From Linnemannia hyalina (lineage: Eukaryota > Mortierellomycota > Mortierellomycetes > Mortierellales > Mortierellaceae): DNA of 64,000 nucleotides. The notes below the pieces were generated by a model. That model did no database searches, was not told the origin of the DNA, and was given only the letters and a program-made list of their open reading frames with translations. The stretch lies in the NCBI GenBank assembly GCA_019671135.1, contig JAHRHY010000025.1:1-64000 (forward strand). Direction: 5' to 3'. The translations under genes and the position numbers were made by a program. This document shows positions 1-64,000 of this stretch, in pieces. Position 1 is the first letter of the stretch; each line of letters begins with the position of its first letter.

Positions 1-1
1 T

Positions 2-889
2 GTCTCCGACCGCGATACCAAGTTCACGAGCCGCTTTTGGAAAGAATTGAGCCGTCTGATGGACGTCCACCTTGCCATGTCGACTGCCTTCCACCCTCAG
101 ACCGATGGCCAGACCGAGCGTGCCAACCGCACCCTTATCACCATGCTCCGTAACTTTGTCGACCAACGGCAGTCTAACTGGGACCTCTTACTTTCCGCCG
201 CCGAATTTGCCACGAACAACGCCACCAATGCCTCCACTGGAGTCTCCCCGTTCTTCTTGAACTCCGGAGCCCATCCCAACATGCCCATGTCATTGTTGAC
301 CCCTACTCCCGGCCCCAACCCATCGGTTAACGAGTTCGTGCAATCTCGAAGCGAAGCCCTCACCCTCGCTAAGGAGTCCCTTGCTGCCGCCCAAGAACGT
401 CAAGCAGCCAACGCCGACATCCATCGGCGAGAGCATGATTTCAAGGTTGGTGACCACGTTCTCCTTAACCTTGAGAATATCACCTTACCCTCGGACCGCA
501 CCCGCACGTCGCAGAAACTCTTGGCTCGCTTTGCCGGCCCCCACACCATTGTTGAACAGCTGTCCCCGGTCTCCTTCCGCCTTGATCTTCCACCGTCCAT
601 GAAGATTCACCCCGTCTTCCACGTCGACCGATTCCGACGCTACCAACCATCACCTGCGACGCTAGGACCAAGAACACCAGCACGGCCACCACCGGTTATC
701 GTTGAAGACGAGGAAGAGTATGAGGTCGAGGCCATTGCAGATCATAGGAAGGTTAACAACAACATGGAGTACCTTCTACAATGGCAAGGATACCCGCGCG
801 AGGACTGGACATGGGAACCAGAGAGTGAACTGGCACACTGTAAGGACATCCTCAACAAGTACAAGCGCGACCATGGCCTTAGGACTTAG
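2..889 (+). CDS. Ty3-1 pol, C-terminal part: integrase core end and chromodomain (5' partial)
   Basis: The frame is open from the window edge, so the real start lies upstream. It begins within the integrase catalytic core: SDRDTKF carries the second catalytic Asp, and HPQTDGQTERANR (about 90-130) carries the catalytic Glu. A GPY/F-like segment follows near 520-610. The final part (about 715-860) is a chromodomain with EYEVEAI, EYLLQWQGY and TWEPE, the aromatic-cage residues typical of chromoviruses. Integrase joins element cDNA to host DNA, and the chromodomain is thought to guide it to modified histones. No frameshift or stop occurs before 889, so this tail looks intact. Protease, RT and RNase H are not in the window. 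Confidence 0.9.
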   Translation, partial: VSDRDTKFTSRFWKELSRLMDVHLAMSTAFHPQTDGQTERANRTLITMLRNFVDQRQSNWDLLLSAAEFATNNATNASTGVSPFFLNSGAHPNMPMSLLTPTPGPNPSVNEFVQSRSEALTLAKESLAAAQERQAANADIHRREHDFKVGDHVLLNLENITLPSDRTRTSQKLLARFAGPHTIVEQLSPVSFRLDLPPSMKIHPVFHVDRFRRYQPSPATLGPRTPARPPPVIVEDEEEYEVEAIADHRKVNNNMEYLLQWQGYPREDWTWEPESELAHCKDILNKYKRDHGLRT

Positions 890-914
890 CGGATTTTTTT
901 TTAAGAGGGGAAGG

Positions 915-1121
915 TGCAACATATTAGGTTTATCATTGCTCTCTAGTTAGTCATTCCTTGTCACTCTCTATCATCTCTGACTCACTATGACACTACACCT
1001 AGAAACCTAGTTGGCGACTTTGTATATATATTTAGTTGTACCATAGTAATAACATCAATCATCACTGCTTCAACTCTCGTCCCCGTTCTATACTTCTCTG
1101 TCCCAGTCTTCGCCTGTTGCA
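915..1121 (+). repeat. Candidate 3' LTR of Ty3-1 (207 bp)
   Basis: It follows a purine tract, starts with TGCAAC and ends with the inverse GTTGCA, giving the TG...CA form with a 6 bp terminal inverted repeat. A TATA-like stretch (tatatatattta) lies at about 1022-1034. No second copy is in the window, so the borders rest on the terminal inverted repeat and the tract alone. Confidence 0.65.
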
Positions 1122-1124
1122 TCC

Positions 1125-2175
1125 ATGGGGAGGACGGCATTCTCTAGTGTTGTGACCAGAGAGGAGAATGAGGAGTTGGGGGTTAAGAAGGGTGGAAAGA
1201 TTGACGAGATCAAGTTGTCGAATGAGTTTCCGCGTTACCATCGGTTGGTCGAGGCTCATCTGCTTCCTGTTCTTGACATCAAGATCCATGGTCCCTTGAT
1301 TACCAACGTCCGAGAGTTCCTGTACGAGTTCCATAGAATAGGAGTAACAAAGTTCACGACGGGCGGGTTCGATGAGAGATGTTCAAGGTTGTTGTGCTTG
1401 GCGAATATGGATCGCAAAGCGTCTGATGCCATGAATGCAGTCTTGAGTCGTGACCCTGAAGGAAAGTGGCCGTGGGCGAGATGCGAGAAAGTGTTTGTGG
1501 AGAGTGCTATGACGCAGACTGAGAGAACAGATGAGGTTGAGAAGGTGATCAAGATGGGATTAGAACGAGGTGAATCGTACAAGCAGTACTACCATCGGAT
1601 GAAGAGGTTGATGGATGTGTACCAAGTCAAGGACTTACCCAAGTTCGCTGATTTGTTATTCTTGCTGCAGAGAGCGGTCGACCCGAGCGTTCTTACGATG
1701 ATCTTGTTGCAGAAGCGCATTGCAGTCCTTGAGGGGATGCTGGGTGTGGCACCTGATGAAACAACCTTCGAGTCTTATATGGACAGTTTGCAGCATATGC
1801 AGGGACCCGCAGACAGTGATGAGTGGGCACCGGTTATTTTGGAGAGGAGACGATTGACCGGGGCTGCAGATAACGAAGCAGCGAGGCAGGCCCAGAGTTT
1901 AAAGGATAAGCTCATCAACCAGCAGAAGAGGGCAGCGGCAGCAGCAACGCTTGCGACGACAAGTGGAACGCGTGTCGGGGGGACTACTGGTGGTAGCATC
2001 AACCAAGTTCCTACAGCGGGTGACAGTTCGGTCCAGAAGGGGAATGCTGGATTCGGCGGTCAACGTGGCGCCTTCGGTAATGGTAGTGGTTCTGGTGCGC
2101 CTAGAGGTCGAGGAGGTAGTCATGGTCGTGGAGGTTACAAGAGGAACTTCAACCGTGGACACCATCCTTATCCTG
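1125..2175 (+). pseudogene. Ty3-2 gag (capsid/nucleocapsid-like), split by A1
   Basis: This is a 350-codon frame that continues into pol at 7664 after the A1 insertion. The N-terminal two thirds are helical and charged, as in Ty3 capsids. The last 100 residues are Gln/Ala-rich and then Gly/Arg-rich (RGRGGSHGRGG), an RNA-binding-like tail in place of a CCHC knuckle. The frame is also open upstream of the ATG into the preceding LTR, so the first methionine may not be the native start. Assignment to gag rests on its position directly upstream of protease-RT and on the restored frame, more than on a recognised motif. Confidence 0.75.
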
Positions 2176-2670
2176 GCGGCCCCTTCATGTGCAGAGGATA
2201 TAAAAAGGCATATAAAAAATATCCAAAGTCCAAGGAACGGAGTGTTGACTTCCATAACTGGCATATCTCTTCATAGTGGGCAACAGAACACAGAATAAAA
2301 TAGCAATAGACAGCACAAGAATTTTTAAAATGTAATCTCTCCCCTGTATTTCACGACAAAGATACAGTTGGGAATACAAGTGCTTTAGATGATCACATAC
2401 AAGAACTACTCTGTCGAATCTTGCAGTGAGGGTTACAGGTTAATAGTAGATGGACATATTCAAGAGTTTGGTGTGCGAAAAATAAGAAGACTTTGTTGTT
2501 TGGAGAATAGGTTGGTGTTTAGTAGGATAGTTAAACAAAAAATGTTACAATGGTTGTCTTATATGCTTGGTATCATATATACATTCTCCTCTAATGGACG
2601 CGGTGGATATCGTCAAGATCTGCAGAGATGTAACAAACACCATATGATAATTTGGACTTGAAAGGCCTCC
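2176..2670 (+). repeat. 495 bp terminal unit, left copy of A1
   Basis: It appears identical to 7166-7660 by eye and shares private variants with that copy and the lone unit at 42429-42923. Its ends form an imperfect inverted repeat (GCGGCC... and GGAGGCC...). Two TATA-like stretches (gatataaaaa, catataaaaa) lie within 50 bp of the left end. Two small divergent frames, 64 codons (minus, 2185-2379) and 90 codons (plus, 2389-2661), are open in the units of this window. The copies are too similar for that to prove coding. Confidence 0.9.
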
Positions 2671-2793
2671 TAGGTGGAAGTGTCGAAGACATGTTACATT
2701 TTTAAAAAGTTCATGCTATATATACAACCACAAATGCCAACTGTTGACAATTGGATAGTTTTTAAAATATCTACTCTTCATCTGTCTCAACAA

Positions 2794-5040
2794 CTACCAA
2801 AACTTTACATCTGGAGAGTACAATTTAGGCAATTCCTCGATCGTGAACCCCATGGCAATTAACTTCTGCTTTTGTTTGTTGTTGGTAAATTTGTCTCGAC
2901 TATAGTTACTGTCACCGTTTGCAGGTATCTTATACAGCAGTCCAACAATAATGTCCTCTTCGTACCTCTTGAGCAGATGACATCCGTCGAAAAGGTAGTT
3001 GGTTGCATATTCATGCTTCTTGTCAAACGAACATGTTGTCCATTTAATTTCGTCTTTATCTATGACGATTATACCCGAGGAGCTTTTATCTTTAGGGTAC
3101 CTTTTCCACATAACATCCTCAGCATCTTTATCATCCTCAGCATCTTTATCATCTTCAGCATCGTTATCACCCTCAGCATCTTTGTCATCCTCAGCATCGT
3201 TATCACCCTCAGCATCTTTGTCATCTTCAGCATCTTTATCACCCACCGCATCTTTGTCATCCTCAGCATCTTTATCGCCCTCAGCATCTTTATCATCCTC
3301 ACATGTGCTCTCATCTTTCTGTGGCAAGCTTTGCTTATGCTCATGCGGTTTAAATCCCATAGCAAACAACTTCTCTTTTTCCTTCTGGCTAAGAGAATGA
3401 CACTCTACATTCTCTGCAGCAATATGGTCATCAGTCATCAAGCCGATTACAGTGTCTTTTTTGCGCATCTTGAGAATGTGCATTCCATTTACAAGTACAT
3501 TCTCGGAATATTCCAAGTACTTGTTAAGTTTTTTCCATATCACCTTGGATTTATCTGTTGGTCCTTCTACTGGTACTTCTTCTTCTACTTCGATCTCCTC
3601 GTTGAAAAGCGTCTTTCTCTCTTCATCAGACAATGGTTGAAGTTTCATCTTGCTAAGCATGGAGCGTTCCAAGATATCCAACTCTGGAACATCACCGACA
3701 CCGCGCAGAGCATCAAGCGTAAACAGGCCAACGTATGTATTCTTTCCAGATAGCCTGACAATGTACTTGCCATTCATCGTAAACTTAGTTGCATACTCAA
3801 GCATGTCGTTATTAGGATGAATCATCCATCCTCTGTCCTTCGCACGTGCTATGTCTTTCTCTGATCTAATGTTATGCACCGTTGTGGCCAGTGCAAATGT
3901 ATGTTCATCTTTTCCATCCTTAGAAACGTCTACATTAGAAGATGGCTCTGCATTTTTGGGCATCTCTGAATGCCTTTTCTTTCGAGAAGTCTTCTTCTCA
4001 TCATCCTTAGATGACTTTTTATGAGATAGTTTTTCATCAGGGTTATCCTTAGAGGTATCATCTCCAGATTCTACATCAGGTCTGTTATTGGACTTGCCAT
4101 CATCAGAGTCTTTATCATCAGGGGAATCATCGTCAGAGCCAGCATCATCAGACGTATCACCATCATCTGTATCATCGTCAGAATTCTCATCAGCAGAAGA
4201 CTCTTCTATTTTTTCTACATCAGCAGGAGTTGCCTCTTGGAGTCCCATCTTTTGTAATATACGTACCTCTTTGTCAGATAATTTCGGTACAGGAAGATTT
4301 TTCCCCATGAGCTCAGGTGGACACAATACAATGTAGAGGTCCTTTTCCTTCAGCTTAATAATGTACTTGCCATTTACAGTATAGTTTTTTGCATACAGGA
4401 AAGCTGGATTAGTTGCATAACGCATCCATATGCCTGTATTAGCGAGTGGTACATTTTTCTTGGACGTTATGTCAACTACCTTTGGACTCAACGGAAAGGA
4501 GACGGCAATTATATCTTCTTCATCATCATCGGACGGCTCCTCATCCGATGACTCCTGCTTGTTTCTCTTTCGCTTCTTTGGTTCTTCATCCTCGGAAGTC
4601 ATATCATCATCTGAAGGGACAAACTCAGGAGTATGTGTCTTCTTGGTTATCTTGGAAGACTTGGTACGCTTGTTGGCAGGTGCCTTATTGTTACTGCTTT
4701 TCATATGACCTTTATGCTGCTCTCGATGACGTCCACAGTATGTTTCACCAAGTTTGGCTACACTACCACAATTAGCGCCCTTAATGGTTGTGCCTTGACA
4801 CTTGCGCGCAGGATCGTGGACATAACAATGCATGCCTTCATCATCAACTTCCTTCATGCATTTGCGCTTGGACTTGGTGCACTTTGCACCACAAAAGTAG
4901 TATCTCTCTACTCCCTCATCCTCATCAAGCGCCTTAAAGATCTTATTTGCATCTTTCTTGGTAAACTCCACTCCCTTCTTAGAAGAAAATGTCTCGAAGG
5001 CCTTGGTGATGAGCTCGATTGTAAGCTGAACGTACTGCAT
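2794..5040 (-). CDS. A-type cargo protein, 748 aa: Cys/His modules plus four copies of a ~65 aa repeat
   Basis: I do not recognise this protein. Residues about 48-115 hold two cysteine/histidine clusters (C-x3-C-x5-C...C-x2-H, then C...C...YC-x2-H), which look like small zinc-binding modules. Four diverged copies of one domain follow, near residues 205-265, 408-475, 515-580 and 670-740. The shared pattern is an aromatic/charged start, EYA-x-N, VNGKYI-x-KL, KDT-x-VGL, then a short helix ending in MG. The copies are separated by acidic Ser/Asp-rich linkers and, between the third and fourth, a run of KDAEDD/KDAEGD hexapeptides. Acidic linkers and many Lys suggest a nuclear, DNA- or chromatin-associated protein. 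It is conserved as 740 aa in A2, so it is probably a functional part of the element. No transposase motif is seen in it. Confidence 0.8.
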   Translation of the reverse strand: MQYVQLTIELITKAFETFSSKKGVEFTKKDANKIFKALDEDEGVERYYFCGAKCTKSKRKCMKEVDDEGMHCYVHDPARKCQGTTIKGANCGSVAKLGETYCGRHREQHKGHMKSSNNKAPANKRTKSSKITKKTHTPEFVPSDDDMTSEDEEPKKRKRNKQESSDEEPSDDDEEDIIAVSFPLSPKVVDITSKKNVPLANTGIWMRYATNPAFLYAKNYTVNGKYIIKLKEKDLYIVLCPPELMGKNLPVPKLSDKEVRILQKMGLQEATPADVEKIEESSADENSDDDTDDGDTSDDAGSDDDSPDDKDSDDGKSNNRPDVESGDDTSKDNPDEKLSHKKSSKDDEKKTSRKKRHSEMPKNAEPSSNVDVSKDGKDEHTFALATTVHNIRSEKDIARAKDRGWMIHPNNDMLEYATKFTMNGKYIVRLSGKNTYVGLFTLDALRGVGDVPELDILERSMLSKMKLQPLSDEERKTLFNEEIEVEEEVPVEGPTDKSKVIWKKLNKYLEYSENVLVNGMHILKMRKKDTVIGLMTDDHIAAENVECHSLSQKEKEKLFAMGFKPHEHKQSLPQKDESTCEDDKDAEGDKDAEDDKDAVGDKDAEDDKDAEGDNDAEDDKDAEGDNDAEDDKDAEDDKDAEDVMWKRYPKDKSSSGIIVIDKDEIKWTTCSFDKKHEYATNYLFDGCHLLKRYEEDIIVGLLYKIPANGDSNYSRDKFTNNKQKQKLIAMGFTIEELPKLYSPDVKFW
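3112..3302 (-). repeat. 18 bp in-frame minisatellite inside the 748 aa gene
   Basis: About ten tandem 18 bp units encode KDAEDD, KDAEGD and similar hexapeptides. Unit variants occur in the same order in the A2 copy (24990-25180), so the array has not changed length since the two elements separated. Long open frames on the other two readings here are by-products of the repeat. Confidence 0.85.
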
Positions 5041-5714
5041 GTTTTTGGATATGAACGATATAGATTGTACTTGTGATATGGTGGGTGTGAATGACTTTTC
5101 AGTTTATGTGTGGTAGATTGCAGCTGCTTAGTACACTGATATAAAGAATTGCAATAAAAGATGGTTGTATAGGTATGGATGGTTGTATAGATATGGATAA
5201 TGGTTGGTTGGTTACTAGATAAGATAAAGATTAAGCAAGAGGGAAGTGGAGTCCTTTATTTATACTAATTCATGGGACACTGCCACACTGGATATTAATA
5301 GCGCTTGCTTATTAACACTGCTTGGCGCTTAGTAACAAAAGAGTTTTAAAAAGGCATCTAAGTGGTTAATAACGTAGTGTTCCTCGTATGACGTAGATCT
5401 TGCTTATTAAGACTGCTTGGCGTTAAAGACGGGGTTTAAAAATGGTTAAGAATGTAGTATTCTTTTATGACGTAGGTTTGTACATGTGTTTATGTATTCT
5501 TTTATGGCGTAGGTTTGTACATGTGTTTATCCTCTTTGTTAAATAAAAAGGAATGTTGTAGAATAGCATAGAATAGCATCCGATCTACTACAATAATACC
5601 ATGACTTTTAATAATAGATACCGGTGCATATTAGCGTCTAGGCAGTTAATACCGTATCTCAACGCTGACTAAATAGGCTATGTATGTCTATTCTTTTAAA
5701 AACCTGCAATAAGT
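5041..5714. promoter_or_regulatory. A1 intergenic region between cargo gene and transposase gene
   Basis: No gene is seen. It is AT-rich with internal short repeats: gcttattaa-x-actgcttggcg occurs twice (about 5308 and 5401), and a segment with tatgacgtaggtttgtacatgtgtttat occurs twice (about 5475 and 5503). CRE-like tgacgta motifs recur. The palindromic TTTTAAAAA motif lies at 5344-5352 and at 5694-5702, the latter 12 bases past the transposase stop. It should hold the promoter of the cargo gene and the 3' end of the transposase gene. Confidence 0.5.
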
Positions 5715-7004
5715 CTACAAATTACCATTAACATCCATTTGTCGCTTCGTACCTCTAAGCTCAATGGAAAGACCGGGTTGCATTATTACTGCTTGATCCA
5801 TTGGTGTGTCCTCATCAACATTAACATCAACATCACCATGAAGATTAATACCAAGAAATTTGTTCTGGAGTTGTGCCATTGTATTTCCATCCTCCACTAG
5901 CGCACCAACATCAACATATCCCATTGGTTGCTCAACGTCGTTCTCTGTCGTCGGATACTCGAATCCTTCGCGAAGCCAAGCTGTATGAATTGGTTCTGCA
6001 GAAATCTTCAACAAAGCAACCATCTTTTTCATGTTTAAGAGTAACAAAGATAACTTCAACTGCAAATTATATGTTTGTTTCTTATCCACCAACACAGGAG
6101 TACGGTTGTTGTGTTTCTCAAATGTGGAACCAAGGTCTGCAAACAGAGATTCCATCTGCGAGCGGAAACTACCAAAGGTGGTATTGTATAACGCTTCTTC
6201 CTGTGTAAGTTCCTTGTTCTTCTGTTTACGGTATGGATGAGCGAAATTTTGGAGTTTAAGAGTATCAGACTCATCTATAAGCCTCCTTAAGAACTGTGGA
6301 TACCCTCCATCGAGAGCAATGCAATCCATCTCATGCACTCTCTTGTCCAACTTCATCGTTAGCAGCATTGTTCCATCAGCATTGTTCTTGCAAGATGCAG
6401 ATTTGGAGACAAATAAAGCCATGCCATTACAATCCATTGCTACCTGTGTGCGTAATCCAGACTTTTTCAGCTTGTAAGAGTACATATCAGCACTACTCTC
6501 ACCTTTGTATGTTGCTCTTGTATCATGACCATCAAGATGCAATGTAACATGCTTAAATAATGGAGGATTCTTTTCCTTTGCAGACAAAAGGCGTATTTTA
6601 ATTGTGGAGAACATTGTTGCAATACAGTTGGTGATGTACTTGTTGTGCAAAGTATATTCTTTCTTATAAAACACAGAGTGCATTGCATGAAAACTACTTT
6701 TTGGCATGTGTGGTTCCATTGCTTCCATAGACAGTCCTTTGACAAGATGATAGAGCATTAAAAGACCTTTCTCCACTTCTTTGTATGGACCAGGATACTT
6801 AACCTTTGGCCAGATGTCAACAAGAAAGAAGTACACTGGAATAGGACCAAGGCGTCGATTTAGGGTTTCTTTTATTTCTGGCATATACCCAATTTCCTTG
6901 CTTACAGTACGATGATTATTACGTGGTGTAATTGTTGGCCATCCAGCGTTGAGGAAAGTCCAATGGTCATCAAGCAGTTGTTGGAAGTGTTTTGTTAGAT
7001 CCAT
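5715..7004 (-). CDS. A1 DDE transposase, IS5/PIF-Harbinger-like, 429 aa
   Basis: It is probably the enzyme that cuts and joins the element ends. The DDE core is visible. The first Asp is in HLDGHDTRA, followed by YSYKLKKSGLRTQV. The second Asp is in IALDGGYPQF. The Glu is in FRSQMESLFADLGSTF, after an HPYRK segment, which is the arrangement of DDE_Tnp_4/Harbinger enzymes. Its N-terminal 120 residues are probably DNA-binding but show no clear HTH. I start at the ATG at 7004 (MDLTKHF) because the A2 homologue starts at the equivalent point. The 30 upstream in-frame codons look like leader, and the TTTTTTAAAAA motif (7053-7063) lies there. The same family occurs in A2 (418 aa) and, more distantly, in the C-type element (426 aa). 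Confidence 0.85.
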   Translation of the reverse strand: MDLTKHFQQLLDDHWTFLNAGWPTITPRNNHRTVSKEIGYMPEIKETLNRRLGPIPVYFFLVDIWPKVKYPGPYKEVEKGLLMLYHLVKGLSMEAMEPHMPKSSFHAMHSVFYKKEYTLHNKYITNCIATMFSTIKIRLLSAKEKNPPLFKHVTLHLDGHDTRATYKGESSADMYSYKLKKSGLRTQVAMDCNGMALFVSKSASCKNNADGTMLLTMKLDKRVHEMDCIALDGGYPQFLRRLIDESDTLKLQNFAHPYRKQKNKELTQEEALYNTTFGSFRSQMESLFADLGSTFEKHNNRTPVLVDKKQTYNLQLKLSLLLLNMKKMVALLKISAEPIHTAWLREGFEYPTTENDVEQPMGYVDVGALVEDGNTMAQLQNKFLGINLHGDVDVNVDEDTPMDQAVIMQPGLSIELRGTKRQMDVNGNL

Positions 7005-7165
7005 AATAATATTTATGTATTGGATTGTCATGACGTTAACCAACAATAACAATTTTTTAAAAAGGCTTATACTTAACTGTATACACAACAGCATGTAGGA
7101 TGGTATCTATCATACAGCAAGCACATAGTTGAGAATACAAATATATTTTTATATTTTATTCGGTA

Positions 7166-7660
7166 GCGGCCCCTTCATGTGCAGAGGATATAAAAAGGCA
7201 TATAAAAAATATCCAAAGTCCAAGGAACGGAGTGTTGACTTCCATAACTGGCATATCTCTTCATAGTGGGCAACAGAACACAGAATAAAATAGCAATAGA
7301 CAGCACAAGAATTTTTAAAATGTAATCTCTCCCCTGTATTTCACGACAAAGATACAGTTGGGAATACAAGTGCTTTAGATGATCACATACAAGAACTACT
7401 CTGTCGAATCTTGCAGTGAGGGTTACAGGTTAATAGTAGATGGACATATTCAAGAGTTTGGTGTGCGAAAAATAAGAAGACTTTGTTGTTTGGAGAATAG
7501 GTTGGTGTTTAGTAGGATAGTTAAACAAAAAATGTTACAATGGTTGTCTTATATGCTTGGTATCATATATACATTCTCCTCTAATGGACGCGGTGGATAT
7601 CGTCAAGATCTGCAGAGATGTAACAAACACCATATGATAATTTGGACTTGAAAGGCCTCC
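7166..7660 (+). repeat. 495 bp terminal unit, right copy of A1
   Basis: It is a direct repeat of 2176-2670 with no difference found by eye. It is preceded by a ~110 bp A-type tail segment (about 7050-7165) that also precedes the unit at 12445 and the right unit of A2. It ends at GGCCTCC, followed by the CTG duplication and Ty3-2 sequence. Confidence 0.9.
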
Positions 7661-7663
7661 CTG

Positions 7664-10600
7664 GCAGAGGAAACAGCAATGGTAAGCTAAACCACACTGT
7701 TGAGTATGATGATGCATCTGAAGAAAAAGTTGAAGTAGATGGTGGTGAGATGTCTGTTGTCGACCAAGATGTCGTTGAGATGAGTAACGAAAATGGTGAC
7801 GTCACCGAAGTCGAACATGACCGCATGACTAACGACGCGTCTTTCATTCTGCATTCCAAACAGGTGGAAACAAGCAGTGAGATGCAACAAACTGATGTAC
7901 ATGAACTGGAGGAGCAGTCGCACAGTTTAACAGAAGTAGTCATAGTGAATGAAACAACAACTGACGAGAAGAATGTCAGTGACATCAACCCACGGAGTGA
8001 AACAGTGAAGAAGAGAAAGAAGAAAAAGAAGAATGCAAAGGGTATTGCGAAAATCGAATTGAAGAGCAAACTGCGTGGTGAATCCGGTTTGGGTATGAGA
8101 GTTCATGTAGGTCCATTGCCGATGCATCCTCTCGACGGGGGGGAAGGTAGCGGTGATGCTAAAGTGGCTGTCGACCAAGCAAAGGTGAAGTATGGAGCTA
8201 TGGGCATTGTTAAAGAAGGAAGAGATAATGCACCGGCCGAGTACAACATCGAGGATGTAGTAGACGACGAGTACCTAAGGGCCTTCGAAAGATTTTCAAT
8301 TAGTGATAACCCAGTGTCAGACGCATGTGATGGTTACCCATTATTCTCCTTTGGAGAGAAGGACTTTGAGTTAGTACACAAGCACTATGGTTCAAGTAAA
8401 CGAAAACATCAGCCGGATAATCGACTGTTTGTTCCTGTTTATCTTAATCAAGAGCGACATCTTGCACTCATTGATACTGGTGCCACACATTCATTTATTA
8501 GTGCAGCTGTAGTCAAAAAGTATTCTATTCCGGTTAAACCAATGGAAGGATACATTGAATTAGCTGACTCGTCTGTCATTAAACGCGTTGGAGAAACGGA
8601 AAACGTAGAGATTGTCTGTGGACAGAATGTGCTTAGCGCGCCATATGAGGTTATTGAACAGAGTCATGCAGTTACCATTGGCATGGATCTCTTTCACCGC
8701 TATGGATTCAATATCGTTGGACTACCCGATGCAGATGAGTCGTCTGGACGGATGCCAGCGCCAGTTGAAGACGAAAAGCCCACGCTGATACCTCTCACGA
8801 TTCCAGAACGAGAAAAGACGCAGGAATTTATTGCGGAAAAGGACGCGTTCATGAAGAGTATAGAAGAGTCGCTGAGGTTAAACGCCAAGATTCCAAATAC
8901 AAGTCATTGTACTATACCTGAAATGAAGGTGTATTTGCCAGTCCCTGATGACGTTATCCTCTACCGCAGACCTAAAGTATTTGCTGCATCGCAAATGCCG
9001 GTTCTTGATGAAGCAATCCAGAATTGGCTGAAGGATGATGTAATTACATTAGCACCTGCAGGTAATGCACACAACAACACATTAACGCTAGCGGCTAAGA
9101 AAGATGCTAACGGAAACAAGACTCTCTACCGAGTGTGCTTGGATCCGCGGCCCTTAAACGCGCACCTACCCGATGATAATTTTCCGGTACCACTTATATC
9201 AGACATCATGCAATTTGCTGGAGGCAATGCAGTGTTCTCGACTGTGGACCTAAAGCAGGCGTATCATCGATTACCAATCCATGAAGAAGATCAGCCGTTG
9301 ACGGCATTTATGCATAACGGGATTCAATATATGTTCAAGAAGGCTCCTTTTGGATTGAAGCCCTTGTCCAGTTTGTTTCAGCGTGGCATGAGCCGAATCC
9401 TTGGGGATTTGAAATTTGTCAGAAATTTTATCGATGACATTCTTCTCGCATCAAAGAACAGAAGCGATCATGCGATTCAGATGATAGAGTTGGTTAAACG
9501 GCTAACTGATGCCAAGCTTATTATTAACCTTGACAAGTGCAAGTTCTACAGTACGCAGGTGGCGTTGCTGGGCTTCATTGTGGATCTTGATGGAAAAAGA
9601 ATTGATCCCAATAAATTGGTGAATATCAATGATAGGAAACCCCCAACTACGGGTAAGCAGGTTCAATCTTATATGGGGACTTTTAATTTTTTCCGCGATC
9701 ACGTACCCATTATAGCTACCATTAGCGCTCCGCTAGATGCTATGCGTAATGTGGTGGGTCCATTTACGTTGAATGCTGCTCAGTTGAAGAGCTTTGAGGC
9801 ACTAAAGAATTTGTTGGTCTTATCGCCCATAATTTGCTGGGTGGATTTCAATTTGCCGTTATATGTTGCTACAGATGCATCTAACGTTGGAATTGGAGCA
9901 ATTTTATATCAGCTGCCGGAAGGCGAGGCGAATCCCAAAAACATTAGATATATTTCTTTTGTTGCGCGCTCATTGCAACCCAGTGAACGACGCTATAGTA
10001 CAACTCAGAAGGAGTTATTGGCAATTGTGTTTGCACTGAAGAAGTTGCATTACTATTTGTGGGGCCGTCACTTTACGCTTTTCACGGATCATCGCGCTCT
10101 TACTTTTATGCATACGCAGAAGGATATGAACTCGATGCTTACCGCATGGCAGGAGACTATTTTGGATTACACGTTTAAGGTTGTTTATCGACCTGGCGTT
10201 CTGAACGTTTTACCAGACGCTTTGTCTCGCCAGTTTCCTCAAGAGTTGTGGACAGCCCGCATTCAAGGATCTGCTCCGAGCAAAATTTATGGTTATGTTC
10301 ACTTAATCCAGGACGCCGACACTCAACGTGTGACGGTAGCTGTCTCAGAGAGAAGAGGAGTGTTAGTCGACGCACATGCGCTTGGTCACATTGGGACCAA
10401 TGCCATGGTCAAGCATATTCATTCGTTGCAAAAGACGTGGCCTAATCTGGCCAAGGATTGCTTGGAGTATGTTCAGCGTTGCCAAGAATGCCAGCGAGTC
10501 AACATCGCACGCAAGGGATACCACCCTCTGACGGCCATTCATGCTCAGTTACCAGGTGAACATATGGCGGTTGATTTGACCGGTCCATTCCCTGTGGAGA

Positions 10601-11844
10601 GCGATGGAAACCTATTCCTACTCATTTTGGTTGATGTTTGTACAAGGTTCGTCTTCTTGGAACCCATACCTGACAAGAAGGGGATGACCATTGCAAAAGT
10701 TTTGTTCAAAATCTTCACCACTATTGGTTTTCCACGTATCCTCCAATCTGACAATGGCAGAGAATTCGTTAACGAGGCGGTGCAAGTGATGACTACCACT
10801 ATGGGAGTGCAACATAGGTTACTCACCCCTTATCACCCTCGCGGAAACGGAGTCGCCGAAAATCATGTGAAAACAGCATGCACTATCATTCGCAAAGAGG
10901 TTCAAGACCATAAACAAGCATGGGCGAAACATGTTCCTATGGCACAGCTAGCTATGAACACCAGAATTGTGGCTCTACACAATTCGTCCCCATTTTCTTT
11001 GTTTTTTGCGCGGCGTTATAATGGTATTAGCAATTTTTCGGACACGACAGAGAAGTTATCATCCCAGGAGGAGCTCTTAAAGCGGCTTGAGTACATGACC
11101 AAGACCGTCTTTCCAGCGATTGACACTAAGACCCGCGAAACTCAACGTCGAATGATTGAGCGTTTCAATAGAACAGTACTGCACAGTGAATTCCCTGATG
11201 GAGCAAAGGTTATGTCTTTGGACCCGATCTTGGGCGACAAGCTTTCGCCTAGGTATGAAGGCCCTTATATTGTAGTCAGACGAACAACTGGTGGATCCTA
11301 TGTGTTGAAGGATGCCACAGGAGAAGAGTTAGGTCGTAAATTTGCGCCGTCGCAGCTAAAGCTTGTGCTCGACGATTTTGAAGCAACTGACACATACGTA
11401 GTAGAAAAAGTTCTCAACCACAGGCATGGACCTAGGGGGGGGATGGAATACCGCGTAAAATGGAAAGGGTACAAAGAGGAAACCTGGGAGCGTCAAGAGA
11501 ATTTTATTGAGAGAAAGTGTATCACAGACTACTGGAAGACTAAAAACCTACCAGGATCGCAATCTCTAACGCAGCCTCGTCAAACGGCCGCGACTCTCGG
11601 GACTAAGGGTCAAGAGCAGGAGCTCAATCCATCGCAACGTAAAGGTGCTACTAAAACATCAAAGAACATATCCAATGGTGATGCTCTTAATAAGGGTACA
11701 TGCAAGCGTGCAAACCCCGACGAAGAAGAAGATCAATTGGTCGATCGACGCAGGTCTAAACGACTGCGAAGAAATAATGCTAATGGCGAGAAGATGAGTA
11801 TTGAGCTTAGGACGATTCGCGGGCGTATGCCTGATCGTCATTAG
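7664..11844 (+). CDS. Ty3-2 pol: protease, reverse transcriptase, RNase H, integrase, chromodomain
   Basis: The 1393-codon frame is intact and joins gag in frame when A1 and one CTG are subtracted. The order is as follows. An acidic linker comes first. The protease has DTGA at 8473-8484. RT follows with LDPRPLNAHL, STVDLKQAYHR and catalytic FIDD at 9427-9438 (Phe in place of the common Tyr). RNase H has YVATDASNVGIGA near 9870. The integrase has an HHCC zinc finger (about 10370-10500) and catalytic Asp at 10573, Asp at 10750 and Glu at 10858. The chromodomain (about 11395-11550) has EYRVKWKGY and TWERQENF. A basic tail ends the protein. An ORF caller would start it at 7642 inside the A1 unit, which is artificial. 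Gag-pol in one frame without a stop is common in fungal Ty3 elements. Confidence 0.9.
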
Positions 11845-12155
11845 CATGCATCATCAGTGCATCCGATGAATAATGCAGTAGGGGTTTTTCCGCTTCCCCT
11901 ACAATCACGTTCGAGGTTTTCCCTCTTGGGTTTTCCCCTCGCAAGGATTTTTAAACGATTTTTTGCCTTGAGTGAACAATTAATGTCATGTGAGGATTGT
12001 TGATCCTCAACCTGTCTGCAAGGTTTTTATTCAGATTTTTTCCTGGCAGAACAGTAAAATAATGCACAGAGTCCAAGTGATTCTTAGACACAAACGAGCA
12101 GAGCATATATGCGTTTTTAAGCAGACGGCTTTCAGCCTTTCCCATGGGAGGGGAT
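11845..12155 (+). other. Ty3-2 3' untranslated region and polypurine tract
   Basis: No gene is seen. It runs from the pol stop to a purine tract (catgggaggggat) at about 12143-12155, which directly precedes a TG dinucleotide start of a candidate LTR. Confidence 0.5.
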
Positions 12156-12321
12156 TGTCGCATATTTGCCTGTCTCGGGGGTGTCAGCTAATGTAATTAG
12201 GCTAGAGACAGTAATTTAGTCATATGACCAGACACCGACATAAATGGAGGTGTCTGGGCTGTTAACAAAGATCCCTCTCTTGTCTTATCAATTCGATTGT
12301 GCGTGACTAGCGTAAAAATTT
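12156..12321 (+). repeat. Candidate truncated 3' LTR of Ty3-2
   Basis: It starts with TGTCGCAT directly after the polypurine tract. At about 12322 it runs into sequence (caataacaattttttaaaa...) that is otherwise found only next to the right unit of A-type elements, so the LTR end is lost. There is no second copy in the window to confirm the start. Confidence 0.5.
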
Positions 12322-12940
12322 TCAATAACAATTTTTTAAAAAGGCTTATACTTAACTGCATACACAACAGCATGTAGGATGGTATCTATCATATAGCAAG
12401 CACATAGTTGAGAATACAAATATATTTTTATATTTTTTTCGGTAGCGGCCCCTTCATGTGCAGAGGATATAAAAAGGCATATAAAAAATATCCAAAGCCC
12501 AAGGAACGGAGTGTTTACTTCCATAACTGACATATCTCTTCATAGTGGGCAACAGAACACAGAATAAAATAGCAATAGACAGCACATGTTTTTTTAAAAT
12601 GTAATCTCTCCCCTGTATTTCGCCCCAAAGATACAGTTGAGAGTACAAGTGCTTTAGATGATGACATACAAGAACTACTCTGGCGAATCTTGCAGTGAGG
12701 GTTACAGGTTAATAGTAGATGGACATATTCAAGAGTGTGGTGTGCGAAAAATAAGAAGACTTTGTTGTTTGGAGAATAGGTTGGTGTTTAGTAGGATAGT
12801 TAAACAAAAAATGTTACAATGGTTGTCTTATATGCTTGGTATCATATATACATTCTCATCCCATAGTCGCTATGGATATTGTCGAGATCTACAGAGATGT
12901 AACAAACACCATATGATAACTTGGACCTGAAAGGCCTCCT
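12322..12940 (+). mobile_element. A3: right-end remnant of a third A-type element
   Basis: 12322-12444 matches the ~110-120 bp A-type tail (compare 7040-7165 and 28910-29042). 12445-12940 is a complete terminal unit carrying the same variants as the unit at 19670 (a T7 run, the SHSRYGYCRDL reading). The left unit, both genes and the left flank are gone. The right flank begins TAA and then C-type sequence (D), so A3 was probably inserted in D, with TAA as the expected but unpaired duplication. Confidence 0.8.
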
Positions 12941-13727
12941 AAGCATATATTCACCAGCGTCTTACTCGGTAAGTAATCCATCTGCACGTATTTTGTCACG
13001 TAGGAGTTGATAAGATGCCTCTAATAACTTTTTTATGCCGTTAGTGCCAAATATAGTGGCATCTTGTGGAAAGAGGTTACGATGATGATCTAAAAATTCA
13101 TCCAAATAGACAAACATACACAATTCCAGATTCTTCTCATAAATAAAATCTGCAACAACTTCCTGCTGGCGTGCTTTGGTTAAACGTGTAGGCCTGGGCA
13201 TAATATATTTGCGGCGATAAGACGTCTAAATGCTCATCCCCCTATATACCTATTTGTCAATTACTCCCTTGAATAGATACAACTTGACATCTATATTAGA
13301 TATTGTTGTGTATGCCCTCAAACACAAACATTGAGAGAAATATTCCCGGGAAAAAACGTGGTATATCAAGTATCAAGAGATCACCATTCCGCCTAATATG
13401 CCAAAAAGGATTTGCAACAGGTGTGACCAAAAGAAGCCTTCATATGATTTCTACGATGATTCCAGAAATACATGTAAGGAATGCAAGATAAAGTCTTCCA
13501 AGGAGAGCTATCAGGCAAAAAAGAATGGTGGAAAGCATGTGAAATCTGGGAGATGTAAGAAAGATGAGGATGTGCAACAATCCGATGATGATTTACAGTA
13601 TGAGAATAAGAAGTTAAAGAAACGTGTCAGAAAATTAGAGAAAGAAATGGATAAGATGAACCAAATTATTTCCCAGCAGAAGAGGGAGATTTATATAATA
13701 AATGCCTTGATCAAAGGATTTGCCAGT
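12941..13727 (-). mobile_element. D: inverted fragment of a second C-type element
   Basis: Read on the minus strand, this is nearly identical to 14274-15050 of the complete C-type element, with the same two genes in the same order. It is cut on one side by the A3 unit and on the other by the left end of the complete C element. Both genes in it are broken. Confidence 0.85.
12962..13201 (-). pseudogene. Broken copy of the C-type small basic protein
   Basis: Seventy-nine codons are identical or nearly identical to residues 1-79 of the protein at 14812-15084. An AAA to TAA change then stops it early (LLTE-stop in place of LLTEKDAGEY), and the A3 unit follows 22 bases later. The upstream in-frame ATG of the intact copy is followed here by a stop, which supports the internal MPRPTRL methionine as the true start. 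Confidence 0.8.
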
Positions 13728-13751
13728 GGGAAATGTCTTGGGTCGAAATAG
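13398..13751 (+). pseudogene. Truncated copy of the C-type zinc-ribbon/coiled-coil protein
   Basis: The first 110 residues match the protein at 14223-14615. The frame then crosses into the left terminal repeat of the complete C element and gains six foreign residues (KCLGSK) before a stop. The last 20 native residues, an acidic tail, are lost. Confidence 0.85.
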
Positions 13752-14046
13752 TTAAATATGTTATGGAATACCAATGGAAGTTGCAAGAATTTGTACAGAC
13801 GATTATGGAAGGAGTTTTTAAAAAGACAACAGATATATCTATAAAGAATACATATACAAAAGCAAAAGAATCCAAATGGACATAGTTATCTAGCAGTATT
13901 ACAAGAGCAAAACGTAAGGAAAGAGTATCAACATAAACATATTTTACATATCGGTAATCGAGGAATAGAATTGGGGGAGATCGCTTTTTTTTGGGCGAGG
14001 GAGTACACCATTTTTCTCGTCTTTTGTTAAGCTATGCCCACCATTT
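13728..14046 (+). repeat. Left 319 bp terminal inverted repeat of the C-type element
   Basis: It pairs with 18235-18553. It contains one TTTTTAAAAA palindrome and ends at a TTTTAAAA motif (about 14043-14050). Bases 14047-14222 between the repeat and the first gene hold nothing recognised. Confidence 0.9.
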
Positions 14047-14222
14047 TAAAACACCTACGTTCATATAACATATATAGCATTTATACGTGTGTCCCCGGTG
14101 AATCTCATGCATATACATCATGATGATAATGGTACCAGCTTGGTTGACAGTACATGAATTTCCTGGGAATAATTCCCATAATACTACTTATGGAAGGTAT
14201 ATATATTGCACATTTTAAAAGT

Positions 14223-14615
14223 TTATTCCGATAGCTCAACAACATTGGCTGTATCTAATTCTTCCTCTTGATTTACCATGAGACCACTGGCAAATCCTTT
14301 GATCAAGGCATTTATTATATAAATCTCCCTCTTCTGCTGGGAAATAATTTGGTTCATCTTATCCATTTCTTTCTCTAATTTTCTGACACGTTTCTTTAAC
14401 TTCTTATTCTCATACTGTAAATCATCATCGGATTGTTGCACATCCTCATCTTTCTTACATCTCCCAGATTTCACATGCTTTCCACCATTCTTTTTTGCCT
14501 GATAGCTCTCCTTGGAAGACTTTATCTTGCATTCCTTACATGTATTTCTGGAATCATCGTAGAAATCATATGAAGGCTTCTTTTGGTCACATCTGTTGCA
14601 AATCCTTTTTGGCAT
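14223..14615 (-). CDS. C-type zinc-ribbon/coiled-coil protein, 130 aa
   Basis: Residues 5-30 form a CxxC...CxxC zinc ribbon (ICNRCDQKK...TCKECK), a form found in many small proteins of mobile elements and large viruses. A basic linker follows, then a strong coiled coil at about residues 66-100 (ENKKLKKRVRKLEKEMDKM). The tail is acidic. This suggests a dimeric nucleic-acid-binding accessory protein. It is divergently transcribed from the next gene, sharing the ~200 bp between 14615 and 14812. A TTTTAAAA motif lies directly past the stop (14213-14220). A broken copy exists in fragment D. The function is unknown; Harbinger elements usually carry a second, Myb-like DNA-binding protein, and this one could fill that role without being a Myb protein. 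Confidence 0.75.
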   Translation of the reverse strand: MPKRICNRCDQKKPSYDFYDDSRNTCKECKIKSSKESYQAKKNGGKHVKSGRCKKDEDVQQSDDDLQYENKKLKKRVRKLEKEMDKMNQIISQQKREIYIINALIKGFASGLMVNQEEELDTANVVELSE

Positions 14616-14811
14616 ATTAGGTGGAATGGTGATCTCTTGATACTTGATATACCACGTTTTTTCCCGGGAATATTTCTCTCAATGTTTGTGTTTGAGGGCA
14701 TACACAACAATATCTAATATAGATGTCAAGTTGTATCTATTCAAGGGAGTAATTGACAAATAAGTATATAGCGGGATGAGCATCTGGACGTCTTATCGCC
14801 GCAAATATATC

Positions 14812-15084
14812 ATGCCCAGGCCTACACGTTTAACCAAAGCACGCCAGCAGGAAGTTGTTGCAGATTTTATTTATGAGAAGAATCTGGAATTGTGTATGTT
14901 TGTCTATTTGGATGAATTTTTAGATCATCATCGTAACCTCTTTCCACAAGATGCCACTATATTTGGCACTAACGGCATAAAAAAGTTATTAGAGGCATCT
15001 TATCAACTCCTACGTGACAAAATACGTGCAGATGGATTACTTACCGAGAAAGACGCTGGTGAATATATGCTTAGAAAAAAATGA
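14812..15084 (+). CDS. C-type small basic protein, 90 aa, unknown
   Basis: I do not recognise it. The N-terminus is basic (MPRPTRLTKARQQEV), followed by predicted helices with LELCMFVYLDEFLDHH and IKKLLEASYQLLRDKIRADG. It could be a small helical DNA-binding or dimerisation protein. An in-frame ATG 12 codons upstream exists (14776), but that region is broken by a stop in the copy in fragment D, so I favour the internal start. The stop is followed by TTTTTAAAA (15102-15110), then by the next gene at 15130. Confidence 0.65.
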   Translation: MPRPTRLTKARQQEVVADFIYEKNLELCMFVYLDEFLDHHRNLFPQDATIFGTNGIKKLLEASYQLLRDKIRADGLLTEKDAGEYMLRKK

Positions 15085-15129
15085 CGACCTAAATTATAGA
15101 CTTTTTAAAACCTAAGTATACCTTTTATT

Positions 15130-16833
15130 ATGTCGCCAACAAAAGAATCTCTGATAAACAAAGCCATCAACGAAATTTCCCATTTGCTGTCAAATGTGGG
15201 TAATCTACAGTCAGCACCATTTGGCAGTGTGGAGAGAAAAGGATTCACCAAATTCTCCAAACTCTTTTGCGATTCCATCATCTTTTGGGGTATATATAAC
15301 TTTGCTGACGATACCACTAAAGGTACAGCAATTGGAAAGTACATTGCTGAACTGCGCGATGCATTTAACCACACCGATTTAATTGTGGAATCTGTAAAGT
15401 TGGTCGATGCTAGGCAGGTTAAAATGGATGATAACTATTTTTCTCCGCGCATGGTCAAACGCCATAGAAAGTTGTTTGTTGGAAAAGAATACCAACAGGG
15501 ATTTATTGCCATCAAGGTTTCTTTAGATTTTTCCCGTGCAAAGATTGTTGTGCCAATTTTGGCGAACATGTTGTCTAGCTTGAACGAGAGCGGCATTGCT
15601 TTACATGACATAGACTTTGCCTATGATTGTACGCGTATTACCACACGACTGCACGTGGAGAGATTGCTAAAACAAACGAAAACTACAAAAATTGTCGATG
15701 ATGTGGGAAGAGTAGGACATCATTGTATTTCATGGAGAGGTCGAAAAGGGGATACAAAGAATATCCGATATAAGGTGTATAACAAATTTGTCCAGATTTT
15801 GGAAAGTGCCGAGGTGCGAAAGAGCCTTGGTTCACGTTTGGAGGATTTGGTGGAGAAAGAAACAGCATTTGGACGACGAGTTAAAAAATATAAAAAGCAT
15901 GGTTATAGTCGTATCGAGCTGACGTTTGAAGGTTCATCTTTGAGATCTCTTCAGTCATATCAAGACGAAATGGACAAGACAAAGAATCTCTTGAAGAAAT
16001 GTAAAACATTTAAATGTTCCTTTGAGATGCAGTGGGAGGAACGTGCAAAATGCATTACCTCGATGGTGGCTGTACATTTTCCACATGAGAAACTGTTTGC
16101 TTATTGTCACTGGTGGAATTCGGTAACCTCTAAGAAGTATGGATATATGTGGCAAAACTTTAAGAACCCCGAGCTTATTACACTTTTGCTGGCTAACTAT
16201 TCCTTTAACGATAGACCTATATATTTTGTGGAAGGACATGTAGAAGAGGTAAATGGGAAAGATGAAGTTATTTTGGGCGAAATAAGGACATTTAAGCGCG
16301 AGCCTGGATGTACTGCCATCACGCTAGTTGCTGGCTCGCAAAAAGGAATGTTTCCTTCGAGGGATGCATCTTCTAACGTCATTCGTAAATTTAGCAAAGT
16401 TGGAATTGTGGAAGTTGACAACATCTCTATTGCCTGGCCAAAGCGTGTTCATAACAGGTATAGTGCCCCACTTGCAGATATCTTCGAATATGATGAAGAT
16501 ACAGTAGACACAAATGTGTTACATCTGAAAACTATTCATGTTTCGATGTATACTGCAGCCGACCGAATTCTAACGCCCGATGAAGAGTATACCATTGTGG
16601 CGGCCGGTCTCAAAGAATTTCGTTCTGAACATCGTTGGCATTTTATTACAGCATGTGGCATAAAGGTGCGCGCAGGAAAATCGTTGGCAAAGATTTGGAG
16701 ACCATGGCGTGTGGAGCATCTTCAAGGTCTACAGAGAATTGGTAGTGTGCAAGGTGTACCGTTGATGACATTTCGTGCAGTAAAAAAGGTTCGTATTCAT
16801 GGCGAGGACGATATGAAGTGCGAGCGCGTTTGA
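15130..16833 (+). CDS. C-type 567 aa protein, possibly a replication-initiator-like protein
   Basis: This is an intact frame with no family I can name with confidence. Residues about 150-265 contain DIDFAYDCT, IRYKVYNK, EVR...GSRLEDLV and GYSRIELTF. This order (aspartate strand, K-x-Y-x-K, Arg, then R-x-E) resembles replication initiators of the Rep_trans/phage CRI type, in which Tyr and Lys sit near the nicking site. The match is a pattern seen by eye, not an alignment. The C-terminal 300 residues look like mixed alpha/beta without a helicase Walker motif. The gene converges with the transposase gene (36 bp gap), and TTTTTAAAAA sits in that gap (16838-16847). Its size and intactness in a compact element suggest a real role in transposition or copying. 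Confidence 0.7.
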   Translation: MSPTKESLINKAINEISHLLSNVGNLQSAPFGSVERKGFTKFSKLFCDSIIFWGIYNFADDTTKGTAIGKYIAELRDAFNHTDLIVESVKLVDARQVKMDDNYFSPRMVKRHRKLFVGKEYQQGFIAIKVSLDFSRAKIVVPILANMLSSLNESGIALHDIDFAYDCTRITTRLHVERLLKQTKTTKIVDDVGRVGHHCISWRGRKGDTKNIRYKVYNKFVQILESAEVRKSLGSRLEDLVEKETAFGRRVKKYKKHGYSRIELTFEGSSLRSLQSYQDEMDKTKNLLKKCKTFKCSFEMQWEERAKCITSMVAVHFPHEKLFAYCHWWNSVTSKKYGYMWQNFKNPELITLLLANYSFNDRPIYFVEGHVEEVNGKDEVILGEIRTFKREPGCTAITLVAGSQKGMFPSRDASSNVIRKFSKVGIVEVDNISIAWPKRVHNRYSAPLADIFEYDEDTVDTNVLHLKTIHVSMYTAADRILTPDEEYTIVAAGLKEFRSEHRWHFITACGIKVRAGKSLAKIWRPWRVEHLQGLQRIGSVQGVPLMTFRAVKKVRIHGEDDMKCERV

Positions 16834-16868
16834 GAGGTTTTTAAAAACTTTGGAAAGACTTTTGTTAA

Positions 16869-18149
16869 TTATAGACTGGTATTATCATCTTCGTGGTTTG
16901 ACATTTCCTCGTCATCATCCTTATTTGACGTTTGTTCATCATCATCATCTGAAGCAACATCTATTCCTACAAATTTCTCTTGCATTCTTTGTAACTCAAG
17001 ACCATTTTCCAGTTTGTTTTGTACTGTAACGGTTTGTGTTAACTCTGGAACAAGTTGCCTTTCTCGTGGATAATCTACTCCTTCTTCCATCCATCCACGA
17101 TGATGTGGCAGCTCTTCGATGTCGACTGCTTTGACAAAGTTGCGAACATTTAGCAAGAGAAGACAAAGGCGGAGTGTAAGATTAAACTCCTTTTTAGATC
17201 CAACTCGAACAATCTCCTTGTTATTAAACTTGGCGAATGTTTTCATGAGATCACCAAAGACAGCCTCTGACGTAGATCGAAATCCACCAAACATAGCATT
17301 AAAGTTGGATTCCTCTTCGTGGAGTTGCTGTAGTCGTTTCTTACGAATGGGAAAACAGAAGTTACGCTCGTCCAACTTTTCTTTTTCCACAATATCGCCA
17401 ATGTATTGTGTATATCCTCCATCGAGAGCAATACAGTCCATGTTGTTGATCTTCTTACCAATGCCCATCTCTTGTAACATTTTCCCATCGTTGTTATCAC
17501 GACATGACGCTGATTTGGATACAAAGAGAACCATTCCATTGGCATCGATGGCCACTTGCGTTCTCAAACCCGATTTCTTTAACTTATAAGAATACATTGC
17601 TGCTTTATCTTCCCCATATGTTGCTCGAGAGTCATGACCATCCAAGTAGAGAGTTACATGCTTGAACATTGGGGGATTTTTCCAATTGGCTGTTCGAATA
17701 CGAATTTCCAGCGAAGAAAACATGGATGCAAAACAGCGTGTAATCTCCTTCTCAAACAATGCACGTTCCACCTTGACGAATGTACTGTATATCAAATGGA
17801 ATGTGGACTTTGGCATATACTGTGCCATGGAATCCATAGTCTCTCCAGCGACGAAAAAGTACAAGAATGCAATTCCTTTCTCAAGTGCGTTATATGGACC
17901 AGGGAAATAGTGTTTACTCCAGATGGTAGATAGAAAGAAAAACACTGGTATGGCTCCAAGTCTCTTCATCAACACCTTTTTCATATCCTGTATTCTTGCA
18001 ATTGGTTTCAACTCTGAACGATGAAATGTCTTGACCTTTGGGCACATTGGCCACGGTTCATAAAGAAATCCCCATTCGTTCTCCAACAGATTATCAAGCA
18101 GCCGTGCAAGTTTCTTTGGCGTAGGGTTTACGATGGTATCAGTCTCCAT
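16869..18149 (-). CDS. C-type DDE transposase, IS5/PIF-Harbinger-like, 426 aa
   Basis: It is homologous along its length to the A1/A2 transposases. Shared blocks include GAIPVFFFL, YFPGPYNALEKG, PPMFKHVTLYLDGHD (first Asp), YSYKLKKSGLRTQVA, FVSKSASC, MDCIALDGGYTQY (second Asp) and GGFRSTSEAVFGDLMKTF (Glu). The tail is very acidic (DDDDEQ...DDDEE). I start at METDTIV (18149), about 12 codons inside the longest frame, by analogy with the starts of the A-type enzymes. The enzyme should act on the 319 bp inverted ends. That two related transposases serve elements with unlike ends and cargo is the basis for grouping A- and C-type together. Confidence 0.85.
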   Translation of the reverse strand: METDTIVNPTPKKLARLLDNLLENEWGFLYEPWPMCPKVKTFHRSELKPIARIQDMKKVLMKRLGAIPVFFFLSTIWSKHYFPGPYNALEKGIAFLYFFVAGETMDSMAQYMPKSTFHLIYSTFVKVERALFEKEITRCFASMFSSLEIRIRTANWKNPPMFKHVTLYLDGHDSRATYGEDKAAMYSYKLKKSGLRTQVAIDANGMVLFVSKSASCRDNNDGKMLQEMGIGKKINNMDCIALDGGYTQYIGDIVEKEKLDERNFCFPIRKKRLQQLHEEESNFNAMFGGFRSTSEAVFGDLMKTFAKFNNKEIVRVGSKKEFNLTLRLCLLLLNVRNFVKAVDIEELPHHRGWMEEGVDYPRERQLVPELTQTVTVQNKLENGLELQRMQEKFVGIDVASDDDDEQTSNKDDDEEMSNHEDDNTSL

Positions 18150-18234
18150 AATGTCGTTTTCTGCAAAAATAGGGATTATACACACGTAATTATGTCAATT
18201 ATTCCCTAGAATTCCCCAGATATGTCATATTAAG

Positions 18235-18553
18235 AAATGGTGGGCATAGCTTAACAAAAGACGAGAAAAATGGTGTACTCCCTCGCCCAAAAAAAAGCGA
18301 TCTCCCCCAATTCTATTCCTCGATTACCGATATGTAAAATATGTTTATGTTGATACTCTTTCCTTACGTTTTGCTCTTGTAATACTGCTAGATAACTATG
18401 TCCATTTGGATTCTTTTGCTTTTGTATATGTATTCTTTATAGATATATCTGTTGTCTTTTTAAAAACTCCTTCCATAATCGTCTGTACAAATTCTTGCAA
18501 CGTCCATTGGTATTCCATAACATATTTAACTATTTCGACCCAAGACATTTCCC
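18235..18553 (-). repeat. Right 319 bp terminal inverted repeat of the C-type element
   Basis: It is the inverse of 13728-14046 and differs at one base (cgttgc versus agttgc) in the part I compared closely. Crypton coding sequence begins directly after it. Confidence 0.9.
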
Positions 18554-19669
18554 TCTGTAATAAGCAGAAGGAGCTAGCAAGCTCCCAGCTTGTGGCCGAA
18601 GCTCGCAAGTCCTTGCAAGCCCAGTCGACGCGGGACCAGTATGATCGGTACCAGGAGAAGTTCATGGTATGGCAAATTGTAAAATGTACCCCCATTTTTG
18701 CACAAGCATAGATAAACTATGGCCCCCGACTCGACGCACTAACTAACTCAATCACTCCATCCATTGGTATAGGAATGGTGCGACGTTTCTGGATATAAGG
18801 ATGATTACAACGTCACGAAAGGCAAAGTAACCCGTTACTTTGCTTGCCTGACCTGCGAGACGGAAGATCCTCAAAACGGTATGAATATGAAGAATGGAAC
18901 TAATGTGAGCGGTCATACGATACGACGACGACGACGAAACGCTATGGTGGTGTTTGAAATTATAAGAACTAACGAAAATATAAATGCTATAGGTATTATA
19001 CGGATCAAACCATTGCCAAGAGACAGGAAGGGCAACAACAGCAAGGACAAGTCCGGCGAACGGCGGGCAAATATGGATGACCCGTGTTCTGATGATGATG
19101 TCGATGGAGGCGATGTGGAGGACAAAAGCGATGACGACTGCGAGGGGGACGCCAGTCGAGACGTTGACATCCACAACAGCAACAACGATAACAGTGAAGA
19201 GCGGTGGTACTCGACGGCAACCATTCTCTTGCACCTCGCTGCCATTGGCGACCTCTATAAGCATCAGTGTGAAGACAGGAACAATTTAGCGATGGATTAT
19301 GGCACAGTTCCGGCCCCGAAGACGTACCTTCAACCTCTGATCGACGTTTACCGCGTGAGGATGTCCGCCAGGAAGAGGTCGACAGATACCGACTTTGGCT
19401 CTATCGACTTCACCCAGAACCCAACTTCGATTGTTCGGCAGCTAATGAAGCGATTCTGGATGCGCAATGTGGAGGGCGCAGCCAGCTTGAGAAAGCGCCG
19501 CTTGAAAGGGTTACGCGACCGTGCGGATGTAAGTCTTTGCTTTTTTATGATGTTCCGCAGCGAGGTCACACGCCAGATTCGACTCCCGGATCTTTTCGCC
19601 CACGACGTCGAGCCCAACCGCAACAAAAATACGAACGATGCCAGCTGCAGAGAAGGCCAATTCGTGCTT
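18554..19669 (+). pseudogene. Crypton-type tyrosine recombinase, 5' part (exons 1-3, N-terminus missing)
   Basis: The coding frame starts abruptly at the C-element border (LCNKQKELASSQL). Inferred exons are 18554-18666, 18773-18878 and 18993-19669, with GT-AG introns between them that keep the frame. The protein has WCDVSGY and, after an acidic Asp-rich insert, MFRSEVTRQIRLPDLF. This resembles the Ndc10-like DNA-binding/recombinase region of fungal Cryptons, where an arginine in 'LRG-x-x-x-R' type sequence is catalytic. The gene is interrupted at 19669 by a lone 495 bp unit with a CTT duplication and resumes in frame at 20168. Confidence 0.7.
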
Positions 19670-20164
19670 GGAGGCCTTTCAGGTCCAAGTTATCATATGG
19701 TGTTTGTTACATCTCTGTAGATCTCGACAATATCCATAGCGACTATGGGATGAGAATGTATATATGATACCAAGCATATAAGACAACCATTGTAACATTT
19801 TTTGTTCAACTATCCTACTAAACACCAACCTATTCTCCAAACAACAAAGTCTTCTTATTTTTCGCACACCACACTCTTGAATATGTCCATCTACTATTAA
19901 CCTGTAACCCTCACTGCAAGATTCGCCAGAGTAGTTCTTGTATGTCATCATCTAAAGCACTTGTACTCTCAACTGTATCTTTGGGGCGAAATACAGGGGA
20001 GAGATTACATTTTAAAAAAACATGTGCTGTCTATTGCTATTTTATTCTGTGTTCTGTTGCCCACTATGAAGAGATATGTCAGTTATGGAAGTAAACACTC
20101 CGTTCCTTGGGCTTTGGATATTTTTTATATGCCTTTTTATATCCTCTGCACATGAAGGGGCCGC
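19670..20164 (-). repeat. Lone 495 bp unit in the Crypton gene (CTT duplication)
   Basis: This is a complete unit in inverse orientation with no A-type genes nearby. It is flanked by CTT at 19667-19669 and 20165-20167. Subtracting the unit and one CTT restores the Crypton frame. Its variants match the A3 unit (12445-12940). Confidence 0.9.
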
Positions 20165-20167
20165 CTT

Positions 20168-20761
20168 GGAGTTGTGCTGATGATGAGGCAAGGCAAGACG
20201 AACAAGGACGGCAAGATTCAGTATGGAGTAGCAGTTCGGAACAAAGAAGTAGATGTGTGTCCAGTTGGCGCGCTAGCCTTTTATTTGCTTGAGCTTTGGT
20301 CGGTAAGTGGCGTGCATGTGGTAAATGTCGGCGGCCGACGCGTCGTGTCACTCATATTTCAACACTCATTTAATAATGCGTTCTTCCCCCCACCTCTTCC
20401 TTTTTTTTGCTGTACTAAGAGCAAAAACAAAAAGGCGCCTGATCTCACCAACCCTAAATGGACCGACTACCATCTGTTAGCTGGAAACAAACCAATGGAT
20501 GTACCGATGACTTACAACTCCCAGTTCCAGGCGCAGGTGGAGGCTTTTCATGAGAGCGGGATATTGGACAAGGGCACAGTGACTCACCTTGGGCGCAAGC
20601 ACGGCTCCAGATTCGCGCATATGTGTGGATCTACGGTAGAGGCTATCGCTAAGCACGGGAACTGGGCATCGAACCGTCTCTCAACTCACTATCTCGAGGG
20701 TGTAGAGCCTTCAGTGGCCCTTCGATTGGCTGGATTTGACCGCGACCGTCTAGAGCGCTTT
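20168..20761 (+). pseudogene. Crypton tyrosine recombinase, middle part (catalytic region)
   Basis: Exons are 20168-20302 and 20420-20761 with a GTAAGT...TAAG intron. GKTNKDGKIQYGVAVR and CPVGALAFYL are hallmark Crypton/Ndc10-like segments. THLGRKHGSRFAH holds the H-x-x-R pair, and HGNWASNRLSTHYLEGV holds the likely nucleophile tyrosine. These are the tyrosine-recombinase residues that cut and join DNA. The frame stops at 20761, where a second lone unit begins. The continuation is now on the minus strand at 24050 because of an inversion. Confidence 0.8.
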
Positions 20762-21256
20762 GGAGGCCTTTCAAGTCCAAATTATCATATGGTGTTTGTT
20801 ACATCTCTGCAGATCTTGACGATATCCACCGCGTCCATTAGAGGAGAGTGTATGTATGATACCAAGCATATAAGACAACCATTGTAACATTTTTTGTTTA
20901 ACTATCCTACTAAACACCAACCTATTCTCCAAACAACAAAGTCTTCTTATTTTTCGCACACCACACTCTTGAATATGTCCATCTACTATTAACCTGTAAC
21001 CCTCACTGCAAGATTCGCCAGAGTAGTTCTTGTATGTCATCATCTAAAGCACTTGTACTCTCAACTGTATCTTTGGGGCGAAATACAGGGGAGAGATTAC
21101 ATTTTAAAAATTCTTGTGCTGTCTATTGCTATTTTATTCTGTGTTCTGTTGCCCACTATGAAGAGATATGTCAGTTATGGAAGTAAACACTCCGTTCCTT
21201 GGGCTTTGGATATTTTTTATATGCCTTTTTATATCCTCTGCACATGAAGGGGCCGC
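20762..21256 (-). repeat. 495 bp unit at the left inversion breakpoint
   Basis: It is a complete unit in inverse orientation. Its left flank TTT (20759-20761) pairs with AAA at 24051-24053, and its right flank ATA (21257-21259) pairs with TAT at 29538-29540. It therefore carries one flank from a Crypton insertion and one from the A2 insertion in Ty3-3. Its variants match both A2 units. Confidence 0.9.
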
Positions 21257-21406
21257 ATAGCCGTACTGTCGGTTGTCGATGTCGATAGCCAATTGTGAAA
21301 ACTCGGAAAAGGTAGGTGGCTCGGGGTAGTTTGCCATGGCTTCTTGAACAGACTCCTTCAGGCCGAGGCGGAACTGTGAAATCATCGCGCTATCATTCCA
21401 TGCTGT
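21257..21406 (-). pseudogene. Ty3-3 gag fragment (inverted)
   Basis: Read on the minus strand, it encodes AWNDSAMISQFRLGL and FSEFSQLAIDIDNR, a typical stretch of Ty3 capsid. It starts directly after the LTR, so the leader and the first part of gag are missing. The frame continues at 29538 on the plus strand (after TAT), which shows that the two parts were once joined. Confidence 0.8.
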
Positions 21407-21603
21407 TGTCAAGAAAGCAGACCAAGCAATAGAATGAAGTAGATAAAGAGAACCTTGATCAAGGGCTAGGAAATGAGTATAAGGAATAGGTTAAGGCGTA
21501 TATTGTATTGGCGATACCAAGTAAAGAGCTATAGATTTGCTATCTAAGCCCCTTTTATATTTGTTAGGGCGAAGTCACAAGAGCAAGCTCTTGTCTCGTG
21601 ACA
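21407..21603 (-). repeat. Ty3-3 5' LTR, 197 bp, inverted
   Basis: It matches the LTR at 34150-34346 (TGTCACGAG...TTCTTGACA) in opposite orientation. It contains an inverted-repeat start (gacaagagcttgctcttgtga) and a TATA-like aatataaaag. The flanking bases on its outer side do not match those beyond the 3' LTR. Confidence 0.9.
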
Positions 21604-22660
21604 GCTGTATCCGCTGCAAGGTTGACGAAACGGTTTGTTTAGGCGATTTTTCAAGTACACGTCACACGGAAATGGTTTTTAAAACATCCAACTCTCTGTC
21701 AACGACCTGTGTACCATTCGAGTTGATGTATACAATCCGAATTTACAAGAGAGATACAATATAAATAGGCACCAAGCAAGATGCATTTTTTTAAAAACTA
21801 GTCTCTCATCTGCATTTTACCACAAAGATGCAACATAGGCAGAACAAGTTTTGGAGTATTGCGGGGTTTCAATAAAAATGAACAAAAAAAGTGACTATTA
21901 ATCTGGCAGTAGCTCTAATCCTTCCTGCCTCTAATCTTACTGGTTGTGTCTCTAATCCTCCTCCGAAAAAAATTCTCTACAAAACTGGTCTAGTTTTTAA
22001 ACTGACTAGAATAGCCCATACCCCTATCCTCGAATAAACTAGCACATATAACTTTGAGGTAAAAAAAAAGGTGCAAACCTATAAGTGTTAAATAAGTCGA
22101 ATACTCTTACTCTCTCTGTTCCAACGGTTAGTAAAGCAAAACGAGCTGTTGGGCAGGTTCTTCATGTTTGTGTTGCTAACGTTTAGTCAACTAATCGGAG
22201 TAATTAGGAAATTAATCTCTGAATAGATAATTAAAAGGACTGCTTAAAGCACGAATAGTAGCCAAAAAAAATCATTTTCTTTGAAACGCGCATTATACAC
22301 AGATTAGCGGCTTATAATGGTTTATAGTTTTTTTTATTCCGAGCACGATAGACAGTTATAAACCAGTCACATATGTGTGAATAGATTGTTTCATGTGCCC
22401 TCTCCTCTCGTGCCTGTGCCTGAACACATTGAGAACTGCGTTGCCCTCCTGCTTACATCACACTCTCTGCTCTCTATTCCTCTCTGCTCTTCCCTCCCTC
22501 TATCCCTAGGTCCTTCTATCATCACTCTCTCTACTCCCCTCTCTACTCCCCTCTCTACTATCCTCTTCTCTCCTCCTTCCCTCAGCTTTGCCCTCACCCT
22601 GCTCCTAACCATATGTAGAGCGAGCTGACATGTAACACTGTGATAGACCAAGGATGGTGT
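21604..22660. other. Non-coding stretch between Ty3-3 LTR and the Crypton 3' end
   Basis: No gene is supported. It holds AT-rich sequence, a segment at about 21785-21860 that looks like a diverged relative of the 495 bp unit (see findings), and a CT-rich low-complexity tract at about 22440-22600 with repeated ctctctactcccct. In the order before the inversion this would be the 3' flank of the Crypton gene. Confidence 0.5.
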
Positions 22661-24050
22661 TTATTCTCTTCTCTTTGGGTACTTTCTCGAGGGAGCTTTG
22701 GGAAGAGCCTTGTAGTATTTATCAATTGAACCAACAGTATCGATTTGCCCTCTTACGAAGGCAAGTGCATTGTTTACGGCGGACTTGTCAACCTGCAAGC
22801 CAGCTGGGATAGAGCGCAGAACCGAATGTACAATGTCCTTCTTCCACTTGTAGAGCTGTGCATCTTTGCCTCGCCACGCTGAACCGAACCACCTATTAAG
22901 CTCTGCGATGGAGGGGGACCCATCGACGCCGTGGTAAAACCACTCTTGCCACAGTTGGTCGAGCGTATTCGGTCGTGGGATCAGCTTGCACTCGGGCATT
23001 AGGGGCATATGGTGTTGGGTCTCTCCTCTCGCCCTCTTCTCGTCGGCGACTAAGGCGGCTACTTGTCGCATTCTGTCCTCGACATTGTCGCTGGGGTTGA
23101 AAGCGGCCAGAGCTGCGCGGCGGTGCGCATCCCTTGAAAGAACTGCAGTGGAAGAAGTCAGAGGTCTTGATTCTTGCTGGCCAGCGTCCGGCTCTGGAAG
23201 CTGAAGAAGAGCGATGGCGGTAGCCATAGTGGTACTCTGGCTTGCTACACTGCCGTTGACGTCGTCACTGACCTTCACCTCATCGTCCTCGCTAATCGCC
23301 ACCACGGCTTCCACCGTTGACTTGAGAGCTTGCATCAACTGAGATCGAACGGCATCCTTGTTCAAACATTGTCGCTTGTTGCCTGCCAGTTTGTCATTGT
23401 TGCCAATGCACCGCTTCAAGTCCTTCAGCTCGGATGCTGTCCTATCATTCTGAGCTTGTAAAGTAGCTGCTAGAACATTCATACCGGCGTGCAAACTCTG
23501 AAGTCCGGCTTGCTGGCTTTGCTGCAGGCTCCGGATTGCAGCATCTTGGACACCGAGCCTCGCGCCGACCCTGTCAAACTCCAGTTGGATGATGGGTGTG
23601 GCAGATGCGAGGGAATCCGTGAGAGGAGAGGGATTTCTCATGCTCTCGAGTAGGGTTTGCTGGAAATCTTGAAACGCAGGTGTTTTGAAGACAGGGTGAT
23701 CGAAAACAGGGTGCGCGGCGGCAGCACCACCCCCCGGACAGGATGACAGCTGCATCCTGAAGGATAACCTTTCGCAGGTGGGCGAGAAGGCTAAGATGGC
23801 GCTTTCTTGAAATGACCTCATTCGACAGAACGGTCTGCATATCCTTGTCCGTATACACCTGCTTGACTTCCTTGCACTCGCCCCGTCGCAGCTTCTCACG
23901 CAACTCCTCGCGTCCGTGGAAAACGTCGCAGTCACGCATAATGTCGTCATTCGTGAGCCTCCAGAACGTGTCGGAGCAAGCATCCTCGATGAAAGGGAAC
24001 AGCTGCCTTTGGAGCTCAATGCTGGGGATCACAGTGTTCCGAGCCAACCA
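22661..24050 (-). pseudogene. Crypton, C-terminal part with GCR1_C domain (inverted)
   Basis: Reading from 24050 downward, the frame continues that of 20761 (LERF then WLARNTVIPSIELQRQLFPF), as in Ndc10/Crypton proteins. A frame change is needed within a run of G at about 23736, probably a 1-base indel. After it come a Gln-rich helical linker and then the GCR1_C domain (about 22690-22970 in genome order): TLDQLWQEWFYHGVDGSPSIAELN and WRGKDAQLYKWKKDIVH. GCR1_C is a DNA-binding domain common at the end of such recombinases. The first part of the longest frame (before about 23745) is out-of-frame shadow. Confidence 0.8.
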
Positions 24051-24053
24051 AAA

Positions 24054-24548
24054 GCGGCCCCTTCATGTGCAGAGGATATAAAAAGGCATATAAAAAATAT
24101 CCAAAGCCCAAGGAACGGAGTGTTTACTTCCATAACTGACATATCTCTTCATAGTGGGCAACAGAACACAGAATAAAATAGCAATAGACAGCACAAGAAT
24201 TTTTAAAATGTAATCTCTCCCCTGTATTTCGCCCCAAAGATACAGTTGAGAGTACAAGTGCTTTAGATGATGACATACAAGAACTACTCTGGCGAATCTT
24301 GCAGTGAGGGTTACAGGTTAATAGTAGATGGACATATTCAAGAGTGTGGTGTGCGAAAAATAAGAAGACTTTGTTGTTTGGAGAATAGGTTGGTGTTTAG
24401 TAGGATAGTTAAACAAAAAATGTTACAATGGTTGTCTTATATGCTTGGTATCATACATACACTCTCCTCTAATGGACGCGGTGGATATCGTCAAGATCTG
24501 CAGAGATGTAACAAACACCATATGATAATTTGGACTTGAAAGGCCTCC
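24054..24548 (+). repeat. 495 bp terminal unit, left copy of A2 (right inversion breakpoint)
   Basis: It is identical by eye to 29043-29537. Its left flank AAA belongs to the Crypton insertion, not to Ty3-3, showing that crossover took place within this unit and the inverse unit at 20762-21256. Confidence 0.9.
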
Positions 24549-24671
24549 TAGGTGGAAGTGTCGAAGACATGTTACATTTTTAAAAAGTTCATGCTATATA
24601 TACAACCACAAATGCCAACTGTTGACAATTGGATAGTTTTTAAAATATCTACTCTTCATCTGTCTCAACAA

Positions 24672-26894
24672 CTACCAAAACTTTACATCTGGAGAGTACA
24701 ATTTAGGCAATTCCTCGATCGTGAACCCCATGGCAATTAACTTCTGCTTTTGTTTGTTGTTGGTAAATTTGTCTCGACTATAGTTACTGTCACCGTTTGC
24801 AGGTATCTTATACAGCAGTCCAACAATAATGTCCTCTTCGTACCTCTTGAGCAGATGACATCCGTCGAAAAGGTAGTTGGTTGCATATTCATGCTTCTTG
24901 TCAAACGAACATGTTGTCCATTTAATTTCGTCTTTATCTATGACGATTATACCCGAGGAGCTTTTATCTTTAGGGTACCTTTTCCACATAACATCCTCAG
25001 CATCTTTATCATCCTCAGCATCTTTATCATCTTCAGCATCGTTATCACCCTCAGCATCTTTGTCATCCTCAGCATCGTTATCACCCTCAGCATCTTTGTC
25101 ATCTTCAGCATCTTTATCACCCACCGCATCTTTGTCATCCTCAGCATCTTTATCGCCCTCAGCATCTTTATCATCCTCACATGTGCTCTCATCTTTCTGT
25201 GGCAAGCTTTGCTTATGCTCATGCGGTTTAAATCCCATAGCAAACAACTTCTCTTTTTCCTTCTGGCTAAGAGAATGACACTCTACATTCTCTGCAGCAA
25301 TATGGTCATCAGTCATCAAGCCGATTACAGTGTCTTTTTTGCGCATCTTGAGAATGTGCATTCCATTTACAAGTACATTCTCGGAATATTCCAAGTACTT
25401 GTTAAGTTTTTTCCATATCACCTTGGATTTATCTGTTGGTCCTTCTACTGGTACTTCTTCTTCTACTTCGATCTCCTCGTTGAAAAGCGTCTTTCTCTCT
25501 TCATCAGACAATGGTTGAAGTTTCATCTTGCTAAGCATGGAGCGTTCCAAGATATCCAACTCTGGAACATCACCGACACCGCGCAGAGCATCAAGCGTAA
25601 ACAGGCCAACGTATGTATTCTTTCCAGATAGCCTGACAATGTACTTGCCATTCATCGTAAACTTAGTTGCATACTCAAGCATGTCGTTATTAGGATGAAT
25701 CATCCATCCTCTGTCCTTCGCACGTGCTATGTCTTTCTCTGATCTAATGTTATGCACCGTTGTGGCCAGTGCAAATGTATGTTCATCTTTTCCATCCTTA
25801 GAAACGTCTACATTAGAAGATGGCTCTGCATTTTTGGGCATCTTTGAAGGCCTTTTCTTTCGAAGAGTCTTCTTCTTATCATCCTTAGATGACTTTTTAT
25901 GAGATAGTTTTTCATCAGGGTTATCCTTAGAGGTATCATCTCCAGATTCTACATTAGGTCTGTTATTGGACTTGCCATCATCAGAGTCTTTATCATCAGG
26001 GGAATCATCGTCAGAGCCAGCATCATCAGACGTATCACCATCATCAGACGTATCACCATCATCTGTATCATCGTCAGAATTCTCATCAGCAGAAGACTCT
26101 TCTATTTTTTCTACATCTGCAGGAGTTGCCTCTTGGAGTCCCATCTTTTGCAATATACGTACCTCTTTGTCAGATAATTCCGGTACAGGAAGATTTTTCC
26201 CCATGAGCTCAGGTGGACACAATACAACGTAGAGATCCTTTTCCTTCAGCTTAATAATGTACTTGCCATTTACAGTATAGTTTTTTGCATACAGAAAAGC
26301 TGGATTAGTTGCATAACGCATCCATATGCCTGTATTAGCGAGTGGTACATTTTTCTTGGACGTTATGTCAACTACCTTTGGACTCAACGGAGAGGAGACG
26401 GCAATTTTATCTTCTTCATCATCATCGTCGGACGGCTCTTCATCCTCGGAAGTCATATCGTCATCAGATGATACAAACTTAGAAGTATGTGTCTTCTTTA
26501 AAGCCTTGGAAGACTTGGGACGCGTAACGACAGGTGCATTCTTGTTACCACGTTTTATATGACCTCTATCTTGATCTTGATGACGCCCACAGTATGTTTG
26601 ACCAATTTTGGCTACACTACCACAATTAGCGCCCTTAATGGTTGTGCCTTGACACTTGCGCGCAGGATCGTGGACATAACAATGCATGCCTTCATCGTCA
26701 ACTTCCTTCATGCATTTACGCTTGGACTTGACGCACTTTGCTCCACAAAAGTAGTATCTCTCCACTTCCTTATCCCCATCAAGCGCCTTAAAGATCTTAT
26801 TTGCATCTTTCTTGGTAAACTCCACTCCCTTCTTAGAAGAAAATGTCTCGAAGGCCTTGGTGATGAGCTCGATTGTAAGCTGAACGTACTGCAT
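24672..26894 (-). CDS. A2 cargo protein, 740 aa (Cys/His modules, four-repeat domain)
   Basis: It is a close homologue of the A1 748 aa protein with the same order: two Cys/His clusters near the N-terminus, four ~65 aa VNGKYI/VGL repeats, and a KDAE-rich linker before the last repeat. Differences cluster in the linkers: a Lys/Arg/Ser-rich stretch near residue 155 is missing and a SDDGDT segment is duplicated. The repeat domains and zinc modules are almost unchanged. This is what one expects if the folded parts are under selection. Confidence 0.8.
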   Translation of the reverse strand: MQYVQLTIELITKAFETFSSKKGVEFTKKDANKIFKALDGDKEVERYYFCGAKCVKSKRKCMKEVDDEGMHCYVHDPARKCQGTTIKGANCGSVAKIGQTYCGRHQDQDRGHIKRGNKNAPVVTRPKSSKALKKTHTSKFVSSDDDMTSEDEEPSDDDDEEDKIAVSSPLSPKVVDITSKKNVPLANTGIWMRYATNPAFLYAKNYTVNGKYIIKLKEKDLYVVLCPPELMGKNLPVPELSDKEVRILQKMGLQEATPADVEKIEESSADENSDDDTDDGDTSDDGDTSDDAGSDDDSPDDKDSDDGKSNNRPNVESGDDTSKDNPDEKLSHKKSSKDDKKKTLRKKRPSKMPKNAEPSSNVDVSKDGKDEHTFALATTVHNIRSEKDIARAKDRGWMIHPNNDMLEYATKFTMNGKYIVRLSGKNTYVGLFTLDALRGVGDVPELDILERSMLSKMKLQPLSDEERKTLFNEEIEVEEEVPVEGPTDKSKVIWKKLNKYLEYSENVLVNGMHILKMRKKDTVIGLMTDDHIAAENVECHSLSQKEKEKLFAMGFKPHEHKQSLPQKDESTCEDDKDAEGDKDAEDDKDAVGDKDAEDDKDAEGDNDAEDDKDAEGDNDAEDDKDAEDDKDAEDVMWKRYPKDKSSSGIIVIDKDEIKWTTCSFDKKHEYATNYLFDGCHLLKRYEEDIIVGLLYKIPANGDSNYSRDKFTNNKQKQKLIAMGFTIEELPKLYSPDVKFW

Positions 26895-27614
26895 GTTTTT
26901 GGATATGAACGATATAGATTGTACTTGTGGTATGGTGGGTGTGAATGACTTTTCAGTTTATGTGTGGTAGATTGCAGCTGCTTAGTACACTGATATAAAG
27001 AATTGCAATAAAAGATGGTTGTATAGGTATGGATGGTTGTATAGATATGGATAATGGTTGGTTGGTTACTAGATAAGATAAAGATTAAGCAAGAGGGAAG
27101 TGGAGTCCTTTATTTATACTAATTCATGGGACACTGCCACATTGGATATTAATAGCGCTTGCTTATTAACACTGCTTGGCGCTTAGTAACAAAAGAGTTT
27201 TAAAAAGGCATCTAAGTGGTTAATAACGTAGTGTTCCTCGTATGACGTAGATCTTGCTTATTAAGACTGCTTGGCGTTAAAGACGGGGTTTAAAAATGGT
27301 TAAGAATGTAGTATTCTTTTATGACATAGGTTTGTACATGTGTTTATGTATTCTTTTATGACGTAGGTTTGTACATGTGTTTATCCTCTTTGTTAAATAA
27401 AAAGGAATGTTGTAGAATAGCATAGAATAGCATCCGATCTACTACAATAATACCATGACTTTTAATAATAGATACCGGTGCATATTAGCGTCTAGGCAGT
27501 TAATACCGTATCTCAACGCTGACTAAATAGGCTATGTATGTCTATTCTTTTAAAAACCTGCAATAAGTCTACAAATTACCATTAACATCCATTTGTCGCT
27601 TCGTACTACGTACC

Positions 27615-28871
27615 TCAAAGCGCAATGGAAAGGCCGGGTTGCAGTATTACTGGTGGATCCATTGGTGTGTCCTCATCAGAGTACTGGTCCTCATCAACAT
27701 TATCATGAAGTTCAAGACCAAGAAATTCGTTCTGGAGTTGTGCCATTGTATTTCCATCCTCCACTAGTGCACCAACATCAACATATCCCATTGGTTGCTC
27801 AACATCGTTCTCTGTCGTCGGATACTCGAATCCTTCGCGGAGCCAAGCTGTATGAATTGGTTCTGCAGGAATCTTTAACAAAGCAACCATCTTTTTCATG
27901 TTTAAGAGTAACAAAGATAACTTCAACTGCAAATTATATGTTTGTTTCTTATCCACCAATACAGGAGTACGATTGTTGTGTTTCTCAAATGTGGAACCAA
28001 GATCTGCAAACAGAGATTCCATCTGTGAGCGGAAACTACCAAAGGTGGTATTGTATAACGCTTCTTCCTCTGTAAGTTCCTTGTTCTTCTTTTTACGGTA
28101 TGGATGAGCGAAATTTTGGAATCTAAGAGTATCAGACTCATCTACAAGCCTCCTTAAGAACTGTGGATACCCTCCATCGAGAGCTATGCAATCCATCTCA
28201 TGCACTCTCTTGTCCAACTTCATCGTCAGCAGCATTGTTCCATCAGCATTGTTCTTGCAAGATGCAGATTTGGAGACAAATAAAGCCATGCCATTACAAT
28301 CCATTGCTACCTGTGTGCGTAATCCTGACTTTTTCAGCTTGTAAGAATACATATCAGCACTGCTCTCACCTTTGTATGTTGCTCTTGTATCATGACCATC
28401 AAGATGCAATGTGACATGCTTAAATAATACAGGATTCTTTTCCTTTGCAGACAATAGGCGTATTTTAATTGTGGAGAACATTGTTGCAATACAGTTGGTA
28501 ATGTACTTATTGTGCAAAGTATATTCTTTCTTATAAAACACAGAGTGCATTGCATGAAAACTACTTTTTGGCATGTGTGGTTCCATTGCTTCCATAGACA
28601 GTCCTTTGACAAGATGATAGAGCATTAAAAGACCTTTCTCCACTTCTTTGTATGGCCCAGGATACTTGACTTTTGGCCAGATATCAACAAGAAAGAAGTA
28701 CACTGGAATAGGTCCAAGGCGTCGATTCAGAGTCTCTTTTATTTGTGGCATAAACCCAATTTCCTTGCTTACAGTACGATGGTTATTACGTGGTGTAACT
28801 GTTGGCCATCCAGCGTCAAGGAAAGTCCAATGGTCATCAAGCAGTTGTTTGAAATGTTTTGTTAGAGCCAT
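27615..28871 (-). CDS. A2 DDE transposase, Harbinger-like, 418 aa
   Basis: It is a near copy of the A1 enzyme with the same three DDE blocks (HLDGHDTRA, IALDGGYPQF, FRSQMESLF). It starts at MALTKHF (28871). The C-terminus is 16 residues shorter because the coding end differs at about 27605-27615. The region 26895-27614 upstream in coordinates matches the A1 intergenic region (5041-5714), including the TTTTAAAAA motifs. Confidence 0.85.
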   Translation of the reverse strand: MALTKHFKQLLDDHWTFLDAGWPTVTPRNNHRTVSKEIGFMPQIKETLNRRLGPIPVYFFLVDIWPKVKYPGPYKEVEKGLLMLYHLVKGLSMEAMEPHMPKSSFHAMHSVFYKKEYTLHNKYITNCIATMFSTIKIRLLSAKEKNPVLFKHVTLHLDGHDTRATYKGESSADMYSYKLKKSGLRTQVAMDCNGMALFVSKSASCKNNADGTMLLTMKLDKRVHEMDCIALDGGYPQFLRRLVDESDTLRFQNFAHPYRKKKNKELTEEEALYNTTFGSFRSQMESLFADLGSTFEKHNNRTPVLVDKKQTYNLQLKLSLLLLNMKKMVALLKIPAEPIHTAWLREGFEYPTTENDVEQPMGYVDVGALVEDGNTMAQLQNEFLGLELHDNVDEDQYSDEDTPMDPPVILQPGLSIAL

Positions 28872-29042
28872 AATAATATTTATGTATTGGATTGTCATGA
28901 CGTTGACCAACAATAACAATTTTTTAAAAATGCTCATACTTTACTGCATACACAAGAGCATGTAGGATGGTATCTATCAACTGTATCTCACAGCAAGCAC
29001 ATAGTTGAGAATACAAATATACGTTTATATTTTTTTTCGGTA

Positions 29043-29537
29043 GCGGCCCCTTCATGTGCAGAGGATATAAAAAGGCATATAAAAAATATCCAAAGCCCAA
29101 GGAACGGAGTGTTTACTTCCATAACTGACATATCTCTTCATAGTGGGCAACAGAACACAGAATAAAATAGCAATAGACAGCACAAGAATTTTTAAAATGT
29201 AATCTCTCCCCTGTATTTCGCCCCAAAGATACAGTTGAGAGTACAAGTGCTTTAGATGATGACATACAAGAACTACTCTGGCGAATCTTGCAGTGAGGGT
29301 TACAGGTTAATAGTAGATGGACATATTCAAGAGTGTGGTGTGCGAAAAATAAGAAGACTTTGTTGTTTGGAGAATAGGTTGGTGTTTAGTAGGATAGTTA
29401 AACAAAAAATGTTACAATGGTTGTCTTATATGCTTGGTATCATACATACACTCTCCTCTAATGGACGCGGTGGATATCGTCAAGATCTGCAGAGATGTAA
29501 CAAACACCATATGATAATTTGGACTTGAAAGGCCTCC
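29043..29537 (+). repeat. 495 bp terminal unit, right copy of A2
   Basis: It is a direct repeat of 24054-24548. It is preceded by the A-type tail and followed by TAT and Ty3-3 gag. Confidence 0.9.
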
Positions 29538-29540
29538 TAT

Positions 29541-30443
29541 GCAGTGACCCGTTCCGGCAACAAATCTTCCAGCACTCCGTCCCGTTCCACCACTGTCGTG
29601 ATGTGGTTGCTTGTTACAAAAGATGATAGGAGGGGATCTAGTCTAGTCAAATGGACACCAAGAGCAAAAAGGACTAAGTTCTTTTAAGGAACGACTGGGG
29701 TAGTTCTAAGGAGTTCGCATATATGAGATCTTTATAACAAACAGGGGAAGGAAGGGGTGAAAAGATGGTGAAAAGAGTACTGACAATGAAGTAGACCCTG
29801 GAATATGATGCTTTCATCGCGCGTCCCGACTGTTCGATCGCCCGTACGTTTTCTAACGCCTGGGTATTGGTCGCAACATAAAGGAGGTCGAGAATAAAGG
29901 GAGCGCTGATCCTGCTTTCACTGGCGTTTGTTCAAAGGAAACACAACAAAAGAATGGATCAAAAAGAGTAAGAGAAAAGAAGCATCCCGAGCCAATAGCT
30001 CGGTTCAGAATTATTTATTCTCATTTTCTACACTACATATGGTGGTCACAAGAACGCCACCAAAATATCACTCGAAAAGCAGATCCCCATCTACATCACC
30101 ACACCACTGCCCACACTTCTACTACCACTCAAGCCTCATCCACCCCAGCTACCGCGTCCACCCTGCTACCTCAGCTCCCGCGACCACTTCGATGGAAATG
30201 GATCTCTCGCATGCTCGCCATGGTCCTTTGCCACCGTCTGAGCGTCTTCGTCGTCAAAAGGAAGGACTGTGCACCTACTGTAGTTCAGCAGATCATTGGC
30301 TTGACGATTGCCCCAAGAAACCTGCAAAGCCTTCGTTCAAGAACGCCCCAAAGGCAACAGCCTCGATCTCGGCCCTTCAGCCTACACAGACTAGCGACCA
30401 GCCCAATGCGATCTCTTTCCAATTGGAAAAAGATTCAGCCTAG
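29541..30443 (+). pseudogene. Ty3-3 gag remainder with CCHC-like knuckle
   Basis: The frame enters from the A2 border (YAVTRSGN) and is broken by stops and shifts. An open part (29928-30443) contains TRTPPKYHSKSRSPS, MEMDLSHARHGPL and a knuckle-like CTYCSSADHWLDDC. The knuckle is unusual in having Asp before His in place of Gly. It ends just before the protease region. Confidence 0.75.
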
Positions 30444-30457
30444 ACAGTAAAGTTGGA

Positions 30458-33400
30458 GTGTGTCTGGGCGAGCTGTATAACAAATCTCCAAATGATCCTC
30501 TGCTATCCCCTATCACTATTCCAATCACTCTTCACTTCCAAAACTCCTCACTACCAGTCCATGCAATGATCGACTCAGGAGCAACCATCTCATTCATTCA
30601 TCAAAATCTAGCACAACAGCACAATCTTCCACTAGCACAACACTTATTACAAATCTCTCTTGCCAATGGTTCAACACATACCTCTCATCACGCCACCACA
30701 TTGGTTATGCAATCCCACTCACAACACTTTTCCACACACACTTTTCAACTCATTGCACTTGGCAATTATGCCATTATTCTTGGCATGGACTGGCTCCGCT
30801 CACACAACCCATATATCGACTGGAAGAAACGAACCATTACTATGCCATGCCTCCATCAGCACACACACTCGACAAGCTTTCCCCCCTTGCACAATCAACA
30901 ATGCCTCGATCCATCCCTGCCTTCCAGGAACAAGACCGAATATTCGGTCTGCCACCTTCCAAACCCAAATCCACTTTGGTTCCCACCAAGTACACCTCAG
31001 GATCCAACCAACTATCCAAATCCGCCAAGAACCGATCAGCAACCAACATCTCTATTATTAGCAATGCACAACTCCGTCAGATCCTCAAGACCAATCAAGG
31101 AGTCGGATACATGCTCGACGTCTCCCGAATCGAAGAACTCGCCAGCGCAACCACCAACGACAACTCTATCCCTGAATCAAAACCCACAGTCCAACTGCCC
31201 GAGAAATATGCCGAGTATGCTCAGGTATTCTCCAAGATGCAAGCCGACAAGCTACCGCCACATCGACCCTATGATCACAATATCCCTGTGGTCGAAGGAG
31301 CCACCGTGCCATTTGGACCAGTATACAACCTATCACAAACGGAACTGCAAGTTCTACACGAATATATTCAAGAAAACCTTGCAAAATGGTTCATCCGTCA
31401 ATCCGAGTCTCCAGCTGGCGCCCCCGTCCTTTTTGTTAAAAAGAAAGACGGTTCCCTCCGCCTCTGTGTCGACTATCGAGGCCTCAACAAGGTGACTGTC
31501 CCCAATCGATGCCCTCTGCCACTGATCTCCGAAACTTTCGATCGACTAGGCAAAGCCAAGTATTTCACCAAGCTCGACATGCGAGGAGCATACAATCTTC
31601 TCCGCATCAAGGAGGGCGACGAATGGAAGACGGCATTCCGCTGCCGCTATGGCCACTTCGAGTATACAGTCATGCCCTTCGGACTAATGAACGCTCCCGG
31701 AACTTTCCAAGCTTTCGCCAACGACGTCCTACGCGATTACCTAGATGACTTTGTCGTGCTATACATTGACGACATTCTCATCTACTCCGACACCCTTGAG
31801 GAACATACCGCGCATGTCCGCAAAGTTCTCAGCAAGCTCCAAGACGCTGGTCCATGCTTAAAACTCGAGAAATGCTCGTTCGACAAGGACAGAGTCGAAT
31901 TTCTCGGCTTTGTGATCGGAACTGACGGTATTTCTATGGACCCCGCCAAGGTTGCCGCCATTCGCGATTGACCCACTCCCTCTTCCGTTTCGGATATCCA
32001 GTGCTTTCTGGGTTTCTCCAACTTCTACCGTGGTTTTGTACGGAAATAATCCCATATCGCCGCGCCTCTCACCGCATTACTCAAGAAAAATACTAACTTT
32101 GTCTGGACCGCTATCGCACAAGCCGCTTTCACGGAGCTCAAGTCACGCTTCATGTCTGGCCCCGTCCTTCGGCATTTCCAACCAGATCGCCCCTGCATCA
32201 TTGAAACTGACGCTTCTGACAAGGCCCTCGGCGCTGTCTGCAGTCAGCGTGACCAAGATGGACGCCTACATCCTATCGCTTACTACTCCCGAAAACTCTT
32301 GCCTGCTGAACTCAACTATCAGATCTACGACAAAGAACTCCTTGCCATTGTGTCTGCCTTTAAACATTGGCGACACTACCTGAAATTCTCGCCCGCTACC
32401 ACGGAAGTCATCACCGACCACAGAAATCTTGAGTACTTTACCACCACGCGCCAATTGAGCCGTCGTCAAGTCCGCTGGTCTGAAATCTTGTCTGACTACA
32501 ACTTTACCATCCATTACCGCCCTGGCTCCCAGAATGCCGCTGCCGATGCTTTGTCCCGGCGGGACAACCCTGGAGAGGGAGGTGCGGCCCAGCACGGCAA
32601 GACCGAGATGACCCTCCTACCGCTGATCCAGATTCTGAACACCATCCAGGCCCGGTCACTGCAATCAGAGACGCCAGCGATCCAGGAAAAAATCAAGACA
32701 CTAATCCCCGATGATCTATACTTTGGTCCAATACTTGCCAAGACCGCAAAGTCGAACTCGGAAAATGCCCAGTACTCAATTCAAGATGGGCTACTCCTGC
32801 GGGATGGCCTTGTCTGCATCCCCGACGATCCCGAACTCAAGAGACAAATCCTTCAAGAATGTCACGACGCCCCAACCGCCGGTCATTTTGGAATCACCAA
32901 GACCTCAGACCTTGTCAGTCGAACCTTTTACTGGCCTTCCATGTGGCGTTACATCAAGGACTACATCAACGGTTGTGACACCTGCCAACGGACAAAGTCA
33001 TCCACTCACAAGCCTTATGGACTTTTACAACCCCTGCCTGTACCCGATCGCCTCTGGACCTCAGTATCGATGGATTTCATCACCCAACTCCCGCCCTCCA
33101 ACGGCTATACGGCAATCTGTGTTTTTGTGGACCGATTCACCAAGATGGCGCACTTTGTCCCCACCTACGACAACATCAGTACACAGGATACGGTCCGTTT
33201 GTTCCTAGAACGCGTATTTTCAGCCCACGGTCTCCCGAATGACATTGTTTCTGACAGAGGCGCCACCTTCACTTCAGCCTTCGTTTCCACCATGTTCAAG
33301 TCTCTGGGGATCAATCAGAAGCTTTCTACCGCCTACCACCAACGCACCGATGGACAGACCGAGAGAGTAAATTCAATACTGGAACAGTACCTACGAGGGT

Positions 33401-34140
33401 ATATCGACTATCAGCAAACGGACTGGAGCACCCTTCTACCGATAGCAGAATTTGCATACAACAACGCAACACACTCAACAACAAAAACAACACCATTCTT
33501 TGCCAACCTCGGCTACCATCCGAAATTCACCATCACCATCCCAAGAGTCTCGAAGGATAATGTCCCAGCCCAGGAACGCGTCCAGGCCCTAAAGAACCTC
33601 TGTGCGGAGATGCAACTCAATATCCACACCGCCATCGAACAGCATGCCAGGAACTTCGACACCAAGGCCCAACCACAACCCAATCTGCAAGTAGGAGATC
33701 TTGTATGGCTAGACGCCCGGAACCTCCAAACGAACAGACCATGCAAGAAGCTCGACCATAAGCGCATGGGCCCTTACCGTATTCTCGAAAAAATCGGCAC
33801 TCCTTCCGTCTCGATTTACCACCAACGACCAAGCTACATCCTGTCTTTCATGTAAACTTACTTGAGCGTGCGCATCCAGATACGATCCCCGGTCGAGCCC
33901 CAAAACGACCTCCTCCGCTTGTCGTCTCCGGCGATGAGGAGTACGAGGTTGAGGCCATTTTGGATTCACGGATCAGGCGCAACCACCTTGAATACTATAT
34001 ACATTGGAGAGGCTACCCCGTATTCGAACGAACCTGGGAACCGGCCGCCTGTGTCAAGAATTCCCCGGACCTTGTTCGCGAGTTCCATCTGCAACACCCT
34101 CACAAACCCAGCCAAAGGCCTCTTGGAACTCGGCCCTAGA
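30458..34140 (+). pseudogene. Ty3-3 pol with two stops and frameshifts
   Basis: The protease (DSGA at about 30572) is in one frame up to about 30900. A frameshift then leads to RT ([20 protein letters not shown], catalytic YIDD at 31762-31773). In-frame stops are at 31969-31971 (TGA, probably from TGG) and 32047-32049 (TAA). After them come RNase H (ETDASDKALGAVCS), the integrase zinc finger (GHFGITKT...CDTCQRTK), the integrase core (MDFITQLPP, SDRGATFTS, TDGQTERVN) and, after another shift near 33790, a chromodomain (about 33930-34090; EYEVEAILDSR, EYYIHWRGYP). All domains are recognisable, so decay is recent. Confidence 0.9.
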
Positions 34141-34149
34141 GGGGGAGGT

Positions 34150-34346
34150 TGTCACGAGACAAGAGCTTGCTCTTGTGACTTCGCCCTAACAAATATAAAA
34201 GGGCCTTAGATAGCAAATCTATAGCTCTTTACTTGGTATCGCCAATACAATATACGCCTTAACCTATTCCTTATACTCATTTCCTAGCCCTTGATCAAGG
34301 TTCTCTTTATCTACTTCATTCTATTGCTTGGTCTGCTTTCTTGACA
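34150..34346 (+). repeat. Ty3-3 3' LTR, 197 bp
   Basis: It follows a purine tract (agagggggaggt). It matches 21407-21603 in inverse orientation with only one difference noticed (one G fewer before CTTAGATAG). Confidence 0.9.
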
Positions 34347-35961
34347 TCAACAACCGCACAGTCTGCGTCGGCGATTGTGGAGAATGAGCTCGACGAGTTT
34401 CTACAACGGTGGAAAAGCATCAAGTCGGAGAAATACTTCTGGGGCAGGATCAAAAATATGTGGAACGCCGGAACCGCCACGACACCCTCATCGTCAACGA
34501 CAACAACGACTACAACAACAGCATCGACTACCAATACACCACCACCTACAAATATGCAACACGTGATGTCCACCCCAACGTGGCTCTATCCTGCTTGCGA
34601 GGACATCGCCCCTATGACCGGCATTAGTACGATATTGTTGACTCGTAGTCCTGACCGACAGGTCGGGTTCTTTTCGTCGGACTATGGTCTTTGTCAACTT
34701 TCGGTAACTACAGCTCACACTGTAGAACAGATGCAGGGGCATCTGCAACGATGTAAGTATTTGCAAAGGCTTGTGCACATTTAGAACGCTGTTGGACGCA
34801 GCTGACTTGTCGTGCAAGTGCTAAACCATCCATTTTCATTTATTTTTATAGATGCAATGATCAAGGATCAATCACATCCACCCACCAGCCCCTCGAACCT
34901 CCCAGGACAACAGCGGCGAGATCACTGTAGATCTTTGCTTCTCCCGACTCCATATAAAACCAGCGCCAAGACTCTTCGCCAAACATCCAGTATTGCCAGT
35001 ACAACTCGAAGCAGATTACAAGACTTGAAACAAGGCACGGCCAGAGTCAAGGAGGCATACGGCAGAGTCTCCAAGGTGTCTTACCATCGCTCAACGTCAC
35101 TCGCCACCATCACGGACACGCATCGAGTACGTAAGCAGTACGCCTCCACCATTAGAGCCTTCGAAAACACTAATAAGAGACAGGGACAGAGGAAGACTTT
35201 GGAGCTCAGAAAAAGGCGGGGATGGGACATTGCCGCAGCAACTGAAAGAAGCTATGCCAAAGAGGCGATCAAGGGTAACTCGGTGTCTTTAATCGCGTTG
35301 CTATTAAGGTTGGGCTGCACACTGATTTTTACCAATGGTCTAAATATATGTGTACGCGTCTTCTTGACCGTCTTTCTGATAGTTGTTCCTGCCAGTTGCG
35401 TTAATACAGTGGATGGAGTGGATGGCTACTGTAACCTTTGCCAGACTCACCATATCCCGCGTGATGGGACTAGCCTGTTTGCTGTTTGGCTACCACACGG
35501 AAACCTGTCCTCAGGAAACTCCACATACGCTCCCTGTTGGAATAATCGGAGATGCTGGCACAGCAGTCGGAGCACGTCTGAAAGGACATTTCAAGATGGG
35601 AGGTCGATCATTGTGTTGGCTTCATTGTCGCTACGGTCCAACGCTTATTCTGGACGAGAACAAGTCATCCTGCCTTTGTATCTTTTGCTTTGAGGTTGTC
35701 AAGTTGGCCCAAGGCATGCGTCCGAGCTGGTCAGATGGCAAGATGCGGATGAATAGTCTCCAAGGTGCTACCGTATGCGTAAACCGTTCATTCATATCAC
35801 ATGTTGCGGGATACACCGTCAGAGGACGAGATACTCAAGCTTCCGCGGCCATTGGTCTCGCTGCCACAGCAATCCTGTTGGACTCGGACCGCGCCCCACT
35901 TCCCCTTTTCCAGCGATCGACTCTCCCATCGTCAGTTCAGCAAGCATTGAGTGAGCCATAA
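34347..35961 (+). pseudogene. Fanzor-like (eukaryotic TnpB relative) gene remnant
   Basis: Three frames in succession contain parts of one protein: 34347-34753, then after a good intron (34754-34851) 34852-35400, and from about 35400 to 35961 in another frame. The middle part has long basic helices (TTRSRLQDLKQGTARVKEAYGR, RRGWDIAAATE). The last part has GIIGDAGTAVGARLKG, then DENKSSCLCIFCF (first CxxC of a zinc ribbon), then CVNRSF...TTRGRD-like VRGRDTQASAAIGLAATA, where RD-x-x-AS marks RuvC-III. This is the C-terminal plan of Fanzor/TnpB RNA-guided nucleases. The second zinc cysteine pair is damaged, and at least one frameshift is present. The 5' end abuts the Ty3-3 LTR. Confidence 0.6.
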
Positions 35962-36355
35962 GGAGGACAATTGACGCACACATCTAGCAGTATTCAATAA
36001 ACTTGGCATTCTTGCCTTTTGAAGCATTTACTTTATCTCTTTCATATACACGACCTGTTGTATCGTCTGTAATAACCCTTACTCCGTTTGATGGGCAAAT
36101 TTGCCCGTCCGTTTGCATGCATTTAGTGCGCTCGCCAGATATTTCAGCGACTAAGTATCTGATACTCCCTTCACTTTGCCAAAAAGAGAGGTACCATTGT
36201 AAACATTCCGTCCATCTTGTATTCTAGTCATATGAGCATGATTTGCATTATGCTCAAGTTTCATCGAAAATTGCCTATTGAAAATGACTCCCCGCCATTC
36301 ATCTGGTAGTGGAGTAATCTCTATCTTCTTAAAAAAAACTTGATTTTTAGTTAAA
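35962..36355. other. Short spacer between the Fanzor-like remnant and Helitron 1
   Basis: I see no gene or repeat here. It may contain the 3' end of the Fanzor-like element, but I cannot place its border. Confidence 0.4.
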
Positions 36356-36359
36356 TCAC

Positions 36360-37030
36360 GTGAGGGCGGAGCCCGAACTAAAAAAAAGTATCTTGCGCGT
36401 AGCGCCAGCGCGAAGCGCCAGTATTTTGTGAGCGAAGCGAGCGATGGTCACGGGCAAGGCCTTCAAGAGTATCTTGCGCGAAGCGCGCCAGTGTCCTGTG
36501 AGCGCAGCGAGCGTACGGGCACAGGACAAGAGGATATGAGGGCGTAGCCCGAATCAAGGGGCTTTGAAGAGGATGTGAGCGCAGCGAGCAATGGTCACGG
36601 GCGCGCGCCCTGGCGCGACAATCGAAAGTATCTTGCTCGAAGCGCCAGTATCCTGTGAGCGCAGCGAGCGTACGGGCACGGGCTAAGAGGATATGAGGGC
36701 GTAGCCCAAATCAAGGGACTAAAAAGAGGATGTGAGCGCAGCGAGCAATGGTCACGGGCGCGCGCCCTGGCGAGACAATCGAAAGTATCTTGCGCGAAGC
36801 GCCAGTATGTTGTGACCGCACGGGTACGAAAGGGAGAAGATGATGTGAGGGCGTAGCCCGAACCAGAGGACCTTTTTTGCGCCAAGCACCCGTACTTTGT
36901 AAGCGAAGCGAGCGATGGTCACGGGCAAGGCCATTAAGAGTATCTTGCGCAAAGCGCGCCAGTATCCTGTGAGCGCAGCGAGCGTACGGGCACGGGACAA
37001 GAGGATATGAGGGCGTAGCCCGAACCAGAG
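36360..37030. repeat. Array of GNA-loop mini-hairpins in Helitron 1
   Basis: Roughly 18 short inverted repeats with three-base loops occur, such as GGGCGTAGCCC, GCGCGAAGCGC, AGCGAAGC and AGCGCAGC, set in longer units that repeat imperfectly (cttgcgcgaagcgccagtat..., tgagcgcagcgagcgtacgg...). Open frames on the minus strand through this region are by-products of the repeat. Confidence 0.85.
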
Positions 37031-37739
37031 AAACTTTCTTGCGCAAAGCCCCAGTACTTCGTAAGGGCAAAGCTGTAGCTGTCAGATCCCTATTGCCGCC
37101 TGCGGCAAAAGGAAGCGACCGCTGGAGCGTGGCTGTCTGGGCCATCTAGCGCAAAGCGCCAGTATGCTGTGAACGACCCTTTTCGCAAGCCTACTAAAAA
37201 GCAAGAAATCCTCTGGCGTGATGTAGAGCAAAGGGCAGTCAAGGATATCTTGAATATACTGCGAGTGAGGGTGACCCGAGAGAATAATGAATACTAACAA
37301 GGCCAGGGGGATGGCTCCTCAGCTACTAAGATGACTATCTAATAAGGGAGGTCAGCTGGGCCCAGCTGGGACCAGGGATATTATTCTTTATGGCACAACA
37401 GGAAACTCGACAGGTATGAGCTCTACATTCCCCAAGCGTGCCATTGGCCACAGGTAGTTGTGAAAAATTTACAGTCACACTACAGTTGAAAAAGGAAAAA
37501 GGTAATAGGCAAGTGGCACCCGTATCTTTAAACGAGTCTTCTTCAAAGACCCTTCAAACACCCTTCAAAGACCCACACCTCTCACCCCAGATCCCCTTAC
37601 AGCAACTTCCGGCACCCGTGGCATCGCCCACGGGCAACCTTTCTAGTGAAGATGTAGTCTATCTAATCTTCTACTAATACAAAATCGTTATCTCCATCAC
37701 CTGACTTATCGTAAATCGTGTGATGTTCCCTCTTTCTCT

Positions 37740-37870
37740 TTCTCACGGTGTTGTGGTGTGTGTGGTGTTGTGGTGTGTGTGTGGTGTTGTGGTGTGTGTA
37801 TGGTGTGTATGGTGTATGTGTAGTGTGTGTGTAAGTGTTTGTGTGTGTTGTGTGTGTTGTGTGTGCTGTG
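37740..37870. repeat. TG-rich microsatellite
   Basis: A tract of tgtg/gtgttgtggtgtg repeats. It lies in a stretch (37650-38046) with no gene. Confidence 0.8.
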
Positions 37871-38046
37871 TGCGTTTTTTTTAGTTTAAAGTTAATTAAA
37901 TTAAAATGAGAGATGGATGGGGGTTGCAATCAGAGTCATACCGGTAAGCAGATCTGCCGGTAACCATGTTAAAATGCGACTGCGGAATGAGAGCCACGCC
38001 GGTAAGAAGATCTGCCGGTAAGCAGTAAGCATGTTAAGATGCGAAA

Positions 38047-38575
38047 ATGGAGAATGGAGAGAGTAGAGCCGATGACTTTTCTTTCTCTTTCACGGACAAG
38101 CATATTTTCTTTCCTTCCTTTCTCTTTTTTTTTTTTTTTTTTTTTTATCTGTCAGTAGCCAGCATACCTTCCACTCGCTCTCACCGTGTCACTCTTACTA
38201 CCACTTCCACCCCTGATGTCTCTCCTTCTGCGACCTTTACAGGATACAGACGGGCCAAGGCGACCAACTTAACAAGGTCGCTCTACTGCTAGCGCTCCCT
38301 CTACTTCCTCCACTCTCCACTTCCTTTCCACCAAATGTACCACCACTATCACCGCCAAACTCAATGCCATCACCCCTTACTCTTCCTCCTCATTCCTCCT
38401 CTTCTTCCTCCTCTTCTTCTTCCTCCTCTTCTTCTTTTCCCTCTTTCCCCCCTTTTACCTCCTCTTCCTCCTCCATCAGTAGGTGTGCCAAGCATCGTGG
38501 ACGTGGGAACGGCCAACAAAGGTCGACAAGTTGTTACTGTCCCTACTATAAAGGAAAACAAACGGTATTTTAGAG
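38047..38575 (+). pseudogene. Helitron 1 zinc-knuckle exon remnant
   Basis: It is similar to 42202-43040 of Helitron 2: GYRRAKATNLTRS (versus GYKRVRATNSTRS), a Ser-rich run and SISRCAKHRGRGNGQQRSTSCYCPYY, where the knuckle Cys/His pattern is eroded. Frame shifts separate the parts. Confidence 0.75.
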
Positions 38576-38728
38576 TAAACAGACCACAATTGCTCAGATT
38601 GCCGCCTCTTTACAGCACAACTCCTAAGTTATAATGGTAACAACTGCGAAGCAAGCTTTGATGCCATTTCAGACGGGGATGCTTACGTTGCAATTGCTGA
38701 CGTGGTTCAATAGTTCGAGACTACAAGT

Positions 38729-38872
38729 AGAGCGTCTAATCGAATTTATTCGAATTTCCTATGTTTTGCTTAGGATTTGTGCGCATTCGAAACGGATTAA
38801 AATTTTCGACTCGAATGCGCACAAACCCAATGCAAACCATAGGGAATTCAAATAAATCGATTAGATTGGCTA
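38729..38872. mobile_element. 144 bp foldback (MITE-like) element with 9 bp flanking duplication
   Basis: Two arms of about 65-70 bp are inverse copies of each other (both read ctaatcga...gaatt.ccctatg...tttgtgcgcattcga), around a short centre. ACTACAAGT flanks it on both sides (38720-38728 and 38873-38881). A 9 bp duplication and long inverted repeats fit a Mutator-like MITE. It lies within Helitron 1. No other copy is seen in the window. Confidence 0.7.
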
Positions 38873-39154
38873 ACTACAAGTCAGACAACGATTGAGTGAG
38901 AGGGTGAGGGGAGTGAGGATGGGTCATCGATCAGGCGGCGGAGGCACTGGTACCGGGGGAATGCTTCCAGCCTGAGGCCTACCATTCCGACCCATTTAGG
39001 TAACATAAGCGACAACGACGACCTGCTGAAGGAGAAAAGCCGATTGTCCCAGTTACGCATGATTGTAGCAGCCACGCATGGCTCCAGCCCAACGCCAACC
39101 ATTCCGACCCATTCCGGCCCATTTAGGTAACGTGAGCGAGCTATTGCCATCGCA

Positions 39155-39850
39155 TTGCATAGTGCTCCTCAGTCCTCTGCTACGAGATGTAATGCTTGCA
39201 GACAACTTGGTCACCGTTGTACAGCTCATGCGGATTGCCTTTTGAGCAGGAAGCGCATAATCGTTGCAGAATCTCTTGCTTCTACTCCTTCCACGGTCCT
39301 TGCTACTCCAGCCGCTTCTGCCGCTCCTGTTGCCCCTGCTGCTTATGTTACCCCTGCTACTCATGTTTCCTTTGTTGCTCATGTTGCTCCCGCTGATCTA
39401 CGTGTTTTTGGGAATAGAGTAGCTGCTGTTAAGGAGCAGGACGACACAGTGTACATGATCTAGGAATTGATGAGCGTGGTCTGCTCTCATTGGGGTGCTT
39501 TACATTGGACAGAGGTAACCAGTTACGATAATACCTACAACTATTCTACATTCTTCTTTCTTTTTATTGATGCGCGATTTAATTATTTATTTTGAATACG
39601 CAGGAGCGTGTCGGACGTACAGTCGCTAATCCACGCTTCTCTGTGTGCTGCCTAAGAGTCAAAATGCCAGCCATCGAAGCTTCCCTTGCTGGATTGCAAA
39701 GCCATTTCAGAGGTATTTCTTGCAACCACCCGGACCTTCAACAGTGTCTTTGCCTTTACATTACATCCTTTGGTACCAGTACAAAGTACCGTGACATTCG
39801 ACATGCGTTGACCGCCTGGCAGAGGGAAAGCGAAAAGAAAAAAAGGTATT
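39155..39850 (+). pseudogene. Helitron 1 Rep gene N-terminal remnant
   Basis: CNACRQLGHRCTAHADC is the zinc knuckle seen at 43800 in Helitron 2. A Pro/Ala-rich run and FGNRVAAVKEQDDT follow, and then a stop where the intact copy reads on. VCSHWGALHW has lost a Cys, and ERVGRTVANPRF...MPAIEA...TSFGTSTKYRD follows after an intron. The similarity ends at about 39850, before the Rep catalytic domain. Confidence 0.8.
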
Positions 39851-39885
39851 GTGAGTGCGATAGAGGACTTTGGGAGGATGGAGAT

Positions 39886-40345
39886 ATGGCACGTACGTTA
39901 CAAGGGCGACGGTCGAATAGGGAATGACCCAAGGAATAACACCTCGAGAGAGGAAGGCAGGTTTGAGCAAAGGAGGAAAACCGACAGGATTTAGCCCGCC
40001 AAGGCAACGAGTCGATTTGTCAAACAAAGTCTGAATGAGGCGGACGAGAGGGTTGTACAGTACGTTCATGGCAAGACGGTGTTGTATTTGATAGAAAGAA
40101 AGGAGACTGCTGCATAAAATCTTTGACCGAGATCTCGACTGACAGAGGGCTCATCAGACACGACAGGTCGCATTGGGGATGCGGAGGGCTGGCTCGGTGC
40201 TCGCCACTTCATGGCATTCATGCGACCCAAGTTGTGTATCTATAGGCATTCGAGCTCCCAGGGATCCCGTCTGACACCTCCTCCCCGTGGCTGTGGCTTG
40301 GATTAGTCAGGCCTGGCACGCTGGCACGATTTGTGGAATCTGACA
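39886..40345. repeat. Dispersed repeat, copy 1
   Basis: It is similar, in inverse orientation, to about 55515-55915. Shared blocks include gatatggca-x-gtac, ctcgagagaggaaggcaggt, the gatctcgact and gcggagggctggctcggtgct segments, and ggcttggattagtcaggcctggca. There is no long reading frame. The nature is unknown; a SINE or other short non-autonomous element is possible. Confidence 0.7.
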
Positions 40346-40561
40346 AAGAAAAAAAAAGGAAGGGAGGGCAAAACGAAAAAAAAAAGTGAAGACAGAAATA
40401 GAAAAGTGAGAGAGAAATGAGGAACTAACAAACACAAATAAACTTTGCAATATTCAACCACCACCACTTTTTTATCAATTCACACTTGCTCCACACCTCC
40501 GCGAGCGAAGCCGCGGGTACTATCTCTTTCTCTTTAAAAAAATAACGATTTCTGTATATCA

Positions 40562-41190
40562 CGTGAGGGCGGAGCCCGAACTAAAAATGTTGTGAGGGCC
40601 GTGGCCCTCACCAGTATCTTGCGCGTAGCGCCAGCGCGAAGCGCCAGTATTTTGTGAGCGAAGCGAGCGATGGTCACGGGCAAGGCCATCAAGAGTATCT
40701 TGCGCGAAGCGCGCCAGTGTCCTGTGAGCGCAGCGAGCGTACGGGCACGGGCTAAGAGGATATGAGGGCGTAGCCCGAATCAAGGGGCTTTCAAGAGGAT
40801 GTGAGCGCAGCGAGCAATGGTCACGGGCGCGCCCTGGCGCGACAATCGAAAGTATCTTGCGCGAAGCGCCAGTATGTTGTGACCGCACGGGTACGAAAGG
40901 GAGAAGATCATGTGAGGGCGTAGCCCGAACCAGAGGTCCTTTTTTGCGCCAAGCGCCCGTACTTTGTGAGCGAAGCGAGCGATGGTCACGGACAAGGCCA
41001 TTAAGAGTATCTTGCGCAAAGCGCGCCAGTATCCTGTGAGCGCAGCGAGCGTACGGGCACGGGACAAGAGGATATGAGGGCGTAGCCCAAATCAAGGGGC
41101 TTTGAAGAGGATGTGAGGGCGTAGCCCGAACCAGAGAAACTTTCTTGCGCAAAGCCCCAGTACTTCGTAAGGGCAAAGCTGTAGCTGTCT
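40562..41190. repeat. Array of GNA-loop mini-hairpins in Helitron 2
   Basis: It has the same kinds of units as in Helitron 1 (GGGCGTAGCCC, GCGCGAAGCGC, AGCGCAGC), with a different number and order. A 230-codon minus-strand frame through it is a repeat artefact. Confidence 0.85.
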
Positions 41191-42201
41191 GATACCTGTT
41201 GCCGCCTGCGGCAAAAGGAAGCGACCGCTGGAGCGTGGCCGTCTGGGCCATCTAGCGCGAAGCACCAGTGTGCTGTGAACGAGCCTTTTTGCAAGCCTAC
41301 TAAAAAGCAAGAAATCCTCTGGCGTGATGTAGAGCAAAGGGTAGTCAAGGATATCTTGAATATACTGCGAGTGAGGGTGATCCGAGAGAATAATGAATAC
41401 AAACAAGGCCAGGGGGATGGCTCCCCAGCTACTAAGATGACTATCTAATAAGGGAGGTCAGCTGGGCCCAGCTGGGACCAGGGATATTATTCTTTATGGC
41501 ACAACAGGAAACTCGACAGGTATGAGCTCTACATTCCCCAAGCGTGCCATTGGCCACAGGTAGTTGTGAAAAGTTTACAGTCACACTACAGTTGAAAAAG
41601 GAAAAAGGTAATAGGCAAGTGGCACCCGTATCTTTAAACGAGTCTTCTTCAAAGACCCTTCAAACACCCTTCAAAGACCCACACCTCTCACCCCAGATCC
41701 CCTTACAGCAACTTCCGGCACCCGTGGCATCGCCCACGGGCAACCTTTCTAGTTCTAGTAATAATACAAAGCGACTGTAGTGATCACCTGATATAGTTCG
41801 CAGTCACAATCAATCAATCGTTCCTAAATCACATGATTGTATTATGTCTATCGTGTGTGCTGTATGTGTGCCTGACGAACGCCACTAAATTTCCACCTCC
41901 CATTGTTGTTGATTGATGTTGACTAAGCAAAAGTGCGTATGCGTATCCCACAGAAAGCGAAGTGCGTGTCCCCTAGGAGGATCTGCTGACCAAGAAATGC
42001 TAAATAAGCAAAGTGGGAGTCCTCTAGAACCTCTAGAATCCTCCAGCAACAACCTTTTCTTCTCTAATAACTTGCTTGCTGCTACTCTTTTCCTCGCTTT
42101 TGTGCTTTTTTTTTTTTTTTTTTGCTCCTTTATTCCTCACTACAGTCTTTCATCAGCCACAACTCCAAATTTCATTTTCATCACATCTGTCACCATTCAA
42201 C

Positions 42202-43572
42202 ATGCCTTCCACTCGCCGTGCTCCTCTTACCTCCACCTCCAGTATCGATACCTCTTCAACTACAGCCTTTACAGGATACAAGCGGGTTAGAGCGACGAAC
42301 TCAACAAGGTCGCAGCCCACCAAGTCCGTCAGGTTCTCTTCCCTTACCACCACCAGGCGTACGGCTGCCACTAAATCTACTGTTACCACTCCCTCCTCTC
42401 CTTCCTCGCTTCCCATCAATAGCACTATGGAGGCCTTTCAAGTCCAAATTATCATATGGTGTTTGTTACATCTCTGCAGATCTTGACGATATCCACCGCG
42501 TCCATTAGAGGAGAATGTATATATGATACCAAGCATATAAGACAACCATTGTAACATTTTTTGTTTAACTATCCTACTAAACACCAACCTATTCTCCAAA
42601 CAACAAAGTCTTCTTATTTTTCGCACACCAAACTCTTGAATATGTCCATCTACTATTAAACTGTAACCCTCACTGCAAGATTCGACAGAGTAGTTCTTGT
42701 ATGTGATCATCTAAAGCACTTGTATTCTCAACTGTATCTTTGTCGTGAAATACAGGGGAGAGATTACATTTTAAAAATTCTTGTGCTGTCTATTGCTATT
42801 TTATTCTGTGTTCTGTTGCCCACTATGAAGAGATATGCCAGTTATGGAAGTCAACACTCCGTTCCTTGGACTTTGGATATTTTTTATATGCCTTTTTATA
42901 TCCTCTGCACATGAAGGGGCCGCTATCACCAAACCCAATGCAATCGCTTCTTCTTCCTCCTCCTCTTCCCCTATTAGCAGGTGTAGCAGGTGCCGTGGAA
43001 ACGATCACCAAAGGTCAACAAGTCGTCGCTGCCCATACTTTAAAGGGAAGCAAACGACAAGTGCAAGGATCTGCCATTCCCAGAAGCGTCACTCCAACAA
43101 CTGCGACTACCTCGAAACCATCTTTGACACCGTTTCGGACGAGAGTATCCTCGCTGCACTTACTGATGTTCAAGATCAGGATCTAAACATGACAAGTCAG
43201 TCTACTTTGGTGGAGGATATCGTGCGGGATCAGGATCTAAACACCACAAGTCAGTCTACCTTGGTGGAGGATGAGGACAGCGAGGATGAGCCACTCATAA
43301 GGCGGCCGCGAGTCTGGGAAAATATTTCCAATCCTGAACCAACTCTTGCAATCCAATTGGAAGACAAAGCCAGGGACGACCAGGAAAGGCCATTGACACA
43401 AGTCATTCCAACAGCATTGCAAAGCCCTTCTTCAAGTTATCCAGATACAATGTTGGACGAGCGGACCCCTCCAACACTCTCCACCTCCAGGTTGAACACT
43501 ACTTCTGGATCTATGGTCGTTGTATGTCCCAGTTGCTCATCCAAACTCTCACTTACAGCAGTCTTAGAGTAG
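42202..43572 (+). CDS. Helitron 2 N-terminal zinc-knuckle protein or exon, interrupted by a 495 bp unit
   Basis: 42202-42428 and 42927-43572 join in frame (290 codons) when the unit and one TAT are subtracted. The N-terminus is basic and Ser/Thr-rich. CSRCRGNDHQRSTSRRCP near 43000 is a CCHC-like knuckle, and an acidic tail with a twice-repeated QDLN-x-TSQSTLVED follows. It is probably the first exon of the Rep-helicase gene, since a splice acceptor opens the next exon at 43754, but it could be a separate accessory gene. The unit insertion should abolish or alter its expression. Confidence 0.65.
42429..42923 (-). repeat. Lone 495 bp unit in the Helitron 2 gene (TAT duplication)
   Basis: It is a complete unit in inverse orientation, flanked by TAT at 42426-42428 and 42924-42926. 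Its variants match the A1 units. Helitron 1, at the equivalent place (about 38340), has the uninterrupted sequence cactatcacc. Confidence 0.9.
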
Positions 43573-43753
43573 CTAAAAATACAACTCAACAACCTTTTTT
43601 TTTTTTTTTAAACATACTCTTTCATTTTCTTTTCAACACCCTCCTTCCCTTCAATACACTCTTTCCCTTTAACGCACCCTCAAAACCTTTCAACTTCCAA
43701 CCCTAACACACTTACACTTTCTGTGCTGTCAACTTCAAACGCCAATGATATAG

Positions 43754-45160
43754 CGACCTATTACCACTGTCCCAGCCTTTGATCCTCCTCATGCTCTAAA
43801 ATGTAATGCTTGCGGACGACTTGGTCATCATCGTACGACTCATGCGGATTGCTCTTTGAACCCGCAGCGCCTGCCCTCCATGATCCCTTCCGCCCCTTCT
43901 ACCCCTGCTGATCCTGCTGCTCCTGCTGCTCCTGCTGCTCCTGCTGCTCCTGCTGCTCCTGCAACTCCTGCTGCTCCTATCGGACCACGTGTTTTCGGAA
44001 ATGATATGGCTGCTATTAAGGAGCATGAGCAAGATGACACAGAGTACAGAAACCTGGGACGGATGAACGTCGCTTGCTCTCATTGTGGTGCTTTACATTG
44101 GATAGAGGTAATGATTTCCCATTACCATATTACCATATTATTTACAGTTACTCTATTTCTTTATATTGACACCGATTTAAATTATTTCCTCTGAATTCAC
44201 AGGAGCGCATCGGACGTGCAGTCGCCAATCCACGTTTTTACAGGTGTTGCCTGCATGGAAAAGTCAATATGCCGGCCATCGAGGCTCCCCCAGCCGAACT
44301 GCGACACCTGTTCAAGGGCGATACCCCTCTCTCCAGGCGATTTCTAGCAAACATACGGACCTTCAACAATGCCTTTGCTTTCGCATCCTTTGGTACCAGT
44401 ACAAAATACCGTGACATGCGGCGACCACGTGGTAGGGGCCCTAATACCTTTCAAGTCAAGGGCCAACTTTACCACAAGATCGGCGGTATTGTCCCACCCA
44501 ATGCCCAACAACCTCAGTTTGCCCAGATTTATTTTCACGACTCGGACCAAGATGCTGAAGTCGATCGACGCTTGGATTTCATCTACGGGCTAAGGAACCA
44601 GGCTATTCGAAACGGCGGGGATGGTGCGCAAGCACAAGACAAGGACAGAATGATCATCCGCATCCTTCATCGTCTCATGTATAGGCACAATCCGTACGCC
44701 AAGAGGTTCAAGACCATTGGACAACGTATTCGAGAGGACGATGCACCGGTTCTGGGCTTAAAGATCGTTTGCCAGAGGGCGGGTGACGCGAGACGCTACA
44801 ATCGACCCACCGCCGATGAAATTGCCGCCATCCTTCCTGGCGATTCAACAGATGCACCTGCGAATCGGGATATAATCATCCAGCTTCACAACAACCGCCT
44901 TCATCAGGTTTCAGCACTGCACCAGGCATATTTTCCTCTCTGTTACCCGCTGTTGTTTCTGCGAGGGGAGGATGGATATCACCTAGGACTCACTCGAAAC
45001 GACCCTCAACCTCCGGGACCGGATGATGTCTTGCAACATATCCTAGATCCACAACTTGCTTATCAACATCCAGTTCCACCTCATGATCCACAGCTATTGT
45101 TGGATCAACCCGACGCTAATGAGATGGATCTTGACGACGACGCTAATGAGATGGACCTCG

Positions 45161-45200
<40 letters not shown>

Positions 45201-48200
45201 TGACTTTGAGTACGACCCCGAGGAGCAGGTCGACCAGGGCTATAATGATGAAATCCTCAACAATCACCTTAACGACGCTGATCCACAAGCTGGAATGGAA
45301 GTCGATCTCGACAATGACGATGAGGGCGAGCATGGGGTGGATGAAGATGACCAGGAGCAAGCTCAAGGCAACAACCCTCGCAGGATCACCATGATGGATT
45401 TTTTTGCGTATCGCCTCCAGTACCGCATTGGCGATAGCAGCGAGTATATGTTCCGCTCACGACGCCTCCTTCAGCAATTGATGGTCGATATGTTTTGCAC
45501 CATGGACATGAATCGCCTCAATTTTCTGAAGCATAATCAGCAGACCCTTCGTATTGAACTCTACTCAGGTAAGCAAGGGGGTCATCTTTGAGATGTTGAA
45601 GGCATTTTGAAAATCACTTGATGGTCATTCTCAGAATTCTAATCATAATCCTTTTTTTTTTTTTTTTTTTTTTGGCATAATGTCTCCACAGGCTTACAGG
45701 ATGCGGTCAATGCTGGGGATGTCAACGCCGCCGCTGTTGGAAGACGGGTCGTCCTACCTTCAAGTTACGTCAGCGGACCCCGATACATGCAGCAGTTGTA
45801 CCAAGATGCAATGGCCATTGTCCGTGCCTTCGAATCGACACCGGATTATTTCGTTACTTTTACCTGTAACCCCAAGTGGCCCGAAATCACGTCTGAACTT
45901 TTCCCGAACCAGACAGCGGCTGAACGTCCGGACCTGACGACCCGCGTCTTTCACATCAAGCTGAAGGAACTCCTGCATGATCTGTTGAAAAACCATGTCC
46001 TCGGAAAGGTCGTCGGCATGATTCATGTCATTGAGTTCCAGAAGCGTGGACTCCCCCATGCACACATTCTGCTCATCATGAGCCCCGAGCACAAGCCTGG
46101 ATTGCCTGAGGACTACGACAAATACATTTCTGCCGAGATTCCTGACCCTGCAACTCATCCGGCCGCCTATGAGACTGTTGTGAAATCCATGATCCATGGC
46201 CCATGTGGACCGGCAAACAGGAACTCTCCATGCATGGAGAACGGCGTGTGTACCAAAGGCTATCCCAAGCCCTTCCTCGCAACCACCACAAACGGACCAA
46301 ATGGATATCCGCAGTACCGGCGCCGCATGGATGGAAGGACAGTCAGGATCGATGGCCGGGGAGATTTCGAGATTGACAACCGTTGGGTCGTTCCGCACAA
46401 CCCTTATCTGGCTGCAAAGTATGGTGCCCATATCAATGTCGAGAGCTGCACCTCTTCCACTGCGGTCAAGTATCTTTACAAGTACGTCTACAAGGGTCAT
46501 GATCGAGCCACTGTTGTGGTTCAACAGCCGGCACAAGACGGAGCTCAAGCCGGAGCCGGAGATCTACCTGTGCCAGAAGTCAACGAGATCATTGATTTCA
46601 TCGACGGTCGCTATGTCTCTGCCTCCGAGTCTTCTTGGCGCATATTCGGTTTCCGCCTACACAGTGCCTATCCATCCGTCACCAGGTTGCATTTGCATCT
46701 TCCCGGCCAGTTCATGCACGCCTTCCGCTCGGACGAACCCATCGCCGATGTCCTAGAGAGAGCCGCACTGGAGCGCAGTACGCTGACTGCATTCTTCGAC
46801 TATAACCGCGACCATCCTGACGAACCGCCGTCAAAGTACCACGACTTTCCTCAAACCCACGTTTACCTCAAGAGGGAAAAGCGATGGAAGCTCAGAGAGA
46901 GAGGATGTACAGTCGGCCGACTCTTTTTTGTGCATGATACCGCAGGCGATCTGTTTTATTTGCGGTTGCTACTACTCTCGGTGCCAAGTCCTATATCGTT
47001 TGAGGGCCTAAGAACAGTCGAAAACGAGGTCCATCCCACGTTCAAGGCCGCCTGCATCGCCCTTGGCATGCTTCAAGATGATCGCGAGTGGGAGAACTGT
47101 CTTCGGGATGCCGCAGTCAGCCAAACGGGATACCAACTCCGCTCCCTTTTTGCAAAGATTCTTGCCTTTTGCAACCCGACAAATCCTGCTCAGCTTTGGA
47201 CCACCTTTCGCGATGCACTGTCTGATGATCTCCGTCCAAGGGAACGTGACGCTACCAGCCTTGAGCAGCGACAATCCTTTGCAGACCAGCGTGCAAATGC
47301 TGCCTTGATCCACTTACAAGTTCTCTTGAGGAACCTCGGCAAGACTCTCCACGACTACGAAGGCATGCCCGAGCCCGTCATACTGGAGCAGCATGGTCCC
47401 AACGTAAATGCATTTATTGCAGACGAGTTGAATTACCCTTTGCCCAGCGCAGAAGATTTCGCCATGATGGAGCAGTCACTCAACGCGAATCAGAGGGAAG
47501 CATACGACCGAATCAAGCACTCCTATGAGATGAACTCTTCCGAGGCGTACTTCATCGATGGTCCTGCAGGTACAGGAAAGACCTTCCTGTACTCCCTAAT
47601 CCTGTCTATGGTCCGGTCGAATCGCGATATCGCTCTTGCCGTTGCTGGATCTGGAATCGCCGCATTACTCCTACAAGGCGGAAGAACCGCTCACTCGCGC
47701 TTTAAGATTCCCGTCCCTACCCACGAGGATAGCGTTTGTTCAGTCAACCACAGGTCAGAAATTGCCAATCTTCTCATCCGGGCCAAGATCGTTGTCTGGG
47801 ACGAGGCTCCGATGACGCATCGGCATATCTTTGAGGCTGTAGATCGCACTCTCAAAGACCTGATAAAGACTGTGGACCCTGCGAACGAACATCGTCCCTT
47901 TGGAGAAAAGCTCATGGTCTTTGGCGGCGACTTCAGGCAGATTTCTCCAGTCGTTAAGCAAGGCCGCAGAGAGGAAACCATTGGAGCCTGCTTTAAACGA
48001 TCTCCACTCTGGGACCACATCCAACACCTTCATCTTTCCGTCAACATGCGCCTCCTCAGAAATGCCGACGCTCCCGACATCGAGGAACAGACCGGGTTTG
48101 CAAACTGGCTTCTTCAAGTCGGAGAAGGTACTGTTCCTGGCCCGTCTCCAGACCACAGAATCTCCACCACCATCACACTTCCACCCCAGATGGTGATGCC

Positions 48201-48933
48201 AGCCAATGCCAACATTGGCGATCTCATTGCCAAGGTCTACCCTGATCTCCAGCACAATATTGGCAATGCCCAGTATCTCAATCAGCGCGCAGTGCTCTGC
48301 CCAACAAACGACAACGTCGATGAAGTCAACAACCACATCATGTCAGCCATACAAGGGGAATCAAGAGAGTTTCTCTCGCAGGACTCCATCATCGACAAAG
48401 AAGACGATAGGGTGGACGCTCTGTTTCCTATCGAGTTTCTGAACAGCCTCAAGTCGTCTTTGCTCCCTCCTCACTGCCTGAGATTGACCGTGGGTTGTCC
48501 TGTCATACTCCTTCGAAACCTCATGCCACAGGAAGGACTTTGCAATGGCACGCGACTCATATGTACATCGCTCTCACGGTACGTCTTGGGAGCCACTATC
48601 ATTACAGGAACACATGCCGGCAATCACGTATTCCTTTCCCGCATCCCGATCTGCCCTTCTGACCTCGATATGCCGTTCAAGTTCCGACGACTCCAGTTCC
48701 CTATCCGACCCGCCTTTGCAATGACGATCAACAAGTCCCAAGGTCAGACTTTAGACACCGTTGGTATCTATCTCAAGAAGCCGGTATTCGCCCATGGCCA
48801 ACTGTACGTTGCCCTATCTCGAGTGACGAACAAGAACAACGTGCATGTGTTGATTGAGAGGGAGGGTCCCGATACACCATATGGCTGTACAACAAATGTT
48901 GTTTACCCAGAGATTCTTGCCCTGAGTGACTAA
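43754..48933 (+). CDS. Helitron Rep-helicase (RepHel)
   Basis: Inferred exons are 43754-44107, 44203-45568 and 45692-48933, all with GT-AG borders and matching phases. The first carries a zinc knuckle (CNACGRLGHHRTTHADC), a Pro/Ala run and CSHCGALHW. The second has an acidic Asp-Asn repeat (about 45115-45200). The third opens with GLQDAVNAGD and LPSSYVSGPRYMQQ and has the Rep nickase HUH motif in GLPHAHIL (about 46050) and the tyrosine region KYLYKYVYKG (about 46470). The Pif1-like helicase follows, with Walker A GPAGTGKTF (about 47562), WDEAPM, FGGDFRQ and a C-terminal SQGQTLD...VALSRV. The enzyme nicks and unwinds one strand to move the element by rolling-circle transfer. No stops are seen in the last two exons, so it may be functional apart from the upstream unit insertion. 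Confidence 0.88.
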
Positions 48934-49053
48934 AAAAAAAATGACATAAGAAAAAAAAAAAGGAGGGTAGGGATCAAGGGAGACAGTGACAGACAGAAAT
49001 AAATACCACATCCATTTCGCTTTTTTTTTTTTTTTTTTTTTCACCCAACACCT

Positions 49054-49083
49054 CCGCGAGCGAAGCCGCGGGTACTATTCTAG
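49054..49083 (+). other. Helitron 2 3' terminal hairpin and CTAG end
   Basis: Stem CCGCG (49054-49058) and CGCGG (49067-49071) enclose AGCGAAGC. It is followed nine bases later by CTAG at 49080-49083, the usual 3' signal of Helitrons (hairpin then CTRR). Confidence 0.85.
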
Positions 49084-49755
49084 TGGCTCCAAAAAAAAAA
49101 CAGATCGGCCTTTTACGGTCCATATAACAAAAAAGACATGAATGTCGGCCTTCATAAATGAAATAGCATTCAAAATGTCCATGCAGAGTAAGGGATACAT
49201 CATTATGAATCGGTATTGTTATCATTGACATAAGACAATGTCTTTCTGCGCAATTTTATGTGAAAAGGCGTATAAATAAAAAAAAGATGGGATAACATGG
49301 TACCCATTTTTAAATGCCATACATTCCGCCTTGTACCGCTGTAGTACAACTGTAGTTTCACAATCTGCTCTCGAGCTTTCCAAGGCAGTCTCAGCGCGTT
49401 CAATGAGGCGCTCGAGTCGCTCACGGTAGTTTACGGATCGGCAGAATGAGACAAAGATCGCTAGTCAGCAGTGCCGTGATCGACGGGTGGGTTAAAGGGC
49501 CTCTTGTCCTCCACCATCGCCTCGATGGCCTTTTGAGATCACTGAAGTCCTTCAGGCGATGATTCAAGGCTGGTTCCAGCAGCGAATCGCGGTCTCCGTC
49601 TCTGTGGCGGCGTACCTTCATAAAGGGGACCTCGTCTACACCTGATGCCTGGATCTGTAAAGCATAGCGTAGCAATATTTGTCTTTCATGCCAGTGCCTC
49701 GGTAATATTTAAAGAATTATCGGTCTATCTAGCTAAAGTAGGCAGTAGTGGTTTA
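49084..49755. other. Host spacer between Helitron 2 and the aspartokinase gene
   Basis: No gene is firmly supported. On the minus strand, about 49290-49425 can be read as a coiled-coil-like segment (NYRERLERLIERAETALESS) and 49421-49675 as another open stretch, in different frames. These might be a fragment of a gene or chance. The 3' end of the aspartokinase transcript must lie here. Confidence 0.35.
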
Positions 49756-52106
49756 TCAAAGATCGGAAGGTGTCTCGGCCAACTTGCCAACATTGCTCAA
49801 GAGCTCGCCGTGGATGACATTCATCGCTTGGATGGCTTGTCTTTCAAGGATGACACAAGAGATATTAATCTCTGAGGCACCCTGCGAGATCATCTCAATG
49901 TTAATCCCAGCCTTGGCAAGCGTCGAGAACATACGGCCAGAGATACCGACCATGTTCTTCATCTGCTTGCCAACCAGGGAGAGAATGGCCATATCCTTCA
50001 TGACGTCGACGGTACCAATCGATCGCAACGACTCCATGGCCTTCTCCATCTCGGTTTCAATGACATTAGCTCCGAGGGCCATTGAGATATGGACCTCGGA
50101 TGTCGAAATCAGATCAACCGCGATCCCATACCGATCTAGAGTGCCGAAGATCTGAGCGAAAAAGCCATGAGAGACGGACTTGCGGTTGGAGTGGATGTTG
50201 AGGACCCACACGTTGTCCTTGATGGTAACAGCGGTAGGATGCCGCCGCGAGAGATCCAGTTGATAGCCGTTTTCAAGTAACACCTTGGACGAAGGTGGAG
50301 GTGTATTCCTTCCATTGGGTGTGCACACGCCAGAGGGCTGGTCTGGGAAGATGATAGTGCCCGAGCCCTGGGGGTTCATCACGTTCTTGATGCGAATAGG
50401 GATCTGGGCACGGATCACCTGCTCCATGGTAAAAGGATGAATAACCTCTGAGCCGTAATAGGTTAACTCGGAGGCTTCCTCGGGTGTGATGATGTTGAGT
50501 AACCTTGCATCCTTAACCTTGCGGGGATCTGCGGTGAAGATACCGTCCACCTCCTTCCAAACTTGGAGTTCCTCTGCGTCCAATCCGACGGCGATCAAGG
50601 CGGCGGCCAAATCGGTGTAGCCTCGACCGATGCTTGTCAATAAACTACCGGGCACCGAACCAAAAAAGCCTATACGATGGAAGGAGATACAATGGAAGCA
50701 GGAAGAATTTAATATATAAGGTTGTCGTTGACAGATCGGAATTTTCAGGGTCGAAAATTATGATTTGTCCCTGTCGCCTAGCTTGCCCCAGGAATTGGTT
50801 CCATTTGGTCCTCACGCCTTTCGTCCTTGCCGTCCCTCCTTCTTCTCCCTTTGTGTCCTGCACTTGGTTCCGTTTGGTTCCTTCCTTCTATCCTGGTCCC
50901 TTTGTCCTCTCATGCCGCCCGCGTTCGTGCGCCCAAGCCTGCAATTGATCCCCGTCAACATTTTGTCTTCTTCTGTTCGCTTACCTGTGACAACTGGAAC
51001 ACGGTGACCACACTTGGAGACAGCTGCAGCAAAGGCGCGGGAAAGGTAGTCGTAAAAGTTTTGGTCGAGACAGTTGACATCAAAGACGGCTTCGATCACA
51101 TTCTCCAGACTGACAAATTGCGTTTCTACGCCGCGGTCCTCCAGTAGGGCAGCGACGATTCTGCACGATAGTTTTTCGCCTACTGCCATAATGATATCTT
51201 TGGATCTTGGCGAAATCTCCTCAATAATCTATTGTGGTGATGAGGAAAGGAAGCCACAATCCCCAAGATTAGTCATGGTAGGCACGCTTTTCAATTACTC
51301 TGTTGTTCCACATTGACACATGCCAATACAAAGAAAAGTAAAGGGATGAGGATGTGGATGTGTTACCTGGGCTGCCTCCAAGAACGCCCTGAGGCGATCG
51401 CAGTCCTGGTTGATCTCGTCCTGCACACGCTTCAAGATGTCGGCGTCGGAAATGTGCTTCTTGCAGGTATCAAGGTGGTCCAGGCGGATCTCTTGTACTG
51501 TCTCAATAAACTCAATGGATCCAGGGACCAATGCGGATGCGGCTGCCTTGAGCAATCTATTAGGCAGAAAGGAAAGAAAATTCGGGCGTTAACCACACAT
51601 ATTCGTTTCCTATGTATCTACATGCGCTAATTAAACGTGATCATTAGACACTGAGTCATTTCTGGTGCTGCAGGGCGGAGCATTGATCTGAATCGAAGGA
51701 GGGGTATATTACTTCATACCTGTTTGTGGTTCCGAGAGATTTGCTCTCGCTGCTTCTTGCTGAGCAGACAACGACAACACGATTCGTGGGGAGATAAGAT
51801 CTATAACAACGCAAATATGGAGTGACGAGTTAGCAAGTTGTGTGTCATATGTGGTGGAGCAACAAATTAGTGCTTCCTGCAACTTGATACCAAGTACAAG
51901 ACAAGACTTTTGTTTTAAAAAGAGAGGACTTACTGCACGATGGTGCCAGCGATGGTCTCGATGAACTTTCCGATGCTGGTGCCGCCAAACTTTTGGACAA
52001 GCCATGGCTTTTGGGCGCCAAAGTGGTCGCTGTTATGGTATGAGCTTCCGTTTGTCTCGATGACCATGTGAGGAGGCAATGAACGTCTGAGGGGAGATGC
52101 AGTCAT
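49756..52106 (-). CDS. HOM3: Aspartokinase, 533 aa, five exons
   Basis: It phosphorylates aspartate with ATP, the first step toward threonine, methionine and isoleucine in fungi. Exons on the minus strand are 52106-51934, 51800-51720, 51556-51367, 51228-50985 and 50669-49756. All introns are GT-AG with matching phases, and the sum is exactly 534 codons, close to the 527 aa yeast enzyme. Motifs are KFGGTSIGKF (nucleotide binding, exon 1), VVVVCSARSS, the GFFG-x-VPGSLLTSIGRGYTD segment (substrate binding, exon 5 start) and DGIFTADPRKV. Two C-terminal ACT domains follow (SVSHGFFAQIFGTLDRYGIAVD and GKQMKNMVGISGRMF...ISQGASEINISCV), the usual site of threonine feedback. It is probably cytosolic. 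No sign of damage is seen, although the Helitron ends only 0.67 kb downstream. Confidence 0.92.
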
Positions 52107-52917
52107 TGTTGTTATTGTTGTTTTTGTTGGCTGTTGGTTTGGAGTGGGAAGGGGAGTGGTTTCCGGTGGTGTGTCTGTGGGTAGGTAGAGAGACTTGAAT
52201 TGAGCTGACTTTAAGTAGGGTTACGAGGGAAAAGAGAACTTGAAGGATGAGTGTGAGAGGAGGAAAGGTGAGAAAGAAAAAAGAAAAGAGAGAGGATCTG
52301 CCTTTTTATCCCTTCGTCTGTTATCATTTTTGAATCGGAGAAAGGATAAAAAAAAGAAAGGGAAAACGATGGTGTCGGTCGTGAGTCAACGGCCTCTCTG
52401 GGCTTCAGGGACCACACTTGATGACCATTATTATCTCTATCTTCACAAGACTCCATTCCATCCCATTACTCATCGCACGTATACCCCAGGACCCCAACTG
52501 TCTGTCTGCCCAATCCCAGGTAGGCACCACAATGTAAAATTTCTATCCCTCTATGCTGGTCGTGGATGTGGGTGTAGCAGGGTTCCTCCCTTCCCTATCC
52601 ACTCGAAACAAGCAAAGGCCACTCGCCAATCTTCCTCCTCCTTTCCTGCCCTGCCCTGCCCTGCCCTGCCCTGCCCTGCCCTGCCCTGTCAAAGAGAGTG
52701 AGGGGTCCTCAACTAGTCGGCGCCCTTGCAGAAATCGTCAAGGCTGGCTCTCTTTCTTTTCTGTTTCTAATTCTGTCTTTTCTTTCTTTCTTTCTTTCCC
52801 ACTCATTCATCATCCCTTCCTTTCGTTTCCACCCTTTTCCTCATTCGCCCTCCCTTTTTACCTGCAAAACCTTTTTATTTTTCTTCTTTCACTCAATACT
52901 TCTCTTTTATTCACGAG
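52107..52917. promoter_or_regulatory. Divergent promoter region between HOM3 and the IQ-motif gene
   Basis: About 810 bp separate the two divergent starts. It contains purine-rich then pyrimidine-rich tracts and a pentanucleotide microsatellite. Long pyrimidine runs (about 52745-52910) directly precede the ATG of the IQ-motif gene, as is common in fungal 5' leaders. An open frame at 52240-52701 is low-complexity and not supported. Confidence 0.5.
52646..52688. repeat. (TGCCC)n microsatellite
   Basis: About eight tandem copies of CTGCC in the promoter region of the IQ-motif gene. Confidence 0.9.
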
Positions 52918-55228
52918 ATGATGTCCACAGCTCCCATCATCCCAGCCCAAGAAGAAACCCCTTCGAAAACAGAACCCTCGCAGACTCTCGCCCACAGTCC
53001 CACGACTTCCCAACCGGCTTCAAACAAGAACGACCACAACCCCAGCCATCACCACAACCAGGGCAAGAGCGAGCATGATACAGAGCATGACAAAGTCGCC
53101 GTAGAGCCAACTGTGACATTGACGGCCGAGAACAAGCGCTGTGTCTTTGCAAAGCCGGCCTCCGAAAGGGAGGAAAAGGCGGCCACTGTCATCCAGTCTG
53201 TGTACCGGGGATACCAGTAAGGGTCTTTGTTTTGTTAGTATCATCACTGAGGATGTTGATGACAGTTACACAAAATATGGTTTCTCACCCCACCCATCAA
53301 CCCACCCCACCTTTCCCTCCTTCTCCTCTTCATCATCTCAGAGCGCGACGAGACCTCTATGGCTCAGCATTGACAGCCTCCCAGGTATGTAGTGGCAGAG
53401 ATGGATGGGGCGGGAAATCCGAGAACGTCAGTGTGCGGCTATTGATAAAAAGAAAGTTTATCGGCTGCGTCAATGAAGGCACGAACTCAAGTGCCATACC
53501 TCAACCCTCATCACCTCACTCACCCAATTGCGAAATCTGTATGTTTCGTGTGTAGAAGTGGCGCTATTTGATCGACCACAGTCGCATCGAGCTCATCCAC
53601 AAACGCGACGCCATCGATCATCAGGCGCAGGAAGGGTCAACCCAGGTCTCTGATGATCCGAATCAGTCTTCGTCTCCGCTATCACCACCATGCACACCCA
53701 ATGATAACAAGACACGGTGGGCATGGAGGCGAGTAGAGTTCTTTGGCTCGCGACTCGGCAAGGTAACAACAAATAACACAACAAAAACAGTAATGGTACT
53801 CGACATTACGCAGGTTTCCGCGGGCGTAGACATGTATGGGCGTGGGTAGGGGCATGAATAGATGGATACTTGTTCCTTGCCACTTGCCTTTTCTTCTCTT
53901 CTGTATTCCTCTATCGTCCCCTTCCATTTACTCTCCGCAATGAACTCTGTCCCTGTCCACAACACGAACACCAATTGCGCCCCTATGAACGATACAAATG
54001 GACCCTCAACCTCCACAGCCGGCACGGACACTGTAATACCTCGACAGCCGACTGAGGACTAGGGTCATAGCAATAATCCACCACTTCCACATGGAACATA
54101 AGTACTAACAATTTGCTAAATGATGGGATTGTGATACACAATTAGGGAAGCAATGGCGTATCGGCCGAGGAGGCGCTGGTATTGGTAAGACTGTTTACCC
54201 TGGCGCTTGTGCCGTATAAGCAACTCATGTCGGAGGCGGAGAAGAAGGTGCTAACCGGGTCTGCGTCATATTTGTTCCTATTTCTTGATCTGGTAGCTCA
54301 CTGAACACTGGCTCGAGATGTCCGACAAGAAACACAGATACGGTTCTAATCTCAAGGTACGCCAACCTGCATTATTCTTATTCTATGCACTCTCCCGTCA
54401 TGCACACGTTCATAGGCATAATGAGGACCGTTGCGAGCAAAAATGGGGTCTCGGCTGGGCCATCGGTCCAAAATAGAATCATGGCTCACATCACCCGCTC
54501 ACATTTCGCCATTTATGTCTTTTTAGGTCTACCACGAGTTCTGGTTGGCACAGGATACCTCACAAAACTTTTTCTATTGGTTGGATAATGGTGATGGCAA
54601 GGAGGTCGACATTGAGGAAAGACCTCGGGCGCGACTCGATGAGCAGCGTGTCCATTACCTTCAGGAGTACGAGCGCGCTCAATACGCTGTCAATGTCATT
54701 GATGGACTTTTCTATTACAAGCAGTCGGGTCAACTTGTCCACACACTTCCAACGTCGGTCAAGGCTGATGACGATGTCGATGTCTCGCAAATCCTTCCAG
54801 ATGCCAACGAACATGACGATGAGGCGACACGGCTGGAGAAGAAGCGGATCCGCAACAAGTCCAAGTTCATCTATGTGACGGACCCCCAGGGCGTACTCTA
54901 TATTGCGCAGAAGGTCAAGGGACAATTCCACCACTCGAGCTTTCTGGGTGGTGGGACCGTCTGCGCCGCGGGAGGGATCGTTGTCAATCGAGGCAAGCTG
55001 ATCAAGATCAACCCAAAGTCTGGACACTACCGGCCGGGGCAGAGGCACTTTGAGAGACTGCTGAGCAACCTGGAGGCGATGGGGATATCGCTGGAGGGCG
55101 TCAAGGTCTCTACAGGAATCCTGGAGGCTGAAGTTGATGGTGATGGTAACGAGCCAGGGCGGGAAGGGTCGAGTGACCGGTTGGTGATGCCATTAGTCAA
55201 GACGGACATTGTAAAGAACTCTAAATAA
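52918..55228 (+). CDS. IQ calmodulin-binding motif protein, 470 aa, six exons
   Basis: Exons are 52918-53216, 53342-53384, 53556-53762, 54146-54247, 54297-54356 and 54527-55228, with matching phases and 471 codons in total. The donor of exon 4 (AAG|GTGCTA) is the weakest. The N-terminal 75 residues are Ser/Thr/His-rich and probably disordered. An IQ motif (ATVIQSVYRGYQARRDL) spans the first intron and should bind calmodulin or a myosin-type light chain. LTEHWLEMSDKKHRYG, FFYWLDNGDGKEVDI and FHHSSFLGGGTV-x-AAGGIVV are blocks shared with a family of fungal IQ-domain proteins of unknown role. Location is probably cytosolic. No other named domain is seen. Confidence 0.85.
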
Positions 55229-56244
55229 ACATTTTTGTCATGGTCGTTGTTTGTAGAGTGGAGAAGGATCGCGTATGAATAGGGTTTCAGGAATGGGATG
55301 TCCAGTTCAGCAAGCAACGCACAGAGGCGCTCTGCCACAATGCTTGTGTGGAGCAAAGCAATGGAGCGGATTCATGATGGTTTGGAGCGGGGATTCATGA
55401 TGGTTTGATAAGCAAGCAAAGAACACATATCGATGAGAAGGCAACAACAACAACAGCAGAGGAGCAAGCTCCTGCTTTTCTTTCCCGCGCGGAAAACGAG
55501 AGATTCCTTTTATTGTCAGATCCCCCACAAATCGTGCCGACGTGCCAGGCCTGACTAATCCAAGCCATTACATACAAGGAAGGTGTCAGCGGCCGACTCC
55601 TTTGAAGTAGCTGAGCTGTCAGACAGGTCCCCTGGGGTCCCGAATGCCTATGGTTGCACAGCTTGGGTCGCATGAATACCTTAGAGTGGCCAGCACCGAG
55701 CCAGCCCTCCGCATCCCCTGCGCGACCTGTCGGGTCCAATGGGTCCTCTGCTAGTCGAGATCTCGGGTCAAAGATTTATGCGGCAGTTTCCTTTCTTTTC
55801 CATCAAGTGCAACACCGTCTGTTCCTTTGCGCACACCTGCCTTCTTCTCTCGAGCTGTTATTCCTTGGGTAGTCTCCCTTCGACCGTCGCCTTGCAACGT
55901 ACTTGCCATATCGCACCCAGAAACTGTCGGGCCAGTAGTGCCGCGATATTCGACGTCGACTTGGACAACTTGGCCCACTCCTTGGTCAAGAATACTTGTG
56001 CCAGGCCGTGGTAGAGATCCACAGTGGTCCGCGTCCTCGGCGCGGAAAAGAGATTGGCAACGAATGATAGAGATAGAGAGAGGATCATGTGATTTATCGA
56101 GAGCTTTCCCTTTCTTTTTTTCCTTTTTCTAGGGTCCAGTCCATTCATTCCTTTCTTTTTATTCTCTTCTCCATCACTCCCACCTTCACCACCTTCACCA
56201 CCTTCACCCCCGTACTCCACCCCTCCTTGATCTCTCACGAAACC
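55229..56244. other. Intergenic region with dispersed repeat copy 2 (about 55515-55915, inverse)
   Basis: The repeat is the inverse of 39886-40345 and is diverged by many substitutions and small indels. The rest is the 3' end of the IQ-motif gene and a pyrimidine-rich leader (about 56100-56240) before the Pmp3-like gene. No coding region is supported. Confidence 0.6.
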
Positions 56245-57773
56245 ATGGTTCACTTCACCGGCTCAGACATCACCCTCTTTGTGATTGGCTTCTTCCTGCC
56301 TCCTCTAGTAAGTCCTCTGCGAAGAGCCTGCTGCACAGGCACATTGTCTAGTTAGTGTTTTGGCGAAATGTTTTCTAACTATTGTCTCCCGCACTCTCTC
56401 ACTCTCCCACTCTCCCACTCTTTCTCGCCCTCTCGCTTGAATCCGCTTGTAAAATGACGGGAATGGCACCTTCCTTAGGCTGGTAAGTAGCTTCGATGTC
56501 TGCCTTTAGAGGACTCATCCAATCTCAATGACCCCCGTTGGCGCATGGAAAAGACGCGCTATTCTTCACGTCAGCACGCCGAAAACATTCTTGTGACCAA
56601 CCACCCTTAGCTTTAACACGGCGCGCCAAAAGCCAGGAGTGAAAAAAGCCACTCTGCACACGTACTTGTGAAGTTCTCGTTCTCACGCGTACGTTTCTTT
56701 CTTTCTTTCTCTCATGAAGTTCTCTTCAAGCAAGGATGTGGGTGTGATTTTTTAATCAGGTAACGAGTAATGGCCCGTCTTTTTGCTTTCATAGCGGTCT
56801 CTTCTTTGTTTTGTTATTGCGTCGCGCCTCGTTTGATTACGTTTCTTGTGTGTGTGTGCGTGTGCGTGTGTGCGTGTGAGTAGACGTTTTGTTTTGTTAC
56901 TTTGTTGGCTGCTTTGCATTGCGCGACAGGAGGAGATGCATAATTTCTTTTCGTCCCTTACTCTTTTCTATCCCCCACCTCCTCGGTTTTTTATTCTTGA
57001 CGAAAACTCTGCGTATGTGTTCACTCGACGGACGCTCCACAAGGGCCTGGTTCTTTTTTGTGCAACCGATTGAGGGTTTTTCTTGTTTGTGTTTATGATG
57101 ATATACTTGTTGGATAAGCAGCAGGAAAAAGGCGAATCTCAACACATGTGGGCATATATTGACAAGGAAAGCAAACAACGCATGTCCGTCCTTCCTCCCC
57201 TTTGCTGACTCTATTTTGTTTGTGATCATGCACATCCAATTAACAACTCACTCTTTCAACTCGTGTGCACAATTCTCCCCGCTTGTTGCGTGCTTACCAT
57301 CCAGTTTGGGTCTGACCCTCCTCGGACATGTCCCTGGCATTGTCTACGCATGGTGGATAATCTACACCAACCGTGAGGACCCCAGAACCCACCGTCGCAT
57401 CAACCACGGCGGCCAGAACAATGTCGACCGTCGCTCGTACCTCGCCGTCGCCCAGCAGGGACAAACTGGCTCCCCTCCTTCTTCTGGTGGTGCTGTTACC
57501 CATGCTCCCCACGGCCATGATCCTCAAACCCAAGTCCACAGCGGCGACCAGTCGCAGACTCAGACGACTGTTACCAAGTCTCAGGAGCAAAATCCTGGTC
57601 TTCCTAACCAAAACAGCTCCACCCGCACAATTACCACCACCACCACCACTCGCACCTCGTCCAACGGTGGTCCTCCCCAGACCATCCAAACCATCATTAC
57701 TTCCCAGAATGGCGAGGTTATTGACAAGAAAGTCGTTGTAGTCGACAAGAAGGATACCCCTCCCGCCTACTAA
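56245..57773 (+). CDS. Pmp3/UPF0057-family small membrane protein with long C-terminal tail, 191 aa, four exons
   Basis: Proposed exons are 56245-56307, 56479-56482 (4 nt), 56720-56759 and 57305-57773. Together they give 192 codons and read FFLPPLAVLFKQGCGCDFLI then SLGLTLLGHVPGIVYAWWII, the two-helix Pmp3 signature. Pmp3-type proteins sit in the plasma membrane and affect ion balance and membrane potential. Unlike the ~55 aa yeast protein, this one has a ~120 residue Gln/Ser/Thr-rich cytosolic-type tail, as in the longer Sna2/Sna3-like members. Without the microexon the phases of the outer exons do not agree. The introns are long for this window (about 170-545 bp), the last with a TG repeat. 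Confidence 0.8.
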
Positions 57774-57976
57774 GTAACCATCATCCCAGACCAATTGTAC
57801 TCATATTCGTAGGACGAAGTCTACTTTTTCAAGCAAGATTACCCCCACGTTGGCCCTCGCTATTGTTTTGATATTTGTGAATAAAGAAGCAGTTTTATGG
57901 CCGATATTAAAAGTACATGGTATGGAATGATGCAAAAAGATGAAGGCTTCGCCTCTATTTACAAGAATGAACAGAA

Positions 57977-60733
57977 TTACGCAGTGGCGGAAGTAAGCAG
58001 GTCATTAGACTTGGCCTCAGCGGTATGGATGGCCTCCTCGACAGGCTTCACAACGAGCTCAGGGTAATGCTGACCTCTCATCTTGGCCAGGATCTCGTAG
58101 GCCTCGGGGACCAAGCCGTTCTCGAGGTAGGCGCTGACCATACTCTGGTAGGTCGAGGGTTCCTTCACAATTGCCTTGGATTTGGGAGATAGGGACGATG
58201 GGACGGAACCGTGAGGATCAAGCATGGCGTCAAAGATCGCCTCGGCGGCCTCGATCTTGCCCTCTTGACCGTGACCCTTGATGAGGGTGTTCTCGATGTA
58301 AGCGCTTGAGGGCTGACCGGACTGGAGGAGGTCGTCACGGATCTGGACAGCGCGGGAGACTTGGTTGTTAGCGATGAGAGATTCGATCAGGGACTGGTAG
58401 GCGGGACCCTTGGGAGTGATGCCGGAGGCGCGCATGGACTGGAAGACAGACTCGGCGGTACTGACATCACCGTGCTCAACACCATAGGCATGAATCAAGG
58501 CGCCGTAGTGGGCTTCCGAGGCACGGACAGGTCCACGCTTCAAGGACTGGATTAGGCGGTGGGCCTCGGTCATGTCGTATGGCTGGATGCAGGCAAAGGC
58601 TTCGATGAGGAGGGTGTAGGTGTGCTCAGTAGGGGTGAGTCGACGCTGGAGCATATCCTCATAATAGGACAAGGCTTGAGTGCGGTCCTTCTTCTGGCGG
58701 ACATAGAATTGGATCATGGCGTTGTGGGGTCCATGACGGGGTTGGTAATTTGGCGAACGGACCATCTCCTTGAAGAGCGACTTTGCCATCTCCTCAGAAC
58801 CAACTCGGGTGCAGGCGCTGATAAGGGTTCCGTAGGTAATGGCGTTGGGGCGGATCTTTTGGTGCATCATGTCTTCGTAGACCTCCAAGACGCGTTCGAT
58901 CTTACGGCCCTTAGAGAGTTTACCGATGACGACGTTGTAAAAAAAGATGTTGGGCTTGATGCCGTGGCGCTTGACCTCGTCCAGAATCTTGAGGGCGTCG
59001 TGGGCCTCGTCGACGGCACCAGAGGTGGTTGTGGCCAACAAGAGGGTTGCGTATCCAGTAGCATCGGGGAACTGGCCTAGTTTGACGATGGCATCGTAAT
59101 TCTGCTTGGCCTGGGTCATGTTACCGAGGGTGGCATTTGCGACGAGCATGGCATTATAGACCTCGTACTCTGCCGCACGCTTGTGAACGGGGTCCTCAAT
59201 GGCGTCAAGAGACCGGCAAGCAAGGTCAAATAGCTGGTGATAGTCCGTGGTGCGTTCCTTCTCACGTTTGGCGCAGACCTGGATGGTGTCAGCAATCGCC
59301 TGGGCTGTGGGTAACTGGTTCTCGGAGGTCATTTTTTGGATGCCTTCGATCGCCACTGCAGCATATCCAAAGCGGCAGGCCCTGATGATGGCCTCAGAAG
59401 GGTCGCCGTTGCGGAGCAAAACCTGAGCGTTGGGATTAGATGTCCTGCCAGTTGTTTTGTTGTTGTTGGTGCTGCCATTGCTGTTGGTGCGGGTGATCGA
59501 TGTTCCTGAAGGAGCCGATTCAATAGCCGACATTTCCTGCTCCAAATCTGAAGGGACCGTTGGCTTGTAGCCAGGGTAGATCTCCTGAACAGCAGTGTCC
59601 CAAGCGAGCTGTCCGGTGTAATCGTTCAGCTTCATGAAAGATAGTGAGACACGGGAGCAGGACTCTTGGCTGGGGAAGACATTCATCTCCTTTGCGTCCA
59701 AAAGAATCTCGATCAAGTGCTTGTAGCGAGTGCTAGTGCGGGTGAGGGAAGACTGAAGGGAGAGCAAAGTCTCGACGTCGGCAGGGGTGACCATTGTTCT
59801 AACAGCATCCAGACCCGAAGTCACCTTGAGTTGGCGATATGTGCGAAGAGCTCCATCTGCGAATCCTGAAGAGGCCGACAATCCATGGCTAAATATGTAA
59901 TACAAGTAGTAACAAGTTAATGACCCATCCGAGTAGACATATCCGCTTCCGGGTTGCTCCATTTGTATGCATCGTATGACATGTCACTTCACATCTAAGA
60001 CCAATTTATGCGCAGCTCAGTTTTACCTGTCGAGCAGCTTTGCAAGGGAGAGAGCCTGGGCGAAATCACTGCTGTGGTCGGCAATGTCCTTGGCGAGAGA
60101 GGTGTACGTGTTGATTTGGGCAGCCGATAGCGTCCTGCCCTGGCTATGATGGCATTCAACAAGCATAGACAAAGCCCGCTCGGCATCCTTGGGGCGGTTC
60201 ATATCTAGAAACTGGGCGACAATCTTGTTCGAGAGTGCAGAGTCGGCGTAAAAGCCTTCGTGGCGCATCTCTTGGAGGTAGGGAAACACTGCGTGGGCAT
60301 CATGACTGCTGACTGCATCCCAGGCACTCTTGGACAACTCATTGTATTTGGGGACGGCCGACCGGGTTACGGAGGTGGTGCTGGCGTCCTTGGGCTCCTT
60401 TCTAAAGTTGAGACTAGCGGTCAAGGGGCTCTGGAATCGCTGGGTAGAGGAGTTGAGGTGATGCCCGAGTTGACCTGAGGCGAAGTGTGGGGTTGGCTGG
60501 AATTGGTGTGCGCCTGTGAGGTGGTGAGTGTTGCTGTTGCTGTTGTTATCCCAGTTGCCTTGGGAGGACGAGAAAGAACGGACGGGGTTTGCGGGGGCGT
60601 TGCTTCCTTGAGCGACAGTGCGCTGTGAGATGTTAAGGACGGTGCTCTTGGAGTTCGTGAGGGGCAAGAACTGGCGGGAGACACCCTGGCGGGTGAGGTT
60701 ACCCAACATAGTTGTTGCTTTGAGGTTCATCAT
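57977..60733 (-). CDS. Pentatricopeptide repeat (PPR) protein, 872 aa, probably mitochondrial
   Basis: Exons are 60733-60027 and 59888-57977 with a GT-AG intron of 138 bp, giving 873 codons. The N-terminus (NLTRQGVSRQF...NISQRTVAQG) is basic and Ser-rich without acidic residues, like a mitochondrial presequence. From about residue 480 onward there are tandem ~35 aa helical pairs typical of PPRs: FFYNVVIGKLSKGRKIERVL, ITYGTLISACTRVGSEEMAK, HTYTLLIEAFACIQPYDMTE, AYQSLIESLIANNQVSRAV and others. PPR proteins bind single-stranded RNA and act in organelle RNA processing or translation. No extra catalytic domain is seen. The specific family member cannot be named from sequence alone. Confidence 0.88.
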
Positions 60734-62071
60734 GTTTTGGAAGGGTTCGTTATTTCAACTGCGTTTGGGGTCTAGGGGGGTGGGTCGTGACGAAACAAAA
60801 ACGAAAAAAACGCAGAGACAAGGAAGAGAGCCGTGGAGATAAGAGAAATGCTTGAGAGAGGGGGGAGAAAGGAGAGGTATAAGGAAATACAAGAGTAGAG
60901 AAGAGAAGAAGAGTAGATAATCAAAGAAACGAAAGAAGGGTGCTTTTCTTTTTAAGAGGGAGTTAGAGGATGAAGGATTTCAGCTCTTGATGGAAAGAAG
61001 CGGATAGAACAAACGACCAAACAGCGAAAAAAAAAAAAAAAAAAAAAAAAAGTGCGTGCCGGGAGACCCAAATCGTAAACCGAGAGGGGCGGTAATGCCG
61101 AAATTTCCTCTTTGGGCGACCACGGACAGAGATACAGTCCAATGACGGCAAGCCTGAGACACTATGTTGTTCATACTCCGACTATCTCTTTCTTCATTGG
61201 CGTGGCGATGGTGCCTGGACTGGATTTAAGTGTTCAAGTGCCCCAAAGGTCAAGAACAACACTAAAGATTACTAAGTAATGCCAGGTGTACGCGAATGTC
61301 AGTGGTGGGGAGAGGATGATAGTGTCAAAGTAAGGTGGCAGTAACAAGAACCCAAGGTGTGTACGAAAGTGTGTGAGAAGTTAATAAGACGAAGGAGGCC
61401 AAGAGCATGGTTCGCCTTGGTCTTATTGTTTTCTTGAACACACGCGGCAAGGGTTGGAGATGGATGGAGGACAAAATGATTGAGCGAAGAGAAAAGCACT
61501 GCTGTGAGAGCAAGGGATGGGAAAATGAAATCCAGCAAGGAAGAGGCAAATCCGAGAAGAGGGTATGCGCTTCGTGGAAAGAGAAAAATATCCAGTTGGT
61601 TACCTAGGCACGACATCCAGAGACAACAGAGACATGAAAAACGCGCTCGTCCATGCCCTGATCAAGATCCCATGGAGCATCTGGATCGATCTGCACGCCT
61701 TTTTTTGCCGTCGCAAACCACCACTCCATTGTAAAAGCGTGTCCTCTTCGATTCTTCTTGCCCCTTACCTTCTGATCCAACCATACAAGACCAAAGTCGA
61801 GGCAAGTCTACTCTACACATAATCCATCCTCTCCTATGCTCTTCCACGTTTCTTCCTTTCAATCCTACCTCTTTTTTCCTCCCTTTTGAAGTACGCTCCT
61901 CTTCCTACACACTATCCTCAGACATCCCACACCGTATTGCAATTGTTTCTTTCATCTTTCTCCCTTGTCTCTACTCCCGCTCCCCGTCACGCCTCTTATT
62001 CTCGCCATCCTTCCCTCATGTCCATTGATCCCACGTTATTATTATTATTATTACTATAATTATCACTTTTA

Positions 62072-62127
<56 letters not shown>

Positions 62128-62827
62128 GATTTAGTAAGTGTTCTCATTGTTCCTGGGTTTATGTTTCTGAGAACCATCGGCTAACCAGTTTGTTCTTATA
62201 TTTTGCTTGATAGGCAATAAGCGACTCGGACCGTGGAAGTAAGGGTCGTGATAAATAGAGAAGCGAAGGAGGAAAGAGAGTCTTCCCATTCCTTCGATCA
62301 GGAGAACTCTTTTTTTTTTTTTTTTTGGCGTGATGAATGTTGAATGTTTTCGAAAGGTGCAGTGAGTCGACAGATGGAAATCTTCGCAAGCAAACACGAG
62401 GGAGAACACTATGGGCGCATGGGTTCCTTTTCATTCCTCCTCGGAGAAATATCGTTTGCCTCCCGGGCTGGGCTGGGTCCATTGCCTGTTCAGTGACCCA
62501 TCCCCCCCCCTTTTCTTCTTGTTCTTCTCTCCTCTGTCGATCGTCCCCTCCATTCGTAGACTATAATAAAACAGCCCAGTCTTCGCCACGCCACCACAAT
62601 TCACTCCATTTTGGTCAACGTGGTTCTTCGCCACTCTTTTTTCAGCTCTTCATAAATTCAAACGCAAACGCTTTGCTTCCTTCTCTCTTTTTTCATCCTT
62701 CCCTCCTTTCATTGTTCACCATCTTAACCGTCCTCCTTTCATTTATCATCCGCATCTTATTATCACTCAAATACCCTATTTCAAAATCCTCTGTTTTCGT
62801 CCTCCTCGCTCTCCTCTCGCCTGAAAG
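60734..62827. other. Long intergenic region between divergent PPR and lipase genes
   Basis: No gene is supported. It contains a poly-A run (61026-61051), (ATT)n at 62074-62128, a poly-T run near 62310, a C9 run near 62505 and a long pyrimidine-rich leader (62600-62825) before the lipase ATG. Short open frames (for example 61407-61822) show no recognisable protein. Confidence 0.5.
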
Positions 62828-64000
62828 ATGACTTGGTCCGTTGATTGCTCATCTCTTGAGCATCGGTCAACGGAAGGACGTCCACATTTTCATGTGCCTG
62901 AAAAATTTCCTATCCGCGAATGCCACCTTCGAGAGTTCTGTGGTCCTACTTCCCACCATGCCCACGATACCAAAAGCGCCATCAGCAGTACTACCTCAGA
63001 CAACTCTTCCTCTTCAACGAAAGGTGACAAACCGCTCAAGGAGCCAATCAGGATCAAACCAATCGACTTTGCAACCTACCTCCACAGCGGCTTGAAGGAA
63101 TACATTCATAATTTACGGCACCCCTCGGCTCTCCCTGGCAAAGGACCTGTCAGCAAGGTCTATGCGCTCGGATTGTTCCCGGCTCTTGTTGGAATTCTTG
63201 TCTTTTGTCAGTGGGTCATATCCCTGGTGATCCTTTGGAGCTCTTATACGGCTGCGGGTAGGAAGGCCTTCCAGGTCTTTTTGAAGGAGCAGATCCTCCT
63301 GTTCGACCCTACAGGTAAGAGTGAAATATGCGAAAAGTGATGACAAGTAGAGGAAGGGGGATAACGGAGGAGTGATGGCAGATGCATGCATGTGCAGATG
63401 TGTCTATGAAAATCCGCCAATAGGACCAATATTCTTTCAAGCTCAACATTTTTTTTCCTTTCCTTCCATAACACAGACAAGGTCGATCCAAACGGAACAC
63501 GGGAAGCATTGAAGCAGCTCTCAGATCTCAAGCCCAAAGCTAAACCCGTCTTCAACTACTACATCACCCACCTGCTGCTCATCCTTTCAACACTCACATA
63601 TGAGCGAAACGACGAGTTGGTCAAACAGGCCGCGGAGATCCTAGAGGATATTGATAACGAGGAGCAGAGACAACAGGCGGCGGACTTGCTTCTGAACAGC
63701 GAGGAGACGATTGACAGAAAGGCGCAGCTTATGGGTTTGCGATTCGAGGGTGTCAGCGAACTCAAATCTTTGGGGGGTCCCTATGCTGGGCTATTCTACA
63801 ATGAGGAGTCGATTGTCCTGGTCTTCAAAGGCACCTCTGTCCTTGCCTTCAGTAAGCTTCTATCTTTATTTCATATTTGACATCCGTATTAACGATTTAC
63901 GACAGCAGCTGAATCATTGCACTAACCTTTGGCTGGAATTTTATTTTCGGTGCAAAGACGAGTACCTGATTGATGGTACCATCCAGCGCGTCAATGCCGA
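62828..64000 (+). CDS. Class 3 lipase-like protein, N-terminal part (3' partial)
   Basis: Exons are 62828-63314, 63477-63851 and 63958 to beyond 64000, with matching phases (DPT|DKVDPNGT and VLAF|NEYLIDGTIQRVNA). The N-terminus is polar. A strong transmembrane segment, LGLFPALVGILVFCQWVISLVIL, lies at about residues 118-142. A helical region follows, and then LFYNEESIVLVFKGTSVLAFNEYL, which matches the start of the Lipase_3 core (the beta strand before the active site, typically 'VFRGT'). The GXSXG nucleophile motif lies beyond the window. It is probably a membrane-anchored acylglycerol hydrolase of the ER, vacuole or cell surface. Confidence 0.8.

Follow-up and report, generated by a model that had tools for sequence, protein, structure and literature searches.

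The locus considered here raises the question of how an element that encodes a DDE transposase comes to end in two long, direct and identical repeats. It lies in a 64,000-nucleotide stretch of the Linnemannia hyalina genome (assembly GCA_019671135.1, contig JAHRHY010000025.1, positions 1 to 64,000), referred to below as the window. The elements in question, which we call family A, constitute a composite-like DDE transposon of the PF13359 (Harbinger/IS5) type, built as unit-INT-unit, where INT denotes the internal region.

Architecture of family A

Two complete elements, A1 (2176-7660) and A2 (24054-29537), are present in the window, and their boundaries and 495-bp direct repeats are as the first-pass annotation had placed them, with an INT of approximately 4.5 kb between the repeats. 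In A1, the left unit (2176-2670, + strand; it starts GCGGCCCC and ends GGCCTCC) is followed by the INT (2671-7165, beginning TAGGTG and ending CGGTA) and by a right unit (7166-7660, + strand) that is identical to the left one; the whole is flanked by a perfect CTG target-site duplication (TSD; 2173-2175 and 7661-7663). Sequence comparison delimited the left unit of A2 (24054-24548, + strand), its INT (24549-29042) and its right unit (29043-29537, + strand), which is likewise identical to the left. The annotated pattern of units that agree within an element and differ between elements was thus recovered, with no difference inside either element and 2.6% divergence between the units of A1 and those of A2. 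While the long ends are direct rather than inverted, the A1 unit has an imperfect terminal inverted repeat of its own, with 13 of 20 positions matching, a level that random offsets reach at a rate of 0.0002.

The window also contains incomplete copies. A truncated element (12323-12939, + strand) retains the final 122 bp of INT and the right unit. Solo units, all on the - strand, were found at 19670-20164, within a Crypton-like tyrosine recombinase gene and with a CTT duplication (19667-19669 and 20165-20167); at 42429-42923, where unit match and flanks revealed a TAT duplication; and at 20762-21256. The last of these is identical to the A2 units and is flanked by TAT on the left and AAA on the right, reciprocal to A2, which has AAA on the left and TAT on the right. 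An inversion between A2 and this solo unit restores both duplications; such a pair could also have arisen by an intramolecular replicative inversion.

The A1 transposase (459 aa; open reading frame at 5715-7094, - strand) matched PF13359 (DDE_Tnp_4) in Pfam with an E value of 1.6e-7, confirming the DDE transposase predicted at first pass; its A2 counterpart lies at 27615-28937 (- strand). The candidate catalytic triad, D188/D262/E315, showed no variation across 50 aligned sequences, and the C/DxxH motif that Kolobok transposases have between the second D and the E was absent between D262 and E315 when the translation was read by eye. A second gene, ORF2 (748 aa at 2794-5040, - strand, in A1; 24672-26894, - strand, in A2), predicts in A1 an acidic protein with a Cys-rich N-terminal part and contains there an 18-bp tandem repeat (3114-3301). 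The A1 ORF2 matched no Pfam family over the cut-off, with no Myb/SANT-like domain recognised, and neither ORF2 nor the transposase of A1 had a His-Me finger nuclease match in Pfam. The named protein matches shown were mostly from Mortierella and relatives, and scans of viral contigs and genome contigs revealed no relatives of the family in other genomes.

These features bear on a reading in which family A spreads by reverse transcription, as a group of non-autonomous LTR retroelements with a captured transposase gene. Left and right ends that are equal at insertion, solo units, and the unit-sharing chains described below would also be compatible with such elements. However, Pfam matched neither of the two long INT open reading frames to a family of reverse transcriptases or retroviral integrases, and no primer-binding site was recognised beside the unit by eye, without tRNA comparison. 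Further, whereas LTR retrotransposons have TG..CA repeat ends and a 4-6 bp duplication, family A units end GCGG..CTCC and are associated with 3-bp duplications. We therefore consider the retroelement reading very improbable.

Copies in the genome

We surveyed one assembled genome (51.5 Mb, 50 contigs). Allowing three mismatches, 418 left and 439 right unit ends were found; allowing two, INT-end/unit junctions numbered 129 and unit/INT-start junctions 65, the latter count missing a 5.8-kb subtype because its INT starts differently. Within the listed left ends the family is strongly subtelomeric: 83 of 97 were less than 100 kb from a contig end, compared with 10.7 expected under a uniform distribution (the 97 being those of the first 100 listed left ends that fall on contigs of known size).

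When the 65 start junctions were compared with the 100 end junctions listed (of 129), 45 pairs were found 3.5-5.2 kb apart on one strand. For copies with such junctions, this addresses the concern, raised at first pass, that most copies might lack one of the units. For comparison of both ends, 49 candidate pairs were reduced to 46 elements: candidates f17 and f26 had a broken left unit, and e16, which had appeared to be an element with unlike units, is really two insertions, one a solo unit flanked by a TAA duplication and the other represented by the left unit of another element. Because e18 and f22 share their flanks, they are a single insertion and were counted once in TSD statistics. Chains in which neighbouring elements share a unit exist, by coordinates, on C8 and C13, and e11 also belongs to a chain. 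INT-INT junctions, as expected of KolobokP-style unit excision, gave zero matches to a pattern that permitted no mismatches outside its gap, so that damaged junctions would escape it.

Target-site duplications

A perfect 3-bp duplication flanks 35 of the 46 elements (34 with e18/f22 counted once), where the chance of 3-bp agreement is 0.06 per element at this base composition. The duplicated targets (n = 34) are mostly A/T-rich: 32 have A or T as the second base, 20 begin with T, and 21 end with A. When a TWA preference was examined, TAA or TTA accounted for eight of the 34. Nested insertions gave the same duplication length, as the empty sites of e7 (inserted in a unit) and of e1 and f2 (inserted in INTs) have the three bases once. 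Solo units also carry duplications, in eight of 10 examined (window positions 19670 and 42429, the e16 solo, s1, s2, s3, s4 and s6, but not s5 or window position 20762). The 3-bp duplications of the first-pass annotation thus hold for A1 (CTG) and for 34 independent insertions, but not for A2 as it stands (AAA/TAT).

Matching of the two units within elements

A check proposed at first pass, on whether each left unit resembles the right unit of its own element, gave a clearly positive answer. Of the 46 elements, 30 have two identical units and 37 have units that differ at no more than three sites, while units of different elements differ at about 20 sites on average. The left-right differences of the 46 elements sum to 131, whereas 20,000 permutations gave 902 on average and never less than 579; the matching is far beyond chance. 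Among the 92 units there are 36 haplotypes, of which 16 are found as identical pairs. Six element-private states are present in both units of their element, which makes independent mutations unlikely as the cause. Changes at one end alone are common too: 16 private states, spread over 13 units, occur in a single unit only.

Assembly or polishing can confuse repeats that lie 5 kb from each other, which could make two ends look alike. Such an artefact is nevertheless hard to credit, given that the 92 units retain 36 distinct haplotypes and some elements still have unequal pairs; the unequal pair of e18 even recurs at f22, although the 43-kb contig of f22 could represent the e18 locus a second time.

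The state of the TSD separates the elements further. Among the 34 independent insertions with an intact TSD, the units are identical in 26 and no more than three sites apart in 32, leaving only e18 and f27 with unmatched units. By comparison, of the eight TSD-broken elements outside chains, three have identical units, one has a one-site difference, and four are unmatched (Fisher p = 0.008 for intact versus broken at six or more differences, a cut chosen after the data were seen). The chain elements e11, e13 and f3 have 8, 0 and 12 left-right differences, respectively. This contrast is expected if insertion sets the identity of the two units and if later recombination chimaeras join ends of different origin. 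As for the matched elements with a broken TSD, flank deletion, inversion (as at A2), intramolecular transposition or conversion could each account for them.

These counts also bear on the KolobokP model b1, in which unit-INT-unit is rebuilt at the site of an existing solo unit when a circle carrying INT and a unit recombines with it. Its ingredients are available, as solo units with duplications and unit-sharing chains both exist. The model, however, predicts complementary hybrids (recipient/donor at one end and donor/recipient at the other), so that left would be unlike right wherever donor and recipient differ; instead, those 26 TSD-intact insertions have identical units, even though different elements differ at about 20 sites. 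We regard model b1 as improbable, and it is disfavoured as the main route.

In some elements the left-right differences are confined to tracts: columns 335-410 in e18/f22, within 41-294 in f27, and 143-147 in e15. Judged by their sequence, the tracts of e18 and f27 look as ectopic conversion would make them. No unequal left/right pair was found in two independent insertions among the 46 elements.

The split from the nearest relative alone gives a lower bound of 0.2-2.4 expected left-right differences per element, a small figure, suggesting that recent amplification accounts for part of the identity. The stronger argument is the switching of unit types in pairs together with the TSD contrast, not identity as such.

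Unit types switch in pairs

We compared unit haplogroups (single linkage, four or fewer differences) with a tree built from the 21 INTs retrieved in full, namely those of A1, A2 and 19 others. The haplogroup changes at least 10 times on the left and at least 10 times on the right, numbers that are approximate because many forks are unresolved within a clade of 12 near-identical INTs. Left and right nonetheless have the same haplogroup in 19 of 21 elements, with disagreement in e18 and in e11, which belongs to a chain. Within the clade of 12, three haplogroups are mixed, and left and right agree in 11 elements, relative to a permutation mean of 4.8 (p = 0.0005). Individual comparisons illustrate the same point: e3 and e15 differ at only two of 4494 INT sites but in 27 unit columns, with the units of e3 identical to each other, and A1 and e14 differ at seven of 4495 INT sites and in 26 unit columns. 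Replacement of an INT by recombination inside the units would, we argue, leave hybrid, unequal units. The simplest account is that an INT travels with one unit, which is doubled at insertion.

The main rival to doubling is gene conversion between the two ends. On this reading, whole elements move by ordinary cut-and-paste, frequent conversion between an element's own ends maintains their identity, and ectopic conversion moves unit types among elements. Ectopic exchange is plausible among more than 400 copies, ends 5 kb apart could also be homogenised, and the tracts in e18/f22, f27 and e15 resemble the products of conversion. On the other hand, each switch of type would need full-length conversion at both ends, at least 10 times on the tree, while half-converted elements are few (two of the 34 TSD-intact insertions) and a second independent insertion with the same unequal pair was never found. 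Further, elements with a broken TSD are the less homogenised ones, with four of eight unmatched as opposed to two of 34. Taken together, we consider conversion a rather unlikely explanation, if the most serious of the alternatives.

A proposed route for insertion

The first-pass annotation had left two possibilities for the matching ends: homogenisation by conversion or recombination, or a copying route through a form with a single unit. Both are still live, and the data lean to the single-unit form because of the TSD contrast, the paired switches, and the lack of any unequal pair shared by independent insertions. We postulate, with some confidence, that family A inserts by way of one unit plus INT, probably as a circle, and that the unit is doubled in the process, as in a bacterial IS cointegrate.

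The steps might be as follows. The 495-bp unit, which provides both outer ends of the element and has its own short imperfect inverted repeat, would be the part recognised by the transposase. Recombination between the two units of an element would leave a solo unit behind and free a circle containing INT and a single unit. The transposase would then attach the circle to a new target by both ends of its unit; replication of the unit, in a cointegrate-like manner, would place the circle between two copies of the unit and generate the 3-bp duplication. As a result of this doubling, left and right would be reset to equality at each insertion. Ectopic conversion or crossing-over at one end could later produce the few unmatched elements. 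Such elements count against doubling, namely e18, f27, four TSD-broken elements, and two of the three chain elements (e11 and f3).

As to the chemistry, the transposases of IS5 and PIF/Harbinger are related. IS903, a member of the IS5 family (PMC3281130), has transposase mutants that are shifted towards replicative transposition (PMC2723962), and would by analogy offer a precedent for the doubling step proposed for family A.

We advance a broader interpretation more tentatively: that family A is a eukaryotic DDE transposon that spreads by cointegrate-like, replicative insertion of a one-unit circle, and that its units may act as cassettes that are swapped while the element is circular and are then doubled. 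If the one-unit-circle reading is true, an enzyme of the cut-and-paste type gives rise to LTR-like elements whose ends are reset at every insertion. If doubling is true, replicative transposition by a eukaryotic Harbinger-type enzyme would be, as far as we know, a new route, and left/right identity could be used to date insertions of DNA transposons, as is done for LTR elements. The family is very active and frequent in subtelomeres, with more than 400 units in one fungus, making the question testable.

Comparison with known systems

A related PF13359 element in the window, B (13724-18557), provides a comparison. Like family A it resides in this genome and encodes a PF13359 transposase (16869-18149, - strand), 45-48% identical to that of family A; unlike family A, it has 323-bp inverted ends (13724-14046 and 18235-18557) and, as its partner, an open reading frame encoding a protein of 567 aa (15130-16833, + strand). 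B is also found in head-to-tail arrays. Its inverted ends raise the possibility that, in this transposase group, direct repeats are the derived layout, and the length of these inverted ends is at odds with the statement of the first-pass annotation that Harbingers have short inverted ends only.

Family A shares with PIF/Harbinger transposons a PF13359 DDE transposase, 3-bp A/T-rich duplications and two open reading frames. Classic members of that superfamily end in inverted repeats, whereas family A has long direct repeats and an ORF2 without a recognised Myb-like domain. In the open-licence literature we found no described Harbinger with long direct repeats, nor any description of family A in Mortierella. 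To our knowledge, the direct-repeat layout in DDE transposons is otherwise known from one unrelated animal transposon group only.

That group is KolobokP, the only instance of the same architecture among the matches listed from the open-licence literature; the layout is thus not without precedent on a DDE transposon, as had been implied at first pass. KolobokP elements, found in animals, have long terminal direct repeats of approximately 450 or 660 bp (Kojima and Bao 2022, PMC9587614). The likeness extends to the unit-INT-unit build, short inverted repeats within the units, a transposase in INT, solo units with duplications, and multimers that share units (PMC9587614). The differences lie in the proteins and the host: KolobokP belongs to the Kolobok superfamily of animals and has a His-Me finger nuclease, although some of its families are without one (PMC9587614), while family A is a PF13359 element of a fungus in which Pfam found no such nuclease. 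Because its transposase is PF13359, family A falls outside KolobokP despite the similar layout. The direct-repeat (composite) layout would then have arisen at least twice among eukaryotic DDE transposons, in different superfamilies, suggesting a stable life style rather than an accident. The authors of the KolobokP study consider a one-unit circle among the possibilities and describe the pathway as unknown (PMC9587614). The pairing of left and right units, the main evidence for family A, addresses the question that this leaves open, the upkeep of two matching ends; no such test appears in the sections of that paper considered here.

Bacterial composite transposons and the translocatable units of IS6/IS26 likewise have two direct copies of a unit around a cargo. 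In those systems the transposase gene is within the unit, whereas in family A, a eukaryotic element, it is in INT and the unit has no assigned gene. A further likeness lies in the route, as a one-unit circle and replicative doubling, proposed here for family A, have their counterparts in IS26 (as described in PMC9587614) and in the IS903 mutants (PMC2723962).

Rearrangements involving the A-family units

The solo unit at 20762-21256 (a single 495-bp unit lacking the internal region, minus strand) and the units of A2 (24054-29537), one of the PF13359 transposons with directly repeated ends, are identical but inverted relative to one another, and their flanks are reciprocal. We read this as an inversion between this solo unit and the units of A2, by either homologous exchange or replicative inversion. 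Solo units also interrupt a tyrosine recombinase gene (18560-20760) matching NDC10_II, which we read as Crypton-like; a GCR1_C open reading frame lies nearby (22661-23983). Elsewhere in the genome, four junctions between a unit and the start of the internal region were found on one strand, 8.34-8.36 kb apart (G000:C44:2819099-2844180), apparently reflecting a tandem 8.35-kb repeat that holds a piece of the A family.

Element B and transposase relatives

The related element B (13724-18557), which has 323-bp inverted ends, forms head-to-tail arrays at L092 (contig C16) and L090 (contig C2), in which a point near its right end is joined to an internal point. The period in L092 is approximately 4436 bp, and the right end in these arrays contains sub-repeats of approximately 401-413 bp. 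Genome-wide, 98 transposase matches were scored, counting the B and A families together.

The PF13359 transposase of B (426 aa) is accompanied by a 130-aa open reading frame with CxxC pairs (14223-14615), weakly matching the phage endonuclease family PHROG 2340 (E 0.00018), and by a conserved 567-aa partner, for which no Pfam family scored above the cut-off. The AlphaFold model of this partner is confident (pLDDT 93.5); the predicted fold had a rolling-circle initiator as its top solved-structure match, and a second look placed TBP-like folds above that initiator.

Among relatives of the transposase, 9 of 50 aligned sequences matched the chromodomain family PF00385, a domain that may steer insertion; the A1 (2176-7660) transposase did not match it.
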